DNA of 64,000 nt, taken from Motilimonas eburnea. GTDB lineage: Bacteria; Pseudomonadota; Gammaproteobacteria; Enterobacterales; CBDFNC01. The stretch spans positions 62,001 through 126,000 of the forward strand of contig NZ_JAIMJB010000007.1 in the NCBI RefSeq assembly GCF_021295345.1. Reading direction: 5' to 3'. Each line of letters begins with the position of its first letter. Position 1 is the first letter of the stretch. The notes under the pieces were generated by a model that was not told the origin of the DNA, made no database searches, and saw nothing but the letters and a program-made list of their open reading frames with translations. Positions 1 through 64,000 of this stretch are shown piece after piece. The position numbers were made by a program, and so were the translations under genes.

Positions 1-511
1 TATCATCAACAGACGCCCTTGATGGCTCCTGAAAGCCAGACGTTGCATGGGAGTTTATTGCTTCGGTGGCGCCAATGCCCGAATCCGACCTCGGCCTTAC
101 CTGCTGCTCTGCCGCTTGGATTTGCGCCAAAATATCGTGGCTAAGGGGCTTATTGTCCCCCTCTTTGCTTTTTGCCTTGCCCGGCTCTGTTGTGTCTCCT
201 TGCGCCTCTTGTGCACTTTTTAAACCATGCTGTGGTGTGCGCTGTTTTTCTTGCGCTTGGCTGTCAGCTTTTTGACGACTCGCTTTTGATGCTTCAACGT
301 CATCTTGCCAAGCCCGTTTGACCGCTTGCTCCTGCACATCCATTTGTTGGTGCTCTGATTTTTTATTTTTAGCCGCTTCGTAAGTTTTTTTGAATTCAAG
401 AGACTTTTCTTGCGCAAGGTTTGATTCGGCGATCACGCCGACCGACTCTTGGGCCGAGGCATTCCCCGAAGACGTCGCCTGACTGACATTAATTGGCACT
501 GATTGCATCAT
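1..511 (-). CDS. fliK: Flagellar hook-length control protein FliK (N-terminal part, cut by window edge)
   Basis: An open minus-strand frame runs from an ATG pair at 506-511 to the window edge without a stop. The visible 170 residues are low-complexity and rich in Gln, Glu, Ala, Lys and Ser, as in the poorly conserved N-terminal region of FliK, a secreted ruler and substrate-specificity switch for hook length. The conserved C-terminal domain lies outside the window, so the call rests mainly on position directly downstream of fliJ on the same strand, where fliK sits in Shewanella and Vibrio. The start is uncertain because no strong ribosome-binding site precedes either ATG. A gap of about 340 bases separates it from fliJ. 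Confidence 0.7.
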   Translation of the reverse strand, partial: MMQSVPINVSQATSSGNASAQESVGVIAESNLAQEKSLEFKKTYEAAKNKKSEHQQMDVQEQAVKRAWQDDVEASKASRQKADSQAQEKQRTPQHGLKSAQEAQGDTTEPGKAKSKEGDNKPLSHDILAQIQAAEQQVRPRSDSGIGATEAINSHATSGFQEPSRASVDD

Positions 512-855
512 ACTTACATCCGTATTCTTGGTGGCAAAAGATTGCCGAAATGACCCACATGCATTGCTTTACTACTTGCCATCATGCATAAAGCTCCTCT
601 CGCTAAAGCCCATATAACTCGCTATATCGACATCATTGCAGCCTATCGCAATACCCCAGCGAAAGGCTTAAGTCATATTTCTAGGTAATACTTCTAGGCT
701 ACATTCCTGAGCTATATTTCTAAGCAATTTTCGTTCCAAAACTAGAATGGATAGACCCAGTGTTTGCATGAAATTCACAGAGGTTGAGGGGGCTTCCATT
801 TAATAACGCGGTGAGCATTAAGATCCCCCCTCTTGGCAACAAGAGGGGTAAAAGA
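512..855. other. fliJ-fliK intergenic region
   Basis: A 344-base stretch with no credible gene. Near fliJ it contains a perfect 9-bp hairpin (listed separately). The rest is AT-rich and contains loosely repeated phrases of the type ATTTCTAGG / ACTTCTAGG / ATTTCTAAG between about 677 and 727. No sigma-54 or sigma-28 promoter with correct spacing was found. Confidence 0.5.
827..848 (-). terminator. Hairpin just downstream of fliJ (candidate terminator or attenuator)
   Basis: CCCCTCTTG and CAAGAGGGG form a perfect 9-bp stem around a 4-base loop, starting 8 bases after the fliJ stop codon. On the minus strand no run of T follows, so it may be a pause, processing or mRNA-stability element rather than a classical terminator. 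Confidence 0.4.
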
Positions 856-1305
856 CTAAAAAGATTGATTTTGCTTTTGGTAGAACTGAAAGTTGGCAAA
901 TTCATCGAGCATGTTTTGCTCCCTTTTATTCGCTATTTTCTGCGCCGCTTGAGCGCGTTTAGCGAGTAGGGTTTCCACGGCCTTACGTTTACTTTGCATC
1001 TCAATCCAATGCTTTTTTTTCAACTCAACCTGATGCATCACTTTAGGCAGGGCGGCTTGTTGCTGTAACATGGCCTCTTCTAGCTTCACGATAAACTTTT
1101 GATAGTAAGAGTAGCTGTCTGCGTATAAGCCTGATGAGCCCTTGTCGTGCATTTGCTTAACATATTGATTTCGGTAGTTTTGTAAATTAGCAAATTGTTG
1201 ACGAAACGCCACCAGCTGCTGCTGTGCCTGCGCTAATTCTTGCACCGCTTGCTGCTCATGTTGCTTATGCTGATCTAAAACCAACAACAATGCTTTATCA
1301 GACAT
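856..1305 (-). CDS. fliJ: Flagellar export chaperone/stalk protein FliJ
   Basis: A small, highly charged, Gln/Lys-rich helical protein of 149 residues, about the usual FliJ length. It is predicted coiled coil throughout, with heptad-like stretches between residues 10 and 130. FliJ is the central stalk of the FliH-FliI ATPase ring and helps energise export through FlhA. I place the start at ATG 1305 rather than GTG 1311 because the G-rich sequence GGGGTGGGG directly precedes the ATG. It follows fliI by 30 bases on the same strand and is the last gene before the intergenic hairpin. Confidence 0.85.
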   Translation of the reverse strand: MSDKALLLVLDQHKQHEQQAVQELAQAQQQLVAFRQQFANLQNYRNQYVKQMHDKGSSGLYADSYSYYQKFIVKLEEAMLQQQAALPKVMHQVELKKKHWIEMQSKRKAVETLLAKRAQAAQKIANKREQNMLDEFANFQFYQKQNQSF

Positions 1306-1335
1306 CCCCACCCCAATCTAGCTTACACGGGTTAT

Positions 1336-2685
1336 TTACGCTCTTTGCCCGCCATTAACAAACTCTTGCGCCAATCCCGCTAATTGGCTCAAGCTATTTT
1401 CGTAATTAACGGATTCTTTCATGGGCTGCTGCAAGAAGTGATCCAACCTAGGCTTGATATTAATCGCTTGATCGATTCGCGGATCGCTACCGCGTGAATA
1501 CGCACCTATGGTGATCAGGTCTTTGTTTTCTTGATACAAAGAATAAGCCTGCTTGATCGCGCGTGCCAGCATTTGATGTTCATCACTGGTGACCATAGGC
1601 ATCACCCGGCTGATGGATTTAGCCACATCTATTGCGGGGAAATGCCCCGCGTCAGCCAGCTCACGTGATAACACGATATGCCCATCAAGTATTGCCCGAG
1701 CGGCATCGGCAATGGGATCTTGTAAATCATCGCCTTCGGTCAATACCGTAAAAAACGCCGTGATCCCACCTTGGCCTTGGCCCTGATTACCATTACCAGC
1801 ACGTTCAACTAAAGCGGGTAACTTAGCAAACACAGAAGGAGGATAGCCCTTGGTTGCGGGCGGCTCACCAATAGCCAGCGCAATTTCACGCTGTGCTTGA
1901 GCAAAACGTGTTAAGGAATCCATAAGCAAAAGGACATTTAGCCCTTGGTCTCGAAAATACTCCGCCACGGTTAACGCCGTTTCGCAACCTTTTAAACGCA
2001 TCAAAGGCGAAGCATCAGCAGGCGCGGCAACCACAACCGAACGCGCACGCCCTTCATCACCTAAGATATCATCAATAAACTCTTTTACTTCACGGCCACG
2101 CTCACCGATTAACCCCACCACAACCACATCGGCACTACTGCCGCGGGTCATCATGCCCAGCAGCACACTTTTACCCACCCCCGAGCCTGCAAACAGCCCC
2201 ATACGTTGACCCTTACCCACAGTTATCATGGCATTGATCGCTCTCACACCAACATCCATGGGGTGGCGAATAGGCTCCCTAGCGAGAGGGTTGATCCGCG
2301 CTGAGCCAAATTTAACGTGATCGGGACTCATAATATCGCCAAGGCCATCAAGGGGCTTGCCAACACCATCAATAACCCGGCCTAGTAATTCCATTCCCAC
2401 CGGAATGCCTTGGGCCTGAGTCATTGGGATCACCCGCGCCCCGGGTAACACGCCTGACAGACGTTCACTGGGCATAAGGTATAACTTGTCACCAGAAAAG
2501 CCCACCACTTCCGCTTCAATCAAACCGTCTAGGGTTTCCACTTGGCATAAGCTGCCCACAGGGGCGCTACAACCAATGGCTTCAAGTGTTAACCCGACAA
2601 CACGTGTCAATTTACCGGCAGCGATGGGTTTAGGTACTAACTCATCAGTCACGTAGTTGGCTAAGCGTTGGCTAAGGTAAGTCAT
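1336..2685 (-). CDS. fliI: Flagellum-specific ATPase FliI
   Basis: 449 residues, the standard FliI length, homologous to F1-ATPase beta subunits. The P-loop AGSGVGKS lies at residues 166-173, the motif [10 protein letters not shown] follows at 194-203, and the Walker B strand VLLLMD is at 251-256, with the family signature around '[12 protein letters not shown]'. It hydrolyses ATP in a hexamer beneath the export gate to help unfold and deliver flagellar substrates. The start overlaps the end of fliH by 14 bases, indicating translational coupling. All catalytic motifs appear intact. Confidence 0.97.
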
Positions 2686-3646
2686 GATTATCTTTTGTTA
2701 AATCACCTGTTACATCATTGGCATGATCATCAGGCTCATCAGCCACATTGACAGCATTCTCTTCATTGGCTTCATCCCTTGCATCAAAGGGGCTAACATC
2801 GGGTGTCTGTGTAGGGTGTTCGGGTGGTTTGGGCACTTGCGCTGCAACCTGTTGCTCTGCAGCGGCACGGGCCTCATTCATATGCTGATTATTGGCCGCT
2901 AAAAATTGCTTAAGCACCTGATTAATTCGCATCTCAAGTGGGTAATCAACACTCGACAACTCGGTTTTAATTTGGCAGTCGCCGCGTTGTAAGCTAGGCT
3001 CAGCAATCAGCACCCAACCCCGCTTATCACATTCCTCTGCGCTATAAACTTGATTGATCATGTCTACGTCATCAGGGTGAAAGTGCAGGTGCATGGTTTG
3101 ATTGGCGAAGGGCAACACGTCAATGGCTTGTTTTAGTGCCGTTAATACCACTTGGGGATTGGTGGTCACTTCGGTACGCACTATCTGTTGGCTAAGTTGC
3201 AACGCGAGTTGCACCAGTTGTAGCTCTACATCTTGAGTCAGTTGGCTAAGGGGGTTAGCTAACTGAGCCATCAGTTGTTGCCAACGCAGCGTTTGCTCAT
3301 TAATTTGCTGCTCACCTTGAACGAGCCCCTGCTCGATCCCTTGCGCGAGGCCTTCTTCATGGCCTCGTTCATAGCCTTCGCTGTGGCCACGTTGCTCACC
3401 TTGGGCAAACCCCTCAGTTTGGCCTTGTTCAAAGCCTTCCTGATAAGCAGCTTGGCGGATCGCTTCTATTTCTTCTAAAGAGGGGGGTGCTGGTGGCGCC
3501 TGCTCTTCTTCTGCCTCAACTTCTGGTTGATGAAACCAGTTATGAGGCATATTGAGGGCATTGGTTGTCTCTTCATCGCTTTCAACGTCGACTTCAGGGA
3601 TTTGCCAAAGTTCCGGCTTAGCATCATGATCTGATTGGGTTGCCAT
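2672..3646 (-). CDS. fliH: Flagellar assembly protein FliH (negative regulator of FliI)
   Basis: 324 residues. The N-terminal half carries a run of GxxxG-like repeats ([14 protein letters not shown] and following, about residues 72-115), the hallmark helical region of FliH. The C-terminal half is the conserved FliH/HrpE domain that binds FliI. FliH forms the peripheral stalk of the export ATPase and docks it to the C-ring. A C-terminal tail of about 70 residues after the conserved domain is acidic and rich in Pro, Asp and Asn, making it longer than the enteric protein. Its ATG overlaps the fliG stop as TAATG. Downstream it overlaps fliI. Confidence 0.95.
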
Positions 3647-4680
3647 TATAGGAATTCATCTCCACCGCCACCACCAAGCATAATTTCGCCCGAGTCAGCA
3701 AGGCGGCGCGCAACCGATAGGATCTCTTTTTGCGCCGCTTCCACTTCACTAACACGTACTGGGCCCATGGCTTCGAGATCATCAGCCAACATTTCCGCCG
3801 CACGTTTCGACATATTGCGCATGATCTTATCCTTGAGCTGGTCATCTGCACCTTTTAGTGCCCGCTGCAAGATATCTTGCTGTACATCACGCAATAGCGC
3901 TTGGATACCCCTGTCATCAACATCAATAAGGTTATCAAATACGAACATCAGATCTTGAATTTGTTGACTCATCTCTTCATCAGACTCACGAATAGAGTCC
4001 ATTAATGGGCCTTCTATGCTGGTATCTAGGTAGTTCATAATATTGGCAGCCGCTTTCAAGCCGCCCATTTTCGCAGCTTGTGCCCCTGCTTGACCCGCAA
4101 ATTGTTTTTCCATGATCTCGTTAAGCTCTTGCAGCGCCGCGGGTTGTACTTCCTCAAGATTGGCGATACGCATCATCAAATCCAGTCTGACTCGCTCAGG
4201 GAACTGACTCATGATTTCTGCCGACTGCTCAGGCTCAAGGTATGACAAAACGATCGTTTGAATTTGTGGATGCTCATTTTGGATAATGCTGGCCACTTGG
4301 CGTGCGTCCATCCATTTCAATGAATCTAAGCCGCGAGCACCACTGCCCATGACAATTTGTTCAACAAGGTTACCCGCTTTATCTTCACCTAAGGCTTGGG
4401 TTAAGGCATTACGAACAAAGTCTTCACTGCCGATACCGATATTGGTGAATTTCTGGATGTCCTCGACAAATCCCCGGTGCACCGCTGTCACTTTTTCTTG
4501 TGAAAAGTCTTTCATTGATGCCATTGCCATCCCTAAGCGTTGCACTTGCTTCGGCTCAAGGTGGCGAAAAATTTGCGCAGCATCTTCTTCGGTCAAACTC
4601 AACATCAGGATGGCGGATTTTTCCAATCCGGTCAGAGAGGAAATATCAAACTTTTCGGGGTCTTTCTTTTCGTCAGGCAT
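3646..4680 (-). CDS. fliG: Flagellar motor switch protein FliG
   Basis: 344 residues, matching FliG of other proteobacteria. The N-terminal part (SSLTGLEKSAILMLSL) binds FliF; the middle domain includes the EHPQ motif in 'NEHPQIQTIVLSYL'; the C-terminal domain carries the charged helix that contacts the stator. FliG is the torque-generating ring of the C-ring. The C-terminus ends in a Gly-rich linker and 'DEFL'. The start overlaps fliF by 8 bases and the stop is shared with the fliH start, so fliF-fliG-fliH are tightly coupled. Confidence 0.97.
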   Translation of the reverse strand: MPDEKKDPEKFDISSLTGLEKSAILMLSLTEEDAAQIFRHLEPKQVQRLGMAMASMKDFSQEKVTAVHRGFVEDIQKFTNIGIGSEDFVRNALTQALGEDKAGNLVEQIVMGSGARGLDSLKWMDARQVASIIQNEHPQIQTIVLSYLEPEQSAEIMSQFPERVRLDLMMRIANLEEVQPAALQELNEIMEKQFAGQAGAQAAKMGGLKAAANIMNYLDTSIEGPLMDSIRESDEEMSQQIQDLMFVFDNLIDVDDRGIQALLRDVQQDILQRALKGADDQLKDKIMRNMSKRAAEMLADDLEAMGPVRVSEVEAAQKEILSVARRLADSGEIMLGGGGGDEFL

Positions 4681-6385
4681 CTTCGTTTAACCAATCTTTA
4701 ATTACTTGGGCTGAAAGATCAGGCTCATTGGCCACCAGAGCGCGCACCGCTTTCACGAGATCTTCATCTTTATGTAGATCAGGTAGGATGAATTGGCCAT
4801 CTTTTATGCCAAAATCAAGCTCATCCGAATCGGCTGCCACCAATTTCAAATCATCATCGCCCGCTAACGAGCCCACTGCACCGCCCATTTCAAAGTCTTC
4901 TTTCTCCACTGAGTCTGGGTAAAGCAATTTCTTCAGCATAGGTCGAATAATGGCAAAGACCACAATGAGGATAACCAGCATTGAGCCACCAAAACGCAGC
5001 ATTTGATAAAACTGATCCGATTGCCAAAATGCCGGCGCTTCAATATTGTCAAGTTCAGGACGATTAAACGGAACGGTCACCACTTCAAGCATATCACCGC
5101 GATTAACGTCAAAACCTAGGCCACCTTGCAATAGCCGACGAATACTGGCTAACTGCTCAGGCGTTCTGGGCGTACGTGTGACAGTGCCTTCTTCATTGGT
5201 TTGCGCTTGGTAATCAATGGCGACCGATACCGTCAAGCGTCGAACAAAGCCTGATTGCTGGCGAGTATGGCTGATAGTGGTATCTAGCTCATAATTTCGA
5301 GTAGCTTCTTTGTGACTTGAGCCCACCGCACCGCCTGCGCCTCCTTCCGTTGCATCTTCAGGAATCTCGGCGTCCATCGGCGGCTGATTGGTTAACGCGC
5401 CTGGTACCTCGGCGCCGTCGCCCCCCATGGTTGAATTTTCAACGGTCATTTCGCTGCGTAGTGCGGGTAGATCTGGATTATAGCGCTTCTGGGTTTGCTC
5501 CACCGCGGTAAAATCCATGGTGACATCCACTTCGGCAGTGTAGCTATCAAAACCGACCACAGGAATTAAGATGGAATCGATTTTGTTTTTGTATTCTTCT
5601 TCGCGCTTACGCTCTAGCTCAAACTCTTTACGGCTTTTGGCGGCGAGTGGGTCTTGACTACCGGAATTGAGCAATCGGCCGCGTTGGTCGGTCACCGTTA
5701 CCCTTGAGGGCGCGAGGTTTTGTACCGCCGATGATACCATATCGACAATGGAGTCGACTTCTTCTTGAGTTAAACTATTGGCGCGACTCACGGTCACCAC
5801 CACAGTAGCACTGGCTTTTTGCTCGCGCCGTGTGAACACATTTTCTTTCGGGATAGCCAATAATACCTGTGCCTTTTGCACGTTTTTCATGGCTTGAATC
5901 GCAAGGGCTAATTGACGTTCACGGCTGAGTTTTAAACGTTCGCTTTCAAGGCGTTGACTGACACCAAATCCCATGTCTTGTAACAGGATTTCATCGCCTT
6001 GCTCATCCACAGGGGCAACGCCACTGCGCGTCATGCGTAATTTGATTTTTTGATAGTCTTCGGCAATCACCAACACGGTGTTACCTTCAAGCTGATAAGG
6101 TATTTTTTCTTGGTCGAGAAAATCGAGAGTCGTAATCAGTTGCTCTGTCTGGAAGGTGCCTAAAGGGCGATAATCAGGTGCTTTACCCCAAAGCCACAGG
6201 ATCACCACAATGGCAAGAACAATGGCTAAACCGATAATAATGGTGACTTGTCGCAGCACATCAACATTGCCGAGCACAGACAGGGCTGAGCTTTTTTGCT
6301 CCCCTTGCTCAAGTTGATCGCCTTGACTCATGGCGGTGCTGTTATTGCCAACCATTAAGTCGGTATTTGGGTTTGTATCAGCCAC
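4673..6385 (-). CDS. fliF: Flagellar MS-ring protein FliF
   Basis: 570 residues, the expected size. Two membrane segments are visible, at about residues 48-66 and about 459-477, flanking a large periplasmic region that contains the ring-building motifs and a long Gly/Glu/Ala-rich insertion. The acidic C-terminus is the FliG-binding tail. FliF forms the MS-ring on which the whole basal body is assembled. It follows fliE by 16 bases and overlaps fliG, in the operon driven by the sigma-54 promoter upstream of fliE. Confidence 0.97.
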   Translation of the reverse strand: MADTNPNTDLMVGNNSTAMSQGDQLEQGEQKSSALSVLGNVDVLRQVTIIIGLAIVLAIVVILWLWGKAPDYRPLGTFQTEQLITTLDFLDQEKIPYQLEGNTVLVIAEDYQKIKLRMTRSGVAPVDEQGDEILLQDMGFGVSQRLESERLKLSRERQLALAIQAMKNVQKAQVLLAIPKENVFTRREQKASATVVVTVSRANSLTQEEVDSIVDMVSSAVQNLAPSRVTVTDQRGRLLNSGSQDPLAAKSRKEFELERKREEEYKNKIDSILIPVVGFDSYTAEVDVTMDFTAVEQTQKRYNPDLPALRSEMTVENSTMGGDGAEVPGALTNQPPMDAEIPEDATEGGAGGAVGSSHKEATRNYELDTTISHTRQQSGFVRRLTVSVAIDYQAQTNEEGTVTRTPRTPEQLASIRRLLQGGLGFDVNRGDMLEVVTVPFNRPELDNIEAPAFWQSDQFYQMLRFGGSMLVILIVVFAIIRPMLKKLLYPDSVEKEDFEMGGAVGSLAGDDDLKLVAADSDELDFGIKDGQFILPDLHKDEDLVKAVRALVANEPDLSAQVIKDWLNEDA

Positions 6386-6401
6386 GTAAAATATCCTTAA
6401 A

Positions 6402-6725
6402 CTACACCGGCATACTCATGATTTCTTTGTATGCTTCTACTACTTTATTGCGCACTTGTACGGTCGCTTCAAAAGCCACACCTGATTTGCTCGATGCAAT
6501 CATTACATCCCCTAAGCTTACATCACGATCACCCATTTCAAAGCGATTACGTAACTCACTGGTATTTTGCTGTAAGCTATTTACGTTGTCGATAGCTTGT
6601 TTCAGAAGTTGTGAGAACTCCCCATGTGTCGTTGACGTTGCAGGCAACTGAGATTCAAGCCCTTTTGCTTGCAACGACAAGGTTTGCATTTCATTAAATA
6701 ATATCGATGAATCGGTCACGTTCAT
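6402..6725 (-). CDS. fliE: Flagellar hook-basal body protein FliE
   Basis: 107 residues from ATG 6725, which has a strong GGAGG five bases upstream; the in-frame TTG at 6737 overlaps that ribosome-binding site and is not used. FliE joins the MS-ring to the rod and is needed to start rod export. The C-terminal half 'DVMIASSKSGVAFEATVQVRNK' contains the conserved FliE helix, ending 'YKEIMSMPV'. It is the first gene of the fliEFGHIJ operon; the sigma-54 promoter is about 80 bases upstream. Confidence 0.95.
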   Translation of the reverse strand: MNVTDSSILFNEMQTLSLQAKGLESQLPATSTTHGEFSQLLKQAIDNVNSLQQNTSELRNRFEMGDRDVSLGDVMIASSKSGVAFEATVQVRNKVVEAYKEIMSMPV

Positions 6726-6802
6726 TTTGGCCTCCAAATACTGTCAACATCTTGACTATCTCCCTGTCATCTTCGAGATAGCCTCATGATAATTTGAATA
6801 AA

Positions 6803-6817
6803 GCAATTTGTAGGCCA
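6803..6817 (-). promoter_or_regulatory. Sigma-54 promoter of the fliE operon
   Basis: On the minus strand TGGCCTACAAATTGC has the GG-N10-GC spacing of RpoN promoters. It lies between the flrC terminator and fliE, with an expected transcript start near 6791. FlrC or FlrA is the likely activator. Confidence 0.8.
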
Positions 6818-6822
6818 AAAAT

Positions 6823-6849
6823 AAAAAAGGCGGAAAATCCGCCTTTTTT
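6823..6849 (-). terminator. Terminator after flrC
   Basis: GGCGGA-AAA-TCCGCC forms a 6-bp stem flanked by A and T runs on both sides, so it can act in either direction. It separates flrBC from the fliE promoter. Confidence 0.9.
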
Positions 6850-6873
6850 ACTGTCTGTGATGACAACAATTAT

Positions 6874-8220
6874 CTAAACAGTTAACCCAGACTCTTTCAT
6901 TCTAGCCAGTTTGTATCTGAGTGTTCTTGGGCTTATTCCTAACTTTTCGGCCACGTCTTTACGTTTTCCCCCACAGGCTTTTAGCGCATCTAATATGATT
7001 TGGTGCTCTTGCTGTTTTAACTCATCGCCTAAGTTGTCTTCGGCGGTTGGTTGGGGTCGGCTAGTTTGTTCATTGCCGACAGTCACGACTTGACCTGCAG
7101 CAATCAGTTCATCTTCTAAGATCAAATGATCTAATTCAATGCGGCTACCGCTGGCCAAGATCAGCGCGCGTTGTACCACGTTTTCAAGTTCACGCACATT
7201 ACCCGGCCAAGGATAGTTAATGAGACGCCCCTTAGCCTCATCAGACAAAATAAGTGTCTGCTCACTGTGGCGTGTAATCAAATGCTCAGCTAACGGAATG
7301 ATGTCCCCAGGTCGTTGTTGCAATGGTAACCACTGCAACGGGAATACGTTGAGACGATAGTACAAATCTTCCCTAAATTTACCTTCACTAACGGCTTGTT
7401 TTAAATCGCGGTTACTGGTCGCTAACACCCGTACATCTAATTTCACTGTTTTGCGACCGCCAAGGCGCTCCACTTCTTTTTCTTGCAACACCCGCAGTAA
7501 TTTAGATTGTAAACTCAATGCCATCTCGGTGATTTCATCAAGTAAAATGGTGCCTCCCTGCGCTTGCTCAAACTTACCAGGGCAAGCTTGAACTGCGCCC
7601 GTGAAAGCGCCTTTTTCGTAACCGAACAAGGTGGCCTCAAGCATATTTTCAGGAATGGCCGCACAGTTAATGGCTACAAAGGGCTGCTCGCTACGCGGTG
7701 ACATATCATGAATATAGCGCGCCATGATTTCTTTACCCGCTCCGCTGGGGCCCGTCACCATCACGGAGGCATCACTTTTGGCTACTTTAGCTGCCAAATT
7801 AAGTAAGGCTTCGGTACTGGGATCGCCATAAACAGGTTTACCCGATTCGCACTTTTGCGCTGGCGCATAGCGGCTTACCTGATTAAGCAACACCTCTGGA
7901 GCAAAGGGTTTGGCCAAATAATCAATCGCCCCTTCGCGCATGGCTTTCACCGCATCATCTATGGTGGCATAAGCCGTCATGAGCAGCACAGGAACCTCAG
8001 GATACTTAGCTTTGATATTTTGCAATAAGGTTAAGCCCGACATGCCGCCCATTTGGATATCACTGATCACCAAATCAAAACGACGACGACTTAACGACAT
8101 TAAGGCGGCTTCACCACTGTCCGCTTCGCTGCATTCGTAATTGGCCAGCATTAACGTATCAACCAAGGCTTCACGTAGGCCAGCATCATCTTCGACCACT
8201 AAAATCTGAGCTGTAGACAT
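6874..8220 (-). CDS. flrC: Sigma-54-dependent flagellar response regulator FlrC
   Basis: 448 residues with three domains: an N-terminal receiver with phospho-acceptor D54 and K104; an AAA+ domain with Walker A GPSGAGKE at 157-164 and an intact sigma-54-contact GAFTGA at 204-209; and a C-terminal Fis-type helix-turn-helix (about 425-446, 'RKDVAEKLGISPRTLRYKL'). FlrC is phosphorylated by FlrB and activates the sigma-54 promoters of middle flagellar genes. A good AGGAGG precedes the ATG, four bases after the flrB stop. No key residue is missing. Confidence 0.96.
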   Translation of the reverse strand: MSTAQILVVEDDAGLREALVDTLMLANYECSEADSGEAALMSLSRRRFDLVISDIQMGGMSGLTLLQNIKAKYPEVPVLLMTAYATIDDAVKAMREGAIDYLAKPFAPEVLLNQVSRYAPAQKCESGKPVYGDPSTEALLNLAAKVAKSDASVMVTGPSGAGKEIMARYIHDMSPRSEQPFVAINCAAIPENMLEATLFGYEKGAFTGAVQACPGKFEQAQGGTILLDEITEMALSLQSKLLRVLQEKEVERLGGRKTVKLDVRVLATSNRDLKQAVSEGKFREDLYYRLNVFPLQWLPLQQRPGDIIPLAEHLITRHSEQTLILSDEAKGRLINYPWPGNVRELENVVQRALILASGSRIELDHLILEDELIAAGQVVTVGNEQTSRPQPTAEDNLGDELKQQEHQIILDALKACGGKRKDVAEKLGISPRTLRYKLARMKESGLTV

Positions 8221-8224
8221 AAGG

Positions 8225-9301
8225 TTAACCTCCTACTACTTGCGCTGGCATTGGTGCCACGGCATGTAATGGTAAACATAAGGTAAAACAGCTGCCCTTA
8301 CCCACGACTGAATTGACGTGCATTTCACCCTCATGGGCCTTAGCCACCGACTGCACCACGGCTAAGCCTAATCCCGTTCCTTGAGGTTTGGTGGTATAAA
8401 AGGGCTGCACTATCTCAGGTAAAAGCGCGGCTGGGATCCCAGGGCCATTATCCAGCACACTGATTTCAACTTGCGATTGTGTATTACACGTTGCTCGCAA
8501 GTGGATTTTCGCGCCATCACCACACGCTTGTAATGCATTATGGATCAAGTTACCAATGGCACTGGCAAGGGCATTTTTATTCGCTAATAAAAACAAATCA
8601 GGATCAGGTAGTGCAATGGTTAAACTGGCATTGGCCCGCTGCATCATGGCATCGCTGCCTTGTTTCACTTCTTGCAATAAGCTTTGCAATGACACTTCGG
8701 CAACCACCTGTTTTTCACCACTGCGGGCAAACAACAACATGTCCGTCACTTGCGTTTCTAAATCTTGGAGCCGACTCATTAATTTAGCTTGAAAGCTGGT
8801 GCGTGAAGTTTCAGGAAGATTCACGCTACCAAGATTAGCGGCATATAACATGGCCGCGGAAAGGGGCGTGCGGATCTGATGCGCCAAGGATGCAACCATA
8901 TTACCCAGTGCCGATAAGCGCTTCATCTGCGCCATTTTATCTTGCAACTCACGGGTATGAGTCAGATCCGTTAATGAAATCAACTGACCAGAAAAGCCTT
9001 CCAAAGGAGAAATAGACAATTGGATTTTTTTGCCATTAGCAAGGGACACTTCATGACCATCATCGGCTTGAGGCGCAAAGGCACGGCGGATGATATTAAA
9101 CCACAACTCCCCCACGAGCGGATCGCCAAGTAGCTCAATGGCCACAGGATTGGCTTGGGTCACTCGACCATTGTTATCCAATAAGATAACACCCGATGGC
9201 AGCAAGTCGAACACACTCGCGAGCGAGCAATGCTGCGCTCTTAGCATGGCTAATTCACCGGCAAATTGTTCTTTTTCTAATGGCAGCTCAGTCACAGTCA
9301 T
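8225..9301 (-). CDS. flrB: Flagellar sensor histidine kinase FlrB
   Basis: A cytoplasmic kinase with no membrane segment: a PAS-like domain, a HisKA helix with the phosphorylated His in 'SLAHQIRTPLS' (H141), and an HATPase domain with the N box 'NLIHNALQA', G1 'DNGPGIP' and G2 'GTGLGLAVVQS'. It phosphorylates FlrC. The frame is open to an ATG at 9334, but the sigma-54 promoter predicts transcription from about 9336, leaving no leader, so I prefer ATG 9301. No strong ribosome-binding site supports either choice. It is cotranscribed with flrC. Confidence 0.93.
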   Translation of the reverse strand: MTVTELPLEKEQFAGELAMLRAQHCSLASVFDLLPSGVILLDNNGRVTQANPVAIELLGDPLVGELWFNIIRRAFAPQADDGHEVSLANGKKIQLSISPLEGFSGQLISLTDLTHTRELQDKMAQMKRLSALGNMVASLAHQIRTPLSAAMLYAANLGSVNLPETSRTSFQAKLMSRLQDLETQVTDMLLFARSGEKQVVAEVSLQSLLQEVKQGSDAMMQRANASLTIALPDPDLFLLANKNALASAIGNLIHNALQACGDGAKIHLRATCNTQSQVEISVLDNGPGIPAALLPEIVQPFYTTKPQGTGLGLAVVQSVAKAHEGEMHVNSVVGKGSCFTLCLPLHAVAPMPAQVVGG

Positions 9302-9347
9302 AGACACAGTCAAAACCCTGGCACTTAATAACACATACTGGATTTAT

Positions 9348-9362
9348 GCTATATCCGTGCCA
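9348..9362 (-). promoter_or_regulatory. Sigma-54 promoter of flrBC
   Basis: TGGCACGGATATAGC on the minus strand keeps the canonical TGGCACG half and GG-N10-GC spacing; the -12 half is TAGC rather than TTGC. FlrA is the expected activator. Confidence 0.8.
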
Positions 9363-9411
9363 ATTTTTAACTTCTTTTACTGCAATAGGTTAGCGGGTGT
9401 TTTTGTGAGAA

Positions 9412-10884
9412 CTACTCTTTTGACGAGAGTCCGTACTTTTTCATTTTTTCCACTAAGGTGGTGCGGCGCATGCCCAATTGGTCCGCGGCTCTGGCCACCA
9501 CCCCGCCTTGCTGGTCGAGCGCTTGGCGGATCATGTCTACCTCAAACTCGGCCAGCATGTCTTTTAAGTTAACGCCCTCTTCGGGTAACGCAGAGCCCGC
9601 CGGCGCGCTAAAGGCATCTTGCAGCGCGGCTTGTTCATCAACGTCATCACCGGCGTCTGTTGCCCCGTCGGGATTGGCATAATCGTCGTTAAATATACTC
9701 AGCAGCGCCTCGCGCTCAGCAAATTCACTGGGCAATTCCATGCTGTCATCTTCGGTTTCAAGATGGCGATATTTAGCTGGCAGCTCACCGACATCGACTA
9801 TCTTATTGGGATGTAGAATTAATAAACGCTCGACTAGATTAGATAACTCGCGCACGTTGCCGGGCCAAGCATGTAGCATTAAAGATTCAATGGCACGCTG
9901 GGTGAAGCGTAACGTGGCATTGTGTAAGGTTTCATGGCGCGCTAACAACTCTTGCAGCAATAGCGGTACATCATCTTGGCGTTCACGAAGCGCCGGGGTT
10001 TCAATCGGGAACACGTTTAAGCGATAGAATAAATCTTCCCGAAACTTACCTTGGGCGATCATGTCTTCGAGCCCTTGATGGGTCGCAGCGATAACGCGTA
10101 CATTGGCTTTGAGTGATTTAGCACCGCCAACTCGTTCAAAGGTACGCTCTTGCAACACCCGCAATAATTTCACTTGCATCGGCATCGGCATATCCCCGAT
10201 TTCATCCAAGAATAAGGTGCCTCCTTCGGCCAGTTCAAAGCGCCCCTTACGCGCGGCAAAGGCGCCAGTAAACGCGCCTTTTTCATGGCCGAACAGTTCA
10301 CTTTCTAAAAGATCAGGCGGGATCGCCCCACAGTTCACAGGCACAAATGGCCCGTCTTTGCGATCAGAGATTTCATGAACAGCGCGCGCCACCACTTCTT
10401 TACCCGTGCCAGATTCCCCTAAAATCAATACACTGGCCGCGGTACCCGCCACTTGTTCAATTAAATGACGAACTTCTTGAATAGCATCGCCCTTACCCAC
10501 TAACATTTTTAACAGGTAGGAGTTTTGGCTCTGCTCTTTAAACTGACCAATCCGGCTTAGGTAAGACTGACATTGATGTAATAAACGCGTTAAATCATCA
10601 TAGCTAAATGGCTGGCTCAATTGACCAAGATAATTAGGCGCATCCACTTCCAAGCTTGAACAAACGCCAATAAACGGCAGCTGAGGATGCTGTTTAACGA
10701 TATCCAGTGCTTTTGAGGGAGGGACTTCACCAAGGAGTACCCCTTTATACTGCTGTTCAATCTGAACATCCGCAATATCTTCAAGCTGCTGCGCATCTTC
10801 ACCGATAAAAGATAAAATCGTTTGTAACAAACGTTGATTTTCTTCGCTGCTGTCAATTATCAGCACAGATAGGGGATTGGCCAT
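9412..10884 (-). CDS. flrA: Master flagellar regulator FlrA (FleQ-type sigma-54 activator)
   Basis: 490 residues: a receiver-like N-terminal domain whose phosphorylation site is lost (LLGE where an Asp is expected), an AAA+ domain with Walker A GESGTGKE at 156-163 and GAFTGA at 203-208, and a C-terminal helix-turn-helix ending '[13 protein letters not shown]'. FlrA opens the flagellar hierarchy by activating flrBC and is inhibited by cyclic di-GMP in relatives. Compared with FleQ, the post-Walker Arg (R167) and the ExxxR motif (E312, R316) are kept, but the LFRS motif reads LLKM. A GAGGAA ribosome-binding site sits just before the ATG. Confidence 0.96.
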
Positions 10885-10889
10885 TCGCG

Positions 10890-10939
10890 TTCCTCAATAA
10901 GCAAAACCGCTGGAAAATTGACAAAAGGCGGTTTATTGA
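10890..10939 (-). promoter_or_regulatory. Inverted repeat in the flrA leader overlapping its ribosome-binding site
   Basis: TCAATAA (10894-10900) plus AAACCGC (10904-10910) pair with GCGGTTT (10928-10934) and TTATTGA (10933-10939), giving an interrupted hairpin of about 12 bp. Its end overlaps the GAGGAA at 10890-10895, so folding could limit translation of flrA. Confidence 0.4.
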
Positions 10940-11090
10940 CGCTCCTCATTCTAGAGGATCTTAGCCAGACTACAAGTAAAGAACAAAACGAGTGTCACAA
11001 ATTTGACGCGCCCGATTCATTTTACTTGCCAATAAATTGATTTAGATAACATTCTATTACACACTCGTTTTTATTTCGTTGGAGTCGGCC

Positions 11091-12401
11091 GTGACCGCCT
11101 TGTTTAACAGCAACCTCAGCACTGTCAGCCGCCGTTGGCCTGATTTGGCCAAAAAAATAGTGGCGCAGGGCAACTGTACAGAACTGACAGTTGCCCCCCT
11201 AAATGCCCAATGCCAAACCTTGCTCGTTAACGAACGTCAATTAACCAGCGCCTACGACCGGATTAAAGAAGCGCGTGTACAATGTGAAGCCGTCCCGTCA
11301 ACGGCCAAACAAGCTTTTGTCTACGGTACCGCTCTAGGTGATATTCAACATGAGTTACTCAAACGTAGCCAACTTGAAACACTTCACGTTTGTATCCTTA
11401 ACTACGCCATTTTTGCTACTAGCCTAGCTCATCAAACCCATGCTTGGTTAGCCGATCCTCGCGTCACTTTGCATGATTGGAACAGCTTAACGGACGTATA
11501 CATGCCATTTGTGGCATCGCCACCTGAGCTGGAGTTAGCCCAAACTGAGGCAGTAAAGTTACGAGACCGCTTACTGTTAGAGCTAGATCACGACTATGTT
11601 ATTTCGATGCATAGCCAGAATAATGAAAAGGTGATGAAGGCCATCGCAGCTAATCGAGATATCGTCGCCCAAGATCAGGGAATTGAGACACTTGCTTACC
11701 CCTGTGCCAACAGAATCACGTTGATCATTGCCGCGGGGCCAAGTCTTGAGGAACATTACGATACACTAACTCAACTGTCTCAGTCTCGCTGTCACCCTAT
11801 TCTCATCGCGGTGGATGTCACCATTCCAGTACTGAATAAGCTAAACATCACCCCAGATTTCGTCGTTTACATTGATGCAGATAATAAAAATCATTTCCAA
11901 ACCTATGATCTCAGCCGATTTGAGCACACCACGCTGGTTTACTTTCCGCGCATGGCAAAAGCTAACTTACTGAGGTGGCCAGGACGGCGCTGCTGTGCTT
12001 ACTCCGAAGCCGCTATTTATGATGCGATTCGTGATGACTACCCGCGAGCGAGTTTGTTCAGTGGCGGTAGTGTTATCCATCCCGCCGTGGATCTTGCCGT
12101 CAAGCTAGGAGCAACCAACATAGGCTTGTTAGGGGCTGACTTTGGATTTATTAAAGACAAAACCCATGCCATGTGGCAAAACAACCAATTGATGGCCACG
12201 GGCATGCACGCGGCCGAAGCCAGTGTTCTAAATGGTTTTGGCGAGCCTATCCCGACTCACAGTAACTTTCGCGGTTATTTGCGCGAGTTAGAGCGCTACA
12301 TAGAGCAACATCCTGATGTAAGCTTCTTTAATACCAGTCGTTCCGGCGCCCATATAGATGGCGCCCCTGTAAAGAATTTAATGGAGGCGGTTGATGAGTG
12401 A
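11091..12401 (+). CDS. Motility-associated glycosyltransferase Maf-1 (MAF_flag10/DUF115)
   Basis: About 436 residues. The central domain has the MAF_flag10 signature, 'LIIAAGPSLEEHYDTL' and 'DFVVYIDADNKN', with later 'FSGGSVIHPAVDLAVKLGA' and 'IGLLGADFGF'. Maf proteins transfer nonulosonic acids such as pseudaminic acid to Ser/Thr of flagellin in the cytoplasm. I take GTG 11091 as start because GGAG (11081-11084) lies six bases before it; the TTG at 11079 overlaps that site. It is divergent from flrA and leads the plus-strand group with pseBCF. A second, larger Maf is encoded at 35373-37430. Confidence 0.88.
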   Translation: MTALFNSNLSTVSRRWPDLAKKIVAQGNCTELTVAPLNAQCQTLLVNERQLTSAYDRIKEARVQCEAVPSTAKQAFVYGTALGDIQHELLKRSQLETLHVCILNYAIFATSLAHQTHAWLADPRVTLHDWNSLTDVYMPFVASPPELELAQTEAVKLRDRLLLELDHDYVISMHSQNNEKVMKAIAANRDIVAQDQGIETLAYPCANRITLIIAAGPSLEEHYDTLTQLSQSRCHPILIAVDVTIPVLNKLNITPDFVVYIDADNKNHFQTYDLSRFEHTTLVYFPRMAKANLLRWPGRRCCAYSEAAIYDAIRDDYPRASLFSGGSVIHPAVDLAVKLGATNIGLLGADFGFIKDKTHAMWQNNQLMATGMHAAEASVLNGFGEPIPTHSNFRGYLRELERYIEQHPDVSFFNTSRSGAHIDGAPVKNLMEAVDE

Positions 12402-12633
12402 TATTTTTTTACAAACCGCCCACCTGATGCGCCAAGGCAAGGTAGCAGCCAGTAACCAATCACTTGGGCAATTATTTCGCTACTTATCCGAGCTAAGTCC
12501 GACTTTATCACAAGAGAAGCTACAACTATTGAATAAAATATTAGTCGTCATGGAGCAAGCAAAGCAGCTTCATGATTGGCTCTATTTAGCCGACATTATT
12601 GAATATGAACTGCCTCAACTGATGAATGAGTAA
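12394..12633 (+). CDS. Small helical protein coupled to Maf-1, function unknown
   Basis: 79 residues starting at an ATG that overlaps the Maf-1 stop (ATGAGTGA), with a GGAGG six bases upstream inside the Maf-1 gene. The protein is almost entirely helical, rich in Leu and Gln, without a signal peptide or membrane segment. I do not recognise its family. Its size, helical character and coupling to Maf-1 suggest a chaperone or adaptor, comparable in style to FliT, but this is inference. Confidence 0.7.
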   Translation: MSDIFLQTAHLMRQGKVAASNQSLGQLFRYLSELSPTLSQEKLQLLNKILVVMEQAKQLHDWLYLADIIEYELPQLMNE

Positions 12634-14879
<2,246 letters not shown>

Positions 14880-14887
<8 letters not shown>

Positions 14888-15593
14888 TCTTTGCGTTATT
14901 CCCGCTCGAGGCGGTAGCAAACGAATCCCACAAAAGAACATTAAGTTGTTTTGCGGTAAGCCTATCATAGCCTACTCCATTGAAGTGGCTAAGGCCTCAG
15001 GGCTGTTCGATAAAATCATCGTATCAACCGATGATCAAGACATCGCTAAAGTAGCGATACAATATGGCGCCGAAGTGCCCTTTATGCGCCCTGCTGAGCT
15101 GTCTGATGACTATACGGGGACAACACCTGTGGTTGCTAATGCTATTCGTTTTATGGAGCAACAAGGTTACCAAATAGATAAAGTGTGCTGTATCTATGCC
15201 ACCGCCCCGTTACTACAAGTAGACTACTTAAATCAAGGCTTTGCCAAACTCTCAGAGCCGGGGTGTGAGTTTTGTTTTTCAGCTACTACCTTTGATTTCC
15301 CAATCCAACGCGCCATTAGGCTATTGCCACAAGGCGGCGTTGAGCCTATGTTCCCCGAGCATATCGGCAGTCGTAGCCAAGATTTAGAAGAAGCCTTTCA
15401 TGATGCAGGGCAATTTTACTGGGGCACAGCTGAGTGTTTCAAAGAAGGTCGCAGTGGGTTTACTTCATTGTCTCGAATGGTGTTACTCCCTCCCTATTTA
15501 GTGCAAGATTTGGATACACTAAGTGATTGGAGGATCCTTGAAGCGCTAAATAGCCTCTACGGTAAACACGCAATTAGCTCACAAAATCAATAA
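14880..15593 (+). CDS. pseF: Pseudaminic acid cytidylyltransferase PseF
   Basis: 237 residues with the CMP-sugar synthetase motif 'IPARGGSKRIPQKNIK' at the N-terminus, close to NeuA. It activates pseudaminic acid with CTP to CMP-Pse, the donor used by Maf proteins. The ATG overlaps the pseC stop. The 3' end overlaps the 3' end of the convergent WbqC-like gene by 20 bases, so no terminator fits between the two transcription units. Confidence 0.94.
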
Positions 15594-16296
15594 CTGTATT
15601 GGTAAAAATCATTTCACGGACCTCAGCGACAGAGTTCCACATCAATACATCTAATATTGACAAACCAGCTTCAAATTCAAAGCCTTTAACTGCATAGGAT
15701 GGGTTATTAAAATCTAAAAAACCTAGTTCAATAGAGCTAGCTTTAAAAGTTTCAGGGGAAAACAACGACCTTCCACTGCTTGGGTTTATGTAGCGAGAGG
15801 CACCGCACTGTTTACTAATCTCTAGTGCCCAATCACCGGCCTCCATTCGTTTAGGGAAAGACAAGTTCATCTTTGAGCAAACTTGATAATTAAATGGGAT
15901 ATCCAAATACTGACAGATCACCCTTAATATTTGCGTGTTTAAATTGACCAAAAAAGGCTCTGAGTTTTCCTCAAAACACAACTTTACTAGATCAATAACT
16001 TGATGGTAATTTGGCGCCAGCTTTCGATAATGAGACAACTTCCCAAGCAATTGGGCTTGAGTGGCCTCTAAATCTTTGAGTAAAACCTCTTGCGTTTTTA
16101 TACCTAAATAGGCGTTTGCTACCGGGGCCGAAATATATTGCCAACTTTGCTTAGGATGCAAAATTCGATTTCGATTCATCCAGCTTTTTCGAGTATACTG
16201 GCTAATATCAAATACAACCCACTGATCACAGTGGGCAATTAATGAGAAATGACCTAGGTAGGGAAAGAAGTACGGTTGCATAATGCCGAGCTTCAT
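15574..16296 (-). CDS. WbqC-like family protein
   Basis: 240 residues with the typical family start 'MKLGIMQPYFFPYLGHFSL', followed by 'VVFDISQYTRKSWMNRNRI' and the conserved 'RYINPSSGRSLF'. Proteins of this family occur in O-antigen and flagellin glycan loci next to DegT-type aminotransferases; their chemical role is not settled, and an acyl- or aminoacyl-transfer or cyclisation role has been proposed. The start overlaps the preceding aminotransferase (ATGA), so it is the last gene of the minus-strand glycan operon. It converges on pseF. Confidence 0.8.
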   Translation of the reverse strand: MKLGIMQPYFFPYLGHFSLIAHCDQWVVFDISQYTRKSWMNRNRILHPKQSWQYISAPVANAYLGIKTQEVLLKDLEATQAQLLGKLSHYRKLAPNYHQVIDLVKLCFEENSEPFLVNLNTQILRVICQYLDIPFNYQVCSKMNLSFPKRMEAGDWALEISKQCGASRYINPSSGRSLFSPETFKASSIELGFLDFNNPSYAVKGFEFEAGLSILDVLMWNSVAEVREMIFTNTVIDFVS

Positions 16297-17486
16297 TTTT
16301 CAATCCGTTTTACGACTTCAACAGCTTGTTGCTGAGCCATCTTAATAATCGCAGATATTCTTCTGGCTTTTTCGATATCAACAAAAGCGCCTACTGGTAA
16401 TTGCATGCATGTCTCACTTAGCTTCTCTGTGACGGGCAAAGGGTTACCCTGCGTTAACCAGATAGGATGAAACTCGATAGTGCGATGAATCCCTGGGTAA
16501 AAATATTTCCTCGCTTTAATATTTTCAGCCACCAGAACTTCTTGCAATTGATCTCGACTCAATCCAAATGCTTGCTCGTCAATATTTACCACAACATATT
16601 GATAATTTGAACGAGTAACATTTGTTGGAGCAACAAGTTCCACTCCTGGTATGTTAGCCAACTCTTGATGATATACTGCAAAAATGTTTTCGTTATGTTG
16701 TCGGTTTTTCTCAAAATCTTGCAGATTGAGTAGCCCAATCGCAGCTTGAGCTTCAGACATTCTAGCATTTAAGACTCTTACAACCTCAACAGATTGAGCT
16801 GCAGCATAACTAGGGCGCATAGCCACTAAACGTGCGGCCAAATCATCATCATTGGTTGTGATACAACCTCCCTCTGCAGAGCTAATCATTTTGGTTGCGT
16901 GAAAAGAAAAAACTTCTAATCGGCCAAAACTTCCAAGCCTTTTACCATCAACTTCACAGCCTGCGCCGTGAGCTGAATCAAATAATAGATTGAGATTGTA
17001 CTTATCACATACCGCTTCAAGTTCTTTAGGTTTACACGCCCCCCCCCACAAATTCACAGCTAAAACAGCACTAACTTCGGGATCAATCAATCCTTCTAGC
17101 TGAGTAATATCTAACTGATGAGTTGTGGGATCAACATCACAAAATACTGGCGTTAACCCTGCCCAACGGATGGCTTGGACTGTCGCGATAAAGGTAAATG
17201 ATGGAACAATGACCTTCCCAGTTAGCTGCAAAGCTTCAAGAGACATCATCAAGCCAAATGTGCCATTGTGTACACAAATAGCATGTTTTACATTAAAAAA
17301 AGAGGCTAGCTTTTGCTCAAGCTCTGTCAACAATGGGCCATTGTTGTTGTAATACTGGCGTTCAAAAATCCCCCTCATTGCCTTTTCATAACGGCTCCAG
17401 TCAGGGAAATACAACTGACCAACATGAATTGGTTCAGCAAAACTCGCAGCTCCACCTAATATGGCCAAACCAATCTTTTCATTCAT
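16293..17486 (-). CDS. DegT/DnrJ/EryC1/StrS-family aminotransferase
   Basis: About 397 residues from ATG 17486, which overlaps the stop of the upstream aminotransferase by eight bases; GGGAGAG lies just before. Earlier in-frame starts fall well inside the upstream gene. The PLP Lys lies in 'FSFHATKMISSAEGG', and the phosphate-binding 'VHNGTFGLMMSLEAL' is near the N-terminus. It would transaminate a keto sugar nucleotide. The substrate cannot be read from sequence. It is adjacent to a second family member that is diverged but of the same size, with a WbqC-like gene directly after. Confidence 0.85.
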   Translation of the reverse strand: MNEKIGLAILGGAASFAEPIHVGQLYFPDWSRYEKAMRGIFERQYYNNNGPLLTELEQKLASFFNVKHAICVHNGTFGLMMSLEALQLTGKVIVPSFTFIATVQAIRWAGLTPVFCDVDPTTHQLDITQLEGLIDPEVSAVLAVNLWGGACKPKELEAVCDKYNLNLLFDSAHGAGCEVDGKRLGSFGRLEVFSFHATKMISSAEGGCITTNDDDLAARLVAMRPSYAAAQSVEVVRVLNARMSEAQAAIGLLNLQDFEKNRQHNENIFAVYHQELANIPGVELVAPTNVTRSNYQYVVVNIDEQAFGLSRDQLQEVLVAENIKARKYFYPGIHRTIEFHPIWLTQGNPLPVTEKLSETCMQLPVGAFVDIEKARRISAIIKMAQQQAVEVVKRIEK

Positions 17487-18672
17487 TGCATCTCTCCCTA
17501 AGAGCAGCATTGATTTCCCTGTGGTTTTCAGAAACAAATTCCAGAAAGTCAATAATTTGACCAATGTCTTCTAAGGACACCTGCTGACCACAAGGCAGAT
17601 TAACGAAGCGCTGTGATAACCGCTCTGAAATAGGCAGCGCTGCAGGGATATGAGGAAAAAGCATTCTTTTTTTATGTAATGGCGGATCATAATAAACACG
17701 CGCAAGGATATTTTCCGCATTAAGGAGCTTGATTGTATCGCTACGAGATAGCGGCCAATCATCTTCTATTTCGGCTACTATATTTTTAAAGCCACAACGC
17801 TGGGCATCATCAAACTCCAACAACCTAATGCCGCTTATATATGAAAGCCTTTCTTGGTAGCACCTATACCTAGCCTCATTCAACCTCACTTGTTCATCAA
17901 CATCATCAAGGCTTGCAAGTGCCATCGCTGCATGCATTTCATTTAATTTGGCATTAAAGCCACCGCATACACCTATGGTATCTAAACCTGTAATGCCAAA
18001 AGTTCGCTGCGCAGCTAAGGTCTCCATCAATGTGGAGTCGTTCGTGGTTAAATACCCCCCACCAAAACCATTAATCAATTTACAAGCATGTAAAGAAAAG
18101 CATTCCGCGGCACCAAAGCCCCCCACTCGACCTTGGGGAAGATCTTCATAAACGGATTCAACGGAATCAAATAACAAAGGAAGGTTATAGCGTAAAGAAA
18201 GATCTTCTAGCGCTTGCGCGTCAGCACAGTTTACTATCGGATGAGCAGCTAGAATTAATGCGGTTTGAGAAGTAATGCAATCCTCAACAGATTGTGCTGT
18301 CATTGCTAACGTATCTTCATCTACTTCACAAAATTTTGGGGTAAGTCCAGCCCAAGCACAAATATCAGTCATTCTTCGATAAGTTAATGAAGGCATGATA
18401 ACTTCTGTCTTGCCTTCGAGTTTCAAGTATTTCATGGCAAGAGCTAACGCCCAAAAACCACTGGAAAAAACCAAGCAATGTTTGACCTGATGAAACTCAG
18501 CTAAGCGTTGCTCAAGCGCTTTAACATTAGGACCATTATTCGTGTATTGATGCTCATGATAGAATGCCTTTGAATATGTGAGAAACTTTTCAACATCCGG
18601 TGTCAATAAATTAGAAGTTGACTTAGGTACCTCAAAAAGGGAAGGCCCACCAAAGTAGGCAAGCTCACTCAT
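17479..18672 (-). CDS. DegT/DnrJ/EryC1/StrS-family aminotransferase
   Basis: 397 residues from ATG 18672, one base after the sulfotransferase stop. The fold motifs are kept, with Lys in 'FSLHACKLINGFGGGY' at the PLP position and 'VFSSGFWALALAM' at the phosphate site. It is clearly related to the following gene ('NNGP' motif after about 60 residues in both) yet diverged, suggesting an old duplication with two different substrates or a heteromer. It forms a coupled group with the sulfotransferase, the second aminotransferase and the WbqC-like gene. Confidence 0.85.
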   Translation of the reverse strand: MSELAYFGGPSLFEVPKSTSNLLTPDVEKFLTYSKAFYHEHQYTNNGPNVKALEQRLAEFHQVKHCLVFSSGFWALALAMKYLKLEGKTEVIMPSLTYRRMTDICAWAGLTPKFCEVDEDTLAMTAQSVEDCITSQTALILAAHPIVNCADAQALEDLSLRYNLPLLFDSVESVYEDLPQGRVGGFGAAECFSLHACKLINGFGGGYLTTNDSTLMETLAAQRTFGITGLDTIGVCGGFNAKLNEMHAAMALASLDDVDEQVRLNEARYRCYQERLSYISGIRLLEFDDAQRCGFKNIVAEIEDDWPLSRSDTIKLLNAENILARVYYDPPLHKKRMLFPHIPAALPISERLSQRFVNLPCGQQVSLEDIGQIIDFLEFVSENHREINAALRERCNE

Positions 18673-18673
18673 A

Positions 18674-19522
18674 CTATTTTTTCTTAACACATTCCAACTC
18701 CGCCGTTCGGGTTTTATCAAGAAAGCCTTCAAGTTCCGTACCAACAATCTCAGCATGAATACTATTCACAATATCTTTATCAAGTAGATGGCTCCAATGT
18801 ATGACCTGCTCAGGCTTTTTGAATACAGAACGCTTGTTGTCATCATGTTTACTTTGTGAACTCGCGATAAATTCAGCTGTTGTTTGGGAAAAGCTCAGAT
18901 TGCAAAACTTAAATAAATCTTTAATTTCTGATATTGGGTGGGATATAACCTCTTCGTAAGAGACTATTTTAAAGCGTGTTGGGAATTGCTCAGCCAACGC
19001 TAAAGCCTCACGGCTAACTTGAACCCAATCATCAAATCCCCAATACTCACCCACCCCATCTTTACGGCATTCACCCGAGCGCCACTGCTTCATAGGATCC
19101 TCTGCAGATGGAAACTCATAGGGATTAGTTAGCCAAGAAGCAATACTGGCTCGAGGATCCCTAATCATATGGATAACTTTAACATTCGAGTTTAATTCTA
19201 GTAGTCTTCTTGTTAATTGATGATGTCTGGTCGACTTAATCACTAGGTGTGATGGGTCTTCTGCCTTATGAAACTTTGGTACTAAACCATTTTTACGCAA
19301 ATATTCTTGGTCAAGATATTCAGACTTTGTGGTAAATGTCTGTTCAAACAACCACTGCCATTCTTCTACACTGCTGTTCTCATTAAGCATATTTTTGAAC
19401 TCATATGAAAACAACGGACAGAATTTGAGCCTTACATCCGAAGAAGACGCAAAAATTTGCGACATCCAAGTTGTTCCAGAACGCGGCATACCATTAAGCC
19501 AGATGACTTGCTTATTTAGCAT
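18674..19522 (-). CDS. PAPS-dependent sulfotransferase
   Basis: 282 residues from ATG 19522. The 5'-phosphosulfate-binding loop is 'NGMPRSGTTWMS' at residues 10-21, and the 3'-phosphate-binding motif is 'HMIRDPRASIAS' in the middle, the two hallmarks of the cytosolic sulfotransferase fold. It would move sulfate from PAPS to a hydroxyl of a sugar or, less likely, a protein. No signal peptide is visible, so it acts in the cytoplasm. Its place inside a flagellar glycan locus suggests a sulfated flagellin glycan, which is unusual. It is AT-rich compared with the flagellar genes. Confidence 0.85.
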   Translation of the reverse strand: MLNKQVIWLNGMPRSGTTWMSQIFASSSDVRLKFCPLFSYEFKNMLNENSSVEEWQWLFEQTFTTKSEYLDQEYLRKNGLVPKFHKAEDPSHLVIKSTRHHQLTRRLLELNSNVKVIHMIRDPRASIASWLTNPYEFPSAEDPMKQWRSGECRKDGVGEYWGFDDWVQVSREALALAEQFPTRFKIVSYEEVISHPISEIKDLFKFCNLSFSQTTAEFIASSQSKHDDNKRSVFKKPEQVIHWSHLLDKDIVNSIHAEIVGTELEGFLDKTRTAELECVKKK

Positions 19523-19593
19523 ATTAGAATCCAATTTTAATCAATTAACGCTATTGCTAAGGTTACAGTTTTAAAATTAAAAAAATATCTTAG

Positions 19594-20289
19594 CTAGCGT
19601 CGTGTAAGAGTAACATCAAATCGGTAATGGTGTGCATAATACTCAACAGGCATAACAGTGAAAGCGGCAACCCATCCTGTTCTATTTGCAAGTTCTTTAA
19701 AATCTGATTGGCTTCGCCAAATACCAATAGCTGATTCAGGTTTTAATTCGATTCCAATTTCATAAGAATCGGGAGAAAAAAAACACCCCATACGGTCTTT
19801 ATCTGGAACATTACCGATAAACACTGACTGAATATTTTCAAATTTACTATTTAACAAAACCAGAAGCTTTTCAGCTGCATCATAATCAAGGTATGAAAAT
19901 GAGCCGTAACACACAGCTTTTGTAAATAAATATTTATTTGGATGTTTTTCGCAAAAATCAACAACGTCATCAAGTTGATACTCAAATTCAGGTAGGCGTT
20001 CGAAATATCTTTTTGCAACAGCAATTAAAACAGGAGAAAAATCAACACCTAAACCTGATTTACAATGAGAAAAGAAACGATCTGTAAGAGCACCATTACC
20101 ACAACACAAATCCAAAAGCACATCGTCTTTATTTAAACACAACCCCTTCTCGACTGCATTAACGATCATTTCTATCTGTTGTTCCGAAACAGCTTTGCCA
20201 TTAACGGTTCTTTTTACTTGCCCCCAAAAATCATCCTGCTTACAATTTTTAGGGTACTCTTTATAGAAACTGAATTTATCGTTTGACAA
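19594..20289 (-). CDS. SAM-dependent methyltransferase (class I)
   Basis: 231 residues with the SAM-binding motif I 'LLDLCCGNGALTDRFF' near residue 60 and a following acidic motif 'GVDFSP'. It would methylate a small molecule or sugar, probably O-methylation of a glycan in this context. The gene is AT-rich. Gaps of about 56 and 71 bases separate it from the glycosyltransferase upstream and the sulfotransferase downstream, so it is in the same operon but not overlapping. Confidence 0.8.
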   Translation of the reverse strand: MSNDKFSFYKEYPKNCKQDDFWGQVKRTVNGKAVSEQQIEMIVNAVEKGLCLNKDDVLLDLCCGNGALTDRFFSHCKSGLGVDFSPVLIAVAKRYFERLPEFEYQLDDVVDFCEKHPNKYLFTKAVCYGSFSYLDYDAAEKLLVLLNSKFENIQSVFIGNVPDKDRMGCFFSPDSYEIGIELKPESAIGIWRSQSDFKELANRTGWVAAFTVMPVEYYAHHYRFDVTLTRR

Positions 20290-20345
20290 GGCTACACCAT
20301 TCTTAAAAAATTAGTAATGCACTCATTTATTAAAATAAATAAATA

Positions 20346-22115
20346 TTAATTTACCGGGCCAGGAATTATATTCCAAAAAAACTTCATCATTTTTCTTAGC
20401 GGTTGAAGTAAAACCAAAATTTTCGAACTAATTGGCGTTAACCTTTGTATTCCAATTTTAACTTTTCTCTGTGCCGCATTTTGCTCTGTTCTTGATAGAG
20501 ATGACCACACCCCCTGTCCTGTGTAACGATAACAATTCATAACTCTTTCTAAGCGATGAATTTCTCCTCCCCGACTTAGCATCGCAAAAGCCAACATTAC
20601 ATCTCCATGAGCATATCCTCTCTCAAAATCAGGAGGAAGAAAAAAGCCTTTAGTATCCCGCCACACATTCCTCCACAAGAGACTGGAAGTGTGTGTGTAT
20701 AAGTTCAACTTTTTTGGATTGATAATTAGATCAAACCGATTCCAACGTAATGCATCAGCAGCAATAATGCTTTCCCTCTGGGTGACGGGATCTAGCTGAA
20801 TAGTATCACAACAGCAAGCTAATACTTTGGGATCATAGTCCAAATAAGTAGTCTGCAAATAGACTTTTTGCATATCAAGCCAATAGTCGTCTCCTGCAAG
20901 AAACGACCAGTATCGCCCCTTCACATCAGGGCGATGATAAAGGTAAGATTTTTTTCCCGAACCTTGATTAGTAGGACTAGTGTAAACCGTCATTCTATCT
21001 GAAAATTTTTGCTTATACAGATCCAATATATAACCACTATCATCTGTTGATGCATCATTAAAACAATAACTATGAATGCGATAGGGTGATAATTGCAGCA
21101 GTGCGCTATCTAAACTCTCAGCCAGCGTGGATTGATGGTTATACACCGCAGTGACCACACTGACATCTTCATCTCCCGCGAACAAGCCAGCTAGATCATC
21201 TGGCCAATTTGGAGAGTGTTCAAAAGCTTCCAATAAACCTCTATGACGGTAGTCAACTAATGATTTTTTGGCACTATTTGTCTGCCAATCATCGTAAAGA
21301 AAGTTAAGATAATCATCGAGCGCTTGAGGCGCGTTAAAGCTAAAATCACCAAAGGTGTGAGTAATAATGCAATTGTGAAAGTGGTTTGGTGAATAAAAAA
21401 TACCTCGACTGGGTAAATCCACGGTTTTGTCTTGTTGACAAACATTTCCACGAAAAACAAAAGTAAACCGTCGACCATTGTTGCATTTTGGTGTAGCTTC
21501 CATAATTAAAGCGATAGGTGCATCCGAGTTCTTTTTCATTAAATTCAGCGAACAATCAAGTTGCAACTCATATCGATTAATTAACAATAAGAGTTTTTCT
21601 TTTAATGGTTCTATTTGTTTATATGGCAGAGAAAAGGAGAGAACAGAATCTTTAGCATCAAAGTTTTTGTTTACCCTTAAAGATAACAACGTGTCAAAAT
21701 CAGCCATAATATCAAAGCTGGCGAGTTCATCTGCAATAAAAACATCATTGAACAGCCTTACCGCAATCTCAAAAGTATCCTTATGGACAAATGGTTTAAG
21801 TTGCTTAGTTATTTGGTTTTTTGGAACTACAATTTTATCCGACTCTATGTTTAACTCTTCTAGTAACTGCTCCCTTACTTCATTCACCCATGAAGTAGTA
21901 ATGAGTATTTCATCATAATCATAGTTACTCAATTGTTGTGGTGAAATCACAGGCAAACTCAAATATTCCTTACCATGCAGTGCTGAATTATTATCTATCA
22001 CCGCTATAAATTCACGCTGTGCTTGTTCTGTATTAAAAATGCTTTCTGCTAGCGGCCCTGCACCGAACAACAAAGTCCTTACTTTTCCGTCAACAGAGAT
22101 TTTGTTTAGTGTCAT
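20346..22115 (-). CDS. Multidomain family 2 glycosyltransferase with Rossmann and LicD-like N-terminal regions
   Basis: 589 residues in three parts. Residues 10-90 form a Rossmann-like unit ('[13 protein letters not shown]', then '[14 protein letters not shown]'). Residues of roughly 115-300 resemble the tail of LicD-type proteins ('[14 protein letters not shown]'). From about 320 a GT-A domain begins ('[15 protein letters not shown]', '[10 protein letters not shown]', 'LAGDDYW'), with a DxD-like acidic pair. It should add a sugar from a nucleotide donor to a glycan; the acceptor is unknown. The start overlaps the preceding aminotransferase (ATGA). No membrane segment is visible. Confidence 0.8.
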
Positions 22116-23221
22116 GTCCTTACCTCAAATTCATTCACAGCAGTAATTACAGCTCTGACATCTCCCAAAGACATAATTGGAGAAATTGGCAATGAAAGGA
22201 CCTCTTTATGTAAGCTTTCAGTAATAGGGAAATTCAAGTTAGAAATCTCAGGATAAGCTGCTTGCTTATGTGGTGGGATGGGATAATGAATCAAACTTTG
22301 TATGCCTTGCTGCTCTAACCAAGACTGTAAATTATCTCGATGACTTGTCCGCACAACAAATAAATGCCAAACATGTTGGTCACCATAAAATATGGGTAAC
22401 TGTACTTCTGGATGCGTAATACCTTCAATGTAGGCTTTGGCAACCATACGGCGATGTTCAATTTCAGCTTTTAAATAGGGTAGCTTCACACGCAACATAG
22501 CTGCTTGGATTTCATCTAAGCGACTATTGATACCTTGATACAAATTTTCGTATTTCTTATGTGAACCATAATTACGCAGGGCTTTAATGGTTTTCGCTAA
22601 ATCTTTATCATGTGTGGTAACAGCACCACCATCACCTAACGCACCAAGGTTTTTCCCAGGGTAAAAGCTAAAGCCAGCCGCATCTCCCCATGAGCCAGCC
22701 ATGTTACTATCAATCTTGGCCCCGTGAGCTTGTGCGCAATCTTCTAATACAAGTAAGTTGTGATGTTTTGCAATTTTCATTAGCTCAGGCATTGGTGAAA
22801 TGAGACCATAAAGGTGTACCGCCAATATTGCCTTCGATTTAGGTGTAATAGCCGATTCCACACCAGCAATAGAGAGATTGTATGTATTGATGTCTGGTTC
22901 AACGAGAACCGGAGTTAAACGGTTCGCTGTGATAGCCAAAATACTTGCAATATAAGTATTTGCAGGAACAATAACCTCATCACCTTCAGCAAGCTTTCCC
23001 ATCTCTTTCCAAGCACGAAGGATGAGAATTAGTGCATCCAAGCCATTTGCAACACCGATGGCATATTTAGCGCCACAATAATCTGCAAATTCATTTTCAA
23101 AATGACTTAGCTCATCACCCATAACATACCAGCCAGAATCAATAACTCGGGCACAAGCTTGCTTTAATTCATCACTATACTGTTCGTTAATACGCTTAAT
23201 ATTAAGAAATTCGATCGTCAT
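22112..23221 (-). CDS. fdtB: dTDP-3-amino-3,6-dideoxyhexose-forming aminotransferase (FdtB/QdtB type)
   Basis: 369 residues, a DegT-family aminotransferase with '[14 protein letters not shown]' at the phosphate site and Lys in '[16 protein letters not shown]'. The opening '[17 protein letters not shown]' and overall length match enzymes that aminate dTDP-3-keto-6-deoxyhexoses. This assignment is strengthened by the nearby 3,4-ketoisomerase and rfbAB. The product would be dTDP-Fuc3N or dTDP-Qui3N. Start and stop overlap the GNAT gene and the glycosyltransferase gene, both as ATGA. Confidence 0.85.
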
Positions 23222-23742
23222 AATTTCTCAAATATTTTTTTGCATTTAATGATCATCTTATTTACATCCTCTGGATATATCACATATAAGTTATCAAGTT
23301 CTGTTTCACCTACCTGCTTCGCTCCAAACTTTTCATGAAAACTACAAACTGCATAATTCTCTTTTCTGACATCAAAGTGACTTTTAGCACAACCTAGTTC
23401 TTTAAAACCAAATTCATAAACCAACAAGGCACTTTCAATTGAAGCATATCGAGTTTTATCTTGATTTAATATCCAACTCCCCCAGCAGAACGAACCTTCT
23501 CTAAAGTCATACAATCTAACCGTGCCACACCTAGTTCCATCGAGTCTTTCTATGATGAAATAAAACTGCTCTTTGAGCTCTTCTTTTTCTTTATATTCTC
23601 TAATCCACAATTTTTGTGCATCAACATTCGTATCAGATTTGGAAAGGTGCTTGTTGTATTTTTTGTTACTTCGGAGTTCAGATATAAACTCTGCGTCATC
23701 TTCTTGAACAAGGCGGAGCTGAATCGTTTTACTTACAAGCAT
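23218..23742 (-). CDS. GNAT-family N-acyltransferase
   Basis: 174 residues from ATG 23742, which has GAGGTG close upstream; the ATG at 23754 has none. It has the RimJ/PseH-like GNAT pattern: '[18 protein letters not shown]' at the N-terminus, then '[25 protein letters not shown]' (split here between two motifs) around the acyl-CoA site. It overlaps the FdtB-like aminotransferase, so it probably acylates the 3-amino group that enzyme makes. Known FdtC and QdtC enzymes are hexapeptide-repeat proteins, so a GNAT in this role would be a replacement. Confidence 0.75.
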
Positions 23743-23769
23743 TCTACACCTCATTTAAAGTTTCATATA

Positions 23770-23897
23770 ATTACGGATATAGTCCAGTTCATCGTTCTAT
23801 TCTCTATCAGAATAAAATCATCAGAGTCATGGGATACTTTACGCCATCTAAGGAATTTGAGTCATTTAATACTCGTAGAAGATATGTTTACTTGTAG
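23770..23897 (+). pseudogene. Remnant of an IS3-type transposase C-terminus
   Basis: Across frames the plus strand reads 'DIVQFIVLF' then 'QNKIIRVMGYFTPSKEFESF' with a stop at 23895-23897. This resembles the tail of IS3-family OrfB ('FYN...LGY.SP..FE'), with a frameshift in between and no upstream catalytic domain. TGGT and ACCA shortly after (23898-23918) could be part of a decayed end. It lies in the only long gap of the sugar module. Confidence 0.4.
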
Positions 23898-23980
23898 TGG
23901 TCAATTAAAACTTACCACCGCGAACAATCTTTTAAGTACTCAGCCTCACCCTTTTTGGCAATCATGTTCACCTTATTGGC

Positions 23981-24391
23981 TCATGCTTTGTTAGCAAGCG
24001 ATAAAAACTCATCATAATTTCTAATGTAATCGGATTCGTCATAATGCTCACTAGCAAGTACTAATAAAACACAATCATCACTGAAATCATGCATTTCCCG
24101 CCAAACCATACTTTCTATTAATATACCACCTGTGCATGTATCTAAATAAAATTCTTGACGTTCAACGCCATCATCTAGCACGAATCGACATGAGCCCTTT
24201 ACACAAATAGCTACTTGCTTAAGAGCTTTGTGAGCATGATAACCACGAGAAACATTTTCTTTGGTGGCAAAAATATAATAAACCCGCTGAATATCAAATG
24301 GGACGTCTTGATTAGACTCCAATGCAATTAGTGAACCTCGTTCATCGCCACGTACAGGGAAGTTTATATACTTGGCAAGTTGATTAATCAT
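23981..24391 (-). CDS. fdtA: dTDP-4-keto-6-deoxyglucose 3,4-ketoisomerase (FdtA/QdtA type)
   Basis: About 136 residues, a single cupin. The family signature '[19 protein letters not shown]' contains the two catalytic His residues, and '[12 protein letters not shown]' is near the start. It isomerises dTDP-4-keto-6-deoxyglucose to the 3-keto sugar, the branch leading to 3-amino-3,6-dideoxyhexoses. I take ATG 24391, which overlaps the rfbA stop as ATGA, over ATG 24397. FdtA or QdtA stereochemistry cannot be decided here. A transposase remnant separates it from the GNAT gene. Confidence 0.88.
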
Positions 24392-25272
24392 TGCCATTCT
24401 CTCTCTTTATCAGACAATAACTCCTCTAAGTATTGACCATAGGTATTTTTACCCATTTTCTGTGCGGCTAGTTTTACTTCTACCGCAGTGATCCAACCAT
24501 TACGCCAAGCAATTTCTTCCAAGCAAGCAATTTTAAATCCTTGTCGAGCTTCAATGGTTGAAACGAAATTAGAAGCCTCTAATAAACTTTCATGCGTGCC
24601 ACTGTCTAGCCATGCAGATCCTCGACCAAGTAACTCAACGTTGAGTAATCCTTTATCTAAATAAACTTGGTTAATTGCTGTTATTTCTAGCTCTCCTCGA
24701 TTAGAGGGTAAAACATGTTTAGCAATTTCGATCACATCATTGTCATAGAAATACAAACCGGTCACTGCAAAATGTGATTTTGGCTCGCTTGGTTTCTCTT
24801 CAATAGAAAGCGCTAACTGATGGCTATCAAACTCAATCACACCAAAGCGTTCGGGATCTTGAACTTTGTATCCAAATATAGTGGCACCATGAGTTTGCTT
24901 AGCGGCATGGCGAAGTTTAGGAGAGAAGCCTTGTCCCCAGAATAAGTTGTCCCCCAAAATCAAACAAACCGTATCATCACCGATAAACGATTCACCAATA
25001 ATAAATGCCTGAGCTATCCCCTCAGGATGAGGCTGAACGGCATAATTCAACTCTATACCAAATTGTTTTCCATCACCTAATAAACGCTTGAAACTAACTT
25101 GATCTTCTGGTGTTGTGATTATCAAAATTTCTCGGATACCCGCCAGCATCAGAACGGAAAGTGGATAGTAGATCATAGGCTTGTCGTAAACCGGAAGCAG
25201 CTGCTTGGACACCCCTAACGTCGTAGGGTAAAGGCGCGATCCTGTTCCGCCGGCAAGGATAATACCTTTCAT
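24388..25272 (-). CDS. rfbA: Glucose-1-phosphate thymidylyltransferase
   Basis: 294 residues with the nucleotidyltransferase motif '[11 protein letters not shown]' at residues 8-18 and 'DNLFWGQGF' further on, as in RmlA/RfbA. It makes dTDP-glucose from glucose-1-phosphate and dTTP. The start overlaps the rfbB stop as ATGA. There is no rfbC or rfbD here, so the product is routed to the 3-keto branch through FdtA rather than to rhamnose. Confidence 0.96.
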
Positions 25273-26357
25273 ACGCTCACCTTTTCACTATACTGCTTGG
25301 CATGAGATAGATAGGCACCGGTTTGAATATTTTCAATCCAGCTGCGGTGATTTAAGTACCATTGAACTGTTTTTCTAAGGCCTGTTCCGAAAGATTCATC
25401 AGGCGTCCATTCAAGTGCTTTATCTATTTTACTTGCATCGATAGCATAGCGACGATCATGCCCTAACCTATCATCAACATGAGTAATTAAATCTTGATAC
25501 GACGTAGCTTTAGGTACTAACTCATCGAGTAAACCACATATATTTTTCACTACATCGATATTTTTTATTTCATTGTGACCACCAATATTGTATGTTTCAC
25601 CAACATCGCCAGTCATTAACACCGTCAATAACGCCTTTGCGTGATCTTCCACATATAACCAATCTCGAATTTGATCGCCCTTGCCGTATATTGGCAGTGG
25701 CTTATTATCTAAAGCATTCATGATTATTAATGGAATTAATTTTTCTGGAAATTGGTAAGGGCCATAATTATTGGAACAGTTTGTAATCATCGTTGGCAAG
25801 CCATAGGTTTTACGCCATGCTCTGACCAAGTGGTCACTCGACGCTTTAGAGGCTGAATAAGGGCTACTTGGATTATAAGCACTTGACTCGGTGAAAAGTG
25901 GTAAGCTTGCGCCAATTTTAATATCACTCGGATGAGGCAAGTCACCATAAACTTCATCGGTAGAAACATGTAATAAGCGAAACCTTTGTCTCTTCATATC
26001 ATCTAACTCAGACCAATATTTTCGAACGACTTCGAGTAAAGTATAGGTGCCGATGATATTGGTTTCGATAAACGTAGCAGGCCCAGTAATAGAACGATCG
26101 ACATGACTTTCTGCGGCAAGGTGCATAACCGCATCGGGTTGGTATTGTGTAAATACTCTTTTTAATTCAATAGCATTACATACATCGACATATTCAAAAT
26201 GGTATCGGTAATGATGCGAGATAGATTCAAGTGACTCTAAGTTACCCGCATAAGTAAGCTTATCAAGGTTGATAACCGTATGACTTGTATTTTCTAATAA
26301 GTATCTAACAACGGCTGAACCAATAAAACCAGCCCCGCCTGTAACCAGTATTTTCAT
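25269..26357 (-). CDS. rfbB: dTDP-glucose 4,6-dehydratase
   Basis: 362 residues from ATG 26357. Extended SDR with '[16 protein letters not shown]' at the N-terminus, '[11 protein letters not shown]' containing the catalytic Thr-Asp-Glu, and '[14 protein letters not shown]' with the Tyr-x3-Lys pair. It makes dTDP-4-keto-6-deoxyglucose. The start lies just after the stop of the GT61-type gene; a GTG at 26366 is an alternative. It is coupled to rfbA. Confidence 0.96.
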
Positions 26358-26358
26358 A

Positions 26359-27924
26359 TCACTCACTTAACTCATTACCACTTTTATTTAATTTAACTTT
26401 TTCTAACCACAAAGCAATTTTACTTAATTCGATTGTATAATGTTGGTAATACAACCTTCTCGAATCTTGTGTCATACCATCATAAAAAATATAATTAAGT
26501 TCAACACCAACTATTTTTGCAAGTTGAGAGTAGCAGGGAAAATCACCAATTTCTTTAGCCATCCAACACAGGGCTTTTGTGCCCTTTTTGGCAAAAATAA
26601 CATTTGTCCATGCAGCCCCGGTGGGGCCAACTATATATTCTGCATTGGCTATATAAGAGATTTGCTGCTCGATTGTTAGATCTTCCATGTAGACTTCTTC
26701 AAAGCCATATTTGCATAGAAAACTAAACACATCTTTCTGGTTGTACTGCCTTAACACTGGCTTTCTTGCTAAGAATATTCGCTTTGGAGTTACAGTTTTT
26801 TCTATTTCTTCAACTAACTTAAATCCACTTTTTCTTAAATATAAGATTGATTCCTCACGATAGAAACAATCCCTTGGCAACCATTTTCTACGATGATATT
26901 TCGCGTTAACAACGATATTATTTGGCTGTGACATGACTAACAATTGTTCGATTTGATACTGTTTCCCCTCGCCCATAAGTATAAGCTTCCGGCCACACAT
27001 AGCATTGACAAACTTTTCAACTGCAGACATGTTCTTATATGCTGAAGAAATGAGTATAGGATACGACTGATATTTTTTTGGTAACTGTTCAACATATTGA
27101 AGTTGAGTTAACACCTCAATGAGCCAATGATAATAATTTTTTTCATTGCCACCGGATATTAATATACCTTTAGATAATGCCTCACTATAACCACGTCTAA
27201 CCAGTGAATTTTTATTACCGCAAAAAAATACGTTGCCACCGGCATAATCAGCCATATCATCGGTAGAGCTTTTTATCCTTTCAATGACGACTCTGCCATC
27301 CGACAAAATAATTGAACGAGTTGATGAGCGTACACAAGCATTCTCAAAAGAATACAGATTGACATCGGGGAGTGTTATTTTCTCTTTTAGACAATAATCA
27401 TCCAAATGAGTTGGGCCAAAAGCAAAGTCTTCGCGCTTTCCTGCGAATTGATGAACACGATACTCCTCCAACATATCAAGCCAAAGATGCTTTACTAATG
27501 ATAAATTACTATTTCTATAAGTTAACCAAAATAGCCAGTTTGAAATGCAAGGGTAACCACCGCAGATGATTTCATCCCTTATAAGTGAAAAACGTTTTTT
27601 GACATCAGCGAATAACGAGTTTTCAACACTACCAATATCAAAGAAGTTAACGATTTTTTCTTCGTCAATTTTTAGTGATTGAGTGAGCTGAATAAATATC
27701 TCTTTATAATAATCACTCGCTATGATTATTTTTTCAAAATCTATTGATAACGCTTGCTCTGGAGCATAAACAAGCCGGCCAAAGATTTTTTTGCCTTGTT
27801 TATCATTGTTATTATCGATAAAGCCAATAACATCAAACTTGCTTTGGTGTTCCTTGAAGAAGTTTACCCCACCAGCTCCAGTACCAAATATAAATACCTT
27901 GGGCTTTTTCTTTATGCTAATCAT
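26359..27924 (-). CDS. GT61/DUF563-type glycosyltransferase with N-terminal Rossmann unit
   Basis: 521 residues. The first 90 residues are a Rossmann-like unit ('[14 protein letters not shown]', '[17 protein letters not shown]') like the one opening the glycosyltransferase at 20346-22115. The rest matches the GT61 family (DUF563): '[17 protein letters not shown]' in the middle and '[19 protein letters not shown]' near the end. It likely transfers a pentose or hexose in the same glycan. It is strongly AT-rich. A gap of 92 bases separates it from the LuxC-like gene upstream. Confidence 0.78.
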
Positions 27925-28016
27925 GACCTCATTCCCGTAGTGGGCTAGCTAAATGCATGCGACTCTTCATTAGAGAATAAGCGGAAAGCATTCGATACAA
28001 AAAAATGAAGCACATA

Positions 28017-29153
28017 TCAAGCCAAGTTTTCCATACTAGAGAATTCTGTTAATAAATTCATACCATCCCATTGATGAGAAAACAGTAGGGCCTGACCCAG
28101 AGAGACAAAGCGTAATGCCTTGGTTGGCTTTACATAGTCGTGAGACACAAACGAGCTCATAGTTTGAAAGTTAATAGGAAGTAAATTATCTAACTCAGCA
28201 AGAGATGAGATTGAGAACTCGTAAAAAACACCTTGCCCTGGATGCCTTGGATATGAAGTTAAATTATCAGCAAGTTCTAGACATAAAAAAGGATCTGTGA
28301 TCCTACCTTGTACTGCAATTTTTTGGGAGGCGAACTCTTGTATGAATGAACAACGCTCGGTTAGTATAAAATCAAAGTTGACACCTTTATCATCAAATAT
28401 TTTTGCCACTTCACACCAAAAAAGCTGTTTTGCAGTCTCTACCTCAACGCTATTACCCAACCAAAATATCAACTTAGGTGATGAACACCCTTGCTGATTA
28501 AACCAATACACATCATTATAAAAGTTGTGCACCAAGGACTTTATGTCATCAAGCTCTAGGATAGCTTTCGCATCCAATAACGCGCCAGAAATTTTGTTGC
28601 CAAAGCTGACTTCGTGAGCATGGGCAGGCAACGGGATGCGTTGGATCCGCTCGATGGTTTCATCACCGCCCCAGATGATCCTTAAATCACACAAGCTGCT
28701 GAGCTCTGCGGTCAACTGGCTGCTATTGGGATATTCTACAAATATATTAGCCGCCGCAATGGTTTGATAAGCAGGTTGCGCTAGCGTTTCCTTGATAATA
28801 CGTTCAAGTAAAAATGCCACTTCACCACGACGTTGGCTTAGCCTGACGACATTTTGATTGCCACATAGCAAAGACAAAGCCCATGAGTAAACAAATTGGG
28901 TATCCACATTCGCAGGGGTGATATGAAATGCTAACCCGCAAGCTTTGGCATTGCATGGCAAGTCTTTTGCCATTTGCATCACTTGTGCACGGCGCAGCCA
29001 AAAGCCTAAGCTCATTACCTCTGGCTTATCGCGCTGGTGTAATAAACGCTGGCTGAGGGTTTGCAAAAACTCGACCACTAAAGGGGAAAACGGGGCTAGC
29101 GTCGGCTGAGCTTTAAAAGCGATTGCCTGTTTTAAGATAGCGGCGTCAGTCAT
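28017..29153 (-). CDS. LuxC-like acyl-CoA/acyl-protein reductase
   Basis: 378 residues of the LuxC family (aldehyde-dehydrogenase fold). C223 in 'FNQQGCSSPKLIFWLG' is the acyl-carrying Cys that defines the family. LuxC reduces an activated acyl group with NADPH to an aldehyde. No luxA or luxB is present, so light production is not the role. The start overlaps the LuxE-like gene by eight bases. In this locus it probably handles an acyl group destined for a sugar. Confidence 0.85.
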   Translation of the reverse strand: MTDAAILKQAIAFKAQPTLAPFSPLVVEFLQTLSQRLLHQRDKPEVMSLGFWLRRAQVMQMAKDLPCNAKACGLAFHITPANVDTQFVYSWALSLLCGNQNVVRLSQRRGEVAFLLERIIKETLAQPAYQTIAAANIFVEYPNSSQLTAELSSLCDLRIIWGGDETIERIQRIPLPAHAHEVSFGNKISGALLDAKAILELDDIKSLVHNFYNDVYWFNQQGCSSPKLIFWLGNSVEVETAKQLFWCEVAKIFDDKGVNFDFILTERCSFIQEFASQKIAVQGRITDPFLCLELADNLTSYPRHPGQGVFYEFSISSLAELDNLLPINFQTMSSFVSHDYVKPTKALRFVSLGQALLFSHQWDGMNLLTEFSSMENLA

Positions 29154-30225
29154 GGCTCACCTCTTGGTAGGTATCACTACAGCCTCGGTTTTCCGACTTT
29201 TTGATCCGCCCGAGCACTTCAAAATAGCGCCCTTTTCTGCCACAGGGACAAGTGTCTTCACCTAATATGCGCCCTAAATCCTCGGTTAAAATGCTATGAC
29301 CGGGATAGCTGTGAGGTAATACCGATAACACTTGGATAATGCCTTGTTGGCCAAAGTCGTTAATCACAGAAAGATCTTGTTCGCTACGTAAAATAATGTC
29401 GGCGCAATTGGGAGCATGTAAGTGGCCGTGTTCGCATTCAACAAAGATGGAGCCGGTTTGCTCCACCATGCCATAAAAATTGTGTACCTTGGCGTGGCCA
29501 AATAACTGCTGCATAGCTTGATTAAACTGTGTTCTATCAACCGCTAAATGAGCCAGTTTTTTCCAGCCTCCGCCATGAAAAACAATAGCATCAAGTGGCG
29601 GCAAGGTTTTGCCACTGGCGTGAATGGCTTGGTAAAAGTATTGCCAGATCATAAAGGTAAAGCCAAATATAAGGACTGGTTGGCCTTGGTACTTAGTAAA
29701 GAATTGCTCCAGCTGCTGCCAATTAATTGACATATCAGGGTTCAAAGCATAATGATGATCGCGGCCTAATAATGCAAACCCTTGCACCCCAGCACCGCGC
29801 GCCGAAAAGCCACTGCGGTCGGCAATCAAGTTACTCGGCTCAATGAACAGCATAGGCAAACGCTGTTTACCGCTAAAGTACTGCATGATCTTAACTAAAG
29901 ATTTAGCTTGCAGTTTCGCGGTATCGGCATCGAGATAAATTTTCGCCACCTTGGCAGAGGTCGTACCCGATGACGTTAAGGTTTTAATGATCTGCGATTT
30001 AGGCGCTGACACTAAATCTAATTCTTTAAACAACTGAGCACTTAAAAACGGTACTTTCTCTAAAGAGCTATTTGTTGGCACTAAGCCTAAGGTATCAATA
30101 ATATTTTTATACAGCTGACATTTCTGATAATGAAATTCGGTTAACTGATTAAGCTGCGCTAACAAAATCGCGTTTTTTTGCTCCTTCGTCTGACTATAAA
30201 TTGCATCAAAATCAAGCTCAATCAT
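29146..30225 (-). CDS. LuxE-like acyl-protein synthetase/acyltransferase
   Basis: 359 residues of the LuxE family within the adenylate-forming superfamily. The adenylation motif 'LTSSGTTSAK' is near residue 83, 'NFYGMVEQTGSIF' follows in the middle, and the C-terminal 'CPCGRKGRYFEVLGRIKKSE' with 'RGCSDTYQEV' matches the acyl-accepting tail of LuxE. It activates a carboxylic acid as acyl-AMP and passes it to a Cys, then to its LuxC partner. Start overlaps the AMP ligase as ATGA. Confidence 0.85.
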   Translation of the reverse strand: MIELDFDAIYSQTKEQKNAILLAQLNQLTEFHYQKCQLYKNIIDTLGLVPTNSSLEKVPFLSAQLFKELDLVSAPKSQIIKTLTSSGTTSAKVAKIYLDADTAKLQAKSLVKIMQYFSGKQRLPMLFIEPSNLIADRSGFSARGAGVQGFALLGRDHHYALNPDMSINWQQLEQFFTKYQGQPVLIFGFTFMIWQYFYQAIHASGKTLPPLDAIVFHGGGWKKLAHLAVDRTQFNQAMQQLFGHAKVHNFYGMVEQTGSIFVECEHGHLHAPNCADIILRSEQDLSVINDFGQQGIIQVLSVLPHSYPGHSILTEDLGRILGEDTCPCGRKGRYFEVLGRIKKSENRGCSDTYQEVSHD

Positions 30226-31592
30226 GCTCGGTTCACTTTGCTATTTAACAACAAGGTTTGATAATCTATTTTGCCATTGCTAAGCAAAGGCAAGTCGCTA
30301 ATTTGTGTCACCTGAACCAAACTCGGGTGGATAGCAAAGGTTAAGCGCAAAAACTGTTTTATCTCTTGTTGGCTTACATCACCCACACTCACCACCAGCA
30401 GGTTTTCATCCTCGCCCAAAGCCACCAAGGTTGGATAGCAGCCTTGTTGCAGCCTCTGCTCTAACTCATCCAGACTAAAACGCACACCTTGTAATTTAAT
30501 GATACGTTTAATTCGGCCGCTAATAACAAAATCACCGTCATCATCCAAATAAGCGAGATCGCCCGTATGCAGTTGCTTTATTGCGGGGAAATCACTCAAC
30601 TGAGAAACACAGCTTGCATAGCCCAGCATCACATTGTCACCTTGATAAACCAGCTCGCCTTGTTGTTTGGTTGCGGTTATTAGCTCACCGCTTTCATTGA
30701 GTAAACTTAACTTGCCACCTGGGATCGCTTGGCCTATGCAACCCAATTTCGTGCCCGCTTTGGTCGGATGTAAATAGGCTATGCGCGCCGTCGCTTCGGT
30801 TTGGCCATACATAATAAAAAAGCGTTTTTGGCTTTGTTTGGCCCAAGTTGCAAAGTGGCTAGCTAATGAATCACTTAAACGTCCCCCCGCTTGGGTTAGC
30901 GTGGTCAGGTGTGGTAAGTCCATCTGCTCTAATCTTAGCCGAGCGAGCATTTGATATTGTGCGGGAACCGCCGCCAGATGAGATATGTGCTGCTCTTTCA
31001 TTAACGCCCAAAAACCTTTGTTCATCACCGACTCGCTGGTTAACACCGTTTTTGCCCCCGCGAACAAATGGGAATGCAACACAGATAAACCGTAAGAGTA
31101 ATGCAAGGGCAAGCTAGTGATCGCGCGATCTGCTGGCGATATCTCTAAGTATTCAATAATGGACTGGGCATTACTGATAATATTTTGTAGTGATAAACAA
31201 ACGTATTTTACCGTCCCCGTTGAGCCGGAGGTAGCAAGCATCAAAGCGAGTTCATCGGCTAAGGTGTGGCTGAATTCACTTTGTAATGCCAGCTCTGTCG
31301 CACTTGAATACCAATAGTTGGCTTGAAAATGTCCAACCGTCGCCGCTTTTTGTCCATGAGCTTGTTTGGCATCAAGTAATAACGCAACATGGCCAGCATC
31401 AAGGCAAGCAAGATACATCAAGGTAGCCGCTAACGAGTTATCCATTTCAATGGCAATCAGCTGGCGGGGCTTGCCTTGCAGCGGCAAAAGACAATGAGCA
31501 AAATATTCGGCCAGCTCACTGAATGTCAGCTGCTGCTCATTATCAATCAAGGCAATACCTGAGTGATGCAAATAAGGAGCAAGATAGTTCAT
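30222..31592 (-). CDS. AMP-dependent acyl ligase (acyl-CoA/acyl-ACP synthetase type)
   Basis: 456 residues from ATG 31592, overlapping the SDR stop (ATGA) with GGAG just upstream. Adenylation-domain motifs are in order: 'LATSGSTGTVKYV', 'IMYGQTEATARI', 'HTGDLAYLDDDGDFVISGR', and the C-terminal catalytic Lys in 'LSNGKIDYQTL'. It would activate a carboxylate and load CoA or the neighbouring carrier protein. At 456 residues it is shorter than typical ligases of about 500-550 residues. Confidence 0.85.
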   Translation of the reverse strand: MNYLAPYLHHSGIALIDNEQQLTFSELAEYFAHCLLPLQGKPRQLIAIEMDNSLAATLMYLACLDAGHVALLLDAKQAHGQKAATVGHFQANYWYSSATELALQSEFSHTLADELALMLATSGSTGTVKYVCLSLQNIISNAQSIIEYLEISPADRAITSLPLHYSYGLSVLHSHLFAGAKTVLTSESVMNKGFWALMKEQHISHLAAVPAQYQMLARLRLEQMDLPHLTTLTQAGGRLSDSLASHFATWAKQSQKRFFIMYGQTEATARIAYLHPTKAGTKLGCIGQAIPGGKLSLLNESGELITATKQQGELVYQGDNVMLGYASCVSQLSDFPAIKQLHTGDLAYLDDDGDFVISGRIKRIIKLQGVRFSLDELEQRLQQGCYPTLVALGEDENLLVVSVGDVSQQEIKQFLRLTFAIHPSLVQVTQISDLPLLSNGKIDYQTLLLNSKVNRA

Positions 31593-32314
31593 AGGCTCCA
31601 ACCACCATCGATAGTGATCACTTGCCCAGTGATATATTGGCTTTCATCACTGGCCAGAAAGAGCGCCAATTGCGCGACTTCTTGAGGCAAACCCAAACGC
31701 TGCATAGGGATTTCGGCTAAGGTTTGCGCCAGAGCCTGCTCAGATAAGTTATCCAGTAACGAGGTGTCTATGCTCCCCGGTGCTATGGCGTTAACCCGCA
31801 CTTTTTGACCTGCCAGCTCCAGGGCAAGATTTTTGGTTAGGGCTTCACCCCCTGCCTTACTCGCGCTGTAAACCGCTTGGCCTAAAGTGGCTTTTTGCGC
31901 CAGCACAGAGCTGACATTGATAATGCTACCGCCTTTTTTACTCATCAACCGAGCGGCAAATTGGCAAAGGGGAAATAAAGAAAATAGATTAGTGGTGAAG
32001 CTTTGCTGCAGATCCTCGCCTTTGATAAAGCCAAACCCCTTTGGCTCCATCATGCCCGCATTGTTAATCAGCACATCGAGACCGCCTTGTTTTTGCAGCC
32101 AAGCAAAAAACGGTTTTATATCTTGGGTTTGGGTAATATCCAGCGGATACGTTTCTAGCCTATCTAAGCACTTAGCCAGCTGTTCAAGTTTATCTTTGCT
32201 ACGCGCCACCGCGATGACCCTAGCGCCTTCCCTTAGCATCAGCTCAGCCATGGCTGCGCCTATGCCTCGACTGGCCCCTATGATAACAACGGTTTTATTA
32301 ACAAGGCGCTGCAT
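31589..32314 (-). CDS. Short-chain dehydrogenase (FabG-like)
   Basis: 241 residues, classical SDR: cofactor motif 'GASRGIGAAMAEL', 'NNAGMM', catalytic 'YSASKAGGEAL' and C-terminal 'QYITGQVITIDGGWSL'. The pattern is that of 3-oxoacyl-ACP reductases. With an adjacent carrier protein it probably reduces a carrier-bound keto group or an aldehyde. It begins one base after the ACP stop and overlaps the ligase. Confidence 0.85.
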   Translation of the reverse strand: MQRLVNKTVVIIGASRGIGAAMAELMLREGARVIAVARSKDKLEQLAKCLDRLETYPLDITQTQDIKPFFAWLQKQGGLDVLINNAGMMEPKGFGFIKGEDLQQSFTTNLFSLFPLCQFAARLMSKKGGSIINVSSVLAQKATLGQAVYSASKAGGEALTKNLALELAGQKVRVNAIAPGSIDTSLLDNLSEQALAQTLAEIPMQRLGLPQEVAQLALFLASDESQYITGQVITIDGGWSL

Positions 32315-32315
32315 C

Positions 32316-32555
32316 TTAGAAATCGATATCGTAACGCGCTAAAATTTCACGAGCCTTGGCTACCGAGCTCATGTCGATAATATCATCGGTATCGAGCATG
32401 ATCTCAAACTCGGCCTCAAGCTGAGCTATCAGCACCATGTGCGCGGTTGAATCCCACTGCGGGATGGTGTTGTATTGCAATGAATCAACCACCAGCTCAG
32501 GCGCTATAGTTAACGCTTCACTGAATAAATGTATTAGTTTTTCGTTATTTGTCAT
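32316..32555 (-). CDS. Acyl carrier protein (dedicated, non-housekeeping)
   Basis: 79 residues. S36 in 'QWDSTAHMVL' is the expected phosphopantetheine site (DS motif), followed by a helix and the acidic 'DTDDIID'. It is diverged from housekeeping AcpP (the motif reads DST, not DSL) and starts in an overlap with pseH (TAATG). It likely carries the acyl group processed by the next four enzymes. Confidence 0.88.
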   Translation of the reverse strand: MTNNEKLIHLFSEALTIAPELVVDSLQYNTIPQWDSTAHMVLIAQLEAEFEIMLDTDDIIDMSSVAKAREILARYDIDF

Positions 32556-33097
32556 TATCTAATAAACCGTGTTAATTTCGCTTTGCTGATCTCATAGTCA
32601 GCGAGCGCCAACATCATGGAGACCTGCTCATTATCTTGATTATCTATTACATAGCCCAACTGCTGATTGAAATTTAAAGCCGCCTGATTACTGGGTAACA
32701 CAGTGGCGATCAGCTGCTTCGCCTTGAGTTCATCAAAACAATAATCCGTTAAGGCCAATGCCACACAAAAAGCAAGAAACGTGCCCCGATATTTTTTATC
32801 GCCTAGGTACAACCCCGTTTCTAAGGTTTGCTCTGCTTGTCGCAATGATTGCTTGGTCGGCGATTTGATATTGGCATAGCCAACCAGTTGCCCTTTGTAT
32901 TCCAGCGCAAAATGTTGCTGTGTGTCCAATTGCCCTAAGCCTTTGAACCAAGCCAGCTGCTGTTGTGTGGTGATGATTTGCTGATCTAGCATTTGGCTAC
33001 GAATATCGTCTTGATTGCGCCATTGTCGCAAGGTTTCGATATCGTCTTCTGTGATGGCGCGAAGCACCACCTTGTATGCTGAGATTGCTTGTTTCAT
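32555..33097 (-). CDS. pseH: Pseudaminic acid N-acyltransferase PseH (GNAT)
   Basis: 180 residues, GNAT fold. The N-terminal 'LRAITEDDIETLRQWRNQDDIRS' (given here as start of the motif) and 'QQQLAWFKGL' are the PseH pattern; 'AALNFNQQLGYV' is the C-terminal GNAT motif. PseH acetylates the 4-amino group of the PseC product. It shares an overlapping stop/start with the ACP gene, which suggests its acyl donor may come from the carrier protein. Confidence 0.88.
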   Translation of the reverse strand: MKQAISAYKVVLRAITEDDIETLRQWRNQDDIRSQMLDQQIITTQQQLAWFKGLGQLDTQQHFALEYKGQLVGYANIKSPTKQSLRQAEQTLETGLYLGDKKYRGTFLAFCVALALTDYCFDELKAKQLIATVLPSNQAALNFNQQLGYVIDNQDNEQVSMMLALADYEISKAKLTRFIR

Positions 33098-33198
33098 AAC
33101 CAGCTAATTCATTGATTTATCTATGCTAGCTATTGTGAGTGGTTTTCACTTATTTGTGAAGGTAAGGGAGCTTGCAATTTGCGCTAGCGCTAACGTTT

Positions 33199-34209
33199 TT
33201 AACTTTTAGCCGCCAAAATTTGTTCAATAAGCAAGGTTGCAACGCGCTTGGCGCCCAATCCATCAACAGCATCAGTGGCAACTTGGCTAAGTTGGCGCAG
33301 TTTTGCGGGATGCGATAATGTGCTATCTAGCCAAGATTGTAACTTGAGTGGATCGATTTGCTTTGCATCTTCCACCAGCTGAAAATCAAGCCAACCTTGC
33401 TCTTTACCTTGCTCTACGGCAGGCAATTGGTTAGGTGCAACAGCATAGGCAAAACAAGGAATTCCCGCTTTGGCCAGCTCAAATAAAGAGCCCCCCGCCG
33501 CAGTGATAGCAAAGTGACATTGCTGCATTCGCTGCGCCATATTCTCGACATTTTGAAAATACTGCACCTTATGCTGCTGACACCAATTGATTATTTCATC
33601 GGCATTGGCTACCGCTGGACCTATGATCACATCTAACAGCGGACCATAACCCCAAGCATGTAATAACTGACAAACAGGTAAGGTTAGACTGGCAACGTCG
33701 CTCGCCCCCATCATCACCAGCATACGTTCACGAGCGGCGATATCAGCAAACGGAGTTAAACAAAATTGCTGTCTTAATATCGCAAATGAAGAGCCAAGTA
33801 ACTTAACCCCGACAAAATCTGGATAGGCTTTACCAGCAACGGGGTTCGTTAATATGCTTGCACTTAGAGGGCCACGGTTATCTTCATCATCGAGCAATAA
33901 ACTCACCGACACTTGGTGATAAGCAGCTATCTGTTGCGCCGTTAATTGATAACTGTCTAAGATAACCCCATCGAATTGCTTGGCGCTTTCAATTGCCAGT
34001 GCTTCATTAGCAATAGCTTCGTTAGCAAATGGGATAACAGAATAAGATGCTAATAAACCTTTGGCTTTTTGGCAAAGTTGCCCCGTGAAGTAAATATTGA
34101 CGCCTTGTTGCTCAAGGGCTTGCGCCAGTGCAAGACAGCGTATCAAGTGGCCAAAGCCAATCTCGGGATACGCATCTAGGCGAATTAAGATCTTGATTGA
34201 ATTGGGCAT
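33199..34209 (-). CDS. pseG: UDP-2,4-diacetamido-2,4,6-trideoxy-altropyranose hydrolase PseG
   Basis: 336 residues, GT-B-like hydrolase. 'EIGFGHLIRCLALAQAL' near the N-terminus contains the catalytic His; 'GGSLFELAKAGIPCFAYAV' in the C-terminal half is the nucleotide-binding site. It removes UDP from the PseH product. It lies 28 bases after pseI. The 101 bases to pseH hold only a short palindromic TAGCGCTA and no clear promoter. Confidence 0.93.
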   Translation of the reverse strand: MPNSIKILIRLDAYPEIGFGHLIRCLALAQALEQQGVNIYFTGQLCQKAKGLLASYSVIPFANEAIANEALAIESAKQFDGVILDSYQLTAQQIAAYHQVSVSLLLDDEDNRGPLSASILTNPVAGKAYPDFVGVKLLGSSFAILRQQFCLTPFADIAARERMLVMMGASDVASLTLPVCQLLHAWGYGPLLDVIIGPAVANADEIINWCQQHKVQYFQNVENMAQRMQQCHFAITAAGGSLFELAKAGIPCFAYAVAPNQLPAVEQGKEQGWLDFQLVEDAKQIDPLKLQSWLDSTLSHPAKLRQLSQVATDAVDGLGAKRVATLLIEQILAAKS

Positions 34210-34237
34210 GATTCGCTAAATCTATCCTGCGATATGG

Positions 34238-35263
34238 CTAAACCAATAGAGGCCAATCAAGTGGTGTGCCCGGCACAAGATCTTGCGCAGCAACGCGGCC
34301 AAGCACTTGCTGCCAATGCTTTGGCGCCAAGCCTAAGCCGGGACGCACGATGCGCACATTTTCTTCATTAAGGGTTTCGCCTTGCTTGATGGGCTTTGCC
34401 ACATAAATAGAGCGGCGGTAACGTTTTGCCGCCTCTTCTTTTGCCGTGCCGCCATAGGTGACTTGACCTAAGGCATCCAGCGCCCGCTGGCTTTCTGCCA
34501 CTAGCATAGCAAGTTCATTGGGCTCTAAGGAAAATTCGGCATCCACGCCACCTTGACTGCGATCGAGCACGAAGTGTTTTTCGATGATCCTAGCACCAAG
34601 AGCAACCGATGCCAGCGCAGCGCCTATACCTTGAGTATGATCCGACAGCCCCACTTGGCAAGCGAAAGCTTGCTGCATATGTGGGATGGTCAATAAGTTA
34701 GTGTCAGTGGGCGCGGCAGGATAAGTGCTGGTGCACTTTAACAAGGCGATTTCGCCTGCGCCATGAGCTCGAAGGCAGGTAACGGCTTCGTCTATTTCAG
34801 CAAGGCTTGCCATCCCCGTGGATAAAATAACCGGTTTACCTGTAGCAGCTACCTTCTTTAACAATGGGATATCTGTATTTTCAAAAGAAGCAATCTTGTA
34901 ACAAGGTACATTTAGCGATTCAAGAAAATCAACGGCAGTGCTATCAAATGGAGAGCTAAAAGCCAGCATGCCGAGTTCATTGGCTCTATCAAACAATGCT
35001 TTATGCCACTCCCATGGGGTTGACGCTTTACCATACAAATCAAACAACGACTCGCCGGCCCAAAGGCTATCTTGCTCTTGAATGACAAACTCACCTTGGC
35101 GCAAGTCTAACGTCATGGTCTGGGCGGTATAGGTTTGTAATTTGATCGCATGGGCCCCCGCTTGCGCGGCCGCCTCTACCATTTGCATTGCAAGGTCAAA
35201 GTCTTGATTGTGATTGCCTGACAATTCGGCAATAACAAACAGGTCTTGGTTAAAAAAAGGCAC
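34238..35263 (-). CDS. pseI: Pseudaminic acid synthase PseI
   Basis: 341 residues from GTG 35263, which has AGGAG five bases upstream. The frame stays open for another 34 codons to 35365, but that stretch covers the maf-2 terminator and has no family match. Motifs: 'FVIAELSGNHNQDFDLA', 'LSTGMASLAEIDEAV', 'GLSDHTQG' and a C-terminal SAF domain with 'RRSIYVAKPIKQGE'. It condenses the 6-deoxy-altrose derivative with PEP. First gene of the minus-strand pseI-pseG-pseH and acyl cassette run. Confidence 0.94.
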   Translation of the reverse strand: MPFFNQDLFVIAELSGNHNQDFDLAMQMVEAAAQAGAHAIKLQTYTAQTMTLDLRQGEFVIQEQDSLWAGESLFDLYGKASTPWEWHKALFDRANELGMLAFSSPFDSTAVDFLESLNVPCYKIASFENTDIPLLKKVAATGKPVILSTGMASLAEIDEAVTCLRAHGAGEIALLKCTSTYPAAPTDTNLLTIPHMQQAFACQVGLSDHTQGIGAALASVALGARIIEKHFVLDRSQGGVDAEFSLEPNELAMLVAESQRALDALGQVTYGGTAKEEAAKRYRRSIYVAKPIKQGETLNEENVRIVRPGLGLAPKHWQQVLGRVAAQDLVPGTPLDWPLLV

Positions 35264-35316
35264 AAATACTCCTGACGAAAAATTCTGATTCACGACTTTT
35301 TGGTTTATGTCGTAGC

Positions 35317-35341
35317 AAAAAGCCCCACAATAATGGGGGGC
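35317..35341 (-). terminator. Terminator after maf-2
   Basis: GCCCC and GGGGC pair around a 10-base loop and are followed on the minus strand by TTTTT. It ends the flaG-fliD-fliS-fliT-maf operon before pseI. Confidence 0.75.
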
Positions 35342-35372
35342 ATAAGCCACAGAATAGCAACTCAATGCTATG

Positions 35373-37430
35373 TTATTTAGTTTTTAGGAATTGGAAAGGA
35401 AATTTAGTTTTGTCGGGCACGAGCAGCTGCTCTGAAAACTTCTGTTTCATCCCCTCTAAATAATCACGTAAAATCGCTAAACCTTCTTGATGAACAGCAA
35501 GCGTTTTCTCAACATCTACCTGGCTTTGTAATAATCTACTGAGTACCGTGTGAGTATATAACAAGCTACCTCTGACCATATCTTTCAAGAATAAACTGTT
35601 AATTTCTCCACCGCTTTCAGCAAATACATATTGCTGATATAAATTAGTGATCGCTTCTTGACGCGTAGTAAGAGGACGCAATGTGAACGCGATTAGTTGG
35701 TCTATATAATGGCAAAAATCTAGCTCAACCAGCTTTTCTTTAAACATAGTGGCAAAGGCCGATGCATCAAATTGATAGTATTCTAAGGTTGAGTTTATCA
35801 CCTTTCCTTTATCAAGCTCTGTTCCAGATAACACAAGCTCATGGGGCTCTAATGGTTTTGCTCCTTCAATGAGGGCACCATCACTTAAATTAAAACAATT
35901 TAAGCTCACATTATCTGCAATCACGCGCTCTAGCGCTTTTAAAGAAAAACCAAAAATGTAGCTACTTCGTACCGTTCCGCCAAAATTTCCTTTGACCTCG
36001 ATTTTATCCTGGCTTTTTTGGTGGAATACCTTCCGGTCCTCACCATTTTCATAATATACACTGTCAATGCTGTGGTGCTGACCATTTGGGAATCCTAGAT
36101 CAATACCGATAAAATAGATGTTTTTAAATCCAAGTGCTTCAACGATACATAAAGCAGTATTGGCAACGGTTGGATTGCAATAAAGAATTCCTTTCATTTT
36201 CTTGGCCTCCTCACTCATGGAATAAGTGAGAGAGGTGGGTGGCTCATTCAGTTTGAGTCCCATTATTTTTCGATCAAATAATGCAAATGCTTCAGGGCTC
36301 ACTGTATTCATTGACAAAAGCACCATTTCTTTAAGCACTTTTGGATCAACGGTGAGCAATCGTTCCGTTACCTGCCATGTCCGTTCTTGCTCAACATGCA
36401 TATCGGGAACTATGCCATTTTTAAGCAAGCTGTCGATAGCTGTTCCGCAACTGATTACAATTGCCTTACTTTGCTGTGCTTTGATTAGGGCGATATTTTT
36501 ATCTAAAGAGGGGCCATTACCACAGAGAAAAACGGGAATGTTAGCATTATTCTGAAATGCCGGCTTATCCTCAATAACAGGAATATCCTTGAGGTTATAG
36601 TAGTGATGGGCGGTTGCAATAAGACCATCATCAAAAAAACCAAAGCCAAATGCAAGTTCATAGGATCGTTGCTTATAGACTTCACACGCTTTGTTTATTA
36701 CATCGCTATCGTAATGCTTATATAAGTAGCTTTTACCTATATCGTAACCACCTTTGTATGTCAGTTCTTTAGTAAGATCAGCAAAGAAAGCTTGCTCATT
36801 CGCACCTAAGCAAAAATGTAAAGAGCTGCCCATTTCATCGAGTTTTTCTAAAATCGACTTCCAATCTATCAGATGTAAAGAAGCATAAAAAAAGTCGTGA
36901 TTAGGTTCGTATATATAAAGTCGATTAACCTGATGGTTGCTGATTAGATTTTCTAAATAAAAGCCGGTACCGAGGCCAAAACAAATCATTAAGCCAAGTG
37001 ACTCAGGAAAAAAGCTTTCTGCAAACTCCAGTTCTCTATTTTGTAATTCAACTAACTTATTCAGATACTCATAATGTAAGAAGCCGGACGTTTGAAATGA
37101 TTTGTTAACTAGCATATTACTGCTGTCAGGTTGGCGTTTGTATAACTCAAAATCAAAAAGGCAGCTGCGATAAGCATCGCCACCAAAGGTTAAAACATCT
37201 GACCCTTTTTGCACCAAATCAACACTTGCTTCAGTGGCGACTAGTTCAAAGCTTTCCGGTTCATAATACTTAAAGGCTTGCGCAATATCTGGAATATAGT
37301 CTTCAAAAGCGCTGATGTTGATGGCAAATTGGGTTTGATAATCTTTATGGTGATAAGGTAACTGGGAGACGGCTTGTAAAATATCCTGTTTTATCGTTTC
37401 TATTTTAGAAGCTGCAGGTAAATCACTCAT
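35373..37430 (-). CDS. Motility-associated flagellin glycosyltransferase Maf-2
   Basis: 685 residues, the long form of Maf. An N-terminal domain ('LMICFGLGTGFYLENLI', 'LYIYEPNHDFFYASL') precedes the MAF_flag10 core with 'VFLCGNGPSLDKNIALI' near 300 and 'IYFIGIDLGFPNGQHHS' near 440, and a helical C-terminus. It should link pseudaminic acid to flagellin Ser/Thr. It is cotranscribed with the flagellin chaperone genes, four bases after the FliT-like gene, which suits action on flagellin before export. Confidence 0.92.
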   Translation of the reverse strand: MSDLPAASKIETIKQDILQAVSQLPYHHKDYQTQFAINISAFEDYIPDIAQAFKYYEPESFELVATEASVDLVQKGSDVLTFGGDAYRSCLFDFELYKRQPDSSNMLVNKSFQTSGFLHYEYLNKLVELQNRELEFAESFFPESLGLMICFGLGTGFYLENLISNHQVNRLYIYEPNHDFFYASLHLIDWKSILEKLDEMGSSLHFCLGANEQAFFADLTKELTYKGGYDIGKSYLYKHYDSDVINKACEVYKQRSYELAFGFGFFDDGLIATAHHYYNLKDIPVIEDKPAFQNNANIPVFLCGNGPSLDKNIALIKAQQSKAIVISCGTAIDSLLKNGIVPDMHVEQERTWQVTERLLTVDPKVLKEMVLLSMNTVSPEAFALFDRKIMGLKLNEPPTSLTYSMSEEAKKMKGILYCNPTVANTALCIVEALGFKNIYFIGIDLGFPNGQHHSIDSVYYENGEDRKVFHQKSQDKIEVKGNFGGTVRSSYIFGFSLKALERVIADNVSLNCFNLSDGALIEGAKPLEPHELVLSGTELDKGKVINSTLEYYQFDASAFATMFKEKLVELDFCHYIDQLIAFTLRPLTTRQEAITNLYQQYVFAESGGEINSLFLKDMVRGSLLYTHTVLSRLLQSQVDVEKTLAVHQEGLAILRDYLEGMKQKFSEQLLVPDKTKFPFQFLKTK

Positions 37431-37434
37431 TAAA

Positions 37435-37758
37435 TCACCTAAATCTTTTTATATTAGTATATTGATTAACAGCCTTATGGCCCTTTCGAAAAGATTGCTG
37501 TATCTCTTTTAGTCGCTGCTGCTCTATTTTCATAGCGCTGACGCTTTTTTCATCTAGTGTCATTAACATCGTAAGAAAATCGGCAACCTCCGCCTCATGC
37601 TTAGTCCCATTAGAGCATTGCCAAAGCTGCTTAATTAACACCAAACGCTGTGCTAAAAGAGGAGCAAGATCGTCTAAGCTCTCAAATTCATCATTAAGAT
37701 TTCGTTGACGAACACGAGTTGATAGATCTTCAATCTGGGCTTTAAGCTCATCTATCAT
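37435..37758 (-). CDS. FliT-like flagellar chaperone
   Basis: 107 residues, highly charged and helical, no signal peptide. Length, position between fliS and maf-2, and a TAATG overlap with the fliS stop suggest the FliT role, a chaperone for FliD. Sequence similarity within this family is low, so the name rests mainly on context. Confidence 0.65.
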   Translation of the reverse strand: MIDELKAQIEDLSTRVRQRNLNDEFESLDDLAPLLAQRLVLIKQLWQCSNGTKHEAEVADFLTMLMTLDEKSVSAMKIEQQRLKEIQQSFRKGHKAVNQYTNIKRFR

Positions 37759-38183
37759 TATGAGGTTTTAGCCATATTGGTGCGCATAGCTTGGGCTTTT
37801 AATTTGTCTTCCTGCGAAATGGCTTCCCATGCCTCTTTTATTGGTGTCATAAGGCCTATAACTTCATCAATACTCGCAATGGTTTCCTCGCTGGATGCCT
37901 CAGCTAAACGTCTCACCATATAATCATATAGTTGATAAAAGTTTTCTCCAATTTCAGGGTTGACTTTCAAATCAATCCCATCTTGCAGACCGCCAATAAT
38001 GCCAATCGCTTTGTTGAAAGCTTTCGCCTTAGCCTCATAATCTTTGCGCTCAAAACTTCCTTTAGCTACAGCAAGTGTGTCTATCAAACCTTGCATAAGC
38101 ATCAAGATAACACGATGGGGATCCGCAGCCACTAAAGAGGATTCTTTACTAACTGTTTGGTATTTTCTTAGATTTGCACGCAT
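37758..38183 (-). CDS. fliS: Flagellin export chaperone FliS
   Basis: 141 residues from ATG 38183, preceded by GGAG six bases upstream (a GTG at 38186 overlaps). The family start 'LRKYQTVSKESSLVAADPHRVI' (first part of the FliS fold) and the helical bundle with 'LDGIDLKVNPEIGENFYQLYDYM'-type segments fit FliS. It binds the C-terminus of flagellin and delivers it to the export gate. Lies ten bases after fliD. Confidence 0.93.
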   Translation of the reverse strand: MRANLRKYQTVSKESSLVAADPHRVILMLMQGLIDTLAVAKGSFERKDYEAKAKAFNKAIGIIGGLQDGIDLKVNPEIGENFYQLYDYMVRRLAEASSEETIASIDEVIGLMTPIKEAWEAISQEDKLKAQAMRTNMAKTS

Positions 38184-38196
38184 CACTTACTCCAGA

Positions 38197-39585
38197 TTAA
38201 TCTTTTTTCTCAACTGGCTTTAACACACTTTGGATGTAAGAAGAAGTCGCATTATATTGAGCTATGGTCACATCTAAAGCCGTATACCTTTGGCGTAACG
38301 TAGCTTCGTAGTTTTCCATATATCGATCTAAAGATTCGCGATCGCTATCAACTTTTTTTAATGACTCTTTCAATGCTGCTTCTCGTTCAGTCACAACACC
38401 ATCACTAGCTAAGTATGTTTCAGTATAATCATTTAATTGCTTGGCAATACCATCTGCACCTGCAAATATCTTGCCAACATCTTCAAGATTGTTTTTGATC
38501 GCGTTTTCTAGTCGCTCAGCCCCACTAGGCTGGCCATTTTTACCAATACTACTAATTTCTAGCTTGCCTTCAGCATTCATCGTGATACCCATGTCATACA
38601 GCATCGACATAGCACCTGACGTATCTGAAACTTGAGACCCTGTGATGGATCTTAATTGCGACTCGTAACTGCGTACACTCGAGTCAAACGCTAGAGGACC
38701 ACTAACCGGGTTTGAAAGTGAAGAAAGGGTTGACTGCAACTCGTTATATCCATCAACAAAATCATTCACTAGTTTAGTCACATTTTCAGTATCAACGCCT
38801 ACCGTTAAGGTAAGGGGTTGCCCTGCATCAGTCAAATTATTGACGTTTAATTCAATGCCATTAATTGCATTTGTGAAGGTATTGCTAGCAGACGAAACCG
38901 TTTGGCCATCGATAGAAATCATCGCATCTTTTGCCGTTTTTGCTGTCGCCATTGAAGTAGAGATTGCATCTAAGCTAGTGTTGTCATTACTGACTGTCAA
39001 GGTGTTACCGTCACCAGTCACTTCAGAGGTGTAGGTCAATATTGGTCCATTATCTGAGTTTATAATGTTAGCTTTTACGCCAAAGTTCCCTTCTGCACTG
39101 TTAATTTTACTTTGAATATCTTCAAGTGTATCTGTCGCCTCTATTGCTACCTCAAAAGTGTCACTTCCCGCACCAAATGACAGTTTTCCTGAGCCGACCG
39201 TATCTGTTGAAGATGAAAACGCCCCAGCAGCACTGTCAAGTCGCGAGCCTTGTGCTAATTGAGAAACCTCAATATTGAAAGTACCACCAGTCACGACACC
39301 GGCAGTCGATGCAGACAATATATTACTGGTGTCACCAGAGCTGCCTTGGTAGGAGTAAGTAGATTTATTCTGATAAAATGTCGTTGGGTCTGAAAGCTTT
39401 TCTAGTACTGTTTGAAATTTTGATAACGAGGCTTTTAAGGTACCAACCCCAGAAAGCTCTGCGGTATAATCAAGCTCGCGAGTATTTATAGAGGACTCTC
39501 GAGTTGATCTTTCCGCTTTAACGAAGGTTGAAATAATACTTTCTAAATCAAGACCGGAGCCAACTCCAGCGATGGGCGTAGCCAT
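38197..39585 (-). CDS. fliD: Flagellar filament cap protein FliD
   Basis: 462 residues with the FliD N-terminus 'AGVGSGLDLESIISTFVKAE' and conserved D0/D1 segments, and C-terminal 'RYTALDVTIAQYNATSSYI'. The middle is Ser/Thr/Gly-rich and exposed. FliD caps the filament and promotes flagellin polymerisation. A GGAGGTGG site precedes the ATG. It lies 24 bases after flaG. Confidence 0.96.
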   Translation of the reverse strand: MATPIAGVGSGLDLESIISTFVKAERSTRESSINTRELDYTAELSGVGTLKASLSKFQTVLEKLSDPTTFYQNKSTYSYQGSSGDTSNILSASTAGVVTGGTFNIEVSQLAQGSRLDSAAGAFSSSTDTVGSGKLSFGAGSDTFEVAIEATDTLEDIQSKINSAEGNFGVKANIINSDNGPILTYTSEVTGDGNTLTVSNDNTSLDAISTSMATAKTAKDAMISIDGQTVSSASNTFTNAINGIELNVNNLTDAGQPLTLTVGVDTENVTKLVNDFVDGYNELQSTLSSLSNPVSGPLAFDSSVRSYESQLRSITGSQVSDTSGAMSMLYDMGITMNAEGKLEISSIGKNGQPSGAERLENAIKNNLEDVGKIFAGADGIAKQLNDYTETYLASDGVVTEREAALKESLKKVDSDRESLDRYMENYEATLRQRYTALDVTIAQYNATSSYIQSVLKPVEKKD

Positions 39586-39609
39586 AAGCCACCTCCGATT
39601 AATTCATTG

Positions 39610-40068
39610 TCATACTTCACTATCAAGAAATATGCCAACTTTATCTGTTAATTCTTTCTCTAACTCCATGATCTTATTTGCAATCCTTAGCAGCTCTTCA
39701 CTAGGAAATTGTTTAACTAGCTCTTTATTCTTAGTATCCATGACTTTAATTATCGTTCTATCAGTAGAGGCATCCAGAGAAAAACTAACGCCACGTTGAT
39801 TCTTGTCCAAATACTCTTGTACTAAGCTAATCGCCTCTTCAACAGTAGGAGGCTCTTTTTTTTGGTTAACGTTGCCTTGAGTTTCAACTCCACTGTCTTT
39901 TGCTGCTTTTCTTGCTTCAGCGCTAACACTCAAGCGATCAGCATTTTCATTCGTTGAGGATTGAGTGGCGGCTGCAGGTAAATCATCCTTCACCCCAAGG
40001 CTTGAAGAATAAGCTTGTGGCAATGTTTCTTTATTATAGTTGCTGGATACTAATTCTGTCGTTTTCAT
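39610..40068 (-). CDS. flaG: FlaG family protein
   Basis: 152 residues. The C-terminal two thirds form the FlaG domain ('FSLDASTDRTIIKVMDTKN', 'QFPSEELLRIANKIMEL'); the N-terminal third is low complexity. FlaG affects filament length in polar flagellates. A GGAGG lies upstream of the ATG. It lies directly downstream of the flagellin terminator, with no separate promoter visible, so it may depend on read-through. Confidence 0.9.
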   Translation of the reverse strand: MKTTELVSSNYNKETLPQAYSSSLGVKDDLPAAATQSSTNENADRLSVSAEARKAAKDSGVETQGNVNQKKEPPTVEEAISLVQEYLDKNQRGVSFSLDASTDRTIIKVMDTKNKELVKQFPSEELLRIANKIMELEKELTDKVGIFLDSEV

Positions 40069-40078
40069 CAGTAACCTC

Positions 40079-40113
40079 CAAAAACAGTTAAGCGCCTAGT
40101 CCATAGGCGCTTA
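40079..40113 (-). terminator. Terminator after the flaG-proximal flagellin gene
   Basis: TAAGCGCCTA and TAGGCGCTTA (40089-40098, 40104-40113) form a perfect 10-bp stem with a five-base loop; a T-rich stretch follows on the minus strand. It should end most flagellin transcripts before flaG. Confidence 0.85.
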
Positions 40114-40135
40114 TGATAGCTTACCCTATTTTTGA

Positions 40136-40951
40136 TTAACCAATCAAAGATAGTGCAATTTGAGGCTGCTGGTTAGCTTGCGCTAACATTGAACTAGCAG
40201 CTTGTTGCATTACCGTGTTTCGTGCCATTGCAGCAGATTCAGCTGCAAAGTCAGCATCCATGATACGGGATTTAGATGCTGCCACGTTCTCTGAAATATT
40301 GGTTAAGTTACGAATAGTTGACGAGAAACGGTTTTGCTTGGCACCTAAGTCTGCACGTGTGTCGTTTAATGTCGCCAGCGCCGCATCGAGCTCTCCAACC
40401 GCTGTTTGCGCATTAGCCGCTGTAGAAATACCGGTTGAGACCGCTAACCCTGTGGTATTCATTGCCGTTGAAACTGAAATTTCAATTGTTTGGTTTGCAT
40501 CTGCTCCCACTTGGAAAGCAGCAGTGTAAGTGCCATCCAGTAATGTTACACCACCAAATGTGGTGTCTGATGCTACACGGTCAATTTCGGTTTTTAGCTC
40601 TGAGTATTCTTTGTTCAATGCTGCACGGTCAGCAGTGGTGTTCGAACCGTTTGCAGATTGTAGTGCCAATACACGCATACGTTGTAACATGTTAGTGGTT
40701 TCGTCTAGCGCGCCTTCAGCAGTTTGCGCAAGAGAAATACCATCGTTAGCGTTACGTGCGCCTTGATTTAGACCATTAACCTGCGCTTGTAAACGAGAGC
40801 CGATTTGTAAGCCCGCCGCATCATCTGCTGCACTGTTTACACGTAGGCCAGAAGATAAACGTTGAAACGACTTAGATAGGCCGTCTGTAGCGTTAGTTAG
40901 GTTACGTTGTGAGTTTAGAGACTGAACGTTAGTATTTACGTATAAAGCCAT
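40136..40951 (-). CDS. Flagellin (sigma-28 controlled, FlaB-like)
   Basis: 271 residues, a short flagellin lacking D2/D3 domains, as in Shewanella. Starts '[18 protein letters not shown]' and ends '[16 protein letters not shown]', the conserved coiled-coil ends. A GGAG-like site precedes the ATG and a sigma-28 promoter lies about 100 bases upstream. In Shewanella putrefaciens two flagellins occupy different filament segments; this gene has the later promoter and would be the main distal flagellin. It is close in sequence to the next gene. Confidence 0.95.
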
Positions 40952-41053
40952 GGTATTTCTCCTTTAAAGCTATGATATCCAGGGTCAGCATTTTGATTAG
41001 ATGCCACAGCCCCTTTTGTATTATTTGCACCTTAATTTCCGTGCTCATAATAT

Positions 41054-41080
41054 GTATCGGCTAGGAGAAAAAAACCTTGA
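41054..41080 (-). promoter_or_regulatory. Sigma-28 promoter of the flaG-proximal flagellin
   Basis: On the minus strand TCAAGGTT-N11-GCCGATAC, close to TAAAGTTT-N11-GCCGATAA. The transcript has a leader of about 100 bases before the ATG. Confidence 0.85.
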
Positions 41081-41170
41081 ACATTTTTTTTGAAAATATT
41101 GCAAACCAAATTTAAGCAAATGTTTTTTCAAGGATAAAAAGATAGAGACATGGGGAAATAGAAAGGGAAA

Positions 41171-41188
41171 AGCCCCAAAAATGGGGCT
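41171..41188 (-). terminator. Terminator after the flgL-proximal flagellin gene
   Basis: AGCCCCA and TGGGGCT form a 7-bp stem around AAAA, followed on the minus strand by TTTTCCCTTTC. It ends that gene's transcript before the next flagellin promoter. Confidence 0.8.
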
Positions 41189-41200
41189 GAGGATCGCTCC

Positions 41201-42019
41201 TCACCCATTTAGAAGTGATAATGCAATTTGTGGCTGCTGATTAGCTTGAGAAAGCATGGTACTCGCAGCTTGCTGCATTACCGTATTGCGTGCCATATTT
41301 GCCGATTCAGCTGCAAAGTCCGCATCCATGATTCGTGATTTAGACGCAGATACATTTTCAGATATGTTAGTTAAGTTGCGAATGGTTGATGAAAAACGGT
41401 TTTGTTTCGCACCTAAATCAGCCCTAACATCATTTACCGTTGCCAACGCTGCATCCAATTCAGAAATGGATGCCTGTGCGCCCGAAGCGGTGGTGACATC
41501 AGCAGTTAATCCCAATCCGGTTGATCCCATTGAGACATTAATCTCAAGCTGAATGGTTTGGTTAGCATCTGCCCCTACTTGGAAAGCAGCCGAGTAGGTA
41601 CCGTCCAACAAATTTACACCACCAAAAGTGGTATCAGTAGCGACGCGATCTATTTCAACTTGCAGTTCTTGATATTCTTTATTTAGGGCTGCACGGTCAG
41701 CGGTGGTGTTTGAGCCATTTGCCGATTGCAAGGCTAGAACACGCATACGTTGAAGCATGTTTGTGGTTTCGTTAAGCGCACCTTCGGCTGTCTGAGCAAG
41801 TGAGATACCGTCGTTGGCATTACGAGCGCCCTGGTTCAAACCATTAACCTGCGTTTGTAAGCGGGTACCGATTTGTAAACCTGCTGCATCATCTGCCGCG
41901 CTATTTACACGTAAACCTGATGATAGACGCGTAAATGAAGTGCTTAATTCATTCGTCGCTTGAGTAAGATTACGTTGCGAATTAAGGGACGCAACGTTGG
42001 TATTTACATATAGTGCCAT
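41201..42019 (-). CDS. Flagellin (sigma-54 controlled, FlaA-like)
   Basis: 272 residues from ATG 42019 (GGAGAT eight bases upstream). The frame is open to 42091, but that extension covers the sigma-54 promoter and the family starts at '[18 protein letters not shown]'. It ends '[18 protein letters not shown]'. The two flagellins are about 85% alike by eye, with most changes around residues 150-200. The sigma-54 promoter suggests earlier expression than the second flagellin, fitting a base-proximal filament segment. Confidence 0.95.
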
Positions 42020-42055
42020 TTTTTTATCTCCATAATTGCTAACACTTTGAACACT

Positions 42056-42070
42056 GCAACATGCATGCCA
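42056..42070 (-). promoter_or_regulatory. Sigma-54 promoter of the flgL-proximal flagellin
   Basis: TGGCATGCATGTTGC on the minus strand, a full GG-N10-GC match. Expected start near 42044, giving a 25-base leader to ATG 42019. Sits in the short flgL-flagellin gap. Confidence 0.9.
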
Positions 42071-42077
42071 AAAACAT

Positions 42078-43301
42078 TTAGATGTATTCAAAAAGTGACA
42101 AGTTAGTCACCTTATTAAAGGTTGAGTAAGCGACTTGCATCGCCATCTCTTGCTGAGCTAGCTTTGCAGACGCCTCTGCATAGTCCGTTTCAGATAGCCT
42201 CGCTCTTGCCTCTTGGTTCAATATGTCAAACGATGAGTTTGATGCTTCAACCCGTTTCATTGTGTTAATCCTTGAGCCAATTTCGCCTATGACACCTAGC
42301 ACTGAATCAGCCGTATTTTTAAGACCCACTGCCACATCTTTTAGAATGGGCTGGAGGTCTCCTTGGCTCAGGGTAGGATCAAGCAATGCGGTTTTAAAAT
42401 CTTCCAAATGATTGAGTACATTTTCATTTGAGGGGGCATCAAGATCTATCTGTGCTGTCGTACCCGCTGCACCATCAAGTGTTATTGCCATACCGGCAAA
42501 CTCAATTGCCTCCCCCGGCACATAATTGCCAGTTACCGGAGGCGATAGCGGCAAACCGCCCGCATCACGAATTTCATAAGTGTCTGGTGTGCCGGCCGTG
42601 GTGATAATGTTGAGTTGACTGGATGCTGGGTTGGCAAAGTCATAATTGGCTTTGTGGTAATTATCGAATTGCTCTTGAGCCGTGATATCAACGGTCATAT
42701 TCCCTGCCGATGGCACCCCACTGGCGGTATAACGCGCTGGCACTTTTTCAAAAATATTTAATCCAGAGTCCCCTTGTTGCACAAATACACTGGGTGAAAT
42801 CTGGATTTGATTGGTCAGGCCATCACCTTGGAACACATAACGGCCGGTGGCGGGATCTTTGGCAAAGGATTGCGTGCTGGACTGACTACCTGAAAAGATA
42901 AAGTCACCACTGGCGTTGCGCGCATTCATTAAGTCATAAATTTCGTTTTGTAAGCCTTCTACCTCGGTCGCAATAGATGCCCGCTCTTGGCTCGAAAGAG
43001 TACCGTTGTTAACCGAAATGGCTAAAGTACGCGCTCTATCAATGGCAATTTGAATCTTATCCAGTGTCGATTCTTCGACACTTAATGCACCTGTCACTAA
43101 GGTGGAATTTTTTAAGTATTGTTTATTTGACTCTATCACCTCAGATAATCGGTTGGTTTTGGCAAACCCCGTCGGATCTTCTGATGCCAACTGATAACGC
43201 TGGCCACTGGTGAGTTGGTTTTGAGTTTTAACAATATTGGCCGTGCTGCTGGCCATGTTGGCCGTGCTGGCATTAAAAATCTGATTAGTTGAGATACGCA
43301 T
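42078..43301 (-). CDS. flgL: Hook-filament junction protein FlgL (HAP3)
   Basis: 407 residues, flagellin-like ends: '[17 protein letters not shown]' at the start and '[19 protein letters not shown]' at the end, with a variable Ala/Gly/Ser-rich middle. FlgL links FlgK to the filament. It follows flgK by six bases and ends just before the flagellin promoter. No terminator was seen between the two, so read-through into the flagellin gene is possible. Confidence 0.95.
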
Positions 43302-43307
43302 TGGTTA

Positions 43308-45308
43308 CTACCTCACCGAATTTAATAAGGTATCGAACGTGCTACGAGCCGCGCTCACTATTTGTGCTGCAGCGCTGTAAGACTGTTGAAACTTAAGCAA
43401 ATTTGACGCTTCTTCATCGAGGTTGACACCCGATACACTCTCGTGCCAATTGGTACTCTGGTCTAACTTAGCCTGAGAAGCTTGCGCGGCGACGATCGCA
43501 TTGCCCGTACGCTCACCTATGCTGGATTGCATGCGCGAGAAACCTTCATGAAACGTCATTAAATTGTCGCCAGTGGCTATGACGTTTTTACGCATCAAGC
43601 TTTGGTTTTGTAAATCAGCCATTTTTAGACCGTTACTGTTATCAGCAAAGCCATTATTGTTAAATGCGATGGAAAACGTTTCGCCGTGCAGTGGTACGCC
43701 CGCAACACTGATTTCATACCCGGGATCAGCAATGGCCGGCGTTGCATTGGCCAATAAATTTTCTCCGGTTCCCGGCGGGCTGGTCACACTCCCCAATAAA
43801 TTTGGCGGCGAGTTGCCGTCGTATATTTCATAAACCGTATTGCCTGAAGAAGTATTGATCACGACTTGTTGTGGCGCCGCAGGGAGTAACCCAGTGCCTG
43901 CAACCGTATCAAAAGCGTAGGTGTCGGTGGCAGTGATCCCTTCTAGCTCAATTTTGGCTTTACTGGTATTGGTTGCGCTGGCATCAACACGGATCGGCGA
44001 AGCCAGTGCCAACTCTTCTGGACGAACCATGCTAATGTCAATTAAGTCTGCGGCATCCAAAGTGGGTTGAATTAAAAACTTGTCTCCGGCGACATAGGGC
44101 GGCGGATCAAAGTCAAACTTCAAGCCATGACTTTCAATCTCAATGTTAGGAAAGGTTCCCGTGATCTCCGACGCTGGAATTTGCGTGCGTTGGTTATTCT
44201 CTAAGGCATACACTTCAAAAGTATTCGCCCCCGTCATGATCACTTCGTAATCACCCGCGGTGACCGAGCTGCCAAAGCCCGCTAAAAAGCTACTGGTTAT
44301 CCCTTTTGCTGGATCGGAATTATTGGCGTAGTTATGTGACGTAGTGATGGGCAACTTAAAAATATCACCACCAATATTGCCGTCGAGATCCATGCCCAAT
44401 CGGTTTTGGGTGTTAAACGCATCGGTAATGGCAACGGCCAACTGCCCCATGCTGTTTCGCACCTTGCTAATTTCATCATCACGAAAATCAAATAAGGCCC
44501 CAAGCTTGCCGCCCGCGGTGGTGCCATTAATGCCCACACTGACCCCCGCAATGCTGTACTGCAGATCACTTTTTCTGCCGTCTGGATTACCAGGCACAAG
44601 ACTGAACTGTGAATACTCGATACCAGTGACCAAAGGATCGCCATTGCGTAACATCACTTGCACCGAGCCACTCTCGCCATCAATCACGGTGATATCGACT
44701 TTTTCCGCTAATAACCGCACGGCTTCGTCACGATGATCTAGCAAGGCTCCAGAAGCACCGCCAGGTAAGTTATTGGCTTGCATAACTTCTTTGTTAAGCT
44801 CTCCCAAGTTTCTGACTAACGCATTAATTTCAGAGACTTCAGTGCCAATTTCATTGTTAACGGTTTTTTGTTGTTCACTGTAGTTTTTCGCCAGCATGTT
44901 GTACGTGCTAACTAGGGCTTTTAGCTCCCCGAGCATGAGCTGGCGAGTATCAAGAGACGTAGGATCATCGTTAGCGGTATGAACCGATTGAAAGGTTGCA
45001 TCAAATGCACTGCCTAAATTATTGGCTTTATCGCTCATCATGGCATCAGTGCGCTGCAGTTCGAAGCTCATGGCTTGAGCGTAGGCATTAACGCTGGTAT
45101 CACGGCGCATTTCAGCTTGAGCAAACTGATCAAGAACGCGGCGATCAACCACACGCGCCACACCCGCGTTAAATTGCTCTGACACCGCAATATTGCGTTG
45201 ACGGGTATAGCCTTCCGTATTTATGTTTGAAATGTTATTACCTGTGGTCGCCAGCATGCGCTGAAACGCATTAATGCCGGATGTACCAATTTGTAATAAA
45301 TCTGCCAT
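43308..45308 (-). CDS. flgK: Hook-filament junction protein FlgK (HAP1)
   Basis: 666 residues. The N-terminus 'LLQIGTSGINAFQRMLATTG' and 'NNISNINTEGYTRQRNI' and C-terminal 'VNLDEEASNLLKFQQSYSAA' are HAP1 signatures. It joins the hook to FlgL. The central region is long and Pro/Gly/Asp-rich. A sigma-54 promoter lies about 75 bases upstream. Confidence 0.96.
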   Translation of the reverse strand: MADLLQIGTSGINAFQRMLATTGNNISNINTEGYTRQRNIAVSEQFNAGVARVVDRRVLDQFAQAEMRRDTSVNAYAQAMSFELQRTDAMMSDKANNLGSAFDATFQSVHTANDDPTSLDTRQLMLGELKALVSTYNMLAKNYSEQQKTVNNEIGTEVSEINALVRNLGELNKEVMQANNLPGGASGALLDHRDEAVRLLAEKVDITVIDGESGSVQVMLRNGDPLVTGIEYSQFSLVPGNPDGRKSDLQYSIAGVSVGINGTTAGGKLGALFDFRDDEISKVRNSMGQLAVAITDAFNTQNRLGMDLDGNIGGDIFKLPITTSHNYANNSDPAKGITSSFLAGFGSSVTAGDYEVIMTGANTFEVYALENNQRTQIPASEITGTFPNIEIESHGLKFDFDPPPYVAGDKFLIQPTLDAADLIDISMVRPEELALASPIRVDASATNTSKAKIELEGITATDTYAFDTVAGTGLLPAAPQQVVINTSSGNTVYEIYDGNSPPNLLGSVTSPPGTGENLLANATPAIADPGYEISVAGVPLHGETFSIAFNNNGFADNSNGLKMADLQNQSLMRKNVIATGDNLMTFHEGFSRMQSSIGERTGNAIVAAQASQAKLDQSTNWHESVSGVNLDEEASNLLKFQQSYSAAAQIVSAARSTFDTLLNSVR

Positions 45309-45383
45309 AACAACCTCAATCTTCTATTGCTGGCGAAGGGAGTGTCGGATTCCCCTCACTGCTCGCTGACTATTGAAGTTAAT

Positions 45384-45398
45384 GCACGAAGTGTGCCA
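45384..45398 (-). promoter_or_regulatory. Sigma-54 promoter of flgKL
   Basis: TGGCACACTTCGTGC on the minus strand, with TGGCAC at -24 and GC at -12. The leader to the flgK ATG is about 64 bases. Confidence 0.85.
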
Positions 45399-45444
45399 AA
45401 AATTTATTCAACACAAGACGACCCATTACAGGCAGTTAGCTGAT

Positions 45445-46503
45445 TTAAATATGTGACTCTACCCGTTTTAGTACGCTCATGACTTTGTCAGCGTAGCGCG
45501 GGTCGGTGGCATAACCGGCTTTTTGCAGTTGGCGCATAAACCGCTCAGGATCCGCAGTGGTTTTTAAGGCATGCTGATAGCGGGGGTTTTGTTGTAGGAA
45601 GTTGACGTAATCGGAAAAACTCTGTTCAAAATCTTGATAGACACGAAATCTGGCTCGCTCAGTCACCGCAACACCATCGTAATACTCTAGGGTATCCTTA
45701 TTCGTGTGCGCCCCCTGCCAACGTCTGTCCGCCTTGATATTAAACAAATTGAAGCTGGAATCTTGATTGGTGGTTTGAATGACTTTTTTACCCCAACCCG
45801 TTTCGAGTGCCGCTTGCGCGACTAAAATGGCAGGATTAACACCGAGGGTTTTTGCCGCTTTTTTAGCGAACGGCATTAAAGATTGTACAAACGAAGCTGG
45901 GCCGTCAAATTGCACAGCTTTACTTTGTATTCGCTTACTTAAATCCGCCTCAGATAGCGCAGCATTAAGGGCCGCGCTCGTGCCTGCTTGGCTTTCATTA
46001 GCCAGCTCTGCCACGCGAGGTTTAGGAAAGCTGCGTCTAAGGGGGACACTAAAGGTGGTGGTCTGCCCTACTTGGTCAGTTATTTGACGCTCAGACTCGG
46101 GTTGTTGGCCAGCAAAAGTCTGCAGCATATCCAGGCCACTGGGCATCTTCAAGGGGCTCCCCTCTTCACGACGACTATGACCATAAGTAGGGTCTAGCTG
46201 GCGGGTTAACACCTCAGCTAGCCCCATGGTACCCGATTGACTCAACTCTAAAGAGAGTTGCTGATCTTGCATTTGGCGATAAAACTTAGTGTGGCGATTA
46301 TTAAATGGGCTATCCGTCTCAAACGCTTCGTTTGCTTCGCGCATACTCTTTATCAGCATCCCTGTAAACATAGCCTCAAATTGTTTGGCTACAGCTGAGA
46401 GGGTCCCTTTCTCGTCTTTTTGCGCAGCTTCACGCAACGAGTTCAGGCTTTGCACATCATAATATGCACTGGCTTGTAAATGAGTTGGCAATGACTTATC
46501 CAT
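45445..46503 (-). CDS. flgJ: Peptidoglycan hydrolase/rod cap protein FlgJ
   Basis: 352 residues in two domains. The N-terminal rod-binding part has 'LSAVAKQFEAMFTGMLIKSM'; the C-terminal glucosaminidase domain has 'ILVAQAALETGWGKKVI' with the catalytic Glu, and ends near 'YADKVMSVLKRVE'. It caps the rod in the periplasm and opens the wall. It lies ten bases after flgI. Confidence 0.95.
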   Translation of the reverse strand: MDKSLPTHLQASAYYDVQSLNSLREAAQKDEKGTLSAVAKQFEAMFTGMLIKSMREANEAFETDSPFNNRHTKFYRQMQDQQLSLELSQSGTMGLAEVLTRQLDPTYGHSRREEGSPLKMPSGLDMLQTFAGQQPESERQITDQVGQTTTFSVPLRRSFPKPRVAELANESQAGTSAALNAALSEADLSKRIQSKAVQFDGPASFVQSLMPFAKKAAKTLGVNPAILVAQAALETGWGKKVIQTTNQDSSFNLFNIKADRRWQGAHTNKDTLEYYDGVAVTERARFRVYQDFEQSFSDYVNFLQQNPRYQHALKTTADPERFMRQLQKAGYATDPRYADKVMSVLKRVESHI

Positions 46504-46513
46504 GATCTCACCA

Positions 46514-47611
46514 CTAAATAATAATTAGCTCACCTTGTAGCGCACCCGCTTGTTTTAGCGCTTCTAGAATCGCCATTAAATCACCCGGTGCTAGGCCTAC
46601 TTGGTTAACTGCTCTGACCAATTGATCTAAGCTGACGCCTGGATCAAACTTAAACATGCGACTGTCTTCTTGGGTAATGTTAATCGTACTGTTGTCAGTC
46701 ACGACGGTATCACCACCAGCCAATGCATTAGGCTGCGAAACCGTTTGTGCTTCGGCAATGGTCACTGAAATACCACCATGGGTAATGGCCGTCGGCAGTA
46801 ATTTCACATCTTTACCAACAACGATGGTCCCGGTTCTTGAGTTAACAATCACTTTGGCGTTTTCAGATGCTGGCTCAAAATCAAGGTTTTCCAAGGTCGC
46901 TAAATAAGACACCCGCTGCGATATATCCCTTGGCGCATAAACCCGAACCGAGGTCGCATCCATTGGCTTTGCAGTATTTGGGCCAACCAGCTCATTAATA
47001 CGATCTGCCATGCGTTTCGCGGTGCTAAAGTCAGGACGATTAAGGTTAAAGGTGAGGTAGTCACCTTGGCCAAAAGGTGATGCAATCGCCCGCTCCACAA
47101 TAGCGCCATTGGATATGCGCCCTACGGTTGGCGTATTAATAACCACTTTCGAGCCATCGGCCCCTTCTGCACCTAAACCGCCCACGACTAGGCTGCCTTG
47201 TGCTAATGCGTAAACGTTACCGTCTACCCCCTTTAAAAAGGTTTGCAGCAATTCCCCGCCGCGCAAACTTTTAGCTTCACCGATAGCAGACACAGTGACG
47301 TCAATTTTTTGACCAGGCTTAGTAAACGCAGGCAGCTCAGCCGTGATAGCAACGGGAGCCACATTCTTGATCTTGAGCTTCACGCCCGCAGGCACATTAA
47401 TGCCAAAATTACGCAACATGGTGGCAAAAGACTGCTCTGAAAACGCACTGCTCTTCTCACCTGTGCCGGGTAACCCCACCACAAGGCCGTACCCCACTAG
47501 CTGGTTTGAGCGCACACCTTCAACAGAAGACACATCTTTAATTCGGACACTGTGCGCACTAATGCTAAATAACAAAGCGCTGCAAGTAATCAAAGCAAGT
47601 AAGCGTTTCAT
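46514..47611 (-). CDS. flgI: Flagellar P-ring protein FlgI
   Basis: 365 residues with a Sec signal peptide ('[20 protein letters not shown]') and the family core '[20 protein letters not shown]', then '[13 protein letters not shown]'. It forms the periplasmic P-ring around the rod and depends on FlgA. It follows flgH by 15 bases. Confidence 0.97.
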
Positions 47612-47626
47612 AATGCGGTCCTTAGT

Positions 47627-48316
47627 TTAAAGTGGCCAGTATGGGCCATTAAAGAATTTGGTTAACCAACCTTGGCGCTGTGTATTAGCAAAGTCGCCAG
47701 TGCCACCATATTGAATGCGGGCATTAGCAATGCGCATCGATGATACTGTGTTGTCGCTGGACACATCTTGTGCGCGCACTATCCCAGTTAAGCGAATAAA
47801 TTCATCACCGTTATTGAGCATCAGCCATTTTTCACCGCGCACGACCAAGTTACCATTGCTCAGTACATCGACCACGCTGACCGAAATATTGCCGTTCAGA
47901 CTGTTGCTTTGGTCCGCTTGACCTTGACCACTAAAGTCACTGGTTTGTGCAAGTCCTAACTCAATCGGGTTGCCACCAATTTTCGCGACACCGCCAGGAA
48001 TGGTGACCTGATCCAAATTAAAGTTATTGCTTTTATCCAAATCAGACTTGGCTTTCTTTTTCGCCGATGTTTTCTCTTCTAGGTAAACGGTAATAATATC
48101 GCCAACCCGGTGAGCCTTAATATCGGAGTACAAGTTATTGGCATATTGTTCTTGGAAAAGTGACCCCGTTTGTACCACTTGAGTTTCAGGATCAGGTGGG
48201 ATCACGGGCGCGAAAGCGGGATCATTCTTAACCGGATCCGTGGGTAGCGATGTACAAGCGGCAAGGGACAAAATGGCCAATGACAAACTTACTTGTTTAA
48301 ATGCGTACTTATTCAT
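47627..48316 (-). CDS. flgH: Flagellar L-ring lipoprotein FlgH
   Basis: 229 residues with a lipoprotein signal; lipobox LAAC at C21. I choose ATG 48316, six bases after AAGGAG; the in-frame ATG at 48322 touches that site. 'HRVGDIITVYLEEKTSAKKK' and 'VRGEKWLMLNNGDEFIRL' are FlgH motifs. It forms the outer-membrane L-ring. Confidence 0.97.
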   Translation of the reverse strand: MNKYAFKQVSLSLAILSLAACTSLPTDPVKNDPAFAPVIPPDPETQVVQTGSLFQEQYANNLYSDIKAHRVGDIITVYLEEKTSAKKKAKSDLDKSNNFNLDQVTIPGGVAKIGGNPIELGLAQTSDFSGQGQADQSNSLNGNISVSVVDVLSNGNLVVRGEKWLMLNNGDEFIRLTGIVRAQDVSSDNTVSSMRIANARIQYGGTGDFANTQRQGWLTKFFNGPYWPL

Positions 48317-48326
48317 AATCATCTCC

Positions 48327-49115
48327 TTACAGCTGCTGACTCACGAACGACAACATTTCATCAACGGACTTAATCACCTTAGAGTTCATTTCATAGACGC
48401 GTTGACTCTCAATTAAATTAACCAGCTCTTCGGTTACGTTGACATTAGACGTTTCCAGGGCGCCTTGAACCAAGGAGCCAATACCATCATTACCTGGCAC
48501 GCCTTGTAATGGCGCACCACTTGAGCCTGTTTCTAAGTATAAATTTTGCCCGATGGGCTCAAGGCCTGAAGGGTTAACAAAGTCCGACAGGTTTAACTGA
48601 CCTATCACTTGTGCTTCTGCTTGCCCTGGCACTTGCACCGACACCTCACCGTCTTGTGAAATAGTGATGGATTGTGCATCTTGAGGGACCTGAATTTCTG
48701 GCTGTAATGGGTAGCCTGCACCTGGGGTCACTATGGTGCCCTCATCGTTCAGCATAAACTGCCCATTACGCGTGTAGGATGTGGTGCCATCTGGCATCAA
48801 AATTTCAAAAAAGCCACGGCCATCGATCATGATATCCAAGGAGTTATCCGTTGTTAGGATATTGCCTTGATCAAAGTTTTTCTGTGTCGCAACCACTTTT
48901 GAGCCTGAGCCAACCATCAACCCAGAAGGTAAACGCGTATCTTGTGAAGAGCGGCCACCCGGCTGATTAATGGTCTGATAAAGCAGGTCTTCAAAAATCG
49001 CTCTGCTTTTCTTAAACCCGACCGTGCTTGCGTTTGCTAAGTTATTGGATATGGTGGCAACATTAACTTGTTGCGAATCCAGTCCTGTTTTACTTATCCA
49101 TAGAGCGGGATGCAT
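48327..49115 (-). CDS. flgG: Distal rod protein FlgG
   Basis: 262 residues. 'MHPALWISKTGLDSQQVNVA' opens the protein, 'SNNLANASTVGFKKSRAIFE' is the rod signature, and the C-terminal 'ELVNLIESQRVYEMNSKVI' closes it. It is the distal rod subunit. Lies 26 bases after flgF and 10 before flgH. Confidence 0.97.
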   Translation of the reverse strand: MHPALWISKTGLDSQQVNVATISNNLANASTVGFKKSRAIFEDLLYQTINQPGGRSSQDTRLPSGLMVGSGSKVVATQKNFDQGNILTTDNSLDIMIDGRGFFEILMPDGTTSYTRNGQFMLNDEGTIVTPGAGYPLQPEIQVPQDAQSITISQDGEVSVQVPGQAEAQVIGQLNLSDFVNPSGLEPIGQNLYLETGSSGAPLQGVPGNDGIGSLVQGALETSNVNVTEELVNLIESQRVYEMNSKVIKSVDEMLSFVSQQL

Positions 49116-49141
49116 AAGCGCCTCCGTTAAATTATCTGCGA

Positions 49142-49888
49142 TTAAATGATGCGAAGCAGGCTATCTGACGCGCGGTCAATATCTTCTGCGGTTTTCATCA
49201 TTTTGATTTGCATTTCAAATTGACGCTGTAACGTCATCATATGCGTCATCTCTGAAGCCGCGTTCACATTGGAGCCCTCTAAAGCACCTTGAACCAGCTC
49301 TACCCCAAAAGCGGCCGCTTCTGGCTGTCCGTCTGTGCGGCGAAAATAGCCATCTTCACCACGCATCAAATTTTTGACATCTGGGTTCACCGTTTTAATG
49401 GTGGCAAGCTCTTCCATTGCGTTAGGCGGCGCACCCTCCGGACGAATTTCAACCATGCCATCACGGCTGATTTCAATCTTCTCAACGGGCAAAGGAAAAA
49501 TAATGGGCGTGCCATTGATGCCCAGCACCGAGTTCCCTTTCATGTCCTTAAGCTCACCAGTCACATCGATAGTTAACTTGCCATTGCGGGTAAACATTTC
49601 TTCACCAGATGGACTTTGCACGGCAATCCAACCTTGACCATCGACGGCTAAATCCAAGTTGTTACCGGTGCGTTGCAACGGACCTGCTTCAAAATTCTGC
49701 GACGCTGTTTCGGTTAACGAGAACACCCGAGTGGGCAAACCCGGGCCAAACGCTTGCATTGATCGCGCTTGCTCTAGATCCGATTTAAACCCAGTTGTAT
49801 TCACGTTAGCCAAGTTGTTACCACGAACCGCAATTCCGTTCATGTTTTCTTTGGCGCCCGACATGGCGATATAGAGTAAATTGTCCAT
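49142..49888 (-). CDS. flgF: Proximal rod protein FlgF
   Basis: 248 residues. 'MDNLLYIAMSGAKENMNGIA' and 'NNLANVNTTGFKSDLEQA' are rod-protein N-terminal motifs; the C-terminus 'THMMTLQRQFEMQIKMMKTA' pairs with it in the D0 coil. First gene of flgFGHIJ, with its own sigma-54 promoter and a terminator between it and flgE. Confidence 0.96.
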   Translation of the reverse strand: MDNLLYIAMSGAKENMNGIAVRGNNLANVNTTGFKSDLEQARSMQAFGPGLPTRVFSLTETASQNFEAGPLQRTGNNLDLAVDGQGWIAVQSPSGEEMFTRNGKLTIDVTGELKDMKGNSVLGINGTPIIFPLPVEKIEISRDGMVEIRPEGAPPNAMEELATIKTVNPDVKNLMRGEDGYFRRTDGQPEAAAFGVELVQGALEGSNVNAASEMTHMMTLQRQFEMQIKMMKTAEDIDRASDSLLRII

Positions 49889-49949
49889 TTGCGTACCTTA
49901 GTCAATTCTCCGGCAGTTCGCCGATAACCGATTTCATAAGGGATATGAT

Positions 49950-49964
49950 GCAACCATAATGCCA
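49950..49964 (-). promoter_or_regulatory. Sigma-54 promoter of flgFGHIJ
   Basis: TGGCATTATGGTTGC on the minus strand, an exact GG-N10-GC. Expected start near 49938, leader about 50 bases. Confidence 0.88.
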
Positions 49965-49978
49965 ACTTTTAGAAGAGC

Positions 49979-50003
49979 AAAAAAAGGCCGCAAGATGCGG
50001 CCT
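49979..50003 (-). terminator. Terminator after flgE
   Basis: AGGCCGC-AAGAT-GCGGCCT forms a 7-bp stem followed on the minus strand by seven T. It separates flgBCDE from flgFGHIJ. Confidence 0.9.
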
Positions 50004-50025
50004 AAAGGAGAGCGAATACTGAATG

Positions 50026-51369
50026 TTATCGGATCTGTAAGATCGTCTGTTGTAAGGTACTGTTGACTTCCAAGGCGCGGGAGTTGGCTTGGAAGTTACG
50101 TTGGGCACTGATCAAGTCGACCAGCTCCCCCGACAAGTTAACGTTAGATTGCTCGATGGCCGAAGAGTTAATTTTACCAAAGGTACCATTGTTACCTTCA
50201 CCGGCAATGGGCTCACCTGAGTTTTGCGTCGCTTGCCAAGAGGTGTCACCAATTTGCGCTAAACCTTGTGTGTTATTAAATTTGGCAACGGCTACCTTAC
50301 CCATGTATACCGTTGAGCCATTACTGAACGTGGCTTTCACCAATCCATCAGACGCGATATCAATCCCTGTCAATTTACCGACGGTGGCACCGTTTTGTGA
50401 TAAAGCAGAAACTTCAAATGGCGCACCGTATTGAGTTGGGTTGTTAAAGTTAAACGTCAAGGTTTGCGTTGGATCGGCACCATTAGTTGAACCAAGGGCC
50501 ACCGTGGTAATCGGAGATGGCGTTGGGTTGGTTGCCGGCGCAGTGGCTGGCGCAAGCTGACCATCGGTACCAAATACCATGCGAGCCGAGTTTGGAATGG
50601 TTGGGTTTGGGTTACCGACACCTGGTGTATTTGCCGTACCACCCGCAATATCCACAGGAGCGCCATCTACATAGGTTAATACGTCCCATGAGTTTTCAGC
50701 AATCACAGGTGGCCCCACAGGATCGGGAATACGTTTCACGAAATAAGTTTGCGCCACATGGGGCTCACCTAGCGAGTCATAAACCGTGACGGATGTTGAC
50801 GAAGTATAGGTATCAGGATTAGTCGGATCAAAATCGGCAATATCATGCTCACTGCCACCTGAGGGTAAGTTGAACGACATATCAATTTGGTCTGTTTTTG
50901 TCGGAGAGCCAACACTGGTACTGATTTGCAGTGGGCGAGTGGCAGCCATACTGACCGAAGAGGGATTACCTAATTGATCCACAGGGTAAGCCTGCAAGTA
51001 TTGACCACTGGCATTCACGACATAATTATCCGCGTTAAGGTTAAACGCCCCTGCACGAGTGTAGTTTCGCGTTAGGGTGACCGTGTCTTCAGCGGTAACA
51101 AAGAAGCCTTCACCCGTAATAGCAAGGTCTAATGCGTTTTGTGTAAATTGCAAGCTCCCCTGATGAAACTGCTGGGCGACTTGCGCTGTTTTCACACCGT
51201 TACCCGAGTTGGTTTTAGCGTTAGAGAAAATCGATGTGGCATAGACATCGGCAAATTCTGCTCGCGACTCTTTAAAACCAAACGTGTTGACGTTAGCTAT
51301 GTTATTAGCGGTAACATCAAGATCTTTTTGTGCCGCATTAATGCCGCTCAAAGCAATATTAAAAGACAT
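50026..51369 (-). CDS. flgE: Flagellar hook protein FlgE
   Basis: 447 residues. 'MSFNIALSGINAAQKDLDVT', 'ANNIANVNTFGFKESRAEF' and the C-terminal 'ELVDLISAQRNFQANSRALE' define FlgE. The middle is rich in Pro, Thr and Asn. It polymerises into the hook. It is last in flgBCDE, 40 bases after flgD, with a strong terminator right behind. Confidence 0.97.
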   Translation of the reverse strand: MSFNIALSGINAAQKDLDVTANNIANVNTFGFKESRAEFADVYATSIFSNAKTNSGNGVKTAQVAQQFHQGSLQFTQNALDLAITGEGFFVTAEDTVTLTRNYTRAGAFNLNADNYVVNASGQYLQAYPVDQLGNPSSVSMAATRPLQISTSVGSPTKTDQIDMSFNLPSGGSEHDIADFDPTNPDTYTSSTSVTVYDSLGEPHVAQTYFVKRIPDPVGPPVIAENSWDVLTYVDGAPVDIAGGTANTPGVGNPNPTIPNSARMVFGTDGQLAPATAPATNPTPSPITTVALGSTNGADPTQTLTFNFNNPTQYGAPFEVSALSQNGATVGKLTGIDIASDGLVKATFSNGSTVYMGKVAVAKFNNTQGLAQIGDTSWQATQNSGEPIAGEGNNGTFGKINSSAIEQSNVNLSGELVDLISAQRNFQANSRALEVNSTLQQTILQIR

Positions 51370-51409
51370 AACTACTCTCCTATTTCAATCTTATTGTGGC
51401 AAGCTAAGC

Positions 51410-52198
51410 TTAAATGCCCATTTGCGCTCTAAGGCGCGCTGCTGCTTGCTCAACCGTGTCACCCGAGTCTGTATCCGGTGTTTCTGGTTTCGTTACTGGT
51501 TTAGATGTTCCCACTTGAGAAACCTCAAGCACATCGCCTAACAACACGCTGCCAATACCCTGCAAGTTTAATACCACACCGTTTTTACCGCCGGCTAAGC
51601 TAACGCTTTCAACATGGCCGTAATTCGCTGTCGGTAAATCAACGCTTTCGCCATTGACTCTGGCATTGGCTTTCACTTTGTAATTGCCGGGCGGCATCAT
51701 TTCGCCGGCTTCATTGGTGCCATCCCAGCTGTATCTAACATTACCGGCCGGCTGATCATTCATGCGAATCACCTTGACCAAGTTACCCTTGTCATCTTCC
51801 ACACGAATGGTCAGGTTTTGCATAGGCTGGCCTGAAATGGCGACCCCTTCGAGGGATTTGCCTTCAGCAAGGTGGCCTTGATCGGTCGGTACTAAGACAT
51901 TGCGCCCCACTAACCCTGACGCCTGTAACGCTTGCGTCGAGCTCATGATGGTATTCATGTCCTCAAACTGTTTACCCATATCGGCAATGCCTTCAGCGGT
52001 AGTAAATGAGGCCATTTGCGCCACCATTTGAGCATTATCAACCGGTTTAAAGGGGTCCTGATAAGCTAGCTGCTGGGATAGCAAAGAAAAGAAATCTTCT
52101 TGATCTAGCGATTTTTTATTGGCTTCGGCCGCCTTTTCGGAAATGCTTTTTTCTTCCCAGTAAAGTCCATTGGCCGAGACATTATTAACCGTACTCAT
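51410..52198 (-). CDS. flgD: Hook cap (scaffold) protein FlgD
   Basis: 262 residues. 'LDQEDFFSLLSQQLAYQDPF' and 'VDNAQMVAQMASFTTAEGI' are the FlgD N-terminal motifs; the C-terminal part is a Tudor-like and Ig-like domain ('MNDQPAGNVRYSWDGTNEAG'). FlgD caps the growing hook. It lies ten bases after flgC. Confidence 0.96.
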   Translation of the reverse strand: MSTVNNVSANGLYWEEKSISEKAAEANKKSLDQEDFFSLLSQQLAYQDPFKPVDNAQMVAQMASFTTAEGIADMGKQFEDMNTIMSSTQALQASGLVGRNVLVPTDQGHLAEGKSLEGVAISGQPMQNLTIRVEDDKGNLVKVIRMNDQPAGNVRYSWDGTNEAGEMMPPGNYKVKANARVNGESVDLPTANYGHVESVSLAGGKNGVVLNLQGIGSVLLGDVLEVSQVGTSKPVTKPETPDTDSGDTVEQAAARLRAQMGI

Positions 52199-52208
52199 TT
52201 AATGCCTC

Positions 52209-52631
52209 CTACTGGCTTTTGCCCAACTGCAATGTTTTGGATAGCATTTGCTTTGCCGCATCCGCTATCTGCACATTGGTTTGGTAAGAGCGCGAGGCGC
52301 TCATCATATTGGCCATTTCTTCAACGACATTGACGTTAGAACGATAGATAAAGCCATTATCATCCGCCATGGGATGCTCGGGCATATACTCTTTCGTCAA
52401 TGGCGCTTCACTTTCTACCACACCAAGTACCTTAACTTTTACATTGGCACTTTGTTGGCCTTGGGCCTTACTCAGCTCTGCCGCAAAGACCGGATGGCGA
52501 GCGCGGTATGTTTTATCCACGCTACTACTGACACTGTTGGCGTTCGCTAGATTACTGGCGGTGGTGTTAAGCCTGACAGATTGTGCGCTCATCCCTGATG
52601 CAGAGACGTCTAATACTCTGAATAAGCTCAT
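52209..52631 (-). CDS. flgC: Proximal rod protein FlgC
   Basis: 140 residues. 'SLFRVLDVSASGMSAQSVRL' and 'NTTASNLANANSVSSSVDKT' at the start, 'NVVEEMANMMSASRSYQTNV' at the end, the usual FlgC pattern. Rod subunit. Two bases separate it from flgB. Confidence 0.97.
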   Translation of the reverse strand: MSLFRVLDVSASGMSAQSVRLNTTASNLANANSVSSSVDKTYRARHPVFAAELSKAQGQQSANVKVKVLGVVESEAPLTKEYMPEHPMADDNGFIYRSNVNVVEEMANMMSASRSYQTNVQIADAAKQMLSKTLQLGKSQ

Positions 52632-52633
52632 AA

Positions 52634-53029
52634 TTATTGTCCTTTAATCGCTTTCTTAAGGGAGGCAATTTTACTGTTTAAAAAGCTCAAACTGGCCTGG
52701 TATTCCATCGAGTTTTGCATAAACAAGTTACGCTCTACCTGCACTTCGACCGTATTGCCATCACCGGTATCAGGTTGGGTGGGAGTACGGAATTTGATCC
52801 CCGGCTGCATGTTACTTTGCATCGAGAAATGACGCATATTGGTTTTATCTAAAGAGAACCCACCACCTGATTTAGCCGCAGCAAGGGCATCGGCAAAATT
52901 AATGTCTCTTGCTTTGTAATTTGGTGTATCAGCATTGGCGATATTGCTGGCTAGCATTTCAGAGCGCCGTGCACGTATGCCTAATGTGTGCTGATGGATA
53001 CCCAATGCATTGTCAAAATTTATGGCCAT
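52634..53029 (-). CDS. flgB: Proximal rod protein FlgB
   Basis: 131 residues. 'LGIHQHTLGIRARRSEMLAS' and 'NIANADTPNYKARDINFADA' are the FlgB motifs; the C-terminal helix 'YQASLSFLNSKIASLKKAIK' follows. It is the first rod subunit above FliE and the first gene of flgBCDE. AGGAGG precedes the ATG. Confidence 0.97.
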   Translation of the reverse strand: MAINFDNALGIHQHTLGIRARRSEMLASNIANADTPNYKARDINFADALAAAKSGGGFSLDKTNMRHFSMQSNMQPGIKFRTPTQPDTGDGNTVEVQVERNLFMQNSMEYQASLSFLNSKIASLKKAIKGQ

Positions 53030-53059
53030 AAGTCCTCCTGCCTATCTGATAAATACAAA

Positions 53060-53074
53060 GCAAACAGCATGCCA
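53060..53074 (-). promoter_or_regulatory. Sigma-54 promoter of flgBCDE
   Basis: TGGCATGCTGTTTGC on the minus strand, exact GG-N10-GC with TTTGC at -12. Leader to ATG 53029 is about 19 bases and contains the AGGAGG site. Confidence 0.9.
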
Positions 53075-53206
53075 AAAATACGTTTTAGAAGCAGCAAAAT
53101 AGGAAAAGCAAACAAACCACACTAAACCACTGAATATAAATAAAAAAGTAAGGAACCTTTACATTTTCAATGGGGTAATAACGCACAAGGAGGAAAGGGA
53201 AGATAG

Positions 53207-53232
53207 AAAAAAAGCGGCAACTTGCCGCTTTT
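53207..53232 (-). terminator. Terminator after cheR
   Basis: AAAAGCGGC and GCCGCTTTT form a 9-bp stem with a five-base loop, followed by further T on the minus strand. It separates cheVR from the flgB promoter. Confidence 0.9.
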
Positions 53233-53240
53233 CAAGGAGG

Positions 53241-54095
53241 CTAGCGACGTGCCGCAGGCGCTTTAAGTTTATAGACAATGCCGGGGTTACAGCGGATCAT
53301 ATCGTAACGATCCGTTAAACCTGTTAGCGACTCAGATGCCCCTAACATTAAATACCCACCCGGGTTTAGGGCATTAGCAAACTGGTTGAGAATTTTTGAT
53401 TTCACTTCAGGCGAGAAGTAAATAAGTACGTTGCGGCAAAAAATAATGTCAAACTTTCCGAGTAAGGTATAGCTGTCCAATAAGTTAAATGATCTGAACG
53501 ACGCCAACTTTTTGACTTTCTCAGAGATTTTCATCCGACCCGAGCCATCATTAATGGCCTCAAAAAATTGACGCTTACGCTCAGGAGAAAGGCCTCGAGC
53601 CAAAGCAAGGGAGTCATACTCGCCCTTTTTACAATGCTCCAACATGGCACTGGAAATGTCTGTCCCAAGAATTTGTACACCATGGGGCATCGCACCTGGC
53701 TTCTTCATCTGGTATTCCAAGGTAGACATGGCAATAGAGTAAGGCTCTTGCCCCGAAGACGACGCAGCGGACCAGATTTTAAGAGGACGCTTATTAGCAC
53801 TCAATTCCGGATACAGTTTATCAACCAGCAACTGAAAGGGATAGGTATCTCGAAACCACAGGGTTTCATTGGTGGTCATTGCATCTATCACCGAGGCCCT
53901 GAGCTCTCGCTCACGAAAACTCATCGAACGCTGGATCAGCTCAGGTAACGAGTCAACCTTAAATTGGCTCATCAATGGCGATAAACGGCTTTTAACTAAG
54001 TACTGTTTATTTGCCCCTAAAACAATACCGCACTGAACTTCAAGAAAGTCAGAAAATTGTTTATAAACTTCGTCAGACAACATTTTAGCAGTCAA
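53241..54095 (-). CDS. cheR: Chemotaxis protein methyltransferase CheR
   Basis: 284 residues. SAM-binding 'IWSAASSSGQEPYSIAM', 'ILGTDISSAMLEHCKKGEYD' and 'FDIIFCRNVLIYFSPEVK' are CheR motifs. It methylates glutamates of chemoreceptors. I use TTG 54095, with AAGGG seven bases upstream; the ATG at 54083 has no such site. It lies 17 bases after cheV. Flagellar-cluster CheR in Vibrio and Shewanella is linked to CheV in this way. Confidence 0.95.
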   Translation of the reverse strand: MTAKMLSDEVYKQFSDFLEVQCGIVLGANKQYLVKSRLSPLMSQFKVDSLPELIQRSMSFRERELRASVIDAMTTNETLWFRDTYPFQLLVDKLYPELSANKRPLKIWSAASSSGQEPYSIAMSTLEYQMKKPGAMPHGVQILGTDISSAMLEHCKKGEYDSLALARGLSPERKRQFFEAINDGSGRMKISEKVKKLASFRSFNLLDSYTLLGKFDIIFCRNVLIYFSPEVKSKILNQFANALNPGGYLMLGASESLTGLTDRYDMIRCNPGIVYKLKAPAARR

Positions 54096-54112
54096 ATCAA
54101 TGCCCTTAATTC

Positions 54113-55030
54113 TTAACTATTTACAGCTTCTTTTACCGCACTTGCTAGTTCGTCTGGGTTGAACTTAGCAATAAAGTTATTCGCCCCTACCTTGTTGACC
54201 ATGGCTTGGTTAAACACCCCACTCAACGAGGTATGTAAGATAATATGTAAGTCTTTCAATGCTGGGGTCGCTCGAATCTCAGCCGTTAAGGTGTAACCGT
54301 CCATTTCTGGCATTTCAATATCAGAAATGATCAGCGCAATTTGGTCGGTAATCGGGCCATCTTTGGCCATTTCTTTTAGCATTACCAAGGCCTCTCGGCC
54401 ATCTTTAGCCAATAAACATTCCACCCCTAAAGAAGTCACGGCTTTTTTCACCTGATTACGCGCCACACTGGAGTCATCTGCCACTAAAATTTTACGGCCA
54501 TGCACTTTTTCACTGGTATCGGGGGTCTTTAACTCTTCACTGACGTCGGTATTCACCGGAGAAATTTGATCTAATATTTTTTCAACATCAATAATTTCAA
54601 CTAGCTCATTGTCAACCTCGGTGACCGCAGTCAAGTAACTGAAGCGCCCTGCCCCTTGAGGTGGCGGCATGATGGACTCCCAATTCATATTGATAATACG
54701 TTCAACGGAATTGACTAAGAAGCCCTGTACAGAACGGTTATATTCAGAAATGATGATGAAACACTTGGATAAGTCTTCGATTGGGCGGCCGCCGGTGGCC
54801 AAGCTCAAATCAATCACCGAGATGGTCTTGCCTCGAATGTGCGCGACACCGCGGATAACAGGGTGCAATTTGGGCATAGAAGTTAAAGGCGGACACTGTA
54901 ATACCTCTTTTACCTTAAACACATTGATACCGTAACGCTGGCGTCCCATCAGCTTAAAGAGTAACAACTCTAATCGGTTTTGCCCTACTAGCTGGGTCCG
55001 CTGGTTTACTGAATCAAGTAATCCTGCCAT
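54113..55030 (-). CDS. cheV: Chemotaxis coupling protein CheV
   Basis: 305 residues: an N-terminal CheW-like domain ('RYGINVFKVKEVLQCPPLTS') and a C-terminal receiver with the acceptor Asp in 'ALIISDIEMPEMDGYTLTAE'. It couples receptors to CheA and can be phosphorylated. A GGAG ribosome-binding site precedes the ATG. Cotranscribed with cheR, divergent from flgA. Confidence 0.96.
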   Translation of the reverse strand: MAGLLDSVNQRTQLVGQNRLELLLFKLMGRQRYGINVFKVKEVLQCPPLTSMPKLHPVIRGVAHIRGKTISVIDLSLATGGRPIEDLSKCFIIISEYNRSVQGFLVNSVERIINMNWESIMPPPQGAGRFSYLTAVTEVDNELVEIIDVEKILDQISPVNTDVSEELKTPDTSEKVHGRKILVADDSSVARNQVKKAVTSLGVECLLAKDGREALVMLKEMAKDGPITDQIALIISDIEMPEMDGYTLTAEIRATPALKDLHIILHTSLSGVFNQAMVNKVGANNFIAKFNPDELASAVKEAVNS

Positions 55031-55055
55031 AACTGTCTCCGTTTATCATACGTTC

Positions 55056-55070
55056 GCACTCGAAAAGCCC
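55056..55070 (-). promoter_or_regulatory. Possible sigma-54 promoter of cheVR
   Basis: GGGCTTTTCGAGTGC on the minus strand has GG-N10-GC spacing but weak flanks (no TGGCA). Expected start near 55044 leaves a short leader that still holds the GGAG site. Confidence 0.35.
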
Positions 55071-55084
55071 ACAACCTTGCGCAC

Positions 55085-55099
55085 TGGCATCGAGTTTGC
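55085..55099 (+). promoter_or_regulatory. Sigma-54 promoter upstream of flgAMN
   Basis: TGGCATCGAGTTTGC on the plus strand, exact GG-N10-GC with TTTGC at -12. The leader to flgA would be about 155 bases, long for this cluster. Confidence 0.65.
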
Positions 55100-55264
55100 T
55101 TCTATCTTTGTCTAAGCCCATGCAACCTCGCTTCATTGGTGAGTTTAGTTGCAAAGCACAAATTGCATGAGTTAAGTTTAAACCTTAAATCAAACCTAAG
55201 TTGAAAATTTCAGCTTAATATACTGATTTTTTATGTCCCAACTTATATCGACCCTAGGAGTAAA

Positions 55265-55945
55265 ATGCTAAAGCAATTAATTATTTTATTATGCAGTTTA
55301 GGTATTTATCAGGCTTTTGCTAGCCCTAACCCACATTTAATGATAGAAAAGATGGCAGAAGATGAAGTTGCCGCACAAATTCAGTCGCCAGCCAATGGAA
55401 AAGTGGGCATAGTTGCATCACCTTTAGATACCAGAATAAACATCGCGCCTTGCCAACAGCCGCTCAACGCCAACATAGTGAATGGCAAAATTAATAAAAC
55501 AACAGTGGTAAAAGTCAGTTGCGATGATGCTGCTCCTTGGCATACCTATGTGCAAGTACGAGTCAAGATAACCAAGCCCGTTGTGGTTGCTTCACAATTA
55601 CTGGCACCGGGGGCACTCTTGTCCGAACACAATATCTTTATCGACTTTGTAGAAACGCAAAATATTCGTGGTAACGTGATCGATGACCCGACTTTATTGT
55701 ATGGCGTTAAAGCCAAACGCCGGATCCCCAAAGGCCGAATGATCAAAATGCGTGACGTTTGTTACATTTGCAAAGGTGATAATGTCGTGATCAAAGCTCA
55801 AATGGGTAACCTTGAGATTAAAACCAATGGCATTGCGATTTCAAGTGCCTCCTTGGGCCAAACAATCCGCGTAAGAAATACCCAAACCAATAAGATAGTT
55901 GTGGGTAAAGTGACCGGGGTAAGCGAAATGGAAGTAAAGTTATAA
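55265..55945 (+). CDS. flgA: P-ring assembly chaperone FlgA
   Basis: 226 residues with a Sec signal peptide ending near 'YQAFA'. The C-terminal half holds the SAF-like domain, 'RRIPKGRMIKMRDVCYICKG' and 'SASLGQTIRVRNTQTNKIV'. It assists FlgI assembly in the periplasm. TAGGAG precedes the ATG. First gene of flgA-flgM-flgN. Confidence 0.95.
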   Translation: MLKQLIILLCSLGIYQAFASPNPHLMIEKMAEDEVAAQIQSPANGKVGIVASPLDTRINIAPCQQPLNANIVNGKINKTTVVKVSCDDAAPWHTYVQVRVKITKPVVVASQLLAPGALLSEHNIFIDFVETQNIRGNVIDDPTLLYGVKAKRRIPKGRMIKMRDVCYICKGDNVVIKAQMGNLEIKTNGIAISSASLGQTIRVRNTQTNKIVVGKVTGVSEMEVKL

Positions 55946-55952
55946 TTTCTGC

Positions 55953-55979
55953 TAAAGTTAATTCAGCTCCTGCCGATAT
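55953..55979 (+). promoter_or_regulatory. Sigma-28 promoter of flgMN
   Basis: TAAAGTTA-N11-GCCGATAT, nearly the full FliA consensus. It allows flgM to be expressed late, independently of flgA. Confidence 0.92.
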
Positions 55980-56018
55980 GATATAGTACCGGGATCTTAA
56001 TCTAGATAGGTTGTTATT

Positions 56019-56339
56019 ATGGCTATAAATATGAACAACGTTGGCAACAGGGCCAACTTGCAAGTTGAGCAAAAACAACAGAAACAAGAGCAGCTTGCTA
56101 AAGCGACCGAGCAAGCGCCAAGCCGTCCTGCAACAGGCAAGGATTCGGTTTCACTCACACCTCAAGCTCAAGCTTTTAACAGCCTTAGAAAAGAATCTTC
56201 TGAGACGACGATTAATAAAGAGCGTGTTGAAACACTCAAAAAAGCAATTCTTAACGGCGAATACAAGATAGATGCAGACAAACTAGCCAAGAATATGACA
56301 GAATTTGAGGCTAAATTCGGCCAATCATTTGGAATTTAA
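56019..56339 (+). CDS. flgM: Anti-sigma-28 factor FlgM
   Basis: 106 residues, unstructured Gln-rich N-terminus and a C-terminal FliA-binding segment 'RVETLKKAILNGEYKIDADK'. It holds FliA inactive until export through the finished hook. A sigma-28 promoter sits 40-66 bases upstream, giving a feedback loop. The stop overlaps flgN (TAATG). Confidence 0.95.
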   Translation: MAINMNNVGNRANLQVEQKQQKQEQLAKATEQAPSRPATGKDSVSLTPQAQAFNSLRKESSETTINKERVETLKKAILNGEYKIDADKLAKNMTEFEAKFGQSFGI

Positions 56340-56773
56340 TGACTGTAACTATCACTCAACTCCTTGAGCAGCAACTGACTCATACCCAATCGTTAGTCGA
56401 TCTGATTAATGAAGAGTATGAGACGCTGATAAACCGAAATCCTGAACGCCTTGACCAACTCGTTCAGCAAAAACAAACGCTATTACAGCAGGTAGAAGCA
56501 CAAGACAAACACATTCAAGCACACCCCGATGCTGCGCAATTGGGCGATGAATCCAACACAGAGATCCAAGCCCTATTGAGTGAGATAAAAACCGCATTCA
56601 ATACCTGCCAGCAACAAAATGCCATAAACGGTGAGATAATCGAAATGAGCTTGCGTACAACCAAACACCTCACCAGTGTGTTAAACCAAGCAAAAGCAGC
56701 CAACTCTTTGACTTATAATGCAAAAGGCAAAACACAAGGAGGCAGTGCTTTAGGTAAAGGCATTAAGGCGTAA
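56339..56773 (+). CDS. flgN: FlgK/FlgL export chaperone FlgN
   Basis: 144 residues, helical and Gln-rich, with 'LDQLVQQKQTLLQQVEAQDK' in the central helix. FlgN binds FlgK and FlgL before export. Position after flgM and a one-base overlap support the call, as sequence conservation in this family is low. No clear terminator was seen after it. Confidence 0.85.
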   Translation: MTVTITQLLEQQLTHTQSLVDLINEEYETLINRNPERLDQLVQQKQTLLQQVEAQDKHIQAHPDAAQLGDESNTEIQALLSEIKTAFNTCQQQNAINGEIIEMSLRTTKHLTSVLNQAKAANSLTYNAKGKTQGGSALGKGIKA

Positions 56774-56825
56774 GCCCTAAGGTTAACGTTCTACTGCGCG
56801 TCAATACTCGAGTACTTTCATGAAA

Positions 56826-56902
56826 TGGCGCTTCCTACAGGAATCGAACCTGTGACCTACCCCTTAGGAGGGGGTCGCTCTATCCAGCTGAGCTAAGGAA
56901 GC
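56826..56902 (-). tRNA. tRNA-Arg (anticodon CCT)
   Basis: 77 bases with all arms paired: acceptor GCTTCCT/AGGAAGC, D-arm GCTC/GAGC, anticodon stem ACCCC/GGGGT around loop CTCCTAA, T-arm ACAGG/CCTGT with TTCGAAT, and an encoded CCA end. It reads AGG codons. It lies between flgN and flgT and has its own promoter. Confidence 0.97.
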
Positions 56903-56910
56903 GAAAGTTT

Positions 56911-56939
56911 ATTATATACAAGCATTTAGTATATTTAAA
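56911..56939 (-). promoter_or_regulatory. Sigma-70 promoter of tRNA-Arg
   Basis: TATAAT at 56911-56916 and TTTAAA at 56934-56939 with a 17-base spacer on the minus strand, eight bases before the tRNA 5' end. Confidence 0.7.
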
Positions 56940-56968
56940 GCCAACCCGATAATTCACCCGACTCGCGA

Positions 56969-58129
56969 CTATTCGAGTAAAGCAAAGTCGTTAAGCTGGA
57001 TGTTACTGGCCGGCATGGAGCCTTTTGCCTGCAACACCGCTGAGTCTTTATACAACTCTACAACCTGAGTTGTTATTGCACTGTGCTCTTGTCTGAATCT
57101 GGGTATTCCAAATTGATCCGTATAGCTGGAGTTGTGCGATAACTTAATAGCTTGGCCGATTTTCAAGCCATTGGCACTGCCTAAATTTATCTGCACTAAA
57201 TCGTCACGTACAGCGACTATCTTCGCGATGGGTTGCTGACATTCTAAGGTTAAACTGGTGTTTACCAGTACATCATCCATCACTTTCACTAAACGTTGGC
57301 CATAGGCCGATGCCCAAAACTGTTTTGATGATAAATCGACTTGGTGCTGGCGAGAGTACTCCCAAACGACACGCTCGCGATAATGGCGCGTATCAAGTAA
57401 TTCACCTGTCATGCCATCAAAAAGATACGTCGTCAGAAAAAAGTTTCGCGGGGCTTGTTTCTCTACCAAATCAAATACGCTCGGCTTTTCACGCTCAAGG
57501 GACACATCCGAGATACTCCCTAGCATAACGAATTGACTATCCGTACGACTGGCTATGGCCATGACTTGCTCTCTAACGGCTTGATGACGGGCATCTAATA
57601 GATTGGGATCAAAATTAACATTTTGATTAATGTATTGGCGAATATTAAAAGCATGAGTGTGCAGCTCTAATAAATTGTTTAATTTACCGGTGAAAACCGT
57701 ATCCAAATTAAATAGCCCACCGTCACTGGCTTGCTCTCGATTGTGAAGCTTAAATCTAACCAAAGCTAAGGATTTGGCGTATTTTTGTTGTTTACAAGCT
57801 TGCCCTGAGTCAGGCATCACGTCGACATGAATATCCACGTAAAGGGTATCGTCTTCAATGCGTTCACTGGTGAGTTTAATACCTTGAATTTCACCACTGC
57901 CTGATAATGCAACCTGCTGAGAAGCTAATACGCCATTCTCTATCTGCTGCAAACTACTGATAGAGGCGCCAGAATAAAGTAAGGCTTGGCGCACGCCATC
58001 CTTGATGGCATTGTCTCTGGCCTGCTCCACATCTCCATTAACGATCGGGGCTTGCCCCTGCGCAGCAAACCAAGCGGCTTGGCAACTGAACGCCATTAAC
58101 AAAGTCAGTAGGCCCAATATTTTTTTCAT
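56969..58129 (-). CDS. flgT: Flagellar H-ring protein FlgT
   Basis: 386 residues from ATG 58129, with AAGG eight bases upstream; the frame is open to 58189 but that part lies upstream of the predicted transcript start. A signal peptide ('MKKILGLLTLLMAFSCQAAW') leads into 'AQGQAPIVNGDVEQARDNAI', the FlgT N-terminal domain. In Vibrio FlgT builds the H-ring and helps recruit stator proteins of sodium-driven motors. Its own sigma-54 promoter is just upstream. Convergent with flgN across the tRNA. Confidence 0.93.
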   Translation of the reverse strand: MKKILGLLTLLMAFSCQAAWFAAQGQAPIVNGDVEQARDNAIKDGVRQALLYSGASISSLQQIENGVLASQQVALSGSGEIQGIKLTSERIEDDTLYVDIHVDVMPDSGQACKQQKYAKSLALVRFKLHNREQASDGGLFNLDTVFTGKLNNLLELHTHAFNIRQYINQNVNFDPNLLDARHQAVREQVMAIASRTDSQFVMLGSISDVSLEREKPSVFDLVEKQAPRNFFLTTYLFDGMTGELLDTRHYRERVVWEYSRQHQVDLSSKQFWASAYGQRLVKVMDDVLVNTSLTLECQQPIAKIVAVRDDLVQINLGSANGLKIGQAIKLSHNSSYTDQFGIPRFRQEHSAITTQVVELYKDSAVLQAKGSMPASNIQLNDFALLE

Positions 58130-58178
58130 CACATCAACCTTAGTTAGCTTGATACACCCTAGGAACAAGGGAATCGAT

Positions 58179-58193
58179 GCAAAGATCACGCCA
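58179..58193 (-). promoter_or_regulatory. Sigma-54 promoter of flgT
   Basis: TGGCGTGATCTTTGC on the minus strand, exact GG-N10-GC with TTTGC at -12. Predicted start near 58167 supports ATG 58129 as the flgT start. Confidence 0.88.
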
Positions 58194-58294
58194 ACAAACT
58201 ATCTCGAGTCAACCCCACCATTAAGCCCCTTGCAACTAGCCTCTAAACAGCCTCTCTTTTATCAAATTGGATCTACACCTCCCATTGTCGTTAG

Positions 58295-58349
58295 TCTATT
58301 TATTGCGCCAACTTGCTCTATTTATTGCATTGGTTGGTCTATTTTTTGC
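58295..58349 (+). repeat. Three tandem 12-base repeats at the flgO promoter
   Basis: TCTATTTATTGC at 58295 and 58317, and TCTATTTTTTGC at 58338. Spacing is 22 and 21 bases, about two helical turns. The third copy is the -12 half of the flgO promoter. Confidence 0.75.
58335..58349 (+). promoter_or_regulatory. Sigma-54 promoter of flgOP
   Basis: TGGTCTATTTTTTGC has GG-N10-GC spacing and a strong -12 half; the -24 half is TGGT rather than TGGC. Leader to ATG 58524 is about 160 bases. Confidence 0.7.
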
Positions 58350-58523
58350 ATAAAACATACTTAATTGCATCGTCGTGGTGTTAGGGCCTATCCAACAATG
58401 AAAATTCACGTTAACCATGGATTCAAGAAAATGCCCTAAAGGTCGATACTTAAGTTATCAAGCACACAAAACCTGTGCCGCTTTGGTGAAATGTGCCTAA
58501 GCGATTTGGAATTGGGAGTTAAC

Positions 58524-59360
58524 ATGTTAAAAAGTAGTGTATTCATTTGCCACACTAGCATAGTGATAAGTAGCTTATACCTCGCCGGTTGCACCACCAC
58601 AAGCGAATCAAGTACTGTCGTTGTCGATCCCAATAAAACCCAAATGGTGATTGTTGCCGACCAGCGGCAAAATGCTGCCACTGGGCAACCTAAAGTAATT
58701 TATACCAATCAGAACAGGGCTAATAGCACTGCAACGGCGGCCTCCGTAGCCCAAAGTCAATATTATGGCGGTTTTGTTTCCCCCGGTTATCGCAGTTGGA
58801 AACAAACACCCAAACAGCGTGAGGCCATGCCCGGGGATCGCGCATTGGAATTAGATTACATTATCCGCGGTTTAGCCGATCAACTTGCTCTCAATCGCGA
58901 TCCCAACGCCAGTAAAACCCCCATAGCCGTTACTTCCATCACCAATATGGATGATTTACAAAATACCAATTGGCTAGGACAAGCTATTTCAGAAGCCTTT
59001 ATTCACGAGTTACATATTCGCGAATTGCCGGTGATTGACTTTAAAACCACAGGCAAAATAAAAGTCACCCCCGAAGGAGATTTTGTATTTAGCCGTGAGT
59101 GGGATCAACTTCGCAGTAAGATCCCCGTTTATCGTGTTTTCACTGGTACCATGTCAAGAAATGATGAGGGTGTTATCGTCAACGTCAGAACCATTAATAT
59201 GCAATCACTGCTGGTGGAGTCAACTGGCCGGGCATTCATTCCCAATCGCTTACTGGTGGGCGCCAAAAACAGCCTTAATCCAGCAAAAAATGACGGCTAT
59301 ATTCAACGTCACAGCGTCCCCACCGGAGTGGCAGGACGTACCGTTGAGTTTGTTAAGTAA
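58524..59360 (+). CDS. flgO: Flagellar outer-membrane lipoprotein FlgO
   Basis: 278 residues from ATG 58524, preceded by GGGAG; an earlier in-frame start at 58491 would break the lipoprotein signal. Lipobox LAGC at C23. The FlgO domain follows with 'RALELDYIIRGLADQLALNR' and 'NWLGQAISEAFIHELHIREL'. In Vibrio FlgO and FlgP are outer-membrane proteins linked to the H-ring and needed for motility. Fourteen bases separate it from flgP. Confidence 0.9.
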   Translation: MLKSSVFICHTSIVISSLYLAGCTTTSESSTVVVDPNKTQMVIVADQRQNAATGQPKVIYTNQNRANSTATAASVAQSQYYGGFVSPGYRSWKQTPKQREAMPGDRALELDYIIRGLADQLALNRDPNASKTPIAVTSITNMDDLQNTNWLGQAISEAFIHELHIRELPVIDFKTTGKIKVTPEGDFVFSREWDQLRSKIPVYRVFTGTMSRNDEGVIVNVRTINMQSLLVESTGRAFIPNRLLVGAKNSLNPAKNDGYIQRHSVPTGVAGRTVEFVK

Positions 59361-59374
59361 TACGGGAGACGCCT

Positions 59375-59827
59375 ATGATTAAGTCAGTACCTTTACTCGT
59401 ATCACTGCTGGTAGCGGGATGCTCTAATGTTGCCAATACCCATATCGAGTATGAAACCGTTAAACCAGAGCAATTTCCAACCCTGATCGCCGTTGGCTAT
59501 GCCCCCATTGAGCTGCAACCCGGAGCGAACAAGCAACAAAAAATGCTCAATGCCATCCGAGCATCTAAAATTGATGCATATCGAGAGCTTGCCGAACAGG
59601 TTTACGGCCTAAAAATCAGCAGTGGCAACAATGTCAACAGCTTTGTCATGGCCTCAGACAGAGTGAAAGCACAGGTAGATGGACTAATTAAAGGGGCACG
59701 GGTGGTACAAAGCTACCCCGTGGGTGAAATGTACGCAACCGAATTAGAACTCGATACCGAGCAATTATATTACCTGAATCAACTGCAAGCCCCTGCGCAA
59801 AAAATCAAAAAAGTCACTTATTACTAA
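59375..59827 (+). CDS. flgP: Flagellar outer-membrane lipoprotein FlgP (LPP20 family)
   Basis: 150 residues. Lipobox LVAGC at C16. 'IRASKIDAYRELAEQVYGLK' and 'VDGLIKGARVVQSYPVGEMY' are LPP20/FlgP motifs. It forms part of the outer ring structures around the L-ring. Coupled to flgO by a short spacer. A GGGAG-type site precedes the ATG. Confidence 0.92.
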   Translation: MIKSVPLLVSLLVAGCSNVANTHIEYETVKPEQFPTLIAVGYAPIELQPGANKQQKMLNAIRASKIDAYRELAEQVYGLKISSGNNVNSFVMASDRVKAQVDGLIKGARVVQSYPVGEMYATELELDTEQLYYLNQLQAPAQKIKKVTYY

Positions 59828-59853
59828 ACCCAACAAACTCCCTACCATATCAC

Positions 59854-59884
59854 AGCGCGCTGTTTTTTATCCTAGAAGCGCGCT
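59854..59884 (+). terminator. Possible terminator after flgP
   Basis: Two copies of the self-complementary AGCGCGCT, 15 bases apart, can pair as an 8-bp stem; the first copy is followed by TTTTTT after a G. The geometry is not classical. Confidence 0.4.
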
Positions 59885-60230
59885 TATCTCTACCCCTGCT
59901 CAACCAGATTAACAAACTTGTCCTTGGCAAGGGGGTTGTGCCCATCAAATCACGTTCAGCAAGTAATGCAACAAAGTGCATCTTAGTAGTAAGTTGATCC
60001 CTGTATTTGATTATCCATCGTGTCATACAAGGCATTTATCACCACTAACAAAAATCACCCCATCATGGCTGACATCAGCGCGAAATAATGTGCGAAGGAA
60101 TATGATTAAGCAAGAGTTGGTTATAAGCGTAGAGGGGACTGCAATATCAAACGAAATGGCAAAGTGCGGCGCTAAACCTTAGTGAGCGGTCTCTTTAATA
60201 GTGCAATCACATCAGTTTAACACAGGCATA

Positions 60231-60256
60231 AAAAAACCCAGCCTAAGCTGGGTTTT
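60231..60256 (-). terminator. Terminator after the porin gene
   Basis: AAAACCCAGC-CTAA-GCTGGGTTTT is a perfect 10-bp stem followed by more T on the minus strand. Confidence 0.92.
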
Positions 60257-60281
60257 GCTACTTACTTTTCAACCTATTAGA

Positions 60282-61598
60282 TTATAGGAAGTTGTAAGGT
60301 ACGATGATTTGGAAACGTACGTCATCACGCTTGTAGTCAGCGTTAGCGTCTAGGTCACGCTCTAGGTGAGTAGCGTGTAGACGGATAGTAGCGCCTTTTA
60401 GAGCACCACGTGGTACTGAGTAACCGATAGTACCGTTAACTGCCCACTCGTTATCCCATTGGATAGCAGGAGAGTTTGACTCACCAGTATCAGAACCGTT
60501 AGCTACGATAACACCAACGTATGCGAACCAACCGTCAGCGAAAGAAGTAGATGCGCGGTTAGACCATGCAACTTGACCGTCTTGGTTCCAGTCAGATAGT
60601 GCATCCCACCATTGACCCCAAGTACCGTTGTTAGAGCCGTAGCCACCAACTGTACGAGGTGCGAACTCTGCGCCGTTGCTAGTAGATGTGTAACGTAGTT
60701 GAGAATCCCACGTCCAGCTAGCTACAGGCATAGCGAATTGTAGACCGTAGTGAGCACCGTAACCGTCGTAATCAGTTTCAGAATCAACACCGTAAGTGTC
60801 AAAACCTAGGCTCATGCCGTTGTCGAACGCGTAGCTAGCAGCAAATTTGAATGACGTGTTGTCATCTGCATTAGTGTTAGCTAGGTTTGCTTGGCCAACA
60901 CCCATGTTTAGAGAGATGCCGTTGATGTTACCAGTTAGGCCTAGAGAGTGTAACCAATCAAAAGAGTTCTTACCGCCTTGGTGATTATCTTTCTCAGTTA
61001 ACTGCCAAGGAGCTGTGAAGTAATCAGCACCCATGTAGCCTAGTGTCCAAGCATCGTTGATTGCCCAAAATGCTTTAGCACCACGGTAAGTACCAGGTAC
61101 GAAAGACCATACGTTACCGATAGTACCTACGCCGCCTTGGATAAGACCAACTTCACCAGAGATAGGGCCAGACTTAAGTTTGATAGCAGCAGTAGTTAGC
61201 TTGAATGTACCGTTACGGTCATCAGCTTGGTTCCAGTTATCACACTGAGAAATCTCAGCACAACCGCCACGGTTGTAAGCAGAGCCTGAGAAGTAACCCG
61301 CTAGGTTAAGACCAACAGTGTCTTTGTGGTAACCAGATTGGAAACCTAAGATGATGTTGTAGTCAGTGTAGTCTAGGTCAGTAACAGTCTCAGCTGATGG
61401 ATCTGCACCCCAACGGTTCTTGTTAGTACGGTAACGAGTATCAGTTACACCAACAACAGAAAGAGTTGCACCTGTGATGAACTCGTTTAGTGCTTCAGTG
61501 TACTTGTCACCAGCAGCACTTTCTTCAGCAGCCATTACGTTTGCAGACATAGTTGCTGCAGCAGCAATAGACAGTGCTAATAGACTTTTCTTAAACAT
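60282..61598 (-). CDS. Outer-membrane porin (OprD-like)
   Basis: 438 residues with a clear signal peptide ending near 'NVMA' and alternating strands of a beta-barrel throughout, closing with a C-terminal strand that ends in 'IIVPYNFL'. Gly, Asn, Tyr, Trp and Asp are frequent. The C-terminal 'KRDDVRFQIIVPYNF' recalls OprD/chitoporin barrels, but I cannot assign a substrate. Codon choice is strongly biased, as in highly expressed genes, which sets it apart from its neighbours. AAGGAG precedes the ATG. It is monocistronic, with a strong terminator. Confidence 0.8.
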   Translation of the reverse strand: MFKKSLLALSIAAAATMSANVMAAEESAAGDKYTEALNEFITGATLSVVGVTDTRYRTNKNRWGADPSAETVTDLDYTDYNIILGFQSGYHKDTVGLNLAGYFSGSAYNRGGCAEISQCDNWNQADDRNGTFKLTTAAIKLKSGPISGEVGLIQGGVGTIGNVWSFVPGTYRGAKAFWAINDAWTLGYMGADYFTAPWQLTEKDNHQGGKNSFDWLHSLGLTGNINGISLNMGVGQANLANTNADDNTSFKFAASYAFDNGMSLGFDTYGVDSETDYDGYGAHYGLQFAMPVASWTWDSQLRYTSTSNGAEFAPRTVGGYGSNNGTWGQWWDALSDWNQDGQVAWSNRASTSFADGWFAYVGVIVANGSDTGESNSPAIQWDNEWAVNGTIGYSVPRGALKGATIRLHATHLERDLDANADYKRDDVRFQIIVPYNFL

Positions 61599-62178
61599 TT
61601 GTCGCTCCTTGAATATAGACTCAGCGTTTTAAGTCAACCCCTTTTAATTCACCATTCCAGTGAACCTGAGGTTTTTTTCTTCATAAAATGTGACTAACAC
61701 AGTCACAAATTCTTTTTCGCGATGTCACAAACCTATGTGCATTGCTTTATGGAATTTTATACTACCTTCGCATTGCAAATTATCAATCTAATTTACTAAA
61801 CGATAACTAGAAAACAGAGTTTGATCACAAAAATAAATTGAACTTTTTTGAAACAACTTTAAAAACATAGAGTTAAGCAAAAAAGGAAGAGATAAAGAAC
61901 AATCTTAGGACAGAAAATCAAGCTTAATTAGACAAGGACGCCATCAACTAGACCTAGCATATTTAGCTTAACGCTTTTAAAATCAGGGCATTGTCTCACA
62001 GCGCGCTATCTGAACACTAGCTGAATCAACCTGCTACTTTGATAAGTTTTTAGCTGGTTTGGATTATAACTTGATATCTAAAACAGGCAACTTTTCAGCG
62101 CGAATTATGTTTGACAGTTTGAGTTAGCTCGAACTTTTGCTTACTTATCACTCTATTTCACGGCTATAAAGGAACCCA
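61599..62178. other. Porin-SDR divergent intergenic region
   Basis: 580 AT-rich bases, the longest gene-free stretch. It contains the TGTGACT/AGTCACA inverted repeat upstream of the porin gene. The unusual length suits a regulated porin promoter. I see no gene, tRNA or mobile element in it. Confidence 0.5.
61689..61707 (-). promoter_or_regulatory. Inverted repeat upstream of the porin gene
   Basis: TGTGACT-AACAC-AGTCACA, a perfect 7-bp dyad about 90 bases before the ATG. The half sites are CRP-like, but the N9 gap between TGTGA and TCACA is longer than the N6 of CRP, so the regulator is uncertain. Confidence 0.45.
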
Positions 62179-63006
62179 ATGCGCCCTATTATTCTGATTA
62201 CCGGCTGCTCAACCGGTATTGGCTTATATTGTGCCAAGCAGCTCGCTCAAGCAGGTTATCAGGTTTTCGCAACAGCGAGAAAACCCGACGACCTAAACCA
62301 ATTAGCTCAGTTAGGCTGCCACCCTGTCTATATGGATATGACAAAAGAAGACTCTATTACACAAGGGCTAGAGCAAGTACTCGCAGCGACCCATGGCCGT
62401 ATTGATATCTTGTTTAATAATGCGGCCTACGGCCAGCCTGGTGCGGTGGAAGACTTACCCACGTCAGCATTGCGTCAGCAATTTGAGACGAACTTATTTG
62501 GTTGGCACACCCTAACTCGCGCCGTCATTCATGTGATGCGCCAGCAAGGGCAAGGGAAAATCATCCAAAACAGCTCAGTGCTTGGATTGGTCGCCATGCC
62601 ATATCGCGGCGCATATATTGCGAGTAAATTTGCACTGGAAGGGCTCACCGATACCCTACGTCTAGAGCTTCGAGGCTCAAATATTAGCATTAGTCTGATT
62701 GAACCCGGCCCCATCACAAGTCAGTTTCGTGCCACTGCCCTCGCGGCATTTAAACAACATATTGACATAGAAAAGAGTGTGCATGCCCCTACATACCAAC
62801 AGACCTTGCAACGCCTCGGCGCCAGCAAGGGCGAAAACCGCTTTACACTTGGCCCCGACGCTGTTTACAAAGCATTAATCAGCATCATCAACAGCAAACA
62901 ACCCAAAGCCCGTTATTATGTCACCACCCCTACTTCGGTATTTGCTATCTTTAAACGCATTTTACCTCATTCATGGCTTGATTTTTTGCTCAGTAAGAGC
63001 GCTTAA
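62179..63006 (+). CDS. SDR-family oxidoreductase (YbbO-like)
   Basis: 275 residues, classical SDR: 'ILITGCSTGIGLYCAKQLAQ' for cofactor binding, 'NNAAYG', and 'YIASKFALEGL' with the catalytic Tyr-x3-Lys. The C-terminal 'KPKARYYVTTPTSVF'-like ending ('QPKARYYVTTPTSVFAIFKR') and the 'LIEPGPI' motif recall E. coli YbbO, an NADP-dependent aldehyde reductase. AAGGAA precedes the ATG. Not part of the flagellar system. Confidence 0.8.
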   Translation: MRPIILITGCSTGIGLYCAKQLAQAGYQVFATARKPDDLNQLAQLGCHPVYMDMTKEDSITQGLEQVLAATHGRIDILFNNAAYGQPGAVEDLPTSALRQQFETNLFGWHTLTRAVIHVMRQQGQGKIIQNSSVLGLVAMPYRGAYIASKFALEGLTDTLRLELRGSNISISLIEPGPITSQFRATALAAFKQHIDIEKSVHAPTYQQTLQRLGASKGENRFTLGPDAVYKALISIINSKQPKARYYVTTPTSVFAIFKRILPHSWLDFLLSKSA

Positions 63007-63061
63007 TTTGGGCCTATTGACCTTTGGTGGTTAATTTTTGTTAGAGTGGGAGGCACCCTGT

Positions 63062-63261
63062 CTAAAAGCGTTTTGGGCAAGGCGAGCAGTGTGTAGCTTA
63101 GCATTAAGTAAATACTGCTCAACGATGAACAAAACGCTTTTAGCCGAATCCGTAGGACAGCGTTTGTTGGTCATTTCTACTGCGTTAGTGCCTTTTTGCA
63201 TAGTTGACTATGCTACAAAGATGCTGCCCACAACGATTGTTTTGTATAAATACCCAACAAA
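63062..63261. repeat. Structured intergenic repeat with nested inverted repeats
   Basis: CTAAAAGCGTTTTG (63062-63075) pairs with CAAAACGCTTTTAG (63130-63143); inside it GAGCAGT (63084-63090) pairs with ACTGCTC (63114-63120) and CTTA pairs with TAAG. A second arm has TTTGTTGG (63163-63170) with CCAACAAA (63254-63261), containing GCATAG-TTGA-CTATGC (63198-63213). It fills the gap between two genes. Confidence 0.6.
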
Positions 63262-63327
63262 TCGCTGCAAAAACAAGCTCCAAAGATAAACAGGCCCTCG
63301 TGTTAACGAAAACTTAAGGATCACATT

Positions 63328-64000
63328 TTGAATTTAAAACACGCCTTCATATCCATCTTCACATTAAGCATCAGCTTTTTTAGCGCCGTTAGCCTTGCTC
63401 AATCTCAACCGGCATTTTGGACGCTCACTAAGGAAGGCCATGCGCCACTCACCATACTTGGCTCAATCCATGTGGGTACCGATGCCCTCTATCCGATGCC
63501 CCCTGTGTTAACAAAAGCCTTCTTAAATGCCACCACCTTAGTGGTTGAAGTTGACACGCTTAACATGCCTGCCAACGAAATCAAAGCCACCACCCAACTG
63601 ATTAATCTACCCAATCAGCAAAAACTCGCCGACGTGATGCCCATTGAGCAATACCGAGCGCTAAAAGCCACCTTAAAAGAATTAAATCTCAATGTCCCTA
63701 GGGTTAAATCCATGCAGCCTTGGTTTGTGATCATGACGGCCATGCAACTCAAACTCAATAAAATGGGCTATCAGGCCGACTTAGGTATCGATGTGCACTA
63801 CCTTAAGCTTGCTCAACAACAAGCTAAACCCGTGATGCAACTTGAAAACGTTCAAAAGCAACTTTGGTACCTGTCACAAATTGGCCAACACCAGCCCAAG
63901 GCCATCGAAACAGGCCTGAAGGAGTTAAGTGAGCTAGGTCAATGGGCACCCAAGATGTTATCCCATTGGGCAAAGGGTGAACTCGTCGCACTGCATACCT
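63328..64000 (+). CDS. TraB/GumN-family protein (N-terminal part, cut by window edge)
   Basis: 224 residues are visible before the edge. Start TTG 63328, with AAGGA seven bases upstream; no better ATG lies near. A signal peptide ('ISFFSAVSLAQS') precedes 'LTILGSIHVGTDALYPMP', which has the Ser-Ile-His-x-Gly metal-site motif of the TraB/GumN (Tiki-like) family. These are periplasmic or secreted proteins of uncertain, possibly protease-like, function. The end is outside the window. Confidence 0.8.
   Translation, partial: MNLKHAFISIFTLSISFFSAVSLAQSQPAFWTLTKEGHAPLTILGSIHVGTDALYPMPPVLTKAFLNATTLVVEVDTLNMPANEIKATTQLINLPNQQKLADVMPIEQYRALKATLKELNLNVPRVKSMQPWFVIMTAMQLKLNKMGYQADLGIDVHYLKLAQQQAKPVMQLENVQKQLWYLSQIGQHQPKAIETGLKELSELGQWAPKMLSHWAKGELVALHT

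Follow-up and report, generated by a model that had tools for sequence, protein, structure and literature searches.

In the tetronate operon of Vibrio cholerae O1 (rfbKLMN(O), wbe), RfbM is an iron-containing alcohol dehydrogenase, RfbN includes a LuxC part and RfbO is a hexapeptide acyltransferase. According to the excerpted text of one study (PMC4772473), RfbN contains a LuxE domain and takes part in the synthesis of tetronate, and excerpts of another (PMC12208996) describe RfbL as the activator of 2,4-dihydroxybutanoic acid, destined either for CoA or for the carrier RfbK. As far as these excerpts go, the acyl group (C4H6O3) is attached to a 4-amino-4,6-dideoxy sugar at its amine.

A second described system is the Group II flagellar glycosylation island of Aeromonas (98 strains), for which the gene order considered here has already been published (PMC7874193). 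The genes following pseH (orf1-3, luxE, luxC) are read in the available text of that paper as leading to a fatty aldehyde or a 'liposugar', and a suggestion of the fatty acyl or liposugar type also appears in section 9 of another paper (PMC4875605); such readings have been put forward for Aeromonas and Enterobacteriaceae. Aeromonas piscicola AH-3 falls in the island group with this order, and its pseudaminic acid (Pse) derivative of 376.14 Da is, in the excerpted account, the sole sugar remaining in an fgi-1 mutant (PMC7874193).

Here we analyze a stretch of 64,000 nucleotides from Motilimonas eburnea, referred to as the window. A six-gene cassette sits within a complete pse locus with flagellin genes nearby:

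12747..13742, plus strand: PseB (TIGR03589, 553.2 bits, cut-off 407.75)
13739..14887, plus strand: PseC (TIGR03588, 504.1 bits, cut-off 423.5)
14880..15593, plus strand: PseF (TIGR03584, 326.7 bits, cut-off 205.7)
26359-27924: GT61 gene, adjoining the LuxC end of the cassette
28017..29153, minus strand: LuxC-like acyl-thioester reductase, C223 (PF05893, 1.5e-24)
29146..30225, minus strand: LuxE-like acyl-protein synthetase with acyl-accepting C349 close to the C-terminus (PF04443, 1.6e-44)
30222..31592 (ATG start) or 31601 (TTG start), minus strand: AMP-forming acyl ligase, probably an acyl-ACP ligase (AMP-binding family)
31589..32314, minus strand: SDR, FabG-like (family search)
32316..32555, minus strand: ACP, S36 of the DS motif as phosphopantetheine site (no Pfam or NCBIfam match at the limits used)
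32555..33097, minus strand: PseH-like GNAT (family search, TIGR03585 score, tree, fold match)
33199..34209, minus strand: PseG (TIGR03590, 149.3 bits, slightly below the equivalog cut-off of 153.55)
34238..35365, minus strand: PseI, pseudaminic acid synthase (TIGR03586, 491.3 bits, cut-off 340.25)
35373..37430, minus strand: Maf-type flagellin glycosyltransferase (Maf_flag10_N, MptE-like)
40136-40951 and 41201-42091, minus strand: two flagellin genes (family models applied to the first gene alone), likely encoding the glycosylated product

Re-location of the minus-strand reading frames bears out the claim of an earlier note that the six genes run in one direction with small overlaps or a single one-base gap. 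PseH shares one base with ACP, ACP and SDR are separated by one base, SDR and ligase share a four-base ATGA if the ATG start of the ligase is used (13 bases with the listed TTG), and the overlaps of ligase with LuxE and of LuxE with LuxC are four and eight bases, respectively. Distances at the borders are larger, with 101 bases from the end of pseG to the start of pseH and 92 bases from the end of LuxC to the start of the GT61 gene. Among the scanned proteins of the cassette region there is no luxAB, and a promoter and terminator scan gave weak consensus matches only.

The window resembles the Aeromonas Group II island in gene set and order, in the pse genes alongside and in a maf gene (the second maf) beside pseI, as far as the excerpted description of the island goes. 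It differs after luxC, where 97 of the 98 strains have the GT2 gene fgi-1 and the window has the GT61 gene instead. With the tetronate operon the cassette shares a carrier protein, a dedicated AMP-forming ligase and a LuxE plus LuxC pair. The layout was compared using two loci that are not labelled as V. cholerae (L153 and L154), in which ACP, ligase, iron-containing alcohol dehydrogenase and an 830-residue LuxE-LuxC protein stand together. The L154 proteins are homologous to ACP, ligase, LuxE and LuxC of the window, with identities of 23% for the ligase and 25% for LuxC. The module layout is common to the cassette and to rfbKLMN-like operons. In contrast to these, the window has an SDR instead of the iron-containing alcohol dehydrogenase, its LuxE and LuxC are separate rather than fused, its acyltransferase is a GNAT (PseH) rather than a hexapeptide protein, and the target is flagellin rather than O-antigen. 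In gene content the tetronate pathway is a closer parallel than the Pseudomonas viosamine pathway to which the earlier note had turned. The sfm genes of Shewanella were also considered as a model and set aside; they comprise NeuB, a TPP enzyme, a 3-oxoacyl reductase, a methyltransferase and an ATP-grasp protein, with no luxC, luxE or ACP in the excerpted description (PMC3765264).

The active-site residues named in the earlier note (ACP S36, LuxE C349, LuxC C223) are all correct. Among cassette proteins passing the score limit for alignment, D35 and S36 are kept in 82 of 82 ACPs, S136, Y149 and K153 in 69 of 69 SDRs, T124-S125-G126 and K444 in 91 of 91 ligases, C223 in 89 of 89 LuxC proteins and C349 in 99 of 101 LuxE proteins, the remaining two being gaps. 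Ligase and LuxE are fused in two loci (L122 and L152). The luminous LuxC-LuxE fatty acid reductase (7xc6) has in common with the window pair the C-terminal cysteine of LuxE, the active cysteine of LuxC and the reduction of a carboxylic acid by two proteins, and is matched by window LuxE at 5.5e-17 and, in chain A, by window LuxC at 1.7e-4. Unlike in luminous bacteria, the six-gene run has no LuxD or luciferase and the substrate is predicted to be a polar C4 acid; moreover, both proteins remain far below the luminous-family cut-offs (61.9 vs. 550 bits for LuxE and 37.9 vs. 750 bits for LuxC). In a phmmer search, window LuxE scores higher against the fused LuxE-LuxC proteins from L153 and L154 (184 and 181 bits) than against 7xc6 LuxE (65 bits). 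These scores argue against a long-chain fatty acyl or fatty aldehyde 'liposugar' as the product, which the LuxE, LuxC, FabG-like and ACP annotations and the published suggestions would favor. Furthermore, none of the five saturated fatty acyls compared (C6, C8, C10, C12 and C14) comes closer than 3.9 Da to the 376 Da unit, and we consider this reading very improbable.

The six-gene order, which the earlier note had proposed to look for in other genomes, is present in 36 of 46 distinct loci with the window type of PseH, a count that disregards intervening genes (L147 has a Maf-type gene between ligase and LuxE). The order is thus not a matter of chance, and together with the overlaps it supports the claim that the six genes form one unit. 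In the other loci ligase and LuxE are fused (two), the SDR lies ahead of the ACP (two) or the SDR is absent (six). A class-wide PseH family search lacked specificity, with hits in 273 of 369 genomes, and gave way to order-wide searches for PseI, LuxE and PseH. Among 394 genomes of the order, the window type of PseH (E<=1e-14) occurs in 33, and 32 of these also have LuxE (E<=1e-30), which is found in 41 genomes overall. The cassette and a distinct clade of PseH are inherited together, and the most likely role of the cassette is to provide this type of pseH with a group other than acetyl. One genome (G053) has PseH and a ligase; neighboring ACP, LuxE and LuxC were not found there. Conversely, nine of the 41 LuxE genomes are without this PseH (one of them, G491, has a PseH fragment cut off by the contig end), and therefore the cassette is not PseH-specific. 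In a LuxE tree (FastTree, 95 rows) the label 'in a pse locus' changes 10 times, at least five of them forced, with some 'other' rows being cut-off contigs and the placement of luminous-type and L153/L154 sequences being unsure; hence, LuxE also occurs outside pse loci.

The cassette might instead serve another acceptor, either through an FdhC-like GNAT acting on a dTDP-3-amino sugar or in an outer glycan unit such as the terminal moiety of the AH-3 heptasaccharide, which by remainder has 102.04 Da, nominally equal to C4H6O3. In two cassettes outside pse loci (L039 and L121), PseH is replaced by a DegT gene and an acyltransferase of the hexapeptide type. However, the near-constant company of LuxE and this PseH, the one-base overlap of PseH and ACP and, in the excerpted report, the persistence of the 376 Da Pse when the outer glycan is lost make this alternative improbable. 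Transfer by the GNAT at 23218, an option in the earlier note, is less likely, as this protein is FdhC-like (5kta, E 1.4e-49) and is located among its own dTDP-sugar genes.

The label pseH holds for the fold (model pLDDT 94; the top three matches are chains of PseH 4ri1) and for the place in the pse pathway, whereas the TIGR03585 score of 69.1 bits falls short of the equivalog cut-off of 93.1, while PseB, PseC, PseF and PseI pass theirs. The PseH proteins of Helicobacter and Campylobacter (4ri1, 4xpk) are the best fold matches and hold an equal pathway position. Apart from the score, the window protein differs from them by a two-residue insertion and by the loss of the second Gly of G-x-G in the GNAT CoA loop. 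This Gly is present in eight of eight canonical PseH, 15 of 16 cassette-less PseH and three of 54 cassette-linked PseH (one duplicate included; one further sequence has Ala at this position). In the PseH tree, where six of 53 cassette-linked GNATs fall outside the cassette-linked clade, the loop change amounts to about one event, and an independent-pairs test is not significant. FdhC (5kta, 5ktc) is also a GNAT and places a hydroxyacyl group on an amino sugar. Its aligned loop lacks G-x-G, as does that of the GNAT at 23218, which rather than window PseH is its near relative, and FdhC was solved with CoA (5ktc title). The loop change is therefore no proof of an ACP donor, and this comparison together with the pairs test rules out such use of it. 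Nevertheless, the ACP might donate the acyl group directly to PseH, and the cassette offers a direct test case for a sugar GNAT that accepts acyl-ACP.

What the acyl group might be is suggested by mass. Pse5Ac7 plus C4H6O3 amounts to 376.148, which fits the 376.14 Da of AH-3, a low-resolution value from Aeromonas rather than Motilimonas, for which the printed m/z values give 376.09. If N5 is not acetylated, glycolyl plus hydroxybutyryl, propionyl plus glyceroyl, two hydroxypropionyls and formyl plus dihydroxyvaleryl are isobaric at 376.148; two more acyl pairs lie at 376.112, and O-methylglyceroyl shares the formula C4H6O3. PseH might also move another short hydroxyacyl, for example 4-hydroxybutyryl derived from succinate, or 3-hydroxybutyryl if the SDR acts as a genuine 3-oxoacyl reductase. 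The SDR is nearest to FabG-type families, the PseH fold search has at rank 12 an FdhC structure (5ktc) bearing a 3-hydroxybutanoylamino product, and the cassettes of other lineages may use different substrates. Yet Pse5Ac7 with hydroxybutyryl has 360.15 Da and would miss the AH-3 value unless N5 carries glycolyl, and LuxE plus LuxC are not evidently needed for 3-hydroxybutyryl; we regard these groups as unlikely. The AH-3 sugar, along with the precedent of tetronate in V. cholerae O1, favors a dihydroxybutyryl group. The proposal of the earlier note that an unusual acyl group is placed on the amino sugar is supported as far as a PseH-linked, most likely non-acetyl supply is concerned, and is refined to dihydroxybutyryl.

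We propose, with a probability of roughly 55%, that the Pse pathway has recruited the cassette as an acyl-supply module of the tetronate type, with CMP-Pse5Ac7(dihydroxybutyryl) as product. LuxE would convert a C4 dicarboxylic acid, in all likelihood malate, to acyl-AMP at one of its carboxylates and take up the acyl group on C349, from where it would move to C223 of LuxC and be reduced to the aldehyde. The SDR would convert the aldehyde to the alcohol, giving dihydroxybutyrate, which the AMP ligase would put on the ACP. The PseH-like GNAT might then transfer dihydroxybutyryl, in place of acetyl, to the 4-amine of UDP-2-acetamido-4-amino-trideoxy-altrose, the PseB/PseC product; this amine would become N7 of pseudaminic acid. 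PseG, PseI and PseF would lead to CMP-Pse5Ac7(dihydroxybutyryl), and Maf would attach the sugar to flagellin. In this scheme malate, the order of reduction and loading, the ACP as direct donor and the Motilimonas product are inferred. Weighing against the scheme are the six loci with no SDR, the LuxE genomes lacking this PseH, the low identities of ligase and LuxC to the L154 proteins, and the different reductase and acyltransferase of the tetronate operon.

A broader variant, offered tentatively, is that the ligase loads malate or a relative and that the ACP-bound dicarboxylate is reduced at its free end by LuxE/LuxC and the SDR. The PseH clade would have switched from acetyl-CoA to acyl-ACP, flagella would carry Pse5Ac7(dihydroxybutyryl), and the same module with other acyltransferases might diversify amino sugars across several phyla. 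Cassette genes are frequent in clusters for flagella and surface glycans, where the literature takes them for fatty-acid or liposugar genes; if the broader variant is true, many 'fatty acid' annotations in surface-glycan clusters would denote polar C4 acyl pathways. A polar C4 acyl group would make the sugar predictable from sequence in many genomes, would give an identity to the Pse derivative that the excerpted literature lists only as '376 Da', and would connect flagellar glycosylation with the tetronate pathway of V. cholerae O1, itself largely predicted from sequence according to the excerpts.

Among the literature matches listed, no paper mentions pseudaminic or nonulosonic acid together with dihydroxybutyryl, hydroxybutanoyl or tetronate. 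The matches listed include a marine review containing '4-hydroxybutyramido'. A megablast search of E. coli genomes, which would miss distant relatives, found no near match. One distant LuxE-type match occurs in phage, and 34 plasmid records matched, each with less than 60% identity.

The six genes that begin with pseH lie in the window as the earlier note had located them, with junctions of 1, 4, 4 and 8 overlapping bases and one 1-base gap, given an ATG start of the ligase gene at 31592. The Pse genes and the cassette are arranged as follows:

12.7-15.6 kb, plus strand: pseB, pseC and pseF
28017-33097, minus strand: pseH (32555-33097), then the cassette of ACP, SDR, AMP ligase, LuxE-like and LuxC-like genes

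Upstream of the cassette come pseG, pseI and maf, followed by fliS, fliD and a pair of flagellin genes, and a gene was found in the window for each of the six pse steps. PseB, PseC, PseF and PseI score above their own equivalog cut-offs and PseG just under. The pseH, SDR, ligase, LuxE and LuxC genes each match the expected family in a family profile search. At the limits applied, the ACP hits no family model; it was recognised from its length, the DS motif and its resemblance to the ACPs of other cassettes. LuxE (PF04443) has a single match in the genome, and among the named relatives found, Motilimonas cestriensis (L010) came out nearest, with a LuxE that is 94% identical. The listed start of PseI (34238-35365) lies about 40 residues upstream of the family match and the true start is probably downstream.

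Passages of two publications describe this arrangement: pseH, ACP, 3-oxoacyl-ACP reductase, AMP-dependent synthetase, luxE and luxC follow in the window's order in Group II islands among 98 Aeromonas strains (PMC7874193), and the same kinds of genes occur in 71-80 Enterobacteriaceae strains (PMC4875605); both suggest fatty acid or liposugar chemistry. Hence, the gene order is not new; what is new here is the proposed assignment of its product.

In sets picked by similarity to the window proteins and score limits, which include one duplicate pair, the catalytic residues are kept almost throughout: S36 of the ACP (82/82), S/Y/K of the SDR (69/69), K444 of the ligase (91/91), C223 of LuxC (89/89) and C349 of LuxE (99/101, the other two being gaps). 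Window LuxE and LuxC each align to 7xc6 around these cysteines, which we take to be the acyl-carrying residues. Judging from the conserved residues, the set could adenylate an acid, hold it as a thioester, reduce it to the aldehyde and then the alcohol, and load an acid on the ACP. Two natural ligase-LuxE fusions (loci L122 and L152) suggest that both proteins may act on one substrate line.

A precedent is found in two loci from other genomes (L153, L154), in which adjacent genes encode an ACP, an AMP ligase, an Fe-alcohol dehydrogenase and a LuxE-LuxC protein of 830 residues, reportedly the layout of rfbKLMN in V. cholerae O1. Identity between window and L154 proteins is 32% over 360 residues for LuxE, 34% over 65 for the ACP, 25% over 165 for LuxC and 23% over 458 for the ligase, and the four are homologous. 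We judge by analogy that the cassette would work like the tetronate module, compared here through the L154 proteins and on the V. cholerae side by description, but that, having another reductase and another acyltransferase, it does not belong to that module in the strict sense. Malate might be the origin of the acyl group.

The N5 acetyl of Pse derives from UDP-GlcNAc, and thus PseH sets the N7 group. PMC7874193 reports a Pse derivative of 376.14 Da (376.09 when recomputed from the printed m/z values) for A. piscicola AH-3, a strain assigned to Group II; once fgi-1 is deleted, it is the only sugar that remains. A table in PMC3958885 gives Pse5Ac7Ac for A. caviae Sch3N, which corresponds to 316.13 Da, and PMC4691044 gives a 403 Da sugar for AH-1. 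With acetyl at N5, only C4H6O3 among the 27 acyl groups tried comes within 0.05 Da, giving 376.148; by mass alone this is dihydroxybutyryl or the isomeric O-methylglyceroyl. With both acyls free, six further pairs from the tested list lie within 0.05 Da. The saturated fatty acyls tried, five between C6 and C14, all fail to fit the 376 Da Pse unit. The AH-3 glycan ends in a unit of 102 Da, nominally the mass of C4H6O3, and this unit could be the same group. The best reading is that the cassette would supply a dihydroxybutyryl group for N7 of Pse. The interpretation in the earlier note, an unusual acyl or aldehyde-derived group attached in place of acetyl with the ACP as donor, is partly right: a non-acetyl group is most likely, and for the ACP as donor there is a hint.

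The PseH of the cassette (ACYLTRANSFERASE) scores 24 bits under the PseH equivalog cut-off, and its predicted structure (pLDDT 94) best matches H. pylori PseH. The second Gly of the canonical G-x-G loop is present in 8/8 canonical, 15/16 cassette-less and 12/14 fused proteins, but in just 3/54 cassette-linked PseH, with Ala in one more; 50 of the 54 carry a two-residue loop insertion. On a tree made quickly with the loop left out (76 rows; 16/92 dropped, namely 14 fusions, one duplicate and one badly aligned row), 47 of the cassette-linked rows group in a single clade (SH-aLRT 89), and 6/53 fall outside it, from Bacillus, Robertmurraya, Pseudovibrio, Arcobacter, Lachnospiraceae and Zixibacteriota loci. 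The loop change is mainly one event, and an independent-pairs test gave no significant result. In the alignment, G-x-G is missing both from FdhC, a GNAT that transfers a hydroxyacyl group and has been solved with CoA, and from its close relative in the window, the gene at 23218. For these reasons, the loop is a hint, not proof, that the ACP might be the acyl donor for PseH.

Searching named genomes for LuxE yielded 65 loci, 64 of them above the 150-bit limit; with 40 stretches from other LuxE-positive genomes of the order, minus two exact duplicates, 102 distinct loci were obtained. Measured from LuxE, 88 loci have a ligase within 2.6 kb, 87 have LuxC within 3 kb, and 84 and 68 have an ACP and an SDR, respectively, within 8 kb; PseI and window-type PseH (the cassette-linked kind) are each on the same piece in 46, all lower bounds as some contigs are short. 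The six genes keep the window's order in 36/46 window-type PseH loci, ignoring genes between; in the remainder the SDR is missing (6), precedes the ACP (2) or ligase and LuxE are fused (2). Across the order (394 genomes), 140 genomes have PseI at E<=1e-100 and 41 have LuxE at E<=1e-30, 39 of the latter with PseI. Window-type PseH (E<=1e-14) occurs in 33, 32 of them with LuxE (Fisher 9.5e-38, uncorrected for kinship); the sole exception, genome G426, scores just 61 bits. On stretches from 40 of the 101 genomes with PseI and without LuxE, no window-type PseH was found (best 61 bits). Nine LuxE genomes lack window-type PseH, so the cassette serves other partners too; L039 and L121 have a hexapeptide acyltransferase ahead of the ACP and a DegT aminotransferase behind LuxC.

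LuxE is absent from G001 and G003, two genomes of the same genus as the window; where the cassette is absent, an ORF of about 500 residues (L155, L156) matches the PseG and weakly the PseH profile (33 and 23 bits). In genome G053, a cassette-type PseH is followed by a ligase (L197:9258-11656) with no ACP, LuxE or LuxC found there, and the sole LuxE lies 63 kb off in the DegT-type cassette (L121); supply to PseH in trans is possible.

Like the Group II islands of Aeromonas, the window has two Maf-type (MptE-like) genes, one on each strand (11046-12398 and 35373-37430). The stretch 16293-20289 is low in GC and holds genes for a sulfotransferase, a methyltransferase and two DegT proteins, the two DegT genes overlapping; it resembles a variable glycan island. 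The genes at 22112-26366 (RmlB, RmlA, FdtA, an FdhC-like GNAT, DegT) resemble a pathway to a dTDP-3-amino-3,6-dideoxyhexose. This GNAT (23218-23754) is near FdhC (1.4e-49), which was solved with a 3-hydroxybutanoylamino sugar as its product. Elsewhere, a Maf-type gene stands between ligase and LuxE (L135, about 1200 residues; L147), and cassettes outside pse loci have two SDRs (L123) or two LuxE copies (L141, genome G606). In L034 (12301-14729), PEP mutase and a phosphonopyruvate-decarboxylase-like TPP enzyme directly follow LuxC; might a phosphonate sit on the same glycan? Loci from Gastranaerophilales and Lachnospiraceae (L013, L017, L018) combine LuxE, LuxC and ligase with varying sets of TPP-enzyme, NeuB-like, FabA-like or KAS III genes.
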